Notes under the pieces: model-generated
Seen by the model: only the letters and a program-made list of their open reading frames with translations
Databases searched by the model: none
Told to the model about the DNA's origin: nothing
Part shown: positions 1 through 64,000 of the stretch, piece by piece
Position numbering within the stretch: the stretch's first letter is position 1
Layout: each line of letters starts with the position of its first letter
Made by a program: the position numbers and the translations under genes
From: Xestospongia bergquistia
Lineage: Eukaryota > Porifera > Demospongiae > Haplosclerida > Petrosiidae
Assembly: GCA_963965975.1 (NCBI GenBank)
Contig: OZ014413.1
Span: 7,261,501-7,325,500, forward strand
Direction: 5' to 3'
Length of the DNA stretch: 64,000 nt

Positions 1-765
1 ACATGGCTCAACGTTTAAAACTCAAGTATAAAAAGGACTACCCTGACAATTGCTCAATTGAAGACCTGTAGTAGTGAGTTCATAGCACATCTAGTGTTCC
101 CAATTTAGCAGCCTGAGCTTAGAATATAATTCCATTGAATGCACCAGTTGTTAAAATAAGTCTGAGAGCAAATAACAGATATATATAGAGAGAGGACCAG
201 GAACTAGATAAATACTAATGATTGCTAGACCCAAATACCACAGTACACGTATTCCCACACTATGTCTCTCATATTGTTCCTTCACATTAATATAAACACA
301 GTGATGGATGATAGTTAGTGATATCATCTGACAGCTTAAAACTTTAATTTGACAATAAGTCACCACTATAGAAATAGGGTATTATATTACCATTGTTACA
401 TAATCCCACAGTACCAGTGATTGACACACTCAATTCTCCTTTTGGCTTGTTTTCCTATTTTATTATTCCTGCCAAAAATTTTATTGTTACTGATGTTGTG
501 ATCATCTGATTACATATAGTGGCTAATTGAAATGCGTTGATGTTTCCTAAAAAAGTTATTAAATGAAAATGAAAGCAAAAATTAACATACTCCTTTGATG
601 TTATTTAAATCAAGCCTAAATTATATGTATACTCTTTGACAAAATGTCTGGTTGAGAATGCTAAGAAAATGCAACTGTTGCTTCAAAAATATTAACTTTG
701 TCATTTGTATGAGAATATAGGCTGAGTATATATTGAGCTGCCAGCTCTACTAAAAACTAAAATTA
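1..765 (-). pseudogene. Decayed partial copy of the beta-helix/multi-TM gene at 2422-6279
   Basis: The stretch aligns, with gaps, to about 3410-4560 of the intact gene downstream on the same strand. It covers the end of the ectodomain, the Cys-rich hinge and the first membrane segment. The short open frame at 151-366 matches the region around the hinge and TM1 (for example YLVPGPLSIYICYLL against YVVTGPLLIYLLYAL), but most hinge cysteines are gone and the frame is closed on both sides. Blocks of the parent are missing between about 480 and 720. The fragment touches the window edge, so the copy may be longer. It is a dead paralogue rather than a short gene. Confidence 0.75.
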
Positions 766-834
766 GTACAATTAAGTAATAGCACTAGATTTAATGTTTT
801 CAGTCTGTTTAGTTGGTGGAGAGGGTCTTGTGTA

Positions 835-1300
835 GAGTCCTAGATTACCTCACATAGCCAGCCCCTTACTCTTGTGGGTAGCTACGTAAGCCTACCTAAG
901 TTTGCATTTTCATTTTAGCTCTCTCAACACCAAAAATTTAAAGAAGATTCAACCAGACTTTACAAAAAGCTTTGCTAATCCTTAATAGAACAACTAGGAT
1001 TTATTTACTCATGATACACTCTTGAACTTCCCCTTTGAAGTCAAAAATTTGTTTAGAGTGCATTGAAGTATACATCCTAAAGTAGTCCCTCCCAAAGAAA
1101 TTCAGATATAGCAAAGTCTGATCATATTATGTTATATGGTCTTTCCGAGTGCCTAAGTCAAGTGAAGTCTGACAAAATGTGCCTTAACAAGAAGATACAA
1201 CATGCTTTTGATATAATTGCACCACCATCAGGGGCAGAAAACAATCTCTTGACATTTACTGATGCATTGATTTTATCAACTATCACAAGCTCATCATTAG
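835..1300 (+). pseudogene. Truncated third copy of the thiaminase I-like gene
   Basis: Positions 835-1080 match the 5' flank of the intact gene at 11135 (compare 10740-10985). The similarity then jumps directly to the 3' half of the coding region: 1085-1275 encodes the segment around the YG-SE motif and the GAENNLLTFTDALI motif. The first half of the gene, including the active-site Cys region, is missing, and the reading frame leaves the family after TDALI. The copy therefore has promoter plus a piece of coding sequence, joined by an internal deletion of about 0.9 kb relative to the intact copies. It is non-functional as thiaminase. Confidence 0.8.
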
Positions 1301-1552
1301 GATGCAGTTGGGAGTATTATGCTGTTAAGACAGGTGTTGTTTTTATTGATGTGTATAGGAGCAATATTAGTTATTGTTTATACTATTGCTGCATATAAAT
1401 ACAAGTATAGACAACATAATGAACTATCTGATGTTAAAGAGAGATTGATCATTATAGGATATACTGAAAGACAATTAGACCATGAATATGGCAGAGAATA
1501 TGAAGATAATGACAATGATGACACAACTAGAGATGATGTTAATTCTATTTAA
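1295..1552 (+). other. Possible orphan terminal exon: one TM helix and an acidic tail
   Basis: An open frame after a possible splice acceptor near 1293-1296 encodes a strongly hydrophobic segment (VLFLLMCIGAILVIVYTIAA). It is followed by a basic stop-transfer stretch (YKYKYRQH) and an acidic Asp/Glu/Asn-rich tail, and it ends in TAA. This is the shape of the last exon of a single-pass type I membrane protein. I do not recognise the family, and no upstream exons are visible because the thiaminase fragment overlaps its start. It could be a chance open frame or a stranded exon left by the local rearrangements. Confidence 0.35.
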
Positions 1553-2421
1553 AAGATTGTAAACTTTCATGCACAATGACTTATATAGATGCAATTCGAT
1601 ATAATATGAATAATTCTGTATCTACAAATGATTTGAGTTATTATGTATATTATAATTACTAAAATAATAATTTTATGTATACTTTAATTATCTATGTGTG
1701 TAGATAGAGTATAATTTGTTTATATACAATTAATTCATATTTTTTAATAATTTTTGATAAATTATTTTTCGTCAAGATGCCTACAACATTGTGGTAAAAG
1801 AACTCTGATCCCTATATTTAATTAGGCTCCTTACAATAATATATTTACAACTTTTTAATGCAAATGACTTATTTAATTTTGACATAGTTCATGTTGACTT
1901 TACAACTAAGCCTAATGACTTGAATATGTATTCAACAGTACAGACTATATTTGTAGCACTAGTAGGTGATATATCAATGAGATACAAAGTTAATATTATA
2001 TGTTCATTGATCCATTTTATATACAATTATGTTAGATTTTCAGCAAAAGTGTAAAGCAGCTTATAGAAATGATAAACAGTACTGTCAAAATAAATCATTT
2101 AATTGTTTATACTTGCGATCTATTTACAATTTCAAGGTTTAAAAGCCTTCTCTTTCAGATGCAGTTAGTCCCATATCAATAGCATGTTGTCTCAAGGTCA
2201 ATTTAAGAATTTCGATTAGTTAAGCCAGATTCTCATTAGTTTTAAAGGGAAAATTTTCTTTCCAAGTTTTATACATACAACAAATATGGCTGTTTGTTAT
2301 ATATAAATATGATGCATATAAAAAAAACATACATACACAAATATTCATATAAATACACACACACACACACACACACACAAAGGCAACTTGTTTATAATAT
2401 ACACACTAAAAACTTATTTAG
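1553..2421. other. AT-rich intergenic stretch with an (AC)n microsatellite
   Basis: No coding potential is seen on either strand. A perfect AC dinucleotide run lies at about 2356-2380, close to the 3' end of the gene at 2422-6279. Confidence 0.6.
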
Positions 2422-5400
2422 TCAATCACTGTAATGTCCTAGGACAGGCTCTCTAAACTCTGAACATGAACCATAATATGAGCCACTGGAATCTGTCAAT
2501 AGTGCTTGTGTGTTGGTTGTTTTATGAGTAAATAATGACACTTTCGTGTACCAAAAATGAAATTTCTCACATTTCCATTCAAGCCATCTTTTTACAGTGT
2601 TAACCTTTCTGCTAACCCAGAGTACATGATATACAATGACCATCACTAATGTAACAAATGTCAGGAACACAGAAGAAAAACAGATTATTTTTATCATTAA
2701 TGGATTAGTGTTAAAAAAATACCAATAAGTGAGGTAAATAAGTGATAAGTTCATCATCAAACCACTATCAAGAAGGTTGATTAATTTGCTTCTAAATGGT
2801 TTGATATATGTTTGAATGACAAGGAAAATTACCAACATTAGATTTGTTGCAAAAAAGAGAGAATAAAAATCAGTAGCTCTATATTTGGCATATATGCCGT
2901 ACAAAGAACATAGTAACAGAAGACGCAATGTGAACCAATATTGTTTACCTTCTTTATAAGGAGCATGGATAGCTTCTAGAATAGGTCGTAAGTACTTGTT
3001 GGTACATGCTAGTGGTCTAAGTGGTTTAGCAAAGAGAAGTAGAAGTACATATGGTAAAAGTAAACCAAGAACTACTACAAGAGTTACTATCATTAGTATA
3101 CGATGGGAGTATCTTCCATACTTGACAGTACCATCTAAATACCAAACATAATGTATATCATTGGATGTGTAAACTTCAGCATATGTCATTACATTGATCA
3201 ATTGAAGGAGTAGTTTAGAGAAAGAAATGTGTACAACAGTAACAAGTACTTGAACTGAGGACTGAGCTATTCTATTGGAAAGCTTTGGTGAGAAATGACT
3301 GAGAATAATCAGGACAATGACTATTGTCAGAAGATAAAGTGGAAACATAAAATCAAGGCTAGTTTTCCATAACTCTGTCATTCCATTGTAAAAACATCTA
3401 GGAAAGCCTGTCTGAAGATTCAAAACATGAATAATAAATATAGCAAATCCTGACAATCGATCAATTGAAGAATTAAAGTAATGATATCTTAACATATCAA
3501 GCAAACCACAATTAGCAGCCTGAGCATAGAATATAATTCCATTCAGTGTACCAGTTGTTAATGTAAGTCTAAGAGCATATAACAAGTAAATAAGAAGTGG
3601 GCCAGTGACTACATAAATACTTAGTGATGTTATCCAAGCATTGCTACAATGCTGACATTCTGTAGACCCAAATACCACACTTAATCCCTCACTACATCTA
3701 CCACATAATGTTCCTTCACATTGATATAAACACAATGGTGGATGATAGTCAGTAATACCATCTGAAAGTTTAAAGCTTTGTTTAGTTGTAACATTACCAC
3801 TGTAGAAGTAAGGTAGTGTGTGATTGCTATTACAATATCCAATTGGACAAGTTAAAGATACACCAATTTGTGTCTTTGTTTTGTTCTCATATTCTATTGT
3901 TCCTGCCCAAGAGATAAATGTCAAAGGTCTTGTTATTGTTTGACTAGTCACATTACCAATAATTGGGACTGTAAGGTGATCATGTTTTCTCAAGTTATCA
4001 AATGAAGATGAAAGTTCACAGATTCCTTTTATCTTATTCAAATCAAATCCCAATGGACATGGATGTATTTTGACAATTTTTGTTAGAATTGCTGGTTGAT
4101 TGTATAGAGAGAATACAATCATTCCATCTACAATATTGAATTGATCATTTCCATGAACAGTCATACTGATAGTTGTGCAATTTTTGCCTTCTTGTATCAG
4201 TTGTTCTTGATCATCAAAAGACAACCAGAGTTTTGTTGTTTTAGGAACATTGGGTTGTGAATAATTTCTAATAATATCAATTGCTATGGTAGAGTAAACA
4301 TTTCTATCAAGAGCATCATTAGCTGAAATACAGTAATAAATTTCCTGTCCTGGATATATTTGTAGAGGTGGTTGCATATCAGCACCTTCTGTAAGATTTT
4401 GTGGAATAGTTGAAATCTGAAGCAAAGAAGAATTCGATTTCGTTTTTGTAAAATTGAAGTGCTGATGATAATATGTCATTACTTCATGAGGAGATTCCAG
4501 GAAGTCTGAGTTGTTAATATAGCATGAGAATATAGGCTCCGCATATATTGACATTCCACCTCTTTTTGCTTCATTGTCTGAGAACATTACTTGTTCAACA
4601 TTTGAATCAATATGTATGGCGCACTTTCCATTACCTCTAGCATGTATAGCTCCTCCTAATAACTCAGCCCAATTATTAGTAAACGTGGCTCTAACTTCAC
4701 TCATAAAATGTAGTTGACAGTTGCCTACGAGAAGAATTGCAGGACCATTTGTGGCGTGATTATTATTAAAAGTTAAATTACCAGATAGATAGACATTTGA
4801 GCCTTTAGAACTTATAACTGATCCATAATTGTTACTGAAGATAGATGTCCCAGTGATCTCAACCTTAGCAATTCTGTGGAAATAAAAAATACCTGCTGAT
4901 GATACGAATGGGATTCCAATATATTGAGAATTCTTTGTAACAATAGTACTGTCCAATGTAATAGAGACATTGCCTGTATTGTCAGCAAACTGATAGACTG
5001 TGGCATATAAACAAGCTCCAGTATTTGCAGCAAGATTTTCCAAAAATTTACATCTACTAAAACGAATATGAAGATGAACATGTCCAGGATTGACAATACC
5101 AATGTAGACAGCTCCATGGTCCAGATTGGTTATGGGCCAGTTGTCAATTCCTAGGTGTTTTATAAACGATGTGTTAAAAATATAAAGTGGTGTTAGCTGT
5201 ATTTCATTTGTAGATACATATAATGAATACCTATAAAACACAATAGCTGCTCCATGACACTGATTATAATTAATGTTATGATGGAATATTGTATTGGTAA
5301 TTGTTGTGTTAGTGTCAGCAAATGTTTGATATTGTAAGATAAACATACCACCTGCAAAACTACCAGTATTTTCAAGAAAATAAGACTCAGTTATATGAAC

Positions 5401-6279
5401 TGATACCTGACCACGTTGTGTGTAAAGTATTGTTAATCCAGCTGCATTGACAATAGGATTGGAACCATCAGAAGATGATGGATGTTTGTTATAGTAGGTA
5501 TCAGTAATGCAAGAATGAGTGTTGTAATCATAGTTATATGAGAAAGAAACATCATTAATATGTACATGAGAGACCTGTTCAACACTGTGCTCTTCTTGAA
5601 AAGTATTGTTAATATCCATGTAATGAAGAAGAAAGCCACTTCCAATACTCTGGTTGTTATTTTGGTGAACTTCAATACTATAGGTTGAATATGACATAGT
5701 AACACTATTAATAGTAGAGTTATATAAATTTACACCAATCATAGCAAACCCATATGAGTAGTAGATGTTAACTTGAGTTATATTGACCTGACAATGAACA
5801 AAGACTAAGGTAGCAGCAAAAGATGAAGGGTAATACAGAGATGAACTATTAAGGTAGTCAGTAATCACAATATCTTGAATAGTAGTAAGATATGTACCAC
5901 AATTCTTGAAGACCAATTGTTGTAGAATCACTGTAGTGTTGAAGAAAATTAGACCTCTTCTAGGTTGTTGAATGGCATCCAATGTATCATTATAATTACA
6001 TGTTATAATAGCAGATTCTGTGTAAGAATCACTGCTTATATTAATTATACCAGTCTCATAATAAACTTGACAGAAGTTACCAGATGAAATAGTGAAGTTG
6101 ATAGAACTGTTTAACAAGAACACAAGGTATTTAGAGGACCATGTTGTGTTACACAGGTATTGCTGTAAATCTGAAGATGAGTTAACATAGTATGTAATAG
6201 TACTGTCTCCATCACTATAGCTACTGAAGAGTAGTAGGAAAAGAAATGACAACATCAAAGTAGTGTTCTGTGGAGCCAT
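2422..6279 (-). CDS. Large beta-helix ectodomain / multi-TM membrane protein
   Basis: A single-exon frame of 1285 residues. Residues 1-24 are a signal peptide (hydrophobic core LMLSFLFLLLFSS). Residues about 70-640 are rich in Asn, Ser, Thr and short hydrophobic strands, with recurring NNxA..GGAI/GGM-type turns and N-glycosylation sites, as expected for a right-handed parallel beta-helix (pectin-lyase-like) ectodomain. A Cys-rich hinge (CEGTLCGRCSEG, then CQHC) lies at about 840-875. About eight hydrophobic segments follow between 876 and 1215, with the family-like motifs NGIIFYAQ, YLDGT and YKEGKQYWFTLRLLLL. The tail of about 70 residues is probably cytoplasmic. The gene at 44348-48532 shares the same architecture and motifs. 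The architecture recalls Cys-rich receptor-like or TRP-like proteins of sponges and protists, but the function is unknown. The start is the first Met and carries the signal peptide. Confidence 0.8.
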   Translation of the reverse strand: MAPQNTTLMLSFLFLLLFSSYSDGDSTITYYVNSSSDLQQYLCNTTWSSKYLVFLLNSSINFTISSGNFCQVYYETGIINISSDSYTESAIITCNYNDTLDAIQQPRRGLIFFNTTVILQQLVFKNCGTYLTTIQDIVITDYLNSSSLYYPSSFAATLVFVHCQVNITQVNIYYSYGFAMIGVNLYNSTINSVTMSYSTYSIEVHQNNNQSIGSGFLLHYMDINNTFQEEHSVEQVSHVHINDVSFSYNYDYNTHSCITDTYYNKHPSSSDGSNPIVNAAGLTILYTQRGQVSVHITESYFLENTGSFAGGMFILQYQTFADTNTTITNTIFHHNINYNQCHGAAIVFYRYSLYVSTNEIQLTPLYIFNTSFIKHLGIDNWPITNLDHGAVYIGIVNPGHVHLHIRFSRCKFLENLAANTGACLYATVYQFADNTGNVSITLDSTIVTKNSQYIGIPFVSSAGIFYFHRIAKVEITGTSIFSNNYGSVISSKGSNVYLSGNLTFNNNHATNGPAILLVGNCQLHFMSEVRATFTNNWAELLGGAIHARGNGKCAIHIDSNVEQVMFSDNEAKRGGMSIYAEPIFSCYINNSDFLESPHEVMTYYHQHFNFTKTKSNSSLLQISTIPQNLTEGADMQPPLQIYPGQEIYYCISANDALDRNVYSTIAIDIIRNYSQPNVPKTTKLWLSFDDQEQLIQEGKNCTTISMTVHGNDQFNIVDGMIVFSLYNQPAILTKIVKIHPCPLGFDLNKIKGICELSSSFDNLRKHDHLTVPIIGNVTSQTITRPLTFISWAGTIEYENKTKTQIGVSLTCPIGYCNSNHTLPYFYSGNVTTKQSFKLSDGITDYHPPLCLYQCEGTLCGRCSEGLSVVFGSTECQHCSNAWITSLSIYVVTGPLLIYLLYALRLTLTTGTLNGIIFYAQAANCGLLDMLRYHYFNSSIDRLSGFAIFIIHVLNLQTGFPRCFYNGMTELWKTSLDFMFPLYLLTIVIVLIILSHFSPKLSNRIAQSSVQVLVTVVHISFSKLLLQLINVMTYAEVYTSNDIHYVWYLDGTVKYGRYSHRILMIVTLVVVLGLLLPYVLLLLFAKPLRPLACTNKYLRPILEAIHAPYKEGKQYWFTLRLLLLCSLYGIYAKYRATDFYSLFFATNLMLVIFLVIQTYIKPFRSKLINLLDSGLMMNLSLIYLTYWYFFNTNPLMIKIICFSSVFLTFVTLVMVIVYHVLWVSRKVNTVKRWLEWKCEKFHFWYTKVSLFTHKTTNTQALLTDSSGSYYGSCSEFREPVLGHYSD

Positions 6280-6544
6280 TATTTCAGAATGGTAGCAGAA
6301 TAATTAGATTAATCATATATTTTTGCTAATATACTATCCTGTATCAATACATAGTCCTATATCTATATTGATAATAGCTGGTGTATTGTCTTAAAACAAC
6401 ATTGAAAGTATATTTAAATTATTTCAAGTTGTTAGGATAATCATACTTTCATTTTATTCTGTTTTTGTTAGTTTACCTGTACATTGCTTATGCATACTAT
6501 AAAGTAGTAAATTATTAAAATATATATGTGGTAACAACACCACT
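6280..6544. promoter_or_regulatory. Upstream region of the 2422-6279 gene
   Basis: AT-rich sequence between the gene start and the LTR element. No clear motif is recognised. It probably contains the promoter by position only. Confidence 0.35.
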
Positions 6545-6692
6545 TGTAAGATATTTCAGTTATCAAAGAGAAAGAGAACACGTCAAATCTCAACACGTGC
6601 TCACTTATTGTTATTAACGTGATCAAATTAATAACTAATCAGTGATAATTAATAACTAGTCATTGATATTAATAAACATTAAATCACCAACA
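6545..6692 (-). repeat. LTR (3' end of the BEL/Pao fossil)
   Basis: About 148 bp, TG...CA, paired with 9890-10047. Confidence 0.85.
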
Positions 6693-9600
6693 CTCCCCTG
6701 GTTGGCTAGTAACACTAGTCAACAATGCAGTAAATAACTTGAAGATCAATGAATACAATGTTGTAAATAATTATACATGATCAAATAAAAAATCAGTCAC
6801 AAGTAACTAATGGTTATTGGTCCAATTCCGTACACCAGGTTTTCATTCTCTCCCGTGCAACACGTGCAGCTGCTCGACTTGGACATTTTGTGACTTCAGT
6901 AATTGTGTCTGGTAATTGATTAACAATGTGATTGAGTGTTCCAGTCTTGTCTATGTAATGAACCTCAAGTGGGTAAAGATGTTGGATTGGTCTCCTAAGA
7001 ATAGATGATTTTCCTCCCTTGGAACCAAGTCGAATGATGGCCCCTTGTATTTTACCATCCGAACCCATGATTAGGTCTTCAACCTTGGCTAGCCTCCAAA
7101 ATGTCCTTGGATGATGTTGATCATAGACCAAGACAATGTCTCCAATGACAATGGGATCACGAGGACTCTGGGTCCATTTGCCATAGCGATGACATTCCCT
7201 CAACTCTAATAGATACTCCTTCCTCCATCTTTTCCAAAACTGATCCATGGTCTTACTAAGGTGTCTCAGCCTCCTTGTGAAATCACCCACCATTTGAGGG
7301 CTGACTTGAAAGTCAGGATCATTAGAATTCTCCTGAATTGCGAATTCAGGAAGGCTGAGGAGCCATTATCAATAAGTAAATGCGGAGGGAGTCATTAGTT
7401 CTTCTAGGTCTTCTGTTGAGACATATAAAAGTGGATGAGAATTGATAATCATTTTAACTTCAGTGACAACAGTTGATAACTCATTGTAGGTTAGTTTTGC
7501 TTGACCAATAGTTCGTTTTAGACATCTTTTGGTTGACTTAACCATTTCTCACCCCACCAGGGGGCCTTCTCTAAATTAAAGTACCATTCTGTTTGCACAT
7601 CAGAGAAATATCGATGCACAATGGGGTCATCCAACATAGTAAAAATCGCCTTCTTGGCTGACTTAAACGTTTTAGCATTGTCTGAGATGATCTTGCAAGG
7701 GAAACCCCTCCTTGCTGTGAATCTCTTGAAGTATCTGAGAAATGCCTGAGCTGTTAGATTGGGTACAATTTCTAAATGAACTGCCCTGACTACACAACAT
7801 ATATATAGACAAATCCATACATTGTGGTTTTCCGTACTCTTGAAAGGTGGTACTTCTGTCACTCGAAATGGAAGTAATGGAGGTGACAAAGGTGGTTGAT
7901 ATGGCCTTCCATCAAATCTTTGACAAATGACACACTTATGCAATAGCTTATAAACAAAACTTCTCCCCCTGACAATCCAGAATCTTGATCGTAATTCGGT
8001 CAATGCTACCTTTACACCACCATGTTTAATGGTCTCATGGCATTCTCTTACTATCAGGAATATCAAGTGTTGTTTAGCATGGTGAGGTGCATAATGTGTT
8101 TTACTGCTTCTTTATTTGCCTCATTCCTTTACAATTTCCACAATTCCTTTGTCCAACTGGTCAGCAATGATAGCATCATATTCGTTAAGAATTTGTGGAT
8201 CTCGTCGAAGTTGTCTGAGAAGTCCAGTGAGTCTTTCAGGCTCAACTAATAATTATCAGGCAGAGGAAAATGTGGTTCCTTCCATGGTAGTTTAACTTCA
8301 TACTGACCATTCTTAAAGGACACGTTGTTGACAAACTTGTCATAGATGTGTTCTTCACTGTCTCTGATCCCAAGTGTCTCTAAATCCCAGAATCTCTTTA
8401 GTCTGGTCTCTAAATCTTGGCTTGAGTCTTCATACAATATAAGATGAGACTCTAACTCCAGAGCGTAGGTGGATGTGTAGTTGGTGAGGGACAAATTCTC
8501 TGTAAGGCCTTCAATTGGTCCTGACAGCACCCAACTGAGAAGTGTATTAACAGCTGTGGGGCAATTATCCTGAAATATCACCTCACCAGTGACCAACTTC
8601 CAGTAATCATCAGATCTTACTAAAACACTTATAGCTAACTCACCTTCATATCCAGGGAGATCTGCTAAGTCTAGTTCAGACAAATGAGAGTGAGCCTCAA
8701 TGGTGCAACAGATGGCTTTTCCAATAAGGGGCTCGCAGATAAGTGGCACAGTGAGGAGTGGTAGTTCCAACCTCCCTCTATCCCTTGTCCTAATAGCTAC
8801 CCTTACCACATCACATCCTTCAACTCTTCCCTCATCAGAACCAAATGTCTTAATGATTTTGATGACAGTATGAGCATTCTTGGGTGGTGTCACTTGTCAT
8901 CAGTACAGCAGTAGTAGGAGTATCTCTACATTGTCTATGGGGTGGAATCAGCATAGTCACAGCTCTCTCTCTTGTATAAATTTCCTTGTCAATGACATTC
9001 ATCAAAGAATCACTGTCTGTGACACTTCGACTCACTACAAGTCAAAGATCTTGTGGAAGTTTACTCATCAATATGGAGGACAAGAGACTAATATACGATG
9101 ATGGTGGTATTTCAAGAGATATTAAGCCTCTAACATGAGTCTCCACTTTGTCAAAAAGGTGTTGGAGTCCCTTGAGATTATGGAATGATACTGTCTCTAA
9201 GTTCAGTAGAGTATCCATATGTTTATTTACAATCTGACGTTTAGTTCCAAATCTTTTCTTTAAAATTGAGATCGTTTCTTCAAAATTAGCTGCTGTGAGT
9301 GTTAACCCAGATACAGCTTCAGCTGCTGTCCGTTCTAGTAACGAGTGTAAGTAATTAAACTTATCAATACTGGTTAGGTTCAGGTTATTGTGTACCATGG
9401 ACTCAAATGAATCCCAAAATGTAGTCCAAGTAGTCAGTTCAACATTGAACTTCTTTAAAATCAGTTTTGGCAGCTTAACCTAAGGAGCAGTACCTGCTTC
9501 AGAATGTGATTCAAGTAGAGGAGGAGGTGTGGTTCTACTGCCAATGTGAGGTTCTTCGACCAATAGTGAGTGTTCACATACTTTCACTAGCTAGAGCCGT

Positions 9601-9889
9601 CTCTAGATCATTCAGAGCGAGCTGTAATTTTCCCAACATTCATCTGCTGACTCTATTTCTTCAGCAAAGTCATCTTCCTCCGTCATTAAGTCTAAAATCT
9701 GAGTTGATGGACAACATCTGTCTTCTCCTGCAAGGTCGTTTTCAGTTGTCGTAGCTTCGAGAGAGAGGGCTTAGCGGCACTCGTAGCTTTGTTGACGTGA
9801 GAGATAATTTAGTAGCTGAAGATCTGTGACCAGCTTGTATTCTGTTTTTCCTTGAAAGTTCTGCCATAACAATCTGGTTCAGTGGACCA

Positions 9890-10047
9890 TGTAAGATATT
9901 TCAGTTATCAAAGAGAAAGTGAACACATCAAATCTCAACATGTGCTCACTTAATATTATTCACGTAATCAAATTTTGCAAAATTAATAACTGATCAGTGA
10001 TAATTAATAACTAGTCAGTGATATTAATAAACATTAAATCACCAACA
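9890..10047 (-). repeat. LTR (5' end of the BEL/Pao fossil)
   Basis: About 158 bp, TG...CA, paired with 6545-6692. It is longer by a short indel. Confidence 0.85.
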
Positions 10048-10740
10048 CCATTTATAGTATTGTTCTTACTTTTACAAGCCTACTTGAAATCATTCAAGAC
10101 AGCACTATATAGCAATATTTTGGATTGTTAAATGATATTTAACTTGATCTTTTTGTGTACCACAACACGTTTTTTCTTATTAATTATCAAGATGCAACAA
10201 TTGTAGTAATAATTACCAGATGTCTCAATAAGCGTTACCTTTTAGCTCTTATGTTGGTTCTTTTCTACCATATTCTCTGGAATAGAGGGATTTGTTTTGA
10301 TTGCAACAACTTTCATTTTCATAATGACATTGAGTAAACATCATAATTATGTATTGAGAAGCAAAGATCTTATGATTTACAAACTTTGTTGAGAAATAAC
10401 TGTTAATATGACAGCAATATTTGTGAATTTCACAAAATTTTCCCCAAGTCACCAACTTTCAACCCTCAACATTAATTCCCACTGTAAAGTATGTCTTCAT
10501 TATTCACTAAACACATAATAGAGATAAATTCATAGAGTAATAAGTTACTAATGTAACATTAATTTTGTTGAAGACCTAAATGAATCTGTATGAGTATTAT
10601 ATATAATAATATGGTTTAACTTTGTTAACTCCACTCTAGTGACAAATCTCTCCATTTCCAACATATAGAGTCATTCAATGATGTTTTACATATACACATG
10701 ACAGATCTAGGTATTATCTTGTTATATTTTTAAGTTCTAT
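10048..10740. other. Intergenic stretch, nothing recognised
   Basis: AT-rich, with only short chance frames on either strand and no similarity to other parts of the window that I can see. Confidence 0.5.
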
Positions 10741-11134
10741 TGACTTTTATTTTCTTGGTTAAATAATGTCTTACTGTCCTTGTGAGTAGCTACATAAGCC
10801 TATCTTAGTTTGAAACTGTTTTCATTTTAGCTCACTCAACACCAAAAATTTAAAGGGAATTCAACCAGACTTTACAAAAAGCTTTGCTAATCCTTAATCG
10901 AACCACTGGGATATATTTACTCATGATGCACCCTTGAACTTCCCCTTTGACGTTAAAAATTTGTTTACAATGCGTTTAAATATACATACTAAACCGATAA
11001 TGTTAATGGACGCTCCCCTTTTTTTGTTTAAAGGAGAAGGCTAGTCTCGTTTATAGACCAATATATATATACAGTGTCGTCCCTATACTCTCGACATATC
11101 GACAGATTCGGTACATTTCTGAGCTGGGAAAAAT

Positions 11135-12442
11135 ATGTTAAGTCGATTTACCAGACTGCTTTTCCATCCATATGTCGGGTATCTTGGGAAACGACTAACC
11201 TATAAACTACAGCACTCTAGAAAAATGGCATTAGAGATAACAAAAAATCATCTAAAAGTAGGTATCTATCCATATATTCCAGACCTTGGAAGTGATAAGC
11301 TGCAGGGATTGAAAGATTTTGTCAAGACAGAATTTGAGCGTGAACATCCTGACATAACAGTGACAGTATCCACAAACTGGGATCCTTATAAAGTCGATGA
11401 TGTAGGCAATAACTTGTCCTCTAAAGACGATTCCTTTGATATTCTTGAAATCGATACAGTAGTACTTGGAGAAGTAGCTGATTTAGGAGTCCTTCAAAAG
11501 CTGGATTCTGACAAATACAAGTTTCAAGAGAATTTTCTTGATGTTGGCTTAAATGCAGTTTCTTACAAGGACAACTATTATGCTGTTCCTACATTGCATT
11601 GTGCAAATTTCCTCATTGAGCTGATAGCTGGTGATGTTGATCCAAATGAAGAAATTCTTTGCTCTCTAGAAACAGGCAATCACAATTTGGGAGATTTGAA
11701 AGATGTTGTGCGACACTATCATAAACTTTTTAAAGGAGTTAGTCCACTAATTGGTGATTTTCGTGGTAAATGGACATTACCTTGTTTTTATTTGGATGCT
11801 TATATAGACAAACATGGTAAAGATAGTGTACAAGAGGGAATTGATGCACCAATTGATGAACCAGATGTTTTAGATGCCATGAAATGGTTCATTAAACTTG
11901 ATGAGGATACAGATGGTGATAACAAAGGAGCAACAGATCAGTATGATAGTGCCTCTCAGAGAAATTCAGACATTTCAAAGTCTGATCATGTTATGTTATA
12001 TGGTTTTTCCGAGTGGTTAAGTCAAGTGATGTCTGACAAAATGTGCCTTAACAAGAAGATTCATGCTTTTTGCATTATTGCACCACCTTTAGGGGCAGAA
12101 AACAATCTCTTGACCTTCACCGATGCATTGATTGTCAACAAGAGCCATTACTCTGATGTCAATAAAGCTGACGCTATTGATAAATTCATTGAATTTTACA
12201 CAAGCTTGAGGTTTCGAAACCAATATGCAGAAGGTAAAGATTTAAAGGAACCTCATCCTCCACGTTATGTTCTCATATCAAGAAAAGATTTTTATACTAC
12301 TGGATTTGGAGCATGTGAAAAGAATTACCAAATGTTACGACATGCTATGAACTACGCAGTTGCTGCTCCAAACCATGGTCTTGCTGGCAAACATGATGAA
12401 ATGAATCGTGTTCTGGTTGATAAACTAAAGTCACCTATCTAA
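11135..12442 (+). CDS. Thiaminase I-like protein, copy 1, with basic N-terminal extension
   Basis: Intronless, 435 residues. It resembles thiaminase I (EC 2.5.1.2), which has a periplasmic-binding-protein fold and splits thiamine by replacing the thiazole with a nucleophile. Visible family features are the start LKVGIYPYIPD, the nucleophile region VPTLHCANF (Cys156, equivalent to Cys113 of the bacterial enzyme) and MLYGFSEWL (Glu293, equivalent to the general base Glu241). The first 30 residues are rich in Arg/Lys with no acid (MLSRFTRLLF...) and resemble a mitochondrial presequence. The second Met at 11225 matches the start of copy 2, so initiation could be at either site. Bacterial thiaminases are secreted, whereas this protein has no clear export signal. 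The family assignment is from memory of the family, not from a search. Confidence 0.8.
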   Translation: MLSRFTRLLFHPYVGYLGKRLTYKLQHSRKMALEITKNHLKVGIYPYIPDLGSDKLQGLKDFVKTEFEREHPDITVTVSTNWDPYKVDDVGNNLSSKDDSFDILEIDTVVLGEVADLGVLQKLDSDKYKFQENFLDVGLNAVSYKDNYYAVPTLHCANFLIELIAGDVDPNEEILCSLETGNHNLGDLKDVVRHYHKLFKGVSPLIGDFRGKWTLPCFYLDAYIDKHGKDSVQEGIDAPIDEPDVLDAMKWFIKLDEDTDGDNKGATDQYDSASQRNSDISKSDHVMLYGFSEWLSQVMSDKMCLNKKIHAFCIIAPPLGAENNLLTFTDALIVNKSHYSDVNKADAIDKFIEFYTSLRFRNQYAEGKDLKEPHPPRYVLISRKDFYTTGFGACEKNYQMLRHAMNYAVAAPNHGLAGKHDEMNRVLVDKLKSPI

Positions 12443-13065
12443 ATGATGAATGTGGTTTAAAATGGTATAAAAATGCATGTGAACTTTAATATGGACTTTA
12501 GTCACAATGAGTATATATCATGCAATCTATTAATAGAACTTCCATATAAAAGCAATTTTAAAGCATAAAAGTCCCTTTTTACCAAAACAATGTAGTTAGT
12601 AATCTAATTAGTCAAATGTGGTTAATTACAATTGTACAGAATATATCAATTGTCAGAATAACTAGTCTTAGAAACTTAATAATTATATACGTATATTTCT
12701 ATATGGATTTTCTGTCAGTTTATAGTTTACTAGCATAATGCATGTATGTATAATGTAAATATTGTAATGAGTATCAATATTAATAACTAGTTTTATTGGC
12801 TATCTCATCTACTGAAACTAGTAGACACATACTAACTAACTTGATTATTATATTTACAGTACACAAATGACATTACATACGTTATCTGTTTATAAGTATA
12901 TGTCTTCTTTTATCGTTAGATGTGAAGTCAACTGAATAAATAAAAAATGTTAGGTAATTATTTAATGAATATATTAAAGAGAGCTAGATTTATTGACTAT
13001 ACTTGATTGCTAGGTGCTCTAGCTGTGTCAGACACAAAAACAATGTAAATTTACATAATAACATT
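12443..13065. other. 3' flank of thiaminase copy 1
   Basis: AT-rich. It contains patches that match the flank after copy 2 (16271-16640), so it belongs to the tandem unit. No gene is seen. Confidence 0.5.
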
Positions 13066-13308
13066 TGTGACCTGATTTGCAAAAAGGGACCACTTCTGTC
13101 ACAACATTTGTGACCTTATTTGTTAAAAAACACTGCTAAAACATAACAATAAACAGTTTTGCATACATGTAGAATAGTTATGCATATATATATAGCAACT
13201 GTATGTATACAAAACTGAGATGTTTGAGATGTTTTAACAGTAGTTTGTTCAAAAGTCAGGTCACAAATGTTTTGACAGAAGTGGTCCCTTTTTGCAAATC
13301 AGGTCACA
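13066..13308. mobile_element. MITE with about 50-bp terminal inverted repeats (copy 1)
   Basis: 243 bp. The left end TGTGACCTGATTTGCAAAAA and the following 30 bases recur as a reverse complement at the right end, with about one mismatch in 50. There is no coding capacity. A second, about 95% identical copy lies at 62800-63039. The tandem unit 2 lacks it at the matching place (near 16590), so it inserted after the duplication. The flanking dinucleotides here are TT on both sides. Confidence 0.85.
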
Positions 13309-14774
13309 TTTAGGTAAACAAAAGTGATACCAGTACGAGTTATACTGATAGCCACATAATTGATTAATACATGATTTATCAATTCATAACATGTACAGTG
13401 GACTCTATTCCTGCTTGAGAGGACTCAGATGGATTACAACTCACATAACTGTTGATTTATTTTAGCAATATAAACAGTAGCATCTAATCATCTTAATGAT
13501 CATTATAATATAATGATAGAAAGAGAAGGCAAGAGTATTATATAAAATTTTTGTCCATGTCCAACAGTAGGTATTATTGATTTTAGTAGTTGTAGTACTA
13601 ACATAAATCTCATGTTCCCATATAAGCAACTCGAGATAATGTAAGAATAATAAATAGCTCAAATTAACAATAATTATAACTGTAATACTTTGTTTATATA
13701 GAATGAACTAGTACAATAGCAACTGTTTCCATAAAACTATAATTGTCTGAGCGTAATAAACAAATAATGTCACATCAACAATTATTAATATTATAAAGTT
13801 AATCATGTTAATAGCACACATTATGATTAAGTGAATTCATAATTTAATGTAATATTTAGTGTAGAACAATCTGTGGACAGTTTGTATCATCTGAAGAAAA
13901 AAAGGAATCATTACTATGTAAATATGTGACCTAATAATTTGCAAAATGGGACCACTTCTATCAAATAAAAAAATCTCAGTATGGACAGAAAAAGTGATGA
14001 TTTCAATATTTTGGAGCAACACATATTTAAAAGCATAATAAGTCAGTATATCAAAGCATTAACAGAGTATTATATCCCATTCAAGCACAATTGTACCGTA
14101 TGAGATATCAGATTGTGATTGTGTGATCACATCAAAGTCTCTGTAATTATATTAAACACCTTTGATAAGCCTAAGTATCACTATAAATCATTTAAAGTAC
14201 TATTCTGTTCTTGCATTATATATTGCAATCAAGGTGTGATCTTGACAGTCATATCTCAGGTGTATGAGCATCTTGACCACACCCCTCTTGTAATATGTCA
14301 CATATGGAACTTGAATAATGTTTTCAACTAGTACAGCAATGACAGAGGATTCATAACAACTATTAATACATGTAATTAATAGAGCTCATTGTTATAATAT
14401 TATAATTACATAATAAAATTGCTTGATAATATTAATGCTGTGACATTACAACAAAAGAATGAAGACACACTCTGTGAGTTGAGCAACTTTGATGCTCTTT
14501 TTAGTCCAGACCTTCTATTTCATTTAAGGGAGTGGGTGGCTACATGAGACAACTCTGTGATTTGTAACATTGATGTTCTTTAGTCATATCTAATGATATG
14601 ATGTCAGCAATAAAATTACAATTGGTTAATATGACAATTTTAAATTAATTTGTATTTAGTTAACATGGAATCAAAAATAATCTTATCATGCTTCATGTCT
14701 CAAGTAGCAAACCACAAAATATTTAAATACAGTGCCTATAAATTTATAAAATTACTTTTAATGTTATGTTTCTT
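13309..14774. other. Intergenic part of tandem unit 1
   Basis: No gene is seen. It matches 16640-17910 in patches, including a GACCACACCC inverted-repeat pair around 14220-14290. It also holds the partial MITE at 13924-13965. Confidence 0.5.
13924..13965. mobile_element. Single degraded end of the same MITE family
   Basis: About 42 bp match the left terminal repeat (GTGACC, then TTTGCAAAA, GGGACCACTTCT). No opposite end is visible nearby. Confidence 0.6.
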
Positions 14775-14830
14775 ACCACAAGTAATTCTAGGACTTTAAT
14801 TGTTGAACTGAAATATCACCTACAAAGAAA
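14775..14830 (-). pseudogene. Stranded copy of the last KNL1 exon
   Basis: The sequence matches the exon at 17920-17987, including the TTTGTAG acceptor and the GTAAG donor-like sequence. It is shortened in the middle (the segment encoding roughly LPMKYRS is missing). It marks the right end of tandem unit 1 and shows that the duplicated segment included the 3' end of KNL1. It has no connected upstream exons. Confidence 0.75.
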
Positions 14831-15058
14831 CAAAATAATATATTACATATAACAGAGCTTCAAGCAGACTTTACAGGGAGCCTTTTGTTAATCCTCAGCA
14901 CTACAACTAGTCTTACTCCTCATGCATGATCTTTGAAATTCACCCACAAAAGTTTGTTTAACCATACAAACTAAACTGATAAGCGGACACTCCCCCTTTT
15001 TGGTTAAAAGAAAGGGCTGCGAAGTTAGCAGACCTATTCACTACAGCGCTCTAGAAAA

Positions 15059-16270
15059 ATGGCATCAAAAACTCATCTAAAAGTAGGTATCTATCCATGG
15101 ATTCCAGACCTTGGAAATGATAAGCTGCAGGGATTGAAAGATTTTGTCAAGACAGAATTTGAGCGTGAACATCCTGACATAACAGTGACAGTATCCACAA
15201 ACTGGGATCCTTATAAAGTCGATGATGTAGGCAATAACTTGTCCTCTAAAGACGATTCCTTTGATATTCTTGAAATCGATACAGTTGTACTTGGAGAAGT
15301 AGCTGATTTAGGAGTCCTTCAAAAGCTGGATTCTGACAAATACAAGTTTCAAGAGAATTTTCTTGATGTTGGCTTAAATGCAGTTTCTTACAAGGACAAC
15401 TATTATGCTGTTCCTACATTGCATTGTGCAAATTTCCTCATTGAGCTGATAGCTGGTGATGTTGATCCAAATGAAGAAATTCTTTGCTCTCTGGAGACAG
15501 GCAATCACAATTTGGGAGATTTGAAAGATGTTGTGCGACACTATCATAAACTTTTTAAAGGAGTTAGTCCACTAATTGGTGATTTTCGTGGTAAATGGAC
15601 ATTACCTTGTTTTTATTTGGATGCTTACATAGACAAACATGGTAAAGATAGTGTACAAGAGGGAATTGATGCACCAATTGATGAACCAGATGTTTTAGAT
15701 GCCATGAGATGGTTCATTAAACTTGATGAGGATACAGATGGTTGTAACAAAGGTGCAACAGATCAGTATGATAGTGCCTCTCAGAGAAATTCTGATATAG
15801 CAAAGTCTGATCATGTTATGTTATATGGTTATTCCGAGTGGTTAAGTCAAGTGATATCTGACAAAATGTGCCTTAACAAGAAGATTCATGCTTTTTGCAT
15901 TATTGCACCACCTTTAGGGGCAGAAAACAATCTCTTGACCTTCACCGATGCATTGATTGTCAACAAGAGCCATTACTCTGATGTCAATAAAGCTGACGCT
16001 ATTGATAAATTCATTGAATTTTACACAAGCTTGAGGTTTCGAAACCAATATGCAGAAGGTAAAGATTTAAAGGAACCTCATCCTCCACGTTATGTTCTCA
16101 TATCAAGAAAAGATTTTTATACTACTGGATTTGGAGCACGTGAAAAGAATTACCAAATGTTACGACATGCTATGAACTATGCAGTTGCTGCTCCAAACCA
16201 TGGTCTTGCTGGAAAACATGATGAAATGAATCGTATTTTGATTGAAAAACTAAATCTCCCTCCAGTATGA
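15059..16270 (+). CDS. Thiaminase I-like protein, copy 2
   Basis: Intronless, 403 residues and about 97% identical to copy 1. The nucleophile is Cys123 (VPTLHCANF) and the general base Glu260 (MLYGYSEWL), so both catalytic residues are kept. The start is fixed: an in-frame TAG lies 33 bases upstream and no Met comes between, so this copy lacks the basic leader of copy 1 and is probably cytosolic, unless an upstream exon adds a leader. The conserved context CTCTAGAAAAATGGCA around the ATG is shared with the internal Met of copy 1. The substrate (thiamine itself or thiamine breakdown products) cannot be told from sequence. Length agrees with bacterial and amoeboid thiaminase I (about 380-410). 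Confidence 0.82.
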   Translation: MASKTHLKVGIYPWIPDLGNDKLQGLKDFVKTEFEREHPDITVTVSTNWDPYKVDDVGNNLSSKDDSFDILEIDTVVLGEVADLGVLQKLDSDKYKFQENFLDVGLNAVSYKDNYYAVPTLHCANFLIELIAGDVDPNEEILCSLETGNHNLGDLKDVVRHYHKLFKGVSPLIGDFRGKWTLPCFYLDAYIDKHGKDSVQEGIDAPIDEPDVLDAMRWFIKLDEDTDGCNKGATDQYDSASQRNSDIAKSDHVMLYGYSEWLSQVISDKMCLNKKIHAFCIIAPPLGAENNLLTFTDALIVNKSHYSDVNKADAIDKFIEFYTSLRFRNQYAEGKDLKEPHPPRYVLISRKDFYTTGFGAREKNYQMLRHAMNYAVAAPNHGLAGKHDEMNRILIEKLNLPPV

Positions 16271-17880
16271 AAACGGCAGCTTGAAATGACAGAAAACCAT
16301 GTCTAATTGAAACTTAAATTTTAAATTAGTCACAATATGTGTACATTAAGTTCTGTAATTGTAGTAGACTTATTAATTAAATTCTAGGTAATTATATGCG
16401 TGATAATTTATTCATAGATTATTCCATATAAAGATAAATCTATTTTTAGCAATAAAAGTCCCTTTGTAGTAAGTAATCTAATTAACGTGGAGTAATTATT
16501 CCAGAATTGGATGCTAGAATTATTTGGTTAACTCAATTACTAAGTCTCTTAAACAATAAGACAATGTATATACATAATTGTAATATTGAGAAAACATAAA
16601 AAGCACTGTGAATCATACTGATAGGTATATAACTGGTCATTTCATCACAATGGACTGTAAATAATTCTATTATTCCTAATAATTGAGAGAACTCAGATGG
16701 ACCACTACTCACATGACATTCACTGGATTTATGACATGATTAGAAAACAAATCATTATGTGTCAGACAGAAGTCAGTGAGCTGTGCTATTTTGAGTTTAG
16801 GACCTTAACATTTTAATCATCTTAATGATTTCAAACCTGTATTACATAATAATTAAAGTGGTGACAAATATATTACATGAAAATAAAAATAATGTGATAC
16901 AGGATGTGTTAACACCACTTATAATTATGCCCATTTAGTTCAATAGCCAAGTGTTTATTTAGAATGGACCAGTATCATAGCAACTGTTGCTATGCAACCA
17001 CCATAGAGTATACACTCATTGTCTGAACAAATTAATTTATACTATAGTTATTATCATGTTTGACTTTATTATAATAACTAAATATTGTCACATCTAGAAA
17101 TATTTCAAATCAGAGTTAACATGTTAATAGCACACATTATAATGTAGTATGGATGTATAACTTCAGAAAATATTTAGTGTATAACAATCTATACACATTG
17201 TAAGACACTTTGTATCATCTGTAGAAACAGAAAAAAAATCATATGTATATATAATTAATAGCATAATGAGTGGGTGTATCAAAGTACTAATAATACATTA
17301 TATTCTATACAGATACAATTGTACTGTATGAGATACAAGACACAATAGATGTGATCATTTAAACGACTGTACCACTGTGTTCTAACACATACAACCATCA
17401 CAAATAACTTTTAAAATCTCTGTAGCTTAGTTAAGCATCTTTGATTAGTCAAAGCATCACTATAAATCATTTAAAGTATTATTGTCTAGTGTTATTGGAT
17501 ATTGGACTCTGGGTGTGGTCTCAATGATCATATTTTAGCTTTGTATGAGCACTTTGACCACACCCCTTTAGCAATATGTCACAAACAACACTGGTATAAT
17601 GCTTTTAACTAGTACACACTATGATATAGGATTCATAACAACTATTAATACAGTATACAAGTAAGAGTCACTGTTATATTATAATGACATTGTTTGATAA
17701 TGCTGATGGTGTGACATTACAACAAAACAATGAAGATGTACTTCATAATTAGTCTCATGTAGCCAGCCACTCCCTCAAATGATATGGGAGTGTCTGGTAA
17801 TGGCTATTGACTGTCTCTCATCTAAATTAATCTTACAATACTTCATGTCTCAGGCATCAAACTTTTAAATACAATACTTA
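16271..17880. other. Intergenic stretch between thiaminase copy 2 and KNL1 (convergent genes)
   Basis: AT-rich with no recognisable gene. It matches 12443-14770 in patches. A GGTGTGGTC / GACCACACC inverted-repeat pair lies at about 17513-17568, with a counterpart in unit 1. It could form a hairpin; its role is unknown. Confidence 0.5.
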
Positions 17881-20800
17881 TTAATTTGTAAAATTACTTA
17901 AAATTATTGTGTCCCTTACCACAGGTAATTCTAAGACTGATCTGTATTTCATTGGTAATGACTTTAACTGATGAACTGAAATATCATCTACAAAGGAAAC
18001 AAATCAAAATATATTAAATCAGTTTATATAAAGAACATGTAACACCCACACAATAATTACATGAAAGTCTGTTTTGTAAATCAGTGTTGTGTCATTATTT
18101 CTAAACCACTTACAAAGGCCATGTACACATAAACAAACATGGCAACTTTTACTACTTTTAGTATACATGGAGATTTGAATACATAGCTGACAATATTTTC
18201 TACTGTATTTTGGAGTTTATTTCTGTATTTCAACAACTATCTATTGAAGGATTTAAAATAGTCCTCTGACTTACACATTTATGGGTGTGGCTTCACAAAT
18301 GGTAAGTTTTAAAATTTGCAAATTGATTCAACCTTGTGTATTGTGAGCTCTTGTTAACAAATATATTCAAACAATCATATATACGTAGTACACACAGAGA
18401 TCAGCATACTTTAATATTGGTTCCTATTCCCAACTAAACCCTAAATGTCAAGCATTAAAGTATGTGGCCTGAGGTTGGGACTATCCTAATGAGCCATGCC
18501 TGAAGGTCAACTGTCTCACTGGGCTACTGTACAGTCTTCATACCTTTTAGTACTTCAAATTCAATGTTCTTTAATTTCTGGCAAACAACACCTAATGTAC
18601 TATTACTGGTACCTACAATATAAGATATTAATGAACTATATAACATATTGTTATTACCTCCAGTATCAAGATCAATGATAATTCTAAATTGATCATTGAC
18701 TTGAATAGCTACTGCATCATGTGCCCACGAATATACACACCAATTAAAGACCCTATAAAGAATATAATATAACATGTATAAGATGACTAATATGTTGTCT
18801 ATATATTCTATAATGAAGTGACATTATGAGCAAGTACAACAGATATATGTATTAAACAAATGTGTTAAATTAACATGATACAACATGGAAACATTTGTTA
18901 TGTACACTAATTACAACATTTCATTTCATCCAATACTTTGATTTATTGTTTAATTGTTTTATTAAGTACATTTTGTTATCACACTCTATAGTTTGTCTGA
19001 ATGAAGAAGACCCTCTATTAAAATTTAGTATGATATAAATGGAATGTAATGTGAAGGATTTTCTCACTCAAATTCATTTTCACCACAATATCTTTTAATT
19101 ACGTCATAATTCCATTCACATGCATGTTACTATGACAATGTATTTGTCCAGATAATTAGAATGTAATTTTGAATTGTTTATATACTGCATGACCAAGAAG
19201 AAAACGGCAGTTTGTTAAATCCTTGAAGTTAAATACACCAAAGATTCCAAAGTAGTGTTACACAGATAATGTATTGGCATATTGGAGATTGGCTTATCAG
19301 CTGAATATTACATATATCCATATCAGTTTGATCTTTGCTGATATCAGCCAATATAGTTACTGTGTATGTACAGTTACTATATTATGTGTTTGCATGTTAA
19401 AGATTGTTTGATTGTCAAAGAAAAAAATCACCTATTCGTGTTTACTTAATGTTAGAGAAGACACAAAGATAGTTGTATGTAAAGCATGTATCAGTATCAA
19501 GAGGAAGTACCAAGGCATTCAATAGAACTAACCTCATTTACACACATACATATTAACAAACAATCTTGTTACTATCAGGTGTGTTTAGTATATTAGGTAA
19601 AACAAATAATACAATACATTGTGTGAAATTTATCAAATCTTACTGCTTTAGAGATTCGCACACATTTAAAAGAACAGGATAGATAGTAAATAATACAGTT
19701 GCCTACAAAGAAAAAAATTGTTATACAATAATCTAATATTATCTTTGAACACAAAAATCTACACACTTAAAAAACCCTTAATAAGAAATGAAACATCTAA
19801 ATATACATGTGAAACTTCACAACTAATAATATTGATATGCCCTATCATCAACAAAGAAAACATCTATTCTAGAACATACTACATGTATATACTTAATACA
19901 AGAGACTTAAGTTTGGTAAAGTCAGATTTACAATACATTATATGTAGCTTACCAATTGACGTGACCATAATGCTTTCTGTAGCAAAGTCCCTTTTCTGTC
20001 AGCACTGTCATTGTCCAGGTTGGGAATACTATCCCAATTAATAAAAGAAAAATCAAAAGGGGTGTTACCCACTTCTGTGAGTCGAGCATAATCTATCATA
20101 CATCTCACAACACACACACCTACAGTATAAATAATAAGATTCCATAACTAAAATGATATGAATTAGTTTAATGTACAGTGTATACAATTTACAATAGTAA
20201 TTTCTTTGTACGTGTTATCTAAGCAAAGGACTTTGAGCAAATATAATTTTCACCAATCAAAGCTTGTGGATATGTAATATAATTCTTATCAAGTACATGC
20301 TAATTTGAAGATAACAAAGATTCTAATGAGGCTACTGCAGACAGGAAGTGGTATCTTAAAGGAAACTATACACAATATACAGAGAGAGAGGATTAACAAA
20401 AAGAATACCTAGAAAATGTCAATCACTTTGTGAATATTATTATTATAAGAACCACAAGAATGAGAGGAAGGTAATACTATGCAATGGTTGACCTTTCATA
20501 TGTTGCTTGCTATGTGGCTGTCCTTATTACCAGAGGTAACAATGGTCAGTTAAATGGTATTTTACTTTGAGAGTATCACATCTTTTATATCACATGTGTT
20601 ATAAAAACTCATTTTTATAAACTTAACTATAAATGTATTCAAAGCTACTCCTATTAAGTCTGGAGCATTAACATTTTCATTTGTTTCAATGATAACATTT
20701 CCTAATGTATATGTACAACTGACTGACTCACATGCATTTATTTTTGAATGGAAACTCTTTAGACACCACAGTAGCCTCTCATTAGTAGTATAATGTGATG

Positions 20801-23800
20801 TTAACCTGATATTGGTAGCATCATGTAACTCTTTAAACCTACAGAAATAACAAACAAGAATTAATCACACTAACTTCTTACAAGTACATGTACATGAATA
20901 CAATGTACATGTAGTTATAATAACATATGTATTATGTATCTCAACATACCTTGAATGGATTATTTCAAGCGTATCAATAAGGGGAAGACCCTCATGATTA
21001 TCATCTAAATGAACAGCATCTACATGTACTTGTTTATCAATCTCTATAAGAGGTGAGTTGTCATCATCATTAGTAGAAAGTGAAAATTCAGGAGAGTGAA
21101 AGGAAGTAGACAGTTGATGCTGTGTTTGACTCTTAGATTCATTTTGCAATGCAGGCTGTGTTACATTAAGAAAAAAGGTGGTACTTGTGTTTTCTTTAGC
21201 TTGTATGGTAGTAGTAGTATTCAATGAAGCTGGTACTGGACTATTATTAATATTAGAGCTTATAGTGAGAACTGGAGAGCCAAGGATGGAAGTATCTGGT
21301 GAATTAAGGAAGTGTCCACTGGTATGAACTACCTCATGTAACTGTTCCAGTTGTGGCTGTTCTATCTCATCTCTTAGGTCCTGTTGTTGTTGTTGTTCAA
21401 GTAATGTCTGCTCTTCCAATACTTTTTCTTCATCTACTGGCAATTGTTGTATTTTCTGTTGTTCTAATTGCTCTTGTTTCTTCTGTTCTTCAATAAGTTG
21501 TTGTTGATTCTGCTCCTCAATCAACTTCTGTTGCTCCAATTGCTCTTGTTTCTTCTGTTCTTCAATAAGTTGTTGTTGTCTCTGCTCCTCAATCAACTTC
21601 TGTTGCTCCAATTGCTCTTGTTTCTTCTGTTTTTCAATAAGTTGTTGTTGTCTCTGCTCCTCAATCAACTTCTGTTGCTCTAATTGCTCTTGTTTCTTCT
21701 GTTCTTCAATAAGTTGTTGTTGTCTCTGCTCCTCAATCAACTTTTGTTGCTCTAATTGCTCTTGTTTCTTCTGTTCTTCAATAAGTTGTTGTTGTCTCTG
21801 CTCCTCAATCAACTTCTGTTGCTCTAATTGCTCTTGTTTCTTCTGTTCTTCAATAAGTTGTTGTTGTCTCTGCTCCTCAAGTAACTTTTGTTCTTGTTTC
21901 TTTTGCTCCTCTAGCAATTGTTGCCGCTTTTGCTGTTCTTGTTCTTCCTTTTGACGTCTCTTCTGTTGTGCTTCATATTCCACTTCAAGATGTAAACTTT
22001 TGTTAGCATTAGTAGCTTGAACAAATCTTTGAAGTATACTTTTATCAAGGCTCTTTCTACTAGACAGTGACACAGGTTCAAGTTCAGGCTCACTGTCATC
22101 TTCCAATAAAATTGAAGGAACTTGTGTTTGATTAAGTGTACCATCTAAAATAGCCATCTCTGGAGTTTGAATTAGAGGAGAATCAACCACACCCCCTGCT
22201 CTAGGAGATTGCTGTAGTGTGGGTACAACTGATGCCAAATGACGTAATTTTGCTTTTGCTGGTGTAGTAGATACAGGAATAGTAATAGAGGGTCTTTGTG
22301 TAGAGTTAACTAATGAATGTGAAAGGTTATGAGATGGGCGTGTCTGGTTAGTAGGGGTATGAATGAGAGATCTGTTAGTAGAAGGTGTTGCCAAGAATAC
22401 TTCAGGTTGTATTAGGACACTGTCATTAATCAAAGCAAGAGAGTCCATTGAGCGTTGGTCTGTGAGCCAGTCACATTGTCCTTCATCTAATATTTTAGTT
22501 GTATCATGAGGAGGAGGAGAGATGTCGTCAGATAGATCATTAGAGATAATGTTTGGTTTTTGTAAGAAAGAATCTGGATCAACCTGTTAATAGAAAGAGA
22601 TATTAATAATACAATGTAAACTACACTCTATATCGAGAAAGGTTTGTGCTATAACAATGACAAATTACACTTGTATTATACATAAACATAAAAAGAATAT
22701 GAACATTCATAATTTTAAATAAATTTAAAGCTAACAACTAAATAGTATTGTACCTAGGCATTTGGCAAAAAAAAATAATGCCTGGTAATCATTGCTATGC
22801 ATACATGTAATTTCCATAGATTTCCTAGAAAAAGTATACTCTGGGAATGGTTTATCAACTGACACAAAATTCCTTTTACCACAATGTTTGACTATATACA
22901 ATGGCTAATTGTAGTCCTAATAATAATTTCTCTGCTGCTCTATTCTATGCTCTAAAACAGCTAAGATCAAATCTATCTCTTTAAAAGAGCAGCTCTTGTC
23001 GAATCTATATATGTGAAAAAGATGTTTTCATATGGTTAACATCTCATTTTGGAAAGAGCTTGTGTTTCCAAGAGCAGTTGTGCTGATAACAAATCCTTTA
23101 GTAGTTCTAATGATGGATCAAACAGTTATTTGCAAAACAAATCATTTTGATTCTAACTGCTCTGAATAAATGTATTACTCTTTGTTTGCGCTACTCTCTA
23201 CACAAATGACAAAACCTGATTGTTTGAAGTAATGATTAAACTTGCTTAGTGAATAAAATGTCATCAACAAAACTAGCCTATTGATTCCTCATTTTCTTTT
23301 AAATGCTGTAATTATGACATCATTATATTTCATAAATTGCAATTATGCACATGTGCAAGCGAACAGTCCTTTCTTTTGCCAAATGTCTGGGTATGAGGCT
23401 AACAGCTAACATGTACATGTAATGAAAGTCATCATCATTATCATCAAGATCAGTAAGATCAACAATAGGAAATTTAAGAGTCACATTCTTAAAACATGTG
23501 ACTATTTTTTTAGTGGATAGATTATTATTGAAATGAAATAATTTAAACTTTTGAACAAGACTTTAAATTTCAACACATTTATCAACCACTCTAAAAGCTA
23601 CACATGAGGCTATAGCAAAGTCTGAAAACACACTCTATGAATTGAACTAAAGGTACATCATAATATTACATAGCTACCAGAAAACATTACAATTCAACAT
23701 ACAACATCTCAAACTTTGTAGCCTATCACAAGCGCCTGATATTGTACATGTATCCTATTATTAGAATGACAAAATTTCTTAATATCTATACATACCTCTA

Positions 23801-26800
23801 CTGGTATATCAGGTATCAGGAATGTTTTATCAACACATGTATTGTCATCTTCTAGTTCAGTAGTAGGTAACACAGTAAAAGTGTGGTCACTTTGACAAGG
23901 AGCCCTAACTGATGTATCTGATTTAGTGATAGTTTCAATTTGATTTCTTTCTTTTCTTTTCTTCAAACTGTTAGCGAGTATTTGAGATATTTGTGTGGTG
24001 TGTGATTTCTGGCCTGAATAACTCAAAAATGGTGATTTCATACGAGGTATCCCTGATGTTATCATTCTGGGAGTAAAACGATTTTGAGATGAAGGGGTAA
24101 TTGCCAGTTTCTTTGACACCACTGCTGATTGCGAAATTATGGGACGTTTGTGGCCAGCTGTCAGTGAAGGAGGGTCTCGAATCTTCCACTCACTACTACC
24201 AACTGGTGGACCAGACTCTACTGGTTTAGCTTGACTATGAGACACTGATAATGTATTAATAGATGGAGTTATTGGATCAATAGATATTACTGGATTATTA
24301 TTCTCAGGGGCATTGAGAATAACAACACTCAGATTATTGATATTGGTTTCAGGGGCACTGGAAATTAGTGGAATGTTGGTACTAAGGGTATTGAGAATTA
24401 TTGGGTCTGATTGAACAGTACTAGTATCACTGGACAATACTGGATCACTGGACTCTGTACCTCCCCCATTATCAGCAGTACCAACAGAATCAGTTGTAAT
24501 AGGAACTTGTACTGGGAGTACTGTAGCACTAGTTTGAAGTTCTTGTCCACTTGTGATATTTAATTCTTCAGAAGTCATTTTTGAACATACTGATGGTGTC
24601 TGTGTATCATCTAATGTCATGGACATATCACCTCCATATACTGTTTCATAATGTGGCATCATTACTGACTTGTTATGGATCTCAGGTGATACTGCTGGTG
24701 TACATAAGGACATATCAGTAATATCTGCTACACATGTCATAGACAGATCACCACCATAGACTGTATGTTCCTTATTTGATACTACGACATGGGTCTCAGT
24801 CTCTGGGATATCAGCTGAGGGTGGAGCTGGCTCTGAACATGGTTTGGGTGGGGTTAATAGCGACATTGGAAATGATGTTGGATCAAGTCGACTCTTTTCT
24901 GATAGCTCATTTGATGTCTCATTGACAGCTACTACTCCAGTAGTAATAGGCTATAGACGATAGAAGATATCATAAATAATAATATGAAAATAAAGTGGGT
25001 GTGGTCAACAGATATTAGTAGACCATCTCATAGATAACAAGATTATGATTTCAAAATCATCATATAATTGTCTTATATATTGCTACTAAGTACAAAGTTT
25101 ATATAATTAGCAACAGTGTCTACAGAATACTAAAAGTTAAAGAATAGAACATAGGCAGAAAAATAAGCTAGCAAGAACCTTCAATCATGATCTGATCTGT
25201 GCATTGTAGCAGCGCTCATACTTAGAGTTAATGAAAGTCATTGGTTGGTATATGTGTAGGTCATTCAAGGATATGTTTTAATTTCATTTACAATACAATA
25301 AAACAAAGTGAAAAGACCTACAAATATATATATATATATATACATGACACGTGGTTCAAACCTATTATAGAAATGTCTGTCACAATCCATATGCCACACA
25401 GTAAATGTAAGGATAAAAATGGTCAACACAAATTTAATAAAATGTGACTTTTACTAGACCTTTCTTGCTATTTAGGAAAAAAAGAAGTGTTGGCTCACTA
25501 GATTAATATGTACAATCTATATATATACTGTGATGATATGCTTACAGTTTAGTTGAATTTCAACTATGACAACATTATGAACCTATCTTGGGTGTGACAT
25601 TGTAGTTGTAAAGTTTTTAGTGAGTCATGCTGAAGTTTTTTCCTATCTCTTCTTTATCTATCTTACTATTACTATTAAAGGTATTTTGGCAATTTCTGAA
25701 CTTTTCTGCAGAATCTGGAAAATGTTTATGTGAGCAGTTGTTAATAGTATGCAAAATATATGTGACATCATTGATGGTGGAGTGTGAGGAATGCAATTCA
25801 CTTTGTAGGGGATTTCTGGTTTCTGACTTTCCTAGATAGCTAATAGTCTATTTTTTAAAATAATATACTACTTTTTTGACAAATTATGTGGACTTGAAAG
25901 GCATTTTGAATAGCGCAAACCATCTCTCTAACTCATTTCTAGCTAGAATTATAACACTGTGTTAGTATTCATTCTCAACTTCAACACAGTATACTAGCTA
26001 CATGTGTGACATATGATCATTAAATTCTATGACTAGAAAGAATTCATTGCTAACTTTAGTATTATAGTAATCAATTTTTGTTCCAATCAATTACACAAGC
26101 ACTAAATAACTACAGACATGACAATATAGCTAACATCATATATTTTGCACTTGAAAATTATTAATTTTATTATACAATATTATTAGACACATAATGACTA
26201 TAGATAGACTTCTATATCAACAAGAGCTTATAAGCTTGTATAAGTTCCTGTTACTTTGATCACAGAAACAAACAACAATATATTACACTGAACAATACTA
26301 TCTTCATAATGCCTTTATTTACAAATATACTGTCCAGTCCATATTACAACTATACACTTCAATGGCTTCCCGCTTCACAAGACAGGCTTTAAAATTATTG
26401 AAGAATATTCATAATGGAGGTTTAACAGTCATGAATACAATATATATTATCAATTTGTGGTTTATTGCTTGTAAGCAACTTTATTATTGTACATTGTACA
26501 TTCTTTGAAAGATGGTTGATATAAGAGGAAACCCCTTTAATTTAAACAATTACATGTAAGTCAACCTTCATAAAATTATAGTGTGTCATACATACCTGAT
26601 TAGTATGGCACTCTATATCTTGAATTAAATAGTCTTTAAAGGGAGATCCCTGAAGTAAATGAGGTGCTATAAATGATTCCTCCAGTGTTAAACTCATATC
26701 TACATCCTCCATTACAGTAGCTCTCATCATGTCATTTTGCTCTAATAATATGTCCTGAATTAAATAAATTATGATACACTAACTGTCTATATATGGCAAA

Positions 26801-27725
26801 TGAATGTGTTATATGTAGAATATGATGCTGTACCTTTTCTGGTAGTGTAATTGTCTGTTTCTCAGCAATAGACATAGCAGGACTCTCTTCAGCAAAAGGC
26901 TATATGATAAGATATATTTCTTATTAAAGCCCACTTTAATTTAATATGTAAAATTGACTTTAAAAATAAATTCAGTAGTCATACTTAATACACAGTCAAT
27001 AACATAACAATCTCATTTCCTAACTTCATTAATGGTGGGTGGGGCTACACATACACAATAGTTATAATAATATTACCTCGAATTCTAGATCTCCTCCTAA
27101 TAATGATTTGTCTAATGGAGGAATGAGCGACAGACGATTTTCAGGAAGAAAAGAGGATGTGATCCTTCTTTTCTTAGCTCCCACTGGAGTTGATATTTGA
27201 TAAAAAGACTCATTAGCTGGAGCCAAATATACCTATAAAATATAATGAAATTGAAAATATTGATAAATTAATTTATAATGAATTAAAAGATTGTCTAGGG
27301 GTCCATAAACTAGAACATTATTGCTACCTTGCCTGTGTTTACCTAAATTATGTTTTAAAGACATACATGTACAATGTACATGTGTATCTATCTACATACT
27401 CTTCATATTGAGTGATAGTTTAGAATACTAAAATAGTAATATGACATCATCATTATTGACTTATTATGGAGTTCAGGTGAGAATACCAGAGTACATAAGA
27501 ACATACACATGCATCTGTTATATCAGCTCTACATACCATAGACAGATACCTATATACTCATTATTTGATAATATAATATGGGACTCAGTCTCTGGTATAT
27601 TGCTGGGGTGGTAAATGGTACAAATCTTTAACTTGTTCCTATCCTAAAGTATAGTATCAAGTCAAGGGATTAATTCAACCTAAAGTTATGAACTTTAGAG
27701 ACTATGCACTACATTTTGAGACTAC

Positions 27726-27779
<54 letters not shown>

Positions 27780-29793
27780 CACTGATTATATATGAATACT
27801 TTACTAACTTACATTAGATAGGTCAGGTTGAATATCAGGAATTGGCAGCTTGTTATCATTCTCCTCTATAAATATATTATATAATAATACATTAGAGTCA
27901 CTTGTAATTGATCAAAATATTTGTAATGTCAATTGTGTTAGCTAGTAACATGTTAACAATAAAAATAATCTTATCATAATTCAATTTACTAAATCCCAAT
28001 TATATATATAGATATATAATATGTTAGACAATTATGTCATTAATAGGTATTACCTTTTTTATCAATGGCTTGATTGCCTTGATCAAGAAACTCTCTATAT
28101 AAAGACAATATTAAGTACTAGTAACAAAGACATCAAAAGACATTAACTACAATTAACATCCTGTGAAGTAATTATCATTGACACAATACAATAAAAGCTA
28201 TTATATAAGGATAGTGCACATAGAGTTCATATTATGTAGTGTGTATTGGTATACATAACCGTCAAGCATATCAAGTGTGTGGCATAATACTTACTTCACC
28301 ATAATGTTGTGATTGAAGCTAACTCTTCTCTTTTCATATGGTCTGTGTGTAAAGTACAAATATCCAGTTATATAAGAAATGATTTGTAAGTATTAATATA
28401 GAAATTACTTTTAAAGTGCTGTTTAAGGTAGAAAATTTTTGCTTGGAAATACATTAATTGTGTGGAATGTTTATAAAAAGTTACAAATGTAAACCTTTAT
28501 CTGCTACATAATATTAAAAATAAAAGTATTTGCCAAACAAAAGATATTTTTCTAGTTGTCTAAGTAAAAAGTATGCTTAGTTAGAAAACTGTCCAAGTAA
28601 TGTTTCTTCATTTGATGTAAATAACTCTATAAGAAGGTACTTTTAACACATTCTAATATAATCCTATCTTTCTATATCAAAGTACATGTCAAGTATTGTA
28701 CAATAAAATGTTATTTGGACATTTTGTTAATATTTTAACCTCTATTATATTAATAATGGCTTACCTGTCATCCAATCCAAAATTATCTAAAGATCCCAAT
28801 GGACGAGATGTCTTCAATATCTAATAAATAGATATAACATTGACTGCAACATTTCAATATCTGACAATACTATATTATCACTTACTAACAATCAATCTAA
28901 CAATAATCAGAATAAATAATAAAGTCAAACAATTTGTACTTTATGAGAGAAGTATCTCTTTTTAAAAGTTTCCAATTATCATTTTTTAAAAACTAAAAAT
29001 AACCAGTAATGTTAGCCATTTCTACTAGGCAAGTGAACTATGTCAGGTATCCTAAGATTACAAACCTTGTGTATATTTTATATTGTTTTAATCTATTATT
29101 GTATAAGTGAGTAATAAGTTAACTCATATCAAGTAATTACTAATGTCCAATGCAATTAATGAAAATAATCACTATTATCAAGAATGCTTTGAAATTTGAA
29201 TTATATATGACTAATTGAAGCTTCAATATTTCCACAACTCAAGAAACATATTTGAGTAGTTACTGCCAACATTTCAGTCTTCAAACTTAGAGAAAATTTA
29301 CTGACTTAACACAATAACAGTACCAACAAAATAATCTTGGCACGATTTTTATAATTATAATTTTTATTATTTTAAAAAATTACAGAGCAAGCATATCTTT
29401 GAAACAGGATATGAAATTAACTCAGCCTTAAATCAATTCTATCATTATAGAAAACGCTTTTCAGATCATGTCAATGGCCAGTCTTTCTTTTATTAATTCC
29501 TGCTTAGCTAATATGAGAAGGCCTACATGTTGAGGACAAAAGGTGGCTGGTTTTGTGATTTTCTATAACTACTAGCAAGTCAGGCTGTTCCTAGTAAGTT
29601 TTCAATAGTCAGGGATTGTAATGAGTCTTCGCGATGTCAAGTCTCAATGTATAGTACTAAGTATAAACACTATCTAGGTATGTATAAAACTCACTGATGA
29701 TCGTCGAGTACTTCGTCTCCTGTAAGTAAAAAATCTTATTTCCAAACAAATAAATCATTCTACGTACCCTTGTCTGTTAGTATTCTCGTTCAT
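17881..29793 (-). CDS. KNL1: Kinetochore scaffold KNL1 (Spc105/CASC5)
   Basis: Seventeen coding exons joined in phase: 29768-29793, 29695-29719, 28765-28820, 28295-28342, 28054-28094, 27813-27865, 27077-27232, 26834-26899, 26596-26754, 23796-24950, 20950-22583, 20566-20838, 19953-20028, 19644-19702, 18658-18752, 18544-18612 and 17881-17987, giving about 1365 residues. KNL1 links the Ndc80/Mis12 network to checkpoint proteins and recruits PP1. Exon 2/3 makes SS-ILK (a SILK motif) and exon 4 makes RRVSF (an RVxF motif), the paired PP1 docking sites of KNL1. MELT-like repeats follow (MSLTLEE; TVYGGDLSMT; TVYGGDMSMT). Exon 11 has a Gln/Glu coiled-coil array. The last exons would form the RWD-type Mis12-binding end. 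The last exon may instead splice at 17919 (GTAAGG); then the C-terminus is unresolved. Intron 9 and intron 10 may hide small exons. Confidence 0.85.
21469..21900 (-). repeat. Six 72-bp tandem repeats inside KNL1 exon 11
   Basis: Six copies start at 21469, 21541, 21613, 21685, 21757 and 21829. Each encodes 24 residues of the type EEQRQQQLIEEQKKQEQLEQ plus QKLI. Differences between copies are few, so the array is young or kept uniform by recombination. It is expected to form a long helix or coiled coil between the MELT-like region and the C-terminal domain. Copy number probably varies between individuals. Confidence 0.9.
22584..23795 (-). other. KNL1 intron 10 with one possible unused exon
   Basis: Most of the intron is AT-rich noncoding sequence. 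At about 23400-23490 the minus strand reads acidic coding-like sequence (VDLTDLDDNDDDF) in a long open stretch, but no pair of splice sites fits the phase 0 junction of the neighbouring exons. It could be a missed exon or chance. Confidence 0.3.
24951..26595 (-). other. Large KNL1 intron 9
   Basis: AT-rich, with no exon-like open frame joined to good splice sites that I can support, and a (TA)n run at about 25324-25341. Confidence 0.5.
27728..27773. repeat. (AC)n microsatellite in KNL1 intron 6
   Basis: A near-perfect CA dinucleotide run of about 23 units. Confidence 0.9.
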
Positions 29794-30289
29794 CTTGAAG
29801 GGAGAGAGAAATGTCAATACTCTTTTGACCGCCTTTTTCAAAACAAGATATCCGAGTTTCCGTATACTTATCGTGAAACATTGTCCAGAAAGGGTTAAAT
29901 AAAACTCTACGATATTATAATAACTGCGATCAAGCACTTATACATATTCATTACATGATGTTATTTTATCCTAGTGCCAGCCTCAAACGCTGCTGGTCTT
30001 ATTGCTTCTTGACTACAAATTGTCGCTCTCAGCCAGCCAGTTCTGAGCCCAGGCTGTCTGCTAATCAATCCATTGATCTGCATTTCTAATATCATTTGAA
30101 CTATTATTTTGTTGAAATACATGACTATTCACAGTTATTCAAAAAGTTAGTATAACAATTGTTAATTTTAAGAGAGGATTAATTGCGTCACTTATAAGTT
30201 AACTAATTGGAGACTGAGTTAGTTCTAATTTGATTTCTTCGAACTATAGTTATAGTTTAATTACACTCACACATAATATGAGAGATGGA

Positions 30290-30560
30290 CGGTTTCTAAT
30301 CTGATCAGTTTACTATTATAGATGAATGATATTAGTAAACATGTTTTTCACTTGATTTAAATCAGGTTTCATTTAATGCAATATAACATAAAAGATGCAT
30401 GTGTGTTACTTCATACGTGCTGTGAACATTATTCCAATTAGATGTCTATATTGACTATAAACTTAATTGTCAGTTGTTACAACAAGTTATTTTTAGATGT
30501 AGCTGTCCTTACTCATTCTGGACATTATCTATTTGCAGTGAAACTACTGAAACACATACG
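30290..30560 (+). repeat. Inverted-repeat arm (DOMON 5'-flank copy)
   Basis: Matches the reverse complement of 31245-31520 over about 265 bp with roughly 90% identity. It is also similar to the flanks just before both DOMON starts and to the 810-bp tandem repeats at 35885-37494. The open frame 30442-30675 is part of this and is not a gene. Confidence 0.8.
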
Positions 30561-30949
30561 TGATATAATTATTATTCAAATTTTCATCACCATTCCCAAA
30601 TCATCTTCTGGACCACACCCTCCAAAATCATCTTCCAGATCTCTATCAATCTCTCCATCTACACTACCATTCTAAACACACTCTCATATCCCTCTCATTA
30701 ACATATTCACTTGACTCTAATTCTTCTAATGAGTTTGTACCACCTTTTCCTCCAGCAATCCTACTACTCTCATCAGACAGCCATTTAAGTCACTAATATA
30801 ATTCAAATCCTTCATTACCATAACCCTCTAACCTTGGTAAGGGAGTTGTAACTTCCAATTGATTTATTCAATTTTCGTTTTGCATTATGCTATATATGTC
30901 ACTTAAAAGTAATACAGTCATACATTTATCTAAGTGAACAACATATTAA

Positions 30950-31054
30950 CTTAGATCATCCATAAAAGTAAATAGACACGTTCCTTCTCTCATATGTGAG
31001 AGGAGGGAGTTTTCTATTTTGTTTCAATTTACTTTTATGGATGATCTAAGTTAA
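30950..31054. mobile_element. Small foldback/MITE-like element
   Basis: About 105 bp with ends TTAACTTAGATCATCCATAA and its reverse complement (arms of about 28 bp, ending AAAGTAAAT). The core contains CTCTCATATGTGAGAGGAG. Part of the core and one arm recur at 31521-31600 and, more decayed, near 36600-36690 and 37400-37520. There is no coding capacity and no clear target duplication. Confidence 0.6.
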
Positions 31055-31105
31055 TTCATTTTTAAGTTAGTTCAATAGAGCGTAAAGGTGGAGCCACTTT
31101 GTGCA

Positions 31106-31136
<31 letters not shown>

Positions 31137-31244
31137 CTTGTGCCCTTTAATCTAATTAGATTTCAATGACAAAACAAATCACAATTGTATCATAAATAAC
31201 CATAAAAAAGAATATGAACATTCATAATTGGATTATAATTATAT

Positions 31245-31520
31245 CACAATGTGTTTCAATAGTTTCACTGCAGATAGATAATGTCCAGAATGAGTAAGGA
31301 CAGCTACATCTAAAAATAACTTGTTGTAACAACTGACAATTAAGTTTTTAGTCAATATAGACATCTAATTGGAATAGCACATATGAAGTAACACACATGC
31401 ATCTTTTATGTTATATGGAATTAAATGAAACCTCAATTAAGTCAAGTGAAATAAATGAAAAACATGTTTACTAGGATCATTCATCAATAATAGTAAACTG
31501 ATTAGATTAGAAACCATCCT
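31245..31520 (-). repeat. Inverted-repeat arm (DOMON 5'-flank copy)
   Basis: Reverse-complement partner of 30290-30560. Confidence 0.8.
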
Positions 31521-31654
31521 TCTCTCATATGTGAGAGGAGGGAGTTTTCTATTTTGTTTCAATTTACTTTTATGGATGATCTAAGTTAATTCATTTTTAA
31601 AAGTTGGCTCGATAGAGCGTAAAGGTGGAGCCACTTTGTGCATATATATGTAAT

Positions 31655-31700
31655 ATAATATATATTATATTACATATATATATATATATAATTATATATA

Positions 31701-31740
<40 letters not shown>
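31655..31740. repeat. AT-only low-complexity and palindromic tract
   Basis: About 85 bp of TA-rich sequence including the self-complementary TATAATATATATTATATTA. It lies about 100 bp before DOMON gene 1. Confidence 0.85.
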
Positions 31741-31741
<1 letters not shown>

Positions 31742-31836
31742 GTACTTTAATCTAATTAGATGTCAATGATTGACTATAAATTTAACTGTCAGTTTTTACA
31801 AACTAGTTGATCTCTCTGCACTGAAAGTATTGAAAA

Positions 31837-32651
31837 ATGATATTTGGGGTGCTGCAGACAGTAGGTCTAGCTGCCTTGTTGACTATTGCTACTGCTCAAT
31901 GTAATGGTAATCTTACTAACTCATCATTTGTTTTGAACTGGATTGCTAATCGTACATTCGTGAGGTTTACTATGTCCGCTCCAAGTAACAGCAATCAATA
32001 TATTGCTGTTGGTTTTACTAACTCTTCAGACTTAGTTGTAAGTAATTACAATTTCATTTATTATTTTTATTAGTGTGTGCTTAGATTTCAGAAATGGATG
32101 TCATCATAGCTGGAGACAATGGAGAAGGCCAAAGCTTTGTACAAGACTGGTCAGTTTGAATTATTAAATAACTTAGCTTCATTAACTTTTGTTGTCTTAC
32201 ATAGGTGGATTGAGGGGGATACTCGTCCCCATGATATGCAGCAGGATCTTACACAGACATCAACCTCTTTGTCCAATAGAGTTTTAACAGCTTCATTCAC
32301 TCGTCCTATTGTCAGCTCTGATGAAGCTCAAGATGTTGATCTTGATGTCTGTCGCAATGTCGTGTGGGCTTATGATGGAAATGTGACAAGTTTCACACCT
32401 TATTTGATTGTATCTGATCCTGCAAAAGTAGGATTTTTTGATGATCAAATTTGTTTGCCAGTCAATTGCACAGGTAATTAAGGATATATTATAGAATGTC
32501 CATGTATTATAATGCAACAAATAATTATACATGTCCTTTATAACCTGATTAACGTGATGTTTTAATCGTGTATTTAGGGTCAGGAACAGCAAGTCTTATT
32601 GCATCTCTGACTACATTAATAATTAGTGCCGTCATGTTTGCTCTGATTTGA
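31837..32651 (+). CDS. Secreted DOMON-domain protein, copy 1
   Basis: Four exons join in phase: 31837-32037, 32085-32149, 32205-32473 and 32578-32651, giving 202 residues. A signal peptide (MIFGVLQTVGLAALLTIATA) is followed by one DOMON-like domain. Its recognisable strands are FVLNWIANRTFVRFTMSAP and YIAVGFTNSS, then a central part with LTASFTRPIV, DVCRNVVWAYDG and two late cysteines (ICLPVNC). DOMON domains bind haem or sugar and occur in dopamine beta-hydroxylase and ferric reductases. The C-terminus (ASLIASLTTLIISAVMFALI) is hydrophobic and ends the protein, so a GPI anchor or a short membrane anchor is likely. A close paralogue has the same exon phases at 37733-38550. Confidence 0.78.
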
Positions 32652-33719
32652 CTCTAAATATAACATTGTTTTGCTAAGACACATGCGTGGTTAGAGTAGT
32701 TTTTTATAAAAATTGTTTATATAAGTAATATATGCAGGTAAAATGAAATAATGTGATTACTTAGATCATTGAATATAGCTGAGTGTATCAAATAAATCAA
32801 AATGAATACCTTTCTGCACTCATATATGACATGATATAATATAAATTAAAAGTAAAAGAAATTTCCATAAATCTGTTAGATGAATTCAGTTCTAATAAAA
32901 TATGGCCATATAATGTAAAGGTGGTCCCATGAATTCAACCAAACAGTTTAATCCTATCAGATGTCTCTAAATTTAGCATATTTGTCCTTCTTATATTCAT
33001 TCACTTATCTAGCTAGGCCTGCACAGATAAGGGAAAGCTGTACTATTCAAGATTTTATATACTAGACTTATCAATATAATTAGTCAAGAAATGTGTGTCT
33101 GTCTCATACTAACCAGAGCAACTTGTGAGATACACCCGCAGACATCATTTGAGGTCTATATAGATATTTAATGCTGTTTAATTAACAGGAAATTAAACAA
33201 AGGTATTGGAGGTCCTTTATAGGGAGGTAGGCTGGTTGGCCAAGTGTTGGCTACTTACTATCATTTGATAACAGTAATGTACATTGTACAATGGCAAACA
33301 CTTCAGCATTTAAATATAAAGTTTCTTAAAACTCTACCTGATAAGTTAAAAAGGAAATACCTACATTTAAACAAGTATATTATTGTAAAAATTGTCCTAA
33401 GACTATTTTGATGGTACTAATGTTGTTATATATAAAGGACTGGATTATTATTAACTTTGACAACTGAAGAGTTGACAGATACCACTTATCTACTAATAAC
33501 AAACTTGTTTCTCAAGTAACAGACCTTAAAACTTCAACCAATCACCTTCAATTCAAAGTGCTTATAGCAGAAGTAATGGTTTCATTGGTTGCTATGTGAG
33601 TCATCGATTACCATAATTATTTGTCACTCTTGAGCATTACAATAAAACAATGAAAACAAACACATCCATATAGTAATTAGCATGTACTCCAAATAATCTT
33701 AAGACTACCTGGCACACTA
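32652..33719. other. Intergenic stretch with a decayed DOMON 5' flank
   Basis: At about 32880-33030 the motif order GTAAAGGTGGT..., TAATCCTATCAGATGT and TATTCATTCACTTATCTA repeats the DOMON upstream flank. The same is seen after copy 2 at about 38770-38930. A third DOMON gene may once have started here. Nothing else is seen. Confidence 0.45.
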
Positions 33720-33890
33720 TAGCATGTCTGATGGAAAAAGAACCATTGATACACAGCAGGATCTTGAACAAACATCCGCCCTCTTTGTGCAATGGAAACT
33801 TAATAGTCTCATTCACTTGTCCTATTGTTAGTCGTAATATCTCTCGTGATCATAATCCTGATAATCTAGTGATATTCTATCAGGTATGGA
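33720..33890 (+). pseudogene. Remnant of a DOMON exon 3
   Basis: The segment encodes a piece like SLCNGNLIVSFTCPIVSRNI, which matches SLSNGILTVSFTRPIVSHDK of DOMON copy 2, with the preceding DTQQ/HTQQ region also visible. The following DVCRN...ICLP part is missing. It is a dead third DOMON copy. Confidence 0.7.
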
Positions 33891-34032
33891 AATTAAAATG
33901 GGTTAACGCTCTCTACCGAATATTGTACACGTAATGATGGTCACGCAGAGTGGCTAGGATTACTCTAATGATGATATAATTATTATAATTAAAAGGTGTT
34001 ACTTAACTTGTAACCCCACCCATTAACGAAAC

Positions 34033-34172
34033 ATGGTAGGTTGTATTTACTCATTGAAACACATAGCTTCTTTTCTCAACTCTTTAGGCTCGTTTCCTAG
34101 CTCAGATCATTGTACTAGGAGGACAAGCTGTAGCTAGAGCATTTACACAAGCGCTGAAACAAGAGTTTCAAG
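34033..34172 (+). pseudogene. Stranded PAM16 exons 1-2
   Basis: ATG at 34033-34035 is directly followed by a GTAGGT donor, then the exon at 34088-34172, identical in protein to exon 2 of the full gene ([19 protein letters not shown]...). The duplication junction at 34630 cuts off all later exons and replaces them with KNL1 intron sequence. It may be transcribed, because its promoter was copied too, but it cannot encode PAM16 beyond residue 29. Confidence 0.85.
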
Positions 34173-35374
34173 GTATGTGTTGAATCTAATAACATTAATG
34201 ATATTGTATCATCTTACTGTATATTAGTATAGTATATTGTGTGTATTATGATATATATGTGGTAATATCTCTGTAGATAGTTCCTATAATATACTTTTTA
34301 TGTAGTCACAGTAAAAAATGTAGTGTTTTAATATAAAATTATTACATAAATCCTAAACTTCAGATTAAAGTGATGTACACTAACTTTATATTGAAGTATG
34401 TCATTATATTGTCTGGTATGTTTTGCTTACCTTTTAGTTTTATAATCATTTGGACTAAGTAGTATTTAATATATACATATTATATCTTACCTTCTTTGAA
34501 TTAACACCAGCCTTGGCTGCCAGCCAGGTCCAAACATGCTTTAATAATTTAAATGCCTGCTGATATAAATACCAAGAATGTATGTGGTTTGAAGCTCTAG
34601 TTAGAATGTGTGTGCTATAAGCCAAGATTAAAAATAACCAGTAGTGTTAGCCTTTCCCACTAGGCAAGTGAAGCATGTCAGGTATCTTAATGTAGTTCTA
34701 TAACATATCTTATGTGTATTTTACATTGCTTTAATCTATTATTGTATAAGTGAGTAATATGTCAACTCCTATCAAGTAATTACAAATGTCCAATGTAATC
34801 AATGAATATAATCACTATTAACAAGAATGCTTTGAATTATATATAACTGATTGAAGCTTCAATAATTCCACAACTCAAGAAAGTATCTTTTAGTAGCATT
34901 ATGGTTACTGCCTGCCAACACTTCAGTCTTCAAACTTAGAGAAAATTTACTGACTCACAGTAACAACAAAATAATCTTAGCACAATTTTTATAATTATAA
35001 TTTTTTATTATTTTAAAAATAACAGTAAGCATATCTATGAAACAGGACATGAAGTTAATGCAGTCTTAAATAAATTTTATAATTACAGAAAAGGCTTTTC
35101 AGTTCATAGATATCAAAGTACTATATTCTTATATCTACTCAAATGTCAATGGCCATTCTTGTCTTTACTACTTCCTGCTTAGATAATATGAGAAGGCCTA
35201 CATGTCAATGACAAAAGGTGGCTAGTTTATGATTTTCTATAACTACTAGCAAGTCAGGCTGTTCCTAGTAAGTTTTCGATACTATAGTCATTGATCGTAA
35301 TGAGGCTTCGATGTTGTCAAGTCTCAATGTATTGTACTATGTATAGACGCTATCTAGGTATGTATAAAACTCAC

Positions 35375-35471
35375 TGATGATTGTCAAGTATTCGTCTTCT
35401 GTAAGTAAAAATCTAATTTTCAAACAAATAAATAATTCTATGTACCCTTGTTTGTTAGTATTCTCGGTCAT
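35375..35471 (-). pseudogene. Stranded KNL1 exons 1-2
   Basis: Start codon at 35471 and exon 35446-35471 (MTENTNKQG), GTACAT donor, then exon 2 at 35375-35398. That exon is one base shorter than its counterpart at 29695-29719 and so breaks the phase. Downstream KNL1 exons are absent because the duplication boundary lies in intron 2. Confidence 0.8.
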
Positions 35472-35884
35472 CTTGAAGGGAAAGAGAAAGGTCAACACCC
35501 TCTTTTGACCGCCTTTTTCAAAATAAGATATCTGAGTTTCCGTATACTTATCCTGAAACTTTGTCCAGAAAGGGTTAAATAAAGTTCTTATGTTATTATA
35601 ATAGCTATGTATGCATGTCGCATGATGTTATTTTTATCATAGTACCAGCCTTAAATGCTTCTGGTGTTATCACTTATTTTACTACAAATTGTTGCCCTCA
35701 GTTAGCCGGCTCTGAGCCTGGGCTGTCTGCTAATGATCCATGATCTACATGCAGGATCAGTCTAATATCTGGAAACAATATTGTTTTACTGAAATAAACT
35801 ATTCATAGTTACTTAAAAGACAGTATAAAAGTTGTTACTTTTTATGTGAAGTTTAATTGGAATAGTTACTAAGTGATTGGGAAA

Positions 35885-37494
35885 TGATTTCTTTGAATTA
35901 TAGTTTGTTACAATTATATAATATTTGAATTCATTACACTCACATAATAGAAGAGAAGAATTGTTTCTAATCTGATCAGTTTACTATTATGGATGATCTT
36001 AGTAAACATGTTAACTACACTTGACTTAATTCAGTTTTTGGTTAATCCCATATAGCTTAAAATGGTGACACTATATACTTCATGCCAATTATGTACTTTA
36101 ATCCAATTAGATGTCTACATTGACCATCAATTTAAATGTCAGTTCTTACAACAAGTTTTCATATTAATTGTTGTCCTTATACATTCTTGGCATTGTCTAC
36201 CTGTAGTGGAACTATTGAAACACAATATAAAAAATTCAAATCTTCATCTCTGTTTTTCAACTCATCTTGTGGAGCACATCTTCCAAAATCTTTTGTCAAC
36301 TTCTCCATCTATACTACCATATGAACACTCCTTTCGTCTTTGTTATTAATGTATCCATTTGACTCTAATGTATTTGATGAGTCTAGACTATTTGTTCCTC
36401 TACCAATCTTAGTTCACTCATCAGACAATCCATTTAAGCCACTAATATCACCCAATTCATTCATTACCAAAACACTCTAAACTTGGTAAAGGAATTTAAT
36501 TTGCAGTTAATTTATTAATATTCAATGTTGAATTTGTATAATTATGTGACATAAATTTAATTACAGTTATGAATTTATCCAAGTAAAGAACATATTAATC
36601 TATTATAGTAAATTGAAAGCAAATAGCTCTTCAAAATAGAAACCTTCCTTCTCTCGTTTATGAGAGGAGTAAGTTATCTATTTCGTCTGGGGAATTATTT
36701 CTTTGAATTATAGTTTGTTACAATTATATAATATTAGACTTCATTACACTCACATAATATGAGAGAAGAATTGTTTCTAATCTGATCAGTTTACTATTAT
36801 GGATGATCTTAGTAAACATGTTAACTACACTTGACTTAATTCAGTTTTTGGTTAATCCCATATAGCTTAAAATGGTGACACTATATACTTCATGCCAATT
36901 ATGTACTTTAATCCAATTAGATGTCTACATTGACCATCAATTTAAAAGTCAGTTCTTACAACAAGTTTTCATATTTATTGTTGTCCTTATACATTCTTGG
37001 CATTGTCTACCTGTAGTGGAACTATTGAAACACAATATAAAAAATTCAAATCTTCATCTCTGTTTTTCAACTCATCTTGTGGAGCACATCTTCCAAAATC
37101 CTTTGTCAACTTCTCCATCTATACTACCATATGAACACTCCTTTCGTCTTTGTTATTAACATATCCATTTGACTCTAACTTATTTGATGAATCTAGACTA
37201 TTTGTTCCTCTACCAATCTTAGTTCACTCATCAGACAATCCATTTAAGCCACTAATATCACCCAATTCATTCATTACCAAAACACTCTAAACTTGGTAAA
37301 GGAATTTAATTTGCAGTTAATTTATTAATATTCAATTTGAATTTGTATAATTATGCCTCCTAAATTTAATTATACTCATGAATTTATCCAAGTAAAGAAC
37401 ATATTAATCTATTATAGTAAATTGAAAGCAAAAAGCTATTCAAAATAGAAACCTTCCTTCTCTCGTTTATGAGAGGAGTAAGTTATCTATTTCG
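35885..37494 (+). repeat. Two direct 810-bp repeats
   Basis: Copies at about 35885-36689 and 36690-37494, offset 810 bp and about 96-97% identical. Each contains a DOMON 5'-flank copy and a foldback-element remnant. The paired frames at 36062-36349 and 36872-37159 are carried by this repeat and have no protein features; they are not called as genes. Confidence 0.85.
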
Positions 37495-37732
37495 TCTCAA
37501 TTTACTTTTAAGGATTATCTAAGTTAATATCTTGTTCATTTGGATAAATTCAGTTTCAAGTTAATTCCAAATAGTGTAAAGGTGGTGCCACTTAATGTAT
37601 GTTGTGTACTTTATTCTAATTAGATGTCTAGATTGACTATAAATTTAACTGTCAGATTTTACAATCTATATCCAAGATATAGCTGTCCTTATTCATTCAT
37701 TTATCTACCTTTGCTGAGACTATTGAAACATT

Positions 37733-38550
37733 ATGTTTGGAATGTTGCAGATTGTCAGTCTAGCTGCCTTATTGACTGTTACTACTGCTCAATGCATTAA
37801 TAGACTTACTAACTCATCATTTACTCTGATCTGGAGTGCTAATAATACATATGTGAGTTTTACTATGTCTGCTCCAAGTAATGGCAATCAATATATTGCT
37901 GTTGGTTTTGCTAATTCTTCAAACTCAGATGTAAGTTGTAAATTGTCAGTCAGTTTTATTTAATTATTTTTATTGGTGTCCATTTTAGATTAGACGTATT
38001 AGATTAGATCTGATCTATGGTGGAGAAAATGGACAAGGACAAAGCTTTGTATTAGACGGGTCAGTTTAAGTTATCTAAAGTAACTTAGGTGCAGAATTAT
38101 TGTTGTCTTATATAGTTGGCTTGTAGAATCGACAGATCTAACTGTTGATACACAGCAGAACCTTACACAAACATCAACCTCTTTGTCCAATGGAATCTTA
38201 ACAGTCTCATTCACTCGTCCTATTGTTAGTCATGATAAATCTCATGATCTTGATCTTGATGTTTGTCGAAATATTTGGTGGGGTTATGATGGAAGTGTGA
38301 CTAGTATCTCACCTTTGGAAATTTCTACACCAGCAAAAATAGGTTATTTTAGTGATCAAATTTGTTTGCCAAATAATTGCCAGGGTAAGAGTATTGAACA
38401 ATGTCCATTTATTATAATACAATAAGTAATTATACCAATCATTATGACACGATTAACATATTTTTTGTGTTATTAGGATCAGGAAGTGCTGGTCTTATTG
38501 CATCTCTGACTACAATAATAATTGTTGCTCTCATGTTTGCTCTGATCTGA
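37733..38550 (+). CDS. Secreted DOMON-domain protein, copy 2
   Basis: Four exons in phase: 37733-37930, 37989-38059, 38116-38384 and 38477-38550, giving 203 residues. The signal peptide (MFGMLQIVSLAALLTVTTA), DOMON core (FTLIWSANNTYVSFTMSAP; YIAVGFANSS; LTVSFTRPIVSHD; DVCRNIWWGYDG; ICLPNNC) and hydrophobic C-terminus (LIASLTTIIIVALMFALI) match copy 1. Exon 2 is six bases longer than in copy 1 and encodes a different edge strand (IRRIRLDLIYGG). The protein is likely surface-anchored. Both paralogues appear intact, so both are probably expressed from copied promoters. Confidence 0.78.
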
Positions 38551-39100
38551 CTCTAAATATAACATTGCTTATTAAGATATATGATTAGTCACACTCTTTT
38601 TTAATAAAGATTGTTTATTTAAAGTAATATACAATACAATTGAACAATATGTTTACTCAGATCATTGATATATTGTTTTTGTAAATTGAATTAAATAACC
38701 TTTCTACACTCATATATATATATGACTTGATATCAAATAATTTGAAAGTAGAAGAAAACTTCCTAGCACAGTTAGATAAGATATTCTATGAATACAGTGT
38801 AAAGGCAGTCCAATGAGCTTTATGTATATACTTTAATCCTATTTGGATGTATATGAATTAACTTAGATCTCCTTATTCACCCATTATCTACTTAGATATG
38901 ACTATTGAAACATAATGTTTCATTGATGTATATTTTAAAGTTATTTACTTTACCCTAGCTTGCATGACGTTATAATTGTTTAAGCTTCGTTCATCACCAA
39001 ATTTACTAGCATACAATTCCCTTAGAATTTCATATGTTTGTAACTAAACTAAGAGATACCATACAAGTCTTGTATATCGTGATGGTGGAGCAAGGTGCAT
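38551..39100. other. Intergenic stretch, DOMON flank remnant
   Basis: Contains the repeated DOMON 5'-flank pattern at about 38770-38930 and otherwise nothing recognised. Confidence 0.45.
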
Positions 39101-39109
39101 ATTATTATA

Positions 39110-39440
39110 TTGGCATGCATGGCAGTATTAAGATGGAATGAGTTACTTGACACATGTGTTTTCATTTATAGTACATCACACCATGAATCAACTTTCTACA
39201 CTCCTTTTAAGGTTAAGTTTGGCTGCCAAGCTAGTCTCCCTAATCATCTTGACATGAAGAAAGCAAATGCAGAAGAGTTACTTCAAGAGGCAAATGAAAT
39301 TAAGCCAATCATGCTCACATCGATCTCATCATATGAAGGTTCTTCAACAGCTTTGAGACTGAGAGGAAAAGAAACTTCTCCCTTGCCCAGAAAAAGCAGG
39401 AAGAACAACATGATGGAAAATATGTCATTCCTCCATGTTT
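39110..39440 (+). mobile_element. Retroelement integrase-like fragment, fossil
   Basis: A short open stretch contains STSHHESTFYTPFKVKFG, which resembles the conserved end of a retroelement integrase core (YN-S-H-ST---PF-L-FG). It is followed by a short helical, Lys/Glu-rich region. No other pol part or terminal repeat is seen. It is present only in tandem unit 2, so it arrived after the duplication or was lost from unit 1. The fragment is broken. Confidence 0.5.
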
Positions 39441-40304
39441 TGGTACTAGGACTAATTCCTAGTGAGTGATTTTAGAAAAAAAAGGAAAGAAAAGAAATTT
39501 GTTTTAAATGGCTTGTACTATATAATACACTAAGTTTTTGGGTAATGATTTAATTATTTTCAGTTACTTGATGATCTCATATTGATAAAACTCACATTCA
39601 TGCATTATGAGGGTAATGACATTCATCTAAAGATAACTTAAAGATCATTGTATCATTTCAGTGACACCTTTGTTACCATAGTTTGAACAATATGCATTTA
39701 ACTACCTGGTATTGTACAGTTAAACCACACCCACAATGCTCAAACTCTCACATGACAGCACTTGTTGACAAAAGGGAAGACATGCTATTCATCAATGAGC
39801 TCATGATATCATATATTACACATATAAATATTAGTAGTAGTCAATAAATGAAAGTCTGTCTCATGATTACAAAAGTAAATTATGAAAAAAAACACATACA
39901 CCATTTGAGGTCTTATATAAGCTATTTAAAGTCCTGTACATTGTACAATGGTAAAATAAATTTAGCATAATTTAATTATGAAGTTACTTAAAACACCACC
40001 GAATCAGTTTTAAAGTCCACATGCACCTAGTTATATTTAAAATGGAACATCTAATAATGACATACATTCTATAAATTTTGTTACAACACAAAATGTATTG
40101 TATACAGTGCCAAATCAAACCTAATAAACACAGGATAACCTAGAAATATTCTATCAGGTATGGCAATTAAAATGGATTAACATTCTTTATACAATATTAT
40201 TATACATGTAATAATGGTCACACAGAATGGCTAGGAACTTAATTTTGATAATTATTATAATTAAAGGTGTGGTTTTAACTCGTAACCCCACCCATTAACG
40301 AAAA

Positions 40305-43197
40305 TGGTAGGTTGTAGTAACTCCTTCAAATGATATAGCCTCTTCTCTTAATTCTTTAGGCTCGTTTCTTAGCTCAGATCATTGTACTAGGAGGACAAGC
40401 TGTAGCTAGAGCATTTACACAAGCGCTGAAACAAGAGTTTCAAGGTATGTGTTGAATCTAATAACATTAATGATATTGCATCATATATTAGTATAGTATA
40501 TTGTGTGTATTATAATATATATGTGGTAATATCTCTGTAGATAGTTCCTATAATATATTTTATATGTAGTCACAGTAAAAATGTAGTGTTTTAATATAAA
40601 ATTATTACATAAATCTTAAACTTCAGATGTAAAGTGATGTACAATAACTTTACATTGAAGTATGTCATTATATTGTCTAGTATGTTTTGCTTACCTTTTA
40701 GTTTTATAATCATTTGGACTAAGTAGTATTTAATATATACATATTATATCTTACCTTCTTTGAATTAACACCAGCCTTGGCTGCCAGCCAGGTGCAAACA
40801 TGCTTTAAAATTTTAAATGTCTGCTGATATAAATGGCAAGAATGAAGCTCTAGTTAGAATGTGTATGCTATAAGCCAAGATTGTGGCTCTCTTGCATTTC
40901 CTTAAAAGCGTTAAAATTCAAGAGATGATTTGCATGTACAGTATACCTAGGATAGCTGTGACCACTTCAGAAAAATCAAGATTATTAAAGAAAGACTGCT
41001 CAAACTTATTAGCTTCCATTGTATTGTACTTTGTGAACATGTCAAAGTTTTAAAGAATTTGTGGTCAATAAATACTCATTGCAAATGAATTTTATGATAA
41101 AGTAACTCTGAAAGCCAAGAATGTGATGAAAAAAGTAATAGTTAAAACATTGTATTTATTAACAACTGAGAATTAATGCTACCTCATTTAAATGATGCCT
41201 CAAAATATACTTAAAATGTTAGAGTATTAATCAAAGAAACCTTTAAAAACCTTTAAAAGCTTTTGCTACATAATTATAATCATCAAAGATGTGGATTATG
41301 TCAAATGATGTACTTGTTCTCTGTTTTATTAGCTACAGCTGCTGCTAGAAAAGCTGCTAGTGAAGCAGGACGAGATGGTAATAAAACAGTCAAGGCTAAT
41401 GCATTTACTGGTTTATCAGTACAAGAAGCTAAGCAAATATTAAATATTAATGACCTTGATGACCTTGAGAAAATACGAACAGTGAGTTAATGCTATAGAT
41501 TACTATCAAGTAGCAATATAGACTCCTTGCAACTATACTTGTATTCATAATTTCATAGCTCCTATGTCATGGTTGGAGGACATTCAATAGGTATAAAGGT
41601 ATTGATAACTTTGTATTCAAGATGATAGCATTATGGCTGACTGTATTATATGTGATGAATCTTGTAGAGATATATTAATTACTACACATAAAAGTAGAAC
41701 TATCACTCATTCTCCAGAGAGCAAGTTATAAACATTCATTTTGTTCATTGCCACACCCACAACTTGTCCTCCAACATGACAAGGCATTATAATAGTATTC
41801 ATAGATATTAATTGAAATATGGGTGTGGCCATAGGAGATCTACAGTTTGTCATCATTTTAATATAATAAGACCATAGAATGTCATACTTTATTGAGATCT
41901 TTAGTCTTAAATGCATTGCTGTGAGATTTCTTGCTTTCCACATAATAATTATATATGATTGTTACATACCCCTTTCATTGTATAGAGTTATGAACATTTG
42001 TTTAAAGTTAATGACAAAAATGTTGGTGGGTCATTCTATTTACAATCAAAGGTAAAGTACCACATTATCTTCATATATTTGCACAAACATATGCATTATA
42101 TACCTGAGACCACAAGTATAAATATCTTATTGTAGATTACATTATAAAGCATTGAAACTTAGTGATTTACTACTTAACATGTTTACAAATTTAGGATATG
42201 GGTTCATTATCTGATATCTACTAGCACATTATCTACTGTTAGTAAGGTGACTAATGTGATGTAAAGTCGCTCTAACTTTTAATGCAACTTTATTTTCCTT
42301 GTAATGTATCAACTAGTAGCTTAGAGTTGTTTACGTTTATTTGAGAGACTTTTATTATATTTATTAGGAGTTAAAATATTTTCTTAGCAATTAAATGTAC
42401 AATTTGCATCTTTTCAGTTACAAAACTTGCTCTATTATTCATACATTATTATCATAAATTATATAAGGACTTTTTATAAACATCTCCAAAGTCTTTAAAC
42501 TATAATAACAAATGTGGTTTTAATTATTATTATTAATATTTTTCCCTGATCTATGAATTCAACCCTCCCTTGATAATTTTTTTAACATTTTGGTCTCTTA
42601 GTCTTTCTGCTAGTTATAGTATCTAGCCCCAAATATTTTTAGCACTACATTTCTAATAGTTTCTACTTCCTAATATATACACTAATTACAACTTGATATG
42701 ATGACCCCTTTAGTCTACTCCACTAATTAGGATATCAAAAGACAAGTACAAATTATATGATAGTAGAACAAAGATGGTACATTACATATCAAGCTATTTT
42801 AATTTATAATGTGGTCAATTAATAGTGTTCATGTTCATAAGCTGAAATAAAAAATAATGACATATAGAGACCAGGAAGCTTAAATATTTTAAATAACACA
42901 ACTATAAGTATTTAATATCATTCTATTGTTGTAACACTGCCAATCCAGTCATTGATTATAATCTTCACTAAATGGCAAAATGTATTAACTAATTACATTT
43001 AAAGTATTTCTATAATTTTTTTGGTACAATCCTATGTCAATACATACTAACTCATATAAATGACTATTTATGTTCTATATGTATAGGTAGTTAGAGCTAA
43101 AGAGAGAATTGAACTAGAATTAGACCAGAAAATAGTACCAGACCAAATAACAGAAGGTACTACAAATGACACAAGCTCATCAACTGAAGACTCTTAA
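40305..43197 (+). CDS. PAM16: PAM16 / TIM16 (Magmas), mitochondrial import motor subunit
   Basis: Five exons: 40305-40307 (the ATG alone), 40360-40444, 41333-41481, 41986-42051 and 43087-43197, giving 137 residues. PAM16 is the J-like partner of PAM18/TIM14 on the matrix side of the TIM23 translocase and regulates mtHsp70. The N-terminal hydrophobic segment [19 protein letters not shown], the [15 protein letters not shown] segment, and [20 protein letters not shown] followed by [13 protein letters not shown] all match the family. The J-domain HPD motif is replaced by DKN, as is normal for PAM16. The intron directly after the start codon is unusual but is present in both copies of the 5' end. 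The acidic Ser/Thr tail is variable in this family. Confidence 0.92.
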
Positions 43198-43439
43198 TAA
43201 TTAATTATGTATTGTATTATTGTATTATTTTATTTCACAAGTCTTGTTATGTTATACCTCAATATTAATATTGTCAATAAGACCATTTAATTTTGACAAC
43301 TGCAGTCATAACTAATTGTTCTTGAGGAAAGTTGTCTCTGATGAACACATATTCCTTTAATGTTGATGTTCAGTCATATATAATATATACACAAAACATA
43401 ATAACATAAATACATAGATACAGCAATTACTAATAATTT
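43198..43439. terminator. 3' flank of PAM16
   Basis: AT-rich sequence after the stop. No clear polyadenylation element can be singled out. Confidence 0.3.
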
Positions 43440-43660
43440 TAGAATATAATAAAGGTGTCAACAGTAGCTAGGGTTCCAAGTTTATCTTCAGCTATTAATG
43501 GTCCAGTAACTGTACTGTTATTTGTAGTGTCACTTCTTAATTTTATAAATACTTTATATTCCTCTTGATTGAGTGCTATAAGTCATTCCTGATATAGTGT
43601 TATAAGTTCAGATGATATAGCACCCACTTTATTTTCATCCTACTTAGTGGGATTCATAAC
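43440..43660 (-). pseudogene. Coding-like remnant of unknown family
   Basis: The minus strand reads a long coding-like stretch (EEYKVFIKLRSDTTNN, then GPLIAEDKLGTLATVDTF) interrupted by one stop near its start. The composition is protein-like, but I do not recognise the family and cannot find splice sites on both sides. It may be a stranded exon. Confidence 0.35.
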
Positions 43661-43810
43661 ATGATCAACAAACAAGCCATTATCATTATTATTTGATAAA
43701 ATGCACTCCTCAGTACTAGTATATTCAACCAAGGGACTACTATACTTTACATATTTGTGTTTCCACAAACATCTATGATCCAGCATAAACAATATATGAA
43801 GGACCAAATA
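43640..43810 (-). pseudogene. Decayed piece of a beta-helix/multi-TM gene tail
   Basis: Short matches in the same order as the 3' end of gene A: GATTCATAACATGATCA, CCATTATCATT, TCCTCAGTA and ATGATCCAG. Identity is low, so it is an older copy. Confidence 0.45.
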
Positions 43811-43959
43811 GTGGTAAATAGTATGAAATAACCATTTATATTAATATTAGTATAATAATTAAAACCATTCATGACTGCCAAAATTACACATATCCAAACC
43901 CAGTAAATATGTCAATGTTTTTATGATATGTCATTATACCACCTCCTGTAATGACACAG

Positions 43960-44155
43960 TTTCTAACCCTACTCTTGTTAGTCAAGTGAAGGTGTCATTG
44001 GCACAGCCACGTTCTATGTCATGGCAGGTAGCTCAACTTTACATTATTCCTGTTGAAACCCTAAACCTTTCAATCAGTTCTTCTCTTCTCCCTTGGTATG
44101 TAAATTATGTATCATCATGTCTACTTACACAGAGAATACTGTGGACTTTGTGAAG
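43960..44155 (+). pseudogene. Short coding-like remnant, possibly RRM-related (copy 1)
   Basis: The frame reads SQVKVSLAQPRSMSWQVAQL and later LTQRILW. This resembles, weakly, the RRM1-linker-RRM2 stretch of ELAV/Hu proteins (IKVSYARPSS...NLYVSGLP). The resemblance is tentative. The same segment follows gene B at 53080-53275, so it is carried by the 4.3-kb duplication. No introns or other RRM parts are seen. Confidence 0.3.
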
Positions 44156-47100
44156 ATGCTTACATAAATGTCTATACATTTAATAACAACAAGATACATC
44201 AAAATCCAAATTCGCTACATTCATTTGAATAAGAAACAAAATTATAAAACCACACATCAGCAAGTATAGCATAATTTTAATGCACACAAAATATTTTATT
44301 ATCTATAAAGTAGAAACATTCAAAGTCATATTTACATAAAGGATTAATTAAAGTTCACTTTCTTCATCAAGTAATAATCTTGTAAGTGTATTGGTATTAG
44401 AATTATTACATTTATTATTACCACCATGTCTTGATCTAGTGGTGGTAGTTAATATAGGATTGATGGAGATATGATGAGTCATTTCCTGGTAGTATGTGGT
44501 AAGAGGCTCTATCACTAAAGAAGATTCAGATCGAACAGTGCTCACATGATATTCATCATATTCATCTGGATTCATAACACGATCAGCAAATGTGTCATTA
44601 ACATTAAGATTTGTTTTGTTTTCCTCAGTAGTTACAGTATGTTTTTGTTTAATGGGTCTACAATGGAACCAGCAATTTACAAATTTTTTTATGATCCAGT
44701 AAATGCAATATATAAAAGCAACTAGAGGTGGTAAGTACATCACTAAAAGAAGTCGATATCCAGAAGATTCATCAGTAGACAAAGTCATACCACAATTTAC
44801 TGCCATTATTGAAAATATTAAAAATTCTAAGAAGTTATGTACAATCTTACGGTAAGGGCGAAATATCATAATACTACCAGCTACGATTCCATATAAAGAT
44901 GTTTTTATTCCTTGAATAATATGATAACCTTTGATTGGAATGTAAAACTGAAAAAAAATAATGAACCTCAGTAACAGATAGAATCCAGCAAAATAACGAT
45001 AATCATTTGTATTATCACATCCATTCTTAAAGGTTCCAGTATAATCATCAACAAGAGTGATAACAAATTGTGAACGTTTCAATCTACACCAATCTAGCAT
45101 CTTATGAAACCACTTGAATGGATGAAATAAAAGATAGACAGTTGGTATAAACACAACAACAATCAAGATGATTATAGATAAGATACCTAGAAATGCATGA
45201 GGATAACCAAAATAATTCAATGTACCATCATAGTAAAATGCTATCCCAGTTTCATTTTCATTAATAAGACTGTACCACTTTGTGAAGTGGAGGAGTTTAA
45301 GAGAAGTAGCAGTAAACTGAGTAAAACATAACACATATATTGAGGATATAGAATGAGTGAAGGAAGGTTGAATGTTAGTCATACGCCAGAAACGTGCTAG
45401 GAAATGATGAATAGGTCGTGTTATAGAGACTACACACCTGAAGCCTTTGTTGTACATTGTAATCCAACCATAAAGAAATAAAAGAAGAAGAAATGGATAG
45501 GCTGCTATGAGATACCAAAAAGCAATGGCTCCTAGTGATCCCATAGTAGGTGTAATACAAATATATGGTACAAAAGTGAGAAAGTTAAGATTCCAGATAC
45601 TTAATGGTATAGTTAGTATATTTATATGATGGTCAGACCTTCCATGAAAATAATAATTATCATTCTCAAACTTCCAAAAGTAATAACCTAAACTAAAACA
45701 GATAGAGCTAACTTGACAATAGAAGACATATCCATTAAATGAACCATTTGTTAGTTTTACATTAAGAACAATTAAGACACTGACCAACAAAGTTAAAGGT
45801 ATAATTTCAATAGTAAAAAATAATAGCAAATCATGATGATACACGTAACCATATTCCCAAGTATTTGACTGATTTGCACATATAAGAAATGGTGAGTTAA
45901 TAGGAACACAACTACTTGTTTTACAAGCACCATTAAGCCTTCCCATATAGGTAAATGTTCCATTATTTACTATATCATTCAATACTGTGGATATATAATC
46001 ATAATAGGCATAAACTTGATGATGATAATAGTATTCTTTATTTGTATGTACAACATATCGTCTCGATAGTGGACATCTTCCAATCACTGGATATGAATTG
46101 TAGTTAGATAGACAATAACCTAATAATGTACTAGTATAATTTGAACCAATAGTACATTTGTTGTTTGATAAGCATTTTTCAGAACAGCATAATCCACGAA
46201 TAGTCAATTCACATGCATACAAGTAGATAGTTTCATTAATAGAGTGTAATCGATGCTGGTTAATCTGATTAAAGTGAAAGGGCCATGTACAGTTTTCAAA
46301 TGATATTTTATAATTAGCTTCTAGAGGTGGTTCATCCAATGTAGTAACATGCAAGTAGCAATCAGCACTAGAACAATTTTTGTACTGACAAAACTTATAA
46401 ACAATTGGTTCACTACTTATTGTACAATTGACATATCTATACTCATAATTTAAGTTAACTAAAGATGTACACATTTGTAATTTTTCAGTAGCTAAGTAAC
46501 CTGTTCCATCATATATAATCTTTAGCCTTGCACCTGGTTGAATGTTCAAACGTTCACTTTTGTTAAGAAAAGCCACTCCAGACTGTATACTAGTAGTACA
46601 TTTATCTGATGTATAGTTCCAGTTATTCCAACATAATGTTCTCTTAATACTAGACAGTGTAATATTAGAAGTGTTTGGTAATAGTGGCCACCAACATGAT
46701 TATAATGAGGCAGCATATATAGCATTTGGTGTTTGTGGTTCTTTGTGTTGACATATGTTGTAATTAAAATATTCTTGAACATATATATTGATGATTTTAT
46801 TGGATGAGAAAAGTATTTCAGTTTTCCAATTATCAGGATGAACACTTTTGATATAATACTTAACAAAACAACAACTTAATTGAAATTGATGAGTTCTTTG
46901 TGTCTTACAGATTCCAGAGTATATGGCTCCACCTTTAAAAATGGCTGTATTGTTTATAAATGTTAACTTTGTCACATTATAAAGTACAATATAACTACAC
47001 TCATATAAAGCAATAGCTCCACCATATGATCCACTGTTACCAGTAAAGCTCATTTCAGTACCAGGATTTATTGTGATTACACTTCCATGTACTTCAATGC

Positions 47101-48440
47101 CAGATGCTCTGTTATCATTAAATATATTGATACCTTTAAATGATATAGGTACACTACTGGAATATAGTGTACCTGAACAAGTAAAGCTGTATGCATTATT
47201 TATATTATCACAAACAGGTTTATTACTTCTAAAAGTACATTTTGATAGTTTGATTGTTTCTAAATGTTGACTAAAATCAATTCCATTGGTAAAGTAGCAT
47301 GCTGAACCTTGATATGCAATGTTACTAACAAAAACTATATCACTAAGTTGAAGATTGAATGTTGAACTAGTCTCTATCATTAATCCACCACCAATAATAG
47401 CAGTATTGTTAGATATGTTACAAGATGTCATTTCAACCATGTTTACTAACTGTTTAATGACTGTACTGTACATAGAAGCATGTACTATTTTTACTCCACC
47501 TCCTCCTCTGTCTTCACTCAAACCAACATGATTAACATCAGTATTACTATTATTAGTAACAGTCATATGGCTTATCTCAATACTGTTATTATAAGCATTG
47601 TCATAGTAGCCTATAAAAAATCCACCTCCATGATCAGCCTGGTTATCTTCTAGTATGTTGTAGTACATGATAATCTTATTATTACTAGCCTGGCCTTTAA
47701 AGATAACAGACACTCCTCCTCCTTTACCAAACACATCACTATCTCTATGTTGATTACTTAGTTTATAATAATATGATAAAGAAGACTCTCTTTGAGCCAC
47801 ATTAGAAGTAAAAGTACAATTTGTAATGTTATATAAACTGGAATTGTTACCATCTAATTGTGAAGGACTCTCTTCAGGATAATGCCATCCATTCTCAGGA
47901 TTACAGTATGACCATTCTATTTGTAATCCACCTCCTCCATTCTCAATAAATGAAGACCCAGATATTGTTACATTACCCACTGTATTGTATATACTAAGAC
48001 CAGTACCATTAGATGACTCAATCACTACATTCATTATATGTACATTTTGACAATATAACATGTACACTGCCACTTGGAACATCAAGAGTTCAAATGATTG
48101 TGAAGACAAGTTCCTACTAGTACTGATCTGAACACCTCCACAATCATGGAGGGTGAGGGACTGGAGAATAATGTTGTCAGATTGAAAGAATGACAGACCC
48201 GTAAGCGAACTACATTTAATAACTACTTTCTGTTGCTCACCTGGACTGTCTGTTACATTACCAATAATTGCCACTTGGAACTTGTTTCTTAGTTCTGTCT
48301 CATTTCCATACTCCAGTGTATAGATACCAGGAGTAATGTAGATGACAGTGGAGTTATGTTGTAGTCCTTTCAGTGCTTGGTTAATAGTAGCACATGGTGT
48401 GTGTTGTCCACTAGTCCAACAAATGGTATCATTGATCCCA
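43960..48440. repeat. Segmental duplication, copy A
   Basis: About 97-98% identical to 53080-57420, same orientation. It covers the RRM-like remnant and nearly the whole beta-helix/multi-TM gene. Confidence 0.9.
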
Positions 48441-48532
48441 GCAGTAGTACTAACATAGATCTTATGTTCCCAGTTGTAGGAAAGAACAACTTGAGATAAT
48501 AGAATATTAAGAAAGACAACTGAACAAGACAT
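44348..48532 (-). CDS. Beta-helix ectodomain / multi-TM protein, gene A, one in-frame stop
   Basis: One frame of 1394 codons from ATG 48532 to the stop at 44348, interrupted by a single TAA at 46700-46702. Copy B has TCA there. Signal peptide: SVVFLNILLSQVVLSYN. The ectodomain (about 25-700) shows beta-helix repeats (FIENGGGGLQI, NNTAIIGGGLMIE, FTGNSGSYGGAIALYE) with many N-glycosylation sites. A Cys-rich region (about 700-890) leads to about eight hydrophobic segments (about 900-1285) with NGYVFYCQ, YYDGTLNYFGYPHAF and DDYTGTF...GFYLLLRF, as in the gene at 2422-6279. The tail has about 110 residues. Either the allele is a recent null, or the two halves (46700-48532 secreted ectodomain; 44348-46576 membrane part) are made separately. 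The rest of the frame is clean, which favours a recent nonsense change or a sequence error. Confidence 0.8.
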
Positions 48533-49080
48533 GATAACTAGTATCCTTAAGAAAGTAATAAAATAAACATAATACCTGAAATCATAAAGATTGATTACTT
48601 ACTGTTTGCCAGCAAAACTTCCAATTATTTGTTATTTATCTAATATTCTTATATATTCCAGTCATCACATGACATATTACTCTTTTAGTGATTCCTTAAT
48701 GAGAAATTATACCCACAAATTTAATAATTCATATGAAAGATCATTAAATGGAATACTTAGAAATACGAATCACAAAATAGCAAGAATGACCAGTAGTATA
48801 TATAAGTATGCATGCCGATTTTAATATCACAACACAATAACCTCACGAGCCTTGCACAAATAATTTTATTTACTTCAATATATATAGACCACTTTAGGCA
48901 ACTCAGTAATCATGTTTCTCTTACACTGGTAAGAATTAGTCTCTATTTCATTGAGAAGGAAATTAGAAATTGAGTCTAAAATAAGTAAGGCCAAGACATT
49001 AGAGATTGAGAAATTAAGCAGACATAAACAATGTGAGCTATTGTACTATTAGTAGTATATACCATATATGGTTATTTGCT
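48533..49080. promoter_or_regulatory. Upstream region of gene A, also copied at 60580-60950 and 61727-61920
   Basis: The block 48590-48920 is present as an inverted copy at 60580-60900 and partly again at 61727-61910. Conserved pieces include GACCACTTTAGGCAACTCAG, AGCCTTGCACAAATAATTTT and TATAAGTATGCATGCC. It lies upstream of gene A on one side and of the transporter on the other in the copies, so it may be a shared or bidirectional promoter. No core element can be assigned. Confidence 0.55.
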
Positions 49081-50703
49081 ACAGTTACTGATAAAGTATT
49101 ATTAGACAAACAAAAAGAGATTGAGATACTGCAAGAAAAGTTAACATCACTAAATGTGCATTTAATAGAGAGAGAAGAAAGAATCATTCATTGATGGAGA
49201 ACATGAAAGGCAAACAATTACTAGATATTCCTTTATTTTAGATAATATCTTTAGTTCTACAGTCTCAGGTGGTACAGTTACGTGATCAGATTAAAAGTTA
49301 TAATCATCAAACATTTGAAGAGGTACTAGCTAGCCAAGAAGAGTCACAATTAGATGACAAATTAACTCAAGAGGAACCAGATGAGAGAGTAGATGATGCT
49401 TCATTAGATCATGAAACAGAAGACATCACTAGTCAAAGTAGGATTTAGAAACTTGTTTGTGACATAGAGAACAATTTAGTTAGTCAGTCACATTTTCTCT
49501 GCCAGGAATGCCCAGGTAGTTCTATTATGTTTTTGAAATGTCTCCCTGGGGCCTATATAATTGTACATATGTACAGTACATGCCTGTCACAATTTAACAT
49601 GAAGACTCAAGGCCATATCTTCATACTTACTAGCACAGCAACCTACCATTTGAGAGTACACCTTATATGCCACATCCCTCAATTGACCGAGACAAAACAT
49701 TTTTCTAGCAGTAATGGCCTCAAGGTTCATATACTAGTTAGTCTAGGCTATTTTATTAAGGTGCATTCACTATTTTGATTAGAAATTGGTAGCATTTCTA
49801 TCAAAGTAAACTAATGTTCATCAACTCTGACTCATCAATCATTGGTTGGCTTTAACAAAGCCTCAGGTTTTACCACAGAAGTTCATACAATTAGACAAAT
49901 GGTTTTATATTGCCTATGTAGGGATGGCACTATGTTCTATATTCTTTTTATTATTATTTTACCTTTAATACAAAGATTACATCAAAACTAGAACTTTGTG
50001 TATTCTTGCCATAGTAAGCTAACATAGTAGTAATAGTATATTCTAGCTCTTTCATCACCTTTTATTGTCATAGGTGAGGATATTTAATTGTGTGTAAAGA
50101 TGTTGTGTGTGTAAAATATTATATACTAACTTTTACTATTAGAGATGTTGGAAGTATTCAGTGGACTAGTAATAGTGTTACACTAATTTTATCTACTGTA
50201 GAATGTAAAGAAGTGATACATCAATTAAAGCGACAACAGCACACAATATGGAATATTGAACTCATCTCCTTATCTCCTGACAGTTTGTTAACACTATTAA
50301 CAAACATCAATGAATATCTAGTGAGGAGACTTTATATATATAACACTTTTATTGATAGACAGTCAGTGAACTAATACAAGTGGTAACTTTTATAAAACAT
50401 TGGAGGAGCTACATCTTACCTTCTCACCTCTTTTACCAGATAGTTATTACTTGCTAACTACTGCTATTTCTTGTAGTAACATGCTCAAGATATTGTGCTT
50501 GTCATATGACAATAATATTAATGACAAAGACATACTGCACATCTGCAATCTTATTACAACTAACAAAACATTTAAATCACTATATCTCACTCACTGTCCT
50601 AGTATTACTAAATTTGGTATACAGCAAATACAAAAAGTGTTTGTTAATGATAAAATTTTGGATGTTTTATATATCAATGGCAATTGGCTCCGTCATTATT
50701 AAT
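49081..50703 (+). pseudogene. Coiled-coil plus leucine-rich-repeat gene, probably broken
   Basis: Three coding-like parts lie in order on the plus strand. 49091-49195 reads a charged helix (DKQKEIEILQEKLTSLNVHL). 49270-49449 follows a good acceptor and reads SQVVQLRDQIKSYNHQTFEE followed by an acidic tail. 50140-50703 reads leucine-rich-repeat sequence (IELISLSPDSLLTLLTNINE; LEELHLTFSPLLPDSYYLLT; NDKDILHICNLITTNKTFKS). The last part changes frame at about 50370-50400, so it looks damaged. The LRR style is like the ribonuclease-inhibitor/NLR type with short repeats. I cannot say whether these parts form one gene. A related LRR piece lies inverted at 52190-52420. Confidence 0.5.
49450..50089. 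other. Stretch without a supported gene
   Basis: Possible intron of the coiled-coil/LRR gene. The frame at 49527-49778 has no recognisable features. Confidence 0.4.
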
Positions 50704-50875
50704 TGATTTTATACTATTTTTATTATATTTTTGTTAAATATATATAATTTTCTATTTGAAATAACTTATAAGAACTTTAGTTTCCTGTTCTTTATCTTAT
50801 TCCTGACAATTATCAGAACATATTACTACAATTTTGTACCACATGATCAACTCAAATAGCTTTACCTGTAATGCA

Positions 50876-51063
50876 TCATATCAATGAATGAAACTTGAAT
50901 CTAATTTTACATACTGACCTAGCTGATTTGATGTCATGATTGGTCACTGTTTCCTTTATGCAATGAATGCTGCTTACTTCAGCTATGTTCATGGTCAGGA
51001 GAGCAAATATTTGGGAGTTGCCTAGTTTATTCATAACACTAGCCCACCCTGATCTTTTAGCTG
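50876..51063 (-). other. Possible orphan exon, unknown family
   Basis: On the minus strand a TTTCAG acceptor at about 51062 is followed by an open stretch (KRSGWASVMNKLGNSQIFAL, then NIAEVSSIHCIKETVTNHDI) and a GTCAGT donor near 50922. The composition is protein-like. I do not recognise it, and no partner exon is found. Confidence 0.35.
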
Positions 51064-52180
51064 AAACAGACAAATATATAGTAGACAGTGTTCCTTTAAC
51101 ATAACATTTAGTTGCTTATAAAATGGTATTATTTCTATATGTAAAGTCAATACAACTTTAAATGCACAATTAATTATATATAGTGCTAATACCCAATGAA
51201 ATAACAAAACTTATATTTATTGGTACTAACTTTAAATGTCAATGTTATAGAATCTATAGAAGTATTAGCCATGTTGTGCTAACTAAACATAGTTCCATGT
51301 ACCTTGCTGCAACAATGCTACAACATGTTTACTGATTAAATATTTGTATTATGAACATAGGATTCACTGTCACATGTCCCAACAGTAACAATTTACTGTC
51401 ATAGCTGCTATGGGGGAAGTTACAGTATAGGATGACATAATCCTGATAGTGGTTGCATCTAAAAATTCTAACTTCAATGATAACAAAATCTTCTCGAGAT
51501 TTATTAATATAAAAAAAAATTCTACCTGTCAGCTTCTCTGTCTTTCCATCTCTTAGTCTGTCTGTCCATTTATCTGCCTCTCTGTTCAGACATATTTTTC
51601 CATCTATCTAATCCTCTAAGTAAGGGAACAAAAGTTACTGCTTAATTGTTAAGCCACGTTTATTAAAAACTGTTGAAGATAACTAAGTAGGTAGTAGACT
51701 GCATCCTGTGTGTACAAGAAATAAGATTTAGATAGTTGTCTTTAATTAGTTAGTATTAGACATAGCAACAATATTTAATTTATATAGCTACTAAGTACAA
51801 GACTATTAATGTACACCTAGTCTAGTTCCTTTGATAAATTTCTATATTTAAATATTAGAAACATATTGTTCAAGGTATAGTTATTATTTAATATGGGCAT
51901 GGCCAGTTGTTAACTATAGCTATAGGCAATTTTAGTGAGAAATGAATTTTAAAAGTTGCTAACTTTGTTGGAAGACAAAGAAATGAAAACTAAAGGTTTA
52001 TTTAACATATAAAATACTTATTAGAATTAGAAATAATTTATTAATAGTAAAGAATAAAACAACAATACTACAAAAATAACTAATAATAACGAATATAATT
52101 AATTATATAGTATTAACGTACAAAACTTTTAAACTCTTATTATTGACTAGTATCTTTCTATTTGTTTTATATCAAACATA
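51064..52180. other. Intergenic stretch, nothing recognised
   Basis: AT-rich. It has a pyrimidine-rich CTGTC/CTGCC-type patch at about 51530-51615 and no coding potential. Confidence 0.45.
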
Positions 52181-52189
52181 GTGATATTA

Positions 52190-52420
52190 GGACAGTTATA
52201 GTGAGAAGTAGATCTTCTAACTGCTTACTATTAGTAATAAGATCACAGATATAAGATATGTCATTGTCAGTAATATTATTGTCATAATAAAAGTGTAAGT
52301 ACTTGAGTGTGTTATTACTAGAGATAGCAGTAGTTAAAAAGTGATAAGTACCTGGTAAAAAGCTGAGGAATAAAGATGTAGGTCTGCCATTGTCTTGTTA
52401 TATGTTGCTACTTGCACTAG
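52190..52420 (-). pseudogene. Inverted leucine-rich-repeat remnant
   Basis: The minus strand encodes LFLSFLPGTYHFLTTAISSN and YYDNNITDNDISYICDLITN, which match LLPDSYYLLTTAISCSNMLK and NNINDKDILHICNLI of the LRR region at 50400-50700. It has no start and the frame closes on both sides. Confidence 0.65.
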
Positions 52421-53079
52421 TTCACTACAAAATTTTCTTCCATTTTCTTCAAAGCATTAGCTAATATATACCATGCTGGTCTTCCTTTCTCAATCACATT
52501 ATCACTTCTTCTCAGCCAACAAGTCAAACACTCCTGAAGACATCGGCTATATCATTAAGTTGATCCACTTCAATTTTTGCTAATGTAGGCTGTAGTATGC
52601 CTAACAATAGACCTAACTCAAATCATCTTCGATATGAAAACATATACTTGTTCAAGATTTCTAACATGTCACTTTAGTTAGTGATATCTAAAGAACAAGT
52701 TAAAATACTTATATAAATAATGCTCAAAAAGTCAGTGATAATTATGTAACCACTACCTAGTTGAACCTGACTAAAAAAAGAAATCAATTGCTTATCATCG
52801 TTATATATAGTCATGCTTCACGTGCTGAAAACGTGGTAGTCTTGCGACAAAACTCCAACAAAGCACAGTAGAACAATGCAAAAAGTGACCCACATTCAAT
52901 CTGTTTGTTAGTGATGCCTCTAACAGCAGTAATTTGTTATTCTTTATCGCTATCTACTCGTACGACTATACTTTAATAAACTTGATTTCAATTCAATTTC
53001 TTTAAAAAAACAACCACTTTGAAGGTCTACATTAAAAGACCATACAAAATATAATGATTGTTCAGTTTCTAACCCTCAT
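52421..53079. other. Intergenic stretch, nothing recognised
   Basis: No coding potential beyond short LRR-like traces to about 52680 on the minus strand. Confidence 0.4.
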
Positions 53080-56000
53080 TTTGATACTCTTGTTAGTCAA
53101 GTGAAGGTGTCATTGGCACAGCCACCTTCTATGTCATGGCAGGTAGCTCAACTTTACATTATTCCTGTTGAAACCCTAAACCTTTCAATCAGTTCTTCTC
53201 CTCTCCCTTGGTATGTAAACTATGTATCATCATGTCTACTTACACAGAGAATACTGTGGATGTTGTGAATATGCTTATATAAATGTCCATACATTTAATA
53301 ACAACAAGATACATCAAAATCTAAATTCACTACATTCATTTGAATAAGAAACAGAATTATAAAACCACACATCAGCAAGTATAGCATAATTTTAATACAC
53401 ACACAATATTTTATTATCTATAAAGTAGAAACAATCAAAGTCACATTTGCATAAAGGATTAATTAAAGTTCACTTTCTTCATCAAGTAATAATCTTGTAA
53501 GTGTATTGCTATTAGAATTATTACATTTATTATTACCACTATGTCTTGATCTAGTTGTGGTAGCTAATATAGGATTGATGGAGATAAGATGAGTCATTTC
53601 CTGGTAGTATGTGGTAAGAGGCTCTATCACTAAAGAAGATTCAGATTGAACAGTGCTCACATGATGTTCATCATATTCATCTGGATTCATAACACGATCA
53701 GCAAATGTGTCATTAACATTAAGATTTGCTTTGTTTTCCTCAGTAGTTACAGTATGTATTTGTTTAGCAGGTCTACAATGGAACCAGCAATTTACAATTT
53801 TTTTTTATAATCCAGTAAATGCAATATATAAAAGCAACTAGAGGTGGTAAGTACATCACCAAAAGATAATGATATACAGAAGATTTAACAGTAGACAAAG
53901 ACATACCACAATTTACTGCCATTATTGAAAATATTTAAAATTCTAAGAAGTTATGTACAATCTTACGGTAAGGGCGAAATATCATAATACTACCAGCTAC
54001 TATTCCATATAAAGATGTTTGTATTCCCTGAATAATACGATAACCTTCGATTGGAATGTAAAACTGAAAAAAAACAATGAACCTCAGCAACAGATAGAAT
54101 CCAGCAAAATAACGATAATCATTTGTATTACCACATCCATTCTTAAAGGTTCCAGTATAATCATCAACAAGAGTGATAACAAATTGTGAACGTTTCAATC
54201 TACACCAATCTAGTATCTTATGAAACCACTTGAATGGATGAAATAAAAGATAGACTGTTGGTATGAACACAACAACAATCAAGATGATTATAGCTAAGAT
54301 ACCTAGAAATGCATGAGGATAACCAAAATAATTCAATGTACCATCATAGTAAAATGTTATCCCAGTTTCATTTTCATTAGTAAGACTGTACCACTTTGTG
54401 AAGTGGAGGAGTTTAAGAGAAGTAGCAGTAAACTGAGTAAAACATAACACATATATTGAGGATATAGAATGAGTGAATGAAGGTTGAATGTTAGTCATAC
54501 GCCAGAAACGTGCTAGGAAATGATGAATAGGTCGTGTTATAGAGACTACACACCTGAAGCCTTTGTTGTACATTGTAATCCAACCATAAAGAAATAAAAG
54601 AAGAAGAAATGGATAGGCTGCTATGATATACCAAAAAGCAATGGCTCCTAGTGATCCCATAGTAGGTATAATACAAATATATGGTACTAAAGTGAGAAAG
54701 TTAAGATTCCAGATGCTTAATGGTGTAGTTGGTATATTTATATGAAGGTCAGACCTTCCATGAAAAAAATGATTATCATTCTCAAACTTCCAAAAGTAAT
54801 AACCTAAACTAGAACAGATAGAGCCAACTTGACAATAGAAGACATATCCATTAAATGAACCATTTGTTAGTTTTACATTAAGAACAATTAAGACACTGAC
54901 CAACAAAGTTAAAGGTATAATTTCAATAGTAAAAAATAATAGCAAATCATGATGATACACGTAACCATATTCCCAAGTATTTGACTGATTCGCGCATATA
55001 AGAAATGGTGAGTTAATAGGAACACAACTACTTGTTTTACAAGCACCATTAAGCCTTCCCATATAGGTAAATGTTCCATTATTTACTATATCATTCAATA
55101 CTGTGGATATATAATCATAATAGGCATAAACTTGATGATGATAATAGTATTCTTTATTTGTATGTACAACATATCGTCTCGATAGTGGACATCTTCCAAT
55201 CACTGGATGTGAATTGTAGTTAGATAGACAATAACCTAATAATGTACTAGTATAATTTGAACCAATAGTACATTTGTTGTTTGATAAGCATTTTTCAGAA
55301 CAGCATAATCCACAAATAGTCAATTCACATGCATACAAGTAGATAGTTTCATTAATAGAGTGTAATCAATGCTGGTTAATCTGATTAAAGTGAAAGGGCC
55401 ATGTACAGTTTTCAAATGATATTTTATAATTAGCTTCTAGATGTGCTTCATCCAATGTAGTAACATGCAAGTAGCAATCAGCACTAGAACAATTTTTGTA
55501 CTGACAAAACTTATAAACAATTGGTTCACTACTTATTGTACAATCGACATATCTATACTCATAATTTAAGTTAACTAAAGATGTACACATTTGTAATTTT
55601 TCAGTAGCTAAGTAACCTGTTCCATCATATATAATCTTTAGCCTTGCACCTGGTTGAATGTTCAAACGTTCACTTTTGTTAAGAAAAGCTACTCTAGACT
55701 GTATACTAGTAGTACAATTATCTGATGTATAGTTCCAGTTATTCCAACATAATGTTCTCTTAATACTAGACAGTGTAATATTAGAAGTGTTTGGTAAAAG
55801 TGGCCACCAACATGATGATAGTGAAGTAGCATATATAGCATTTGGTGTTTGTGGTTCTTTGTGTTGACGTATGTTGTAATTAAAATATTCTTGAACATAT
55901 ATATTGATGACTTTATTGGATGAAAAAAGTATTTCAGTTTTCCAATTATCAGGATGAACTCTTGTGTTATGATACTTAATAAAACAACAACTTAATTGAA

Positions 56001-57420
56001 AGTGATGAGTTCTTTGTGTCTTACAGATTCCAGAGTATATGGCTCCACCTTTAAAAATGGCTGTATTGTTAATAAATGTTAACTTTGTCTCATTATAAAG
56101 TACAATATAACTACACTCATATAAAGCAATAGCTCCACCATATGATCCACTGTTACCAGTAAAGCTCATTTCAGTACCAGGATTTATTGTGATTACACTT
56201 CCATGTACTTCAATGCCAGATGCTCTGTTATCATTAAATATATTGATACCTTTAAATGATATAGGTACACTACTGGAATATAGTGTACCTGAACAAGTAA
56301 AGCTGTATGCATTATTTATATTATCACAAACAGGTTTATTACTTCTAAAAGTACATTTTGATAGTTTGATTGTTTCTAAATGTTGACTAAAATCAATTCC
56401 ATTGGTAAAGTAGCATGCTGAGCCTTGATATGCAATGTTACTAACAAAGACTACATTAACAAGATGAAGATTGAATGTTGAACTAGTCTCTATCATTAAT
56501 CCACCACCAATAATACCAGTATTGTTAGATATGTTACAAGATGTCATTTCAATCATGTTTACTAACTGTTTAATGACTGTACTATACATAGAAACATGTA
56601 CTATTTTTACTCCACCTCCTCCTCTGTCTTCAATCAAACCAACATGATTAACATCAGTATTACTATTATTAGTAACAGTCATATGGCTTATCTCAATACT
56701 GTTATTATAAGCATTGTCATAGTAACCTATAAAAAATCCACCTCCATGATCAGCCTGGTTATCTTCTAGTATGTTGTAGTACATGAGAATCTTATTATTA
56801 CTAGCCTGGCCTTTAAAGATAACAGACACTCCTCCTCCTTTACCAAACACATCACTATCTCTATGTTGATTACTTAGTTTATAATAATGTGATAAAGAAG
56901 ACTCTCTTTGAGCCACATTAGAAGTAAAAGTACAATTTGTAATGTTATATAAACTGCAATTGTTACCATCTAATTGTGAAGGACTCTCTTCAGGATAATG
57001 CCATCCATTCTCAGGATTACAGTATGACCATTCTATTTGTAACCCACCTCCTCCATTCTCAATAAATGAAGACCCAGATATTGTTACATTACCCACTGTA
57101 TTGTATATAGTAAGACCAGTACCATTAGATGACTCAATCACTACATTCATTATATGTACATTTTGACAATATAACATGTACACTGCCACTTGGAACATCA
57201 AGAATTCAAATGATTGTGAAGACAAGTTCTTACTAGTACTGATCTGAACACCTCCACAACCATGGAGGGTGAGGGACTGGAGAATAATGTTGTCAGATTG
57301 AAAGAATGACAGACCCGTAAGCGAACTACATTTAATAACTACTTTCTGTTGCTTGGTTAACAGTAGCACATGGTGTGTGCTGTCCATTAGTCCAACAAAT
57401 GGTATTATTGATTCCAGCAA
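53080..57420. repeat. Segmental duplication, copy B
   Basis: Partner of 43960-48440. The right end stops abruptly at 57420 inside the first codons of the gene. Confidence 0.9.
53460..57420 (-). pseudogene. Beta-helix/multi-TM gene B, broken paralogue of gene A
   Basis: About 97-98% identical to gene A. Relative to A it carries a deletion of about 140 bp near the 5' end (joining 48237 and 48378 of A at a shared GCT, with frame change), a stop at 55366 (CGA to TGA), a stop at 53935 (TTA to TAA) and a frameshift in a T-run near 53800. The signal peptide and start codon are missing: homology ends at 57420, and the lost 5' end is found at 60951-61041 on the opposite strand. B retains the Ser codon where A has its single stop. 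The stretches 53935-55338, 55366-57420 and 53463-53690 are parts of this one dead gene, not separate genes. Confidence 0.88.
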
Positions 57421-57678
57421 AGTAAATATGCCATGTGATGACTGGAATATATATACAGTAAGAACAACACATAACTAATTGAAATTTTGTCTATATTTGC
57501 AAAAAAATATATCCATTAAATGGCTGAAAATTTTATTATAATAATGAATTAAGAATGTTCACTGAAAAATTCTAAAAAATCAAAAATATTGAAATTTATA
57601 AGAAAATACAATATTAATTTCAATCAAGGTGAATGTACATGTAGTGTATGTTATGTCTTCACTATGTATAATACACCA
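57421..57678. other. Spacer with an inverted piece of the gene A/B upstream region
   Basis: 57423-57510 matches 60787-60880 (ATGTGATGACTGGAATATAT), which is the reverse complement of the gene A upstream region near 48660. The remainder is the AT-rich 3' flank of the transporter. Confidence 0.7.
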
Positions 57679-59184
57679 TCAATCGGTGGACTCAAGTGAA
57701 CCTTCTTTCCTGAATTCAATTTCCTGGTTCATATATCTCTCATAATGTTCCTCAGCTATCAAATGTATGTTAACTTCATTATCTCTCACTCTTAACTTGT
57801 AACGTTTAGCTAATATCAAGAACAATATCAGTATAACAAAAACAATAAGACTTTTAACCAAATAATAGAAAATACTTTGACAAATTATTTCTGCTTGACA
57901 TTTAAACGAATACTTACAAATACTATTAATAGCCAAACCAATACCATTTGCTGCAAACCACAGGCCAACCATGAAACCTCTCAATTGATGTGGACATTGA
58001 GCTATTGTGAACTCAAGAGATATTGGGAAAACGATACTGTTGGAGACTGAAAGCAAAATTTGAGGTACAATGACTTTGTAAAATTCAAAATTACCATTTA
58101 AATCATTTTGACATAATACTATAATCAAATGGCTTACTGGATAAGATAATGCAAAAAGTAGTCCCAAACCAAGTCTTTTTAACATACTGGGAATGAAATT
58201 ATGAAAGCATGGGTATATAACAAAGTGATAGCAAAGGAGTAGAAAGGAAGACACTACATATGAAAGTGAATTATTCTCTACTAAACAAGACATGACATGT
58301 GAGTATTGGTTCTTGTGATTATCGTTGTACCACCCATAATCCCCTGCACATTGTCCACCAATTATGCAAATAAGCAATGGAATTAATCGTAATACTGTTT
58401 TGACATCTTCTACCTCCTCTACTGAGAATGGTCCACCATATTTTTCTTTACCCAAGTCTAATCGTGAAGGATAGTCTTCTTCCCAGTAGGTCAAAGCACT
58501 ACGATTCCTAGGATACTTGTTATTCCAGGCATAATTGAGTACTTTAGCTATCAGTTTGATAGGATTAATAATATATGGTGTAGTATCCAGCCAGTGTTTG
58601 AAGAGTAGATTACTAATGATGACTGTACAAACAGCCACACCTGATGATATATAGAACACTAAAGCAAACTCATTAAATAGACACTTTCCAATTTCAATAA
58701 TTGCAAGGACAATTGGTGCACTCACATAATTCCAATATATAATAGCACTTAGTTGATTGGCTGAAGCTCCTACTGATTGATCAATATTGAATTGGAAAAT
58801 ATTAGAATGAACAGTACCATACCCAATGATTTGTAATATTACATAAAAGAATAATGATGAAAAGTAAAGTGGTGTTAACTTAATAAAGGAATTAACAATA
58901 TACGCTAAGCCCCCAATTACCCAACCAATGAACGAGATATGCACACCAATAATAATAGATTTATATCTACCTGTTTTTATATCAGCAAGTAGACCAAACA
59001 AAGGAAATATGAGAAATGTTAGTGAGAATGTTATATCAACGATAATGTTGTAGTAAGTTTGGTCAAGACCAACACCAATAGACAATAATGTATACACATG
59101 AAAATTCATCAGCACTTCCCAAAGAATAATAAGAAATGTTTCTTTGGAGCAAGTATAGCAGATCTTTCTATTGGCAGATATCAT
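57679..59184 (-). CDS. POT/PTR-like (SLC15-type) major facilitator transporter
   Basis: A single exon of 501 residues with about 11-12 hydrophobic segments. Family features: FGLLADIKTGRYKSI in the loop after TM2 (G-LAD---GR-K motif of proton-dependent oligopeptide transporters), the central loop FSVEEVEDVKTVLRLIPLL (close to the V-EVEDVK-V-RL-P motif of POT/NRT1 proteins), and LEFTIAQCPHQLRGFMVGLW in the second half. The classical E-x-x-E-R motif in TM1 is not visible: TM1 reads ILWEVLMNFHVYTLLSI. Proton-coupled peptide transport is therefore only an inference, and the substrate is unknown. A second copy lies in the other arm of the inverted repeat at 63534. The start ATG is conserved in both copies. 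Confidence 0.75.
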   Translation of the reverse strand: MISANRKICYTCSKETFLIILWEVLMNFHVYTLLSIGVGLDQTYYNIIVDITFSLTFLIFPLFGLLADIKTGRYKSIIIGVHISFIGWVIGGLAYIVNSFIKLTPLYFSSLFFYVILQIIGYGTVHSNIFQFNIDQSVGASANQLSAIIYWNYVSAPIVLAIIEIGKCLFNEFALVFYISSGVAVCTVIISNLLFKHWLDTTPYIINPIKLIAKVLNYAWNNKYPRNRSALTYWEEDYPSRLDLGKEKYGGPFSVEEVEDVKTVLRLIPLLICIIGGQCAGDYGWYNDNHKNQYSHVMSCLVENNSLSYVVSSFLLLCYHFVIYPCFHNFIPSMLKRLGLGLLFALSYPVSHLIIVLCQNDLNGNFEFYKVIVPQILLSVSNSIVFPISLEFTIAQCPHQLRGFMVGLWFAANGIGLAINSICKYSFKCQAEIICQSIFYYLVKSLIVFVILILFLILAKRYKLRVRDNEVNIHLIAEEHYERYMNQEIEFRKEGSLESTD

Positions 59185-60425
59185 CTTAATGTTAAAGGTT
59201 GATCTACCAAAATGATAATATCATAACTGTTTACTTTTAAAATGAAAGTGAAATATTTGTGAATTTAAGTGCAAAAAGTATATAATTACCAAACTTATCA
59301 AAAATGAGGTTATAGTGTTATTAATTTTTTTATTGGTCTTCAATTTTATTTTTTTAATGACTAAAGTTTGATTTTCCAATCCCAGATTGTACTTGCAAGA
59401 ATTTCACAACTAACATACAAAATAATGACTTTGCTGCATTTTTTGCTTGTATTAAAAACAACTAGAAAACATGACATGTTCTCCTGTTGGATTTATCGCC
59501 ACATTTATATTTAGTAAAGATATCCTGCTTACTATACATGTCAATAACTAGTATTCTACATGGAATTGCATGTTTACCAAAGGTATTAATTGATGAATAC
59601 ATTCACAATGATTCCAGTCATAACATTATTGTTGTTATATACACAAATATAAGTTTCAGAAATAACTTTCACTTTACAATTTATTAATCATGCTGGTATA
59701 GCCTCATGTTAAGTTTCATATAACCTACCATTTTCATTGTTTTTTATCTTTGATTTTGTAAGTACATTAATTTCTGTCATGTAAGTAGTCTGATAAAACA
59801 GAACCCATTATTGAGTACAAGGATCTAGTTCATTGGATTAGACTTAAAGCACTTGATTAGAAAGGAAGAATTCTTAGTTATGATTAGTATATGGTACCAC
59901 AGTAAATAGCTAATTTTCTTTTTCCAACTATTTCTTCTATTTATCTAAACTTATTTACTTTCAATTCATTATTCAAACGTCAATATATTCTATTCAACAT
60001 ATATTGTAAGCATATGTATATATATTTATACATACATATATAAATATAACTACATAATGTGTCACAAATTCAATATCTCTTGTTTCATATTCAAAAATTT
60101 CTATCTATCATTGCATGGATAAGCAAGGTTTTAATACTTATATTGAAATATAAATCAAAAAGTTTAAAGTATATGAATAGTTAATCAATAACAGTTCTTT
60201 CTAGTCATGTGTATTGTCCCATCACATTAAGGGAATCTATACCTATAATTATATATATAAACATTGTAGTTAATGTAAACCATTATACATATAATCTTAT
60301 ACACATTATATACCAGCACTACATTATATTAATAATAATTATGCTACAAGTATTTTAGAAAATAGTAACCAGAAAATATTTGTTATATGTAGTAATATAT
60401 CAGTATTATATTAATTAAAACATAC
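59185..60425. promoter_or_regulatory. Upstream region of the transporter
   Basis: AT-rich, conserved in the other inverted-repeat arm (62030-63533). The frame at 59487-59687 is not conserved as protein and is not called. Confidence 0.5.
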
Positions 60426-60510
60426 CTTGAAGAGCTATTTTAAACGATCCGGCTACAGCTTGTTCTCTTAAGGCTATAAACAAGTTATAAAAACTCGGAA
60501 ATGATTGCAT
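60426..60510 (-). other. Short coding-like exon upstream of the transporter (arm 1)
   Basis: ATG at 60510 opens MQSFPSFYNLFIALREQAVA and eight more residues, then a GTATGT donor at 60425. The arm 2 counterpart at 61957-62029 is also open, has the same donor and phase, and differs by a 12-base in-frame gap. This suggests coding constraint. It does not join in phase to the transporter ATG. The end (GAACAAGCTGTAGC ... CAAG|GTATGT) is similar to PAM16 exon 2. It may be a PAM16-derived remnant or a 5' exon of an unresolved gene. Confidence 0.4.
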
Positions 60511-60579
60511 AATTATAACTATGTACGCATGCGCGAAGAGTGTAAGAGAAACATGATTACTGAGTTGCCTAAAGTGGTC

Positions 60580-61041
60580 TATATATATTGAAGTAAATAA
60601 AATTATTTGCGCAAGGCTCGTGAAGTTATTGTGCTATAATATTAAAATCGGCATGCATACTTATATATACTACTGGTCATTCTTGCTATTTTGTGATTCG
60701 CATTTCTAAGTATTCCATTTAATGATCTTTCATATGAATTATTAAATTTGTGGGTATAATTTCTCATTAAGGAATCACTAAAAGAGTAATATGTCATGTG
60801 ATGACTGGAATATATATATATATATATACAGTAAGAACATTAGATAAATAACAAATAATTGGAAGTTTTGCTGACAAACAGTAAGTAATCAATCTTTATG
60901 ATATCAGGTATTATGTTTATTTTATTACTTTCTTAAGGATACTAGTTATCATGTCTTGTTCGGTTGTCTTTCTTAATATTCTATTATCTCAAGTTGTTCT
61001 TTCCTACAACTGGGAACATAAGATCTATGTTAGTACTACTG
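60580..61041 (+). repeat. Inverted copy of the gene A 5' end and upstream region
   Basis: Reverse complement of about 48440-48900. It includes the start codon region of gene A/B (next entry) and a (TA)n run at about 60810-60832. Confidence 0.9.
60951..61041 (+). pseudogene. Detached 5' end of beta-helix/multi-TM gene B
   Basis: Encodes MSCSVVFLNILLSQVVLSYN and then WEHKIYVSTTA, identical to residues 1-31 of gene A, and stops matching at 61041 (GTACTACTGC). Gene B lacks exactly this part and begins at CCAGCA (57415-57420). The two ends share GCA and fit together at the place where gene A reads CCAGCAGTAGTACTAAC. This is the signature of an inversion breakpoint inside the gene. Confidence 0.85.
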
Positions 61042-61370
61042 CTTTTAGTGTTTCCTTATGGGAGATTATATCCGCAAATTTTTAAATGGCACTAATAGAG
61101 CATACAATACTAATAATACTGACTTGATGATAGTAATTATAAAAGGTACATATTACTGATAATAACTAGCTGGTAGTAAAAGCATATAATATAATTATCA
61201 GAGATTAATAAAATCTAACCAATATAGTGTCATCACATGTAGTTATAGTATTTTTTCTTATTCAAGAAATTCTACTGATTTTAGTGAATTCCTTGTAACA
61301 AAATGCATTGCCTTTTGTGTAGACTTGTACTTGTCAATTAAATGTAGAACTCACACATCATACCAAAATA
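61042..61370. other. Spacer after the inversion breakpoint
   Basis: 61042-61085 (TTTTAGTGTTTCCTTATGGG) matches the gene A upstream region at 48683 in its original orientation. The remainder is AT-rich without recognised features. Confidence 0.6.
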
Positions 61371-61690
61371 ATTTTTCTTTGTAGTTCTTGTTTCCTGACA
61401 CATATATCTTATTGGTTGTGGTGCTGCATTCTTCTCTCCTGAACAATGATGTCGTGCCATTGTTACTGGAGTTGTAGTAATATGTTTCTATGCACCAGGG
61501 TAATTATGATCTGTTTCTTTAACTTAATCCAATTACAATAGTTACTATGTAAACTATATAACATAATATAAATAACAAATTTACTGTTTTCTAATTCTTA
61601 GAGCTGTTACTAATGTTGTGCCTATCTCTAGAGACTCTTGCAGTCAATGTCCTACTGATGCACCTAAATGTATTAATGGATTGTGTGGTG
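61371..61690 (+). pseudogene. Two coding-like exon remnants, one Cys-rich
   Basis: 61601-61688, after a TTCTTAG acceptor, reads AVTNVVPISRDSCSQCPTDA and PKCINGLCG and is followed by a GTGAGT donor; it looks like a Cys-rich extracellular exon. An upstream part at about 61385-61500 joins in phase (CRAIVTGVVVICFYAPG, GTAATT donor) but has a stop just before it. The family is not recognised. Confidence 0.4.
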
Positions 61691-61956
61691 AGTCAACAAT
61701 AATGATGTTATGACACTGCACATAACAATTTATATGAAAGATCATTAAATGGAATACTTAGATATACGAATCACAAAATAGCAAGAAAGACCGATAGTAT
61801 ATATAAGTATGCATGCCAATTTTAACATCACAACACAATAGCCTTACGAGCCTTGCACAATTAATTTTATTTATTTTAATATATCTAGACCACTTTAGGC
61901 AACTCAGTACTCTTACACTCTTCGCGCATGCGTACATACCATGGATAGTTATAATT

Positions 61957-62029
61957 ATGCAATCATTTCCGAGTTTTTATAACTTGCTTATACCCTTAAG
62001 AGAACAAGCTGTAGCCAAAGTAGTTCAAG
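61957..62029 (+). other. Short coding-like exon upstream of the transporter copy (arm 2)
   Basis: Counterpart of 60426-60510. It reads MQSFPSFYNLLIPLREQAVA and KVVQ, then the GTATGT donor. It is 12 bases shorter than arm 1, in frame. Confidence 0.4.
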
Positions 62030-62799
62030 GTATGTTTTAATTAATATAATATTGATATATTACTACATATAACAAATATTTTCTGGTTACTATTTTCTAA
62101 AATACTTGTAGCATAATTATTATTGATGAAATATAGTTCTGGTATATAATGTGTATAAGATTTTATGTATAATGGTTTACATTAACTACAATTAATATAT
62201 ATATATATAATTATAGGTCTAGATTCCCTTAATGTGATGGGACTATACACGTGACTAGAAAGAACTGTTATTGATTAACCATTATATACTAACATTAAAT
62301 TTCTTTGGTTTATATTTCAATATAAGTATTAAAACCTTGCTTATCCATGCAATGATAGATAGAAATTTTTGAATATGAAAACTAGAGATATTGAATTTTA
62401 TAACACATTATGTACTTATAATTATACATGTATATATATGATGTATAAACAAATATATGCATATGCTTACTATGTATATTGAATAGAATATATTGATGTA
62501 TGAATAATGAATTGAAACTGATTAAATTTTAAATAAATGGAAGAAATAGTTAGAAAAAGAAAACTAGCTATTTACTGTGGTACCATATACTAATCATAAC
62601 TAAAAACTTTTACTTTCTAAATAAATGCTTTTAGTCTAGTCCAATGAACTAGATCCTTGTACTCAATAATTGGTTCTGTTTTATCAGACTATTTACATGA
62701 CAGAAATTAATGTTCTTACAGAATTAAAAATAAAGAATAATGATGTTGGGCAAAATCATATGAAAATTAACATGAGGCTATGCCAGCATGATTAATATA

Positions 62800-63039
62800 T
62801 GTGACCTGATTTGCAAAAAGGGACCACTTCTGTCACAACATTTGTGACCTGATTTGTGAAAAAAACACTGTTAAAACATAACAATAAACAGTTTTGCATA
62901 CATGTAGAATAGTTATGCATATGTATCAACTGTATGCATACAAAACTGAGATGTTTGAGATGTTTTAACAGTAGTTTGTTCAAAAGTCAGGTCACAAATG
63001 TTTTGACAGAACTGGTCCCTTTTTGTAAATCAGGTCACA
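62800..63039. mobile_element. MITE with about 50-bp terminal inverted repeats (copy 2)
   Basis: 240 bp, about 95% identical to 13066-13308. It is flanked by TA on both sides. The other inverted-repeat arm has the empty site near 59690 (GATTAATAAATTGTAAAG), so this is a clean insertion with a TA target duplication. That points to mobilisation by a Tc1/mariner-type transposase. Confidence 0.88.
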
Positions 63040-63533
63040 TATTATAAAGTGATAGTTATTTCTGAAACTTATATTTGTGTATATAAGTCCAATAATGTTA
63101 TGACTGTCAAGCATTCATGAAGTCATTGTGAATTTATTCTTCATCTAATACATTGGTAAACAAGCAATCCCATGTAGAATACTAGTTATTATATAGTAAG
63201 AAGGATATCTTTACTAAATATAAATGTGACCATGAATACAACAGGAGAACATATCATGTTTTCTAGTTGTTTTCAATACAAGCCAAAATGCAGCAAAGTC
63301 ATTTCATTACTTTTAATGTAAATTTTGAAATTGTTATGGGTGTAATCTGGGATTGGTATATCTGATTTTAGTCTTTAAAAAAATGAAGTGTTTTTAATGA
63401 CATTACAATCTAATTTTTGATAACTTTTGTAATACATATACTTTTTACGCTTAAATTCACAAATATTTCTTTTCATTTGAAAAGTAAACAGTTATGATAT
63501 TATCAATTTGTTAGATCAACCTTTAACATTAAG

Positions 63534-64000
63534 ATGATATCAGCCAATAGAAAGATCTGCTGTATTTGCTCTAAAGAAGTAATTCTTGTTATTCTTTGGG
63601 ATGCATTGATAAATTTGCAAGTGTTTACAATATCGTCTATTGATGCCGGTCTTGACCAGAATTATTATAACATTGTCATTGATATTACATTGTGTCTAAT
63701 GTTTCTCATATTCCCTTTTTTTGGTCTACTTGCAGATTTAAAAACAGGTAGGTATAAATCTATCATTATTGGTGTGCATATCTCCTTCATCGCTTGGATA
63801 ATTGGGGGCTTAGCACTCACTGTCAATTCCTTCATTAAGTTAAAACCACTTTTCTTTTCATAATTATTTTTTTACTTAATATTACAAATCATTGGGTATG
63901 GTACTGTTAATTCCAATATTGTCCAATTCAATATTGATCAATCAGTAGGAGCTTCAGCCAATCAACTAAGTGCTATTATATTTTGGCATTACGTGAGTAC
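63534..64000 (+). pseudogene. Second transporter copy, partial, with an in-frame stop
   Basis: The frame begins MISANRKICCICSKEVILVI and matches the transporter at 57679-59184, including FGLLADLKTGRYKSI. A TAA at 63861-63863 replaces the second Ser of the FSSLFFY segment. After the stop the same frame stays open and homologous (YGTVNSNIVQFNIDQSVGAS) up to the window edge. With a single stop, this copy is recently inactivated or polymorphic. The remainder lies outside the window. Confidence 0.75.

Follow-up and report, generated by a model that had tools for sequence, protein, structure and literature searches.

The two thiaminase I-like genes standing in tandem in the window (the whole stretch of 64,000 nucleotides that was analysed) are homologous to thiaminase I, keep its catalytic residues and belong to an expanded, selectively constrained family resident in the chromosomes of a demosponge-like animal; they are likely to be working enzymes of the SBP type with a bacterial ancestry. 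The original prediction had called two intact genes in tandem, and both were recovered as open frames on the forward strand (A2, 11135-12442; A1, 15059-16270) whose proteins are 96% alike (Table 1). The A2 frame reaches upstream to 11135 without a stop (435 aa), but its start is probably at 11225 rather than 11135, because strong similarity to both other branch A copies opens 19-27 bp before that ATG. Mitochondrial targeting through the extension (11135-11224) is unlikely, since strong similarity to A1 and A3 sets in after most of it. Upstream of A1, strong branch A similarity opens at 15032-15058 (+). TATA-like and poly(A)-like signals occur at the genes; no candidate poly(A) signal was seen in the 200 bases past A3, the branch A gene outside the window.

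Table 1. Coordinates of the features in the window
Feature	Position	Strand	Remarks
Relic thiaminase I-like copy	871..1272	+	upstream-like stretch, then coding remnant 1083-1272
Retroelement remnants (DUF5641, Integrase_H2C2, DUF1759), upstream of A2	6817..9479	-	domain matches
Possible 3' splice site before shared A2 ATG	11198..11224	+	presumed; like that of A1
A2, second intact thiaminase I-like gene	11225..12442	+	single ORF; 405 aa from shared ATG
Candidate poly(A) signal downstream of A2	~12564	+	CATAAAAGTCCCTTT; letters observed, function presumed
Possible 3' splice site of 5'-UTR intron, before A1	15032..15058	+	presumed; ACTACAG, 12 nt, ATG
A1, intact thiaminase I-like gene	15059..16270	+	single ORF without introns; 403 aa
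Candidate poly(A) signal of A1	16451..16465	+	AATAAAAGTCCCTTT; letters observed, function presumed

Similarity to thiaminase I and catalytic residues

A1 and A2 matched the thiaminase_BcmE model TIGR04541 with E values of 3.6e-17 (62.4 bits, model positions 25-346 of 381) and 2.6e-16 (59.5 bits, positions 26-345 of 381), and A3 reached 52.4 bits over positions 26-268 only. Of five branch B proteins tested, B4 scored 17.8 bits (positions 24-245 only) and the four others had no match. All three A genes (52-62 bits) and the five B proteins thus stay below the 175-bit threshold curated for equivalogs, as do two bacterial sequences (L033, 132.7 bits; L041, 109.6 bits), and we therefore class the genes as thiaminase I-like and not as BcmE equivalogs. 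Among the PDB structures of thiaminase I, A1 matched 2thi (E 4.8e-6) and 4kys (E 2.4e-4), and a profile of eight members of the family matched 2thi with an E value of 3e-7 over profile positions 19-383; branch A is 24-25% identical to 2THI. Searched alone against the PDB, branch B had 4hcw as its sole thiaminase match (E 0.042, no better than a myosin light chain), and B5 found no match in plasmids. With so little resemblance to known thiaminases on its own, branch B is tied to thiaminase I through branch A.

The predicted nucleophile (VPTLHC) and general-base motifs were borne out: in a profile alignment, the cysteine of VPTLHC and the glutamate of YG[YF]SE fall on Cys113 and Glu241 of 2THI, which correspond to Cys123 and Glu260 in A1 and to Cys126 and Glu263 in A2. 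These positions were first counted by hand on an alignment to 2thi, and two further alignments gave the same result. The pair is present in all eight distinct intact copies from this genome, and Tyr50, Asp64, Cys113, Glu241 and Asp272 (2THI numbering) recur in every one of the 12 aligned sequences (eight own, three bacterial and part of Naegleria 4hcw), whereas one ordinary SBP keeps none of seven examined sites, Cys and Glu being among those absent. The positions of Tyr18, Tyr239 and Tyr270 vary across the alignment. These changes, together with weak equivalog-model scores that are weakest in branch B and the low identity of branch A to 2THI, would suit proteins that retain fold and catalytic pair and act on another substrate (degraded thiamine, thiamine phosphate or an antivitamin) in base exchange or clean-up rather than in thiamine destruction; we consider this unlikely, as every aligned sequence has Tyr50, Asp64 and Asp272 alongside the catalytic pair.

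A Pfam scan of A1 and A2 returned a weak match to SBP_bac_1 alone (21.9 bits each, under the gathering score of 26) and no TENA_THI-4 (PF03070); three of eight family members match SBP_bac_1 at E 0.01 or better. This match, and a presumed binding-protein fold, might suggest non-catalytic relatives of solute-binding proteins that bind or carry vitamin B1. Such a reading is quite improbable, given Cys and Glu in every distinct intact copy and their absence from the ordinary SBP; the outcome named beforehand as fatal to the prediction, binding proteins devoid of a catalytic Cys, did not occur. The NMT1/THI5 reading (PF09084) found no match in the genome. For the expected two-domain SBP fold with Cys and Glu turned towards the pocket, two AlphaFold models were too poor to use (mean pLDDT 37.8 and 43.9). 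The top Foldseek match was 3thi with an E value of 4.1e-5, but with a TM of 0.28 and an rmsd of 20.9, and a bacterial thiaminase was within the model's input alignment; we do not count this match among the evidence.

Bacterial thiaminase I (BcmE/TIGR04541; Paenibacillus 2THI, Clostridium 4KYS) thus resembles the sponge proteins in its SBP-type similarity over most of the length and in the positions Cys113, Glu241, Tyr50, Asp64 and Asp272; the sponge genes differ in scoring under the curated cut-off, in lying in an animal genome and, for branch A, in having no signal peptide. CcThi1, a secreted myxobacterial thiaminase I, is a similarly remote member, 17.95% identical to 2THI, which requires its Cys/Glu pair for activity and works by thiamine depletion of an auxotroph (PMC10499793). 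We liken it to the sponge proteins by description and not by sequence; unlike them, it is a bacterial lipoprotein released on vesicles (PMC10499793).

A resident family of two branches

A search of the 146 Mb genome, which includes a demosponge-like mitochondrial contig, found 15 places, nine of them with open full-length frames. The local expansion that had been proposed agrees with local duplication in the window and was understated, since the nine intact loci lie on three chromosomes (contigs of 11-28 Mb) and form two branches that split deeply in a small tree (own genes, three bacterial sequences and part of one Naegleria sequence). Branch A comprises three genes, and branch B six loci that are 28-34% identical to A1. 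The N-terminal hydropathy maximum is 1.94-2.40 in five B proteins versus 0.60-0.63 in the three A proteins, and A1 has no hydrophobic segment at its N-terminus; judging from these starts, branch A, without a signal-peptide-like beginning, is probably intracellular, and branch B, which has one, is probably secreted.

The family genes are resident in the host genome, because their GC3 is host-like, dN/dS is near 0.2 for A1-A3 and A2-A3, and gene conversion is apparent. GC3 is 0.227-0.297 in the nine copies; two window ORFs regarded as host have 0.247 and 0.235, and the Paenibacillus gene stands at 0.671. By the NG86 method, dN and dS are 0.056 and 0.299 for A1-A3, 0.066 and 0.321 for A2-A3, and 0.091 and 0.275 for B4-B6, and recent pairs are less constrained (dN/dS 0.39 for A1-A2, 0.50 for B5-B7). 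The coding regions of A1 and A2 are 97% identical (dS 0.05) while their flanks align poorly, which rules out a recent segmental duplication; an old duplication with later gene conversion would fit better.

The third, broken copy that had been noticed is confirmed as a relic: its positions 871-1081 match 10779-10993, upstream of A2, at 87.4%, and 1083-1272 match the A2 coding region at 87.5%. At the protein level it covers only residues 238-302 of A1, and the part with the nucleophile Cys is therefore absent. The three domains of the retroelement remnants, which we take to mark a BEL/Pao-type element, give A2 a eukaryotic context, and beta-helix ORFs are also found in the window. The assumed KNL1 neighbour, on the other hand, was not confirmed: the two large ORFs 20868-22586 and 23712-24950 had no Pfam match, and PF18210 gave none in a genome search whose controls were all silent too. 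A bacterial-type family with coding regions without introns might raise the suspicion that the assembly includes bacterial DNA, as a contaminant or in a chimera; a chimeric contig, the other outcome named in advance, is nevertheless extremely unlikely because of contigs of 11-28 Mb with nine intact loci, host-like GC3, relics and gene conversion, with TATA-like and poly(A)-like signals and the retroelement and beta-helix ORFs of the window pointing the same way. Residence in an animal-type genome, as originally predicted, is supported.

Origin of the family

A bacterial ancestry of the sponge genes is plausible, and horizontal acquisition, as first proposed, is possible; no close donor was found among prokaryotic, viral, phage and plasmid collections (the PDB was searched as well), and the small tree holds three bacterial sequences and a partial Naegleria one. 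A scan of prokaryotic genome contigs with A1 gave 22 pattern matches and no relative, and one with 2THI and branch A gave 33 pattern matches and one relative, L030 of Paenibacillus dendritiformis; one scan of viral contigs gave 45 pattern matches and no relative, and A1 found nothing in phages. In plasmids, A1 matched two records (E 2e-4 and 7e-3), L033 one and L030 three. Among 398 genomes of the phylum of the L030 genome, two, this genome included, match TIGR04541 at E <= 1e-10, and one of the 398 exceeds the cut-off.

The initial account of thiaminase I as mainly bacterial with scattered eukaryotic cases such as Naegleria was incomplete, as homologs are mentioned in rotifers (PMC10499793) and zebrafish has a TenA-like thiaminase I (PMC9839694). 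The rotifer sequences are reported as thiaminase I homologs, likewise in an animal group. The Naegleria gruberi enzyme (4HCW) also has a eukaryotic host and aligns its Cys/Glu pair with the sponge, but it is very distant, and the small tree does not group it with the sponge family. For the origin only, and compatibly with the main explanation, the gene may tentatively be seen as an old eukaryotic one, inherited rather than transferred, that sponges, rotifers and Naegleria retained while other lineages lost it: 4hcw matches a mixed profile (A5) at E 2.9e-11, though the profile built from own sequences only had no 4hcw match at E up to 0.1, rotifer homologs are in print (PMC10499793), and branches A and B split deeply. 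We find this doubtful, since the small tree joins Naegleria with Paenibacillus and not with the sponge (82/82; the join carries a warning of a possible long-branch artefact).

The zebrafish enzyme does not resemble the microbial thiaminases with which it was compared; zebrafish has a tandem pair of its paralogs, and relatives occur in carp and alewife (PMC9839694). Like the thiaminase I-like genes of the sponge, it is animal-encoded and comes in a tandem pair; unlike them, it is TenA-like, PF03070 being undetected in the sponge genome. Among the papers listed by literature searches, judged from titles and the opening lines of abstracts, none describes an SBP-type thiaminase of a sponge.

Thiamine metabolism and possible roles

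The genome encodes ThiM (C1:27.94 Mb), which scores above two curated cut-offs, and TPK. ThiE and ThiD were not detected in genome searches, nor was TenA (PF03070), and a self-contained salvage loop is therefore unsupported. No TPP riboswitch or other Rfam RNA reached the gathering score in 123,204 bases (window and seven-source set).

If the sponge proteins work as the bacterial enzyme does, the conserved Glu would activate the conserved Cys, which would attack the pyrimidine of thiamine and free the thiazole, the pyrimidine then being handed to a second nucleophile. The most likely role of the probably secreted branch B would be to destroy thiamine or its analogues outside cells, limiting B1-dependent microbes or food organisms, and that of the probably intracellular branch A the turnover of thiamine or toxic analogues; the ThiM kinase could in turn add a phosphate to the freed thiazole.

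It is conceivable, if speculative, that the sponge domesticated a bacterial thiaminase I and split it into intracellular and secreted forms, with secreted B1 destruction controlling microbes in and around its body and ThiM recovering the thiazole half. If true, this would add a vitamin-based mechanism to animal defence or to the control of the microbiome. The sponge is a new animal for asking why organisms destroy vitamin B1: it branches early among animals, its SBP-type family has several copies divided between likely compartments, and ThiE, ThiD and TenA are undetected, so that comparing compartments and tissues could tell salvage, defence and analogue clean-up apart. Should the enzymes prove active, two unrelated kinds of thiaminase I would be encoded by animals.

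Homology to thiaminase I and the active site

The thiaminase I-like genes of Xestospongia bergquistia are real and resident in an animal-type genome (146.5 Mb in 21 contigs, the window being C3:7261501-7325500), where they make up a family of several copies under constraint; the original prediction was right about its reality, but the family is larger and more structured than was seen then. Both reported ORFs, A1 and A2, are present in the window and match most of the thiaminase_BcmE model TIGR04541 (A1: E 3.6e-17, 62.4 bits; A2: E 2.6e-16, 59.5 bits), with scores below its curated cut-off of 175 bits. The top PDB match of A1 was the Paenibacillus thiaminase I structure 2thi (phmmer, E 4.8e-6), which was also matched by a profile of eight proteins of the family itself (E 3e-7, profile positions 19-383). 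In the latter alignment, with positions counted by hand, 2THI Cys113 pairs with the Cys of VPTLHC, and Glu241 with the Glu of YG[YF]SE, in support of the proposed catalytic pair.

We aligned 12 sequences: A1, A2, A3, B4-B8 (B9 was omitted because its protein is identical to that of B8), a Paenibacillus dendritiformis protein (L030), one from a genome of the same phylum (L033), a Bradyrhizobium protein (L041) and Naegleria 4hcw (in two pieces). The positions of Tyr50, Asp64, Cys113, Glu241 and Asp272 were conserved in all 12, Tyr16 in 10 (L033 and Naegleria have Phe) and Tyr222 also in 10 (Gln in L033; the Naegleria pieces do not cover the site), and those of Tyr18, Tyr239 and Tyr270 were variable; the sites other than Cys113 and Glu241 were our own selection. 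A weak match of A1, the ordinary sugar-binding protein L050 of Mesobacillus, had none of the seven sites examined. According to PMC10499793, a Glu activates the conserved Cys in the active site of thiaminase I, and a Cys/Glu double mutant of myxobacterial CcThi1 lost its activity. Predicted structure models were of low confidence and unusable (mean pLDDT 37.8 with 6 sequences and 43.9 with 9); the top Foldseek match was 3thi (E 4.1e-5), but with a TM of 0.28, an rmsd of 20.9 and a bacterial thiaminase in the input alignment, and maltose-binding proteins ranked close behind.

Two branches, residence and selection

Searches with A1 found at least 15 places in the genome, nine of them open full-length frames, and searches with B5 at least 14, adding fragments L027-L029 on C2; by the search tool's own statement these counts are lower bounds.

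Members of the family and large ORFs of the window
Feature	Location	Strand	Remark
A1 (L001)	C3, window 15059-16270	+	open full-length frame
A2 (L002)	C3, window 11225-12442	+	open full-length frame
A3 (L003)	C3		open full-length frame
B4, B6, B8, B9 (L004, L006, L008, L009)	C2		open full-length frames
B5, B7 (L005, L007)	C1		open full-length frames
Relics	window 871-1272; C3:7.087 Mb; C6:5.496 Mb; C2		from A1 and B5 genome queries
Large ORF	window 2422-6279	-	by eye, resembles a repeat ectodomain with transmembrane segments after it
Large ORF	window 46703-48598	-	Beta_helix (PF13229) match
Large ORF	window 55369-57474	-	Beta_helix (PF13229) match

The six B places show 28-34% identity to A1. 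Because the N-termini of the five distinct B proteins are hydrophobic (12-residue maxima 1.94-2.40) and those of the three A proteins are not (0.60-0.63), the sequences suggest that branch B is secreted and branch A cytosolic; seven Cys, the catalytic one among them, are common to the five B proteins. Taken alone, branch B is a weak case for thiaminase I: TIGR04541 matches one of its five proteins, and B5 finds Naegleria 4hcw in the PDB at E 0.042 (phmmer), the level of a myosin light chain, so that the link rests on branch A and the shared active-site positions.

The nine copies have GC3 values of 0.227-0.297; two ORFs of the window that we took to be host genes have 0.247 and 0.235, and the Paenibacillus gene has 0.671. 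NG86 estimates of dN/dS were 0.19 (A1-A3), 0.21 (A2-A3), 0.33 (B4-B6), 0.39 (A1-A2) and 0.50 (B5-B7); in the more distant pairs dS is saturated. A1 and A2 are 97% identical over 15032-16254 and 36-54% per 100-column block outside it, with upstream stretches still alignable in parts and the motif ATAAAAGTCCCTTT downstream of both; since the coding parts are nearly identical and the flanks diverged yet partly alignable, we read the pair as a putative old tandem duplication homogenised later in its coding parts. All three A copies share ACTACAG, 12 nt and ATG, a possible 3' splice site, on account of which we favour 11225 over 11135 for the start codon of A2. About 55 bp upstream of the presumed ATG, B4 and B6 share TATATAAAGAG.

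The stretches bearing B8 and B9 (C2, about 15.183-15.197 Mb, with L045 and L046) are 99.95% identical over 4,047 bases compared; one of the two may therefore stem from a very recent tandem duplication or from uncollapsed assembly. Each adjoins a B6-type gene, the one beside B9 being frameshifted and split into two frames. EF-hand-like ORFs, recognised by eye, adjoin B4 and B8/B6 on C2 (L044:1036-1425, L045:789-1097) and were perhaps duplicated along with them.

Origin and genomic surroundings

In a tree of 12 rows, the eight sponge proteins are separated from three bacteria and Naegleria (100/100), and branches A and B each lie on one side of a tree branch (100/99 and 98/97); its branches are long, the Paenibacillus-Naegleria and L033-Bradyrhizobium joins are possibly false, and the Bradyrhizobium composition is odd. 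With this sampling, the topology would fit a single entry after which A and B diverged early, from a donor that the tree does not single out; old eukaryotic inheritance instead of transfer is a less likely alternative. The Bradyrhizobium japonicum gene (L041:2863-4161), on p1S06B, typed as a conjugative plasmid, is annotated as an extracellular solute-binding protein; it scores 109.6 bits against thiaminase_BcmE, has the Cys/Glu pair and is probably an unrecognised thiaminase I-like gene.

Contig C21 (18,997 bp) is the mitochondrial genome, with a cox1 match in which nine TGA are read through and an ORF that by eye resembles atp9; the 25 predicted tRNAs all lie on the same strand. We take this layout to be of demosponge type. 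Fragments of cox1 on nuclear contig C6 (3.155 and 3.199 Mb; L035-L037) are likely nuclear copies of mitochondrial DNA. The window carries retroelement domains (DUF1759, Integrase_H2C2, DUF5641). Profile searches did not confirm the identity of the KNL1 gene reported beside the thiaminase-like genes; two YGGD[LM]SMT stretches in ORF 23712-24950 may be the source of that label. The three large ORFs perhaps form a local surface-protein family; the first, 2422-6279, had no Pfam match below E 0.09.

Thiamine metabolism and possible role

A six-frame search of the genome detected TPK (PF04263, E 2.2e-16) with stops within the matched span, as an intron-split gene would give, which suggests that such genes can be found in this way. 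Searches of this kind detected no TenA, ThiE or HMP-P kinase (ThiD), models each positive in several control genomes, and a complete host salvage loop of the Paenibacillus type is thus not supported. A full-length ThiM ORF of 271 aa (C1:27937543-27938280; L042, L043) matches PF02110 at E 2.1e-75 and exceeds two NCBIfam cut-offs (309.2 against 180; 277.8 against 256.4). Such a hydroxyethylthiazole kinase, with no ThiE or ThiD detected, is unusual for an animal; it could phosphorylate the thiazole product.

In the literature, a salvage loop is proposed for Paenibacillus (PMC5627462), thiamine salvage work exists for Burkholderia (PMC6122001, as cited by PMC10499793), myxobacterial thiaminase I starves Phytophthora, and rotifers and cyanobacteria are mentioned as producers (PMC10499793); the function of thiaminase I is termed unsolved, and the zebrafish enzyme differs in being TenA-like and resembles none of the microbial thiaminase I enzymes set against it there (PMC9839694). 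The sponge family represents an already known kind of enzyme, with putative thiaminase activity and role, in a little-recorded kind of host.
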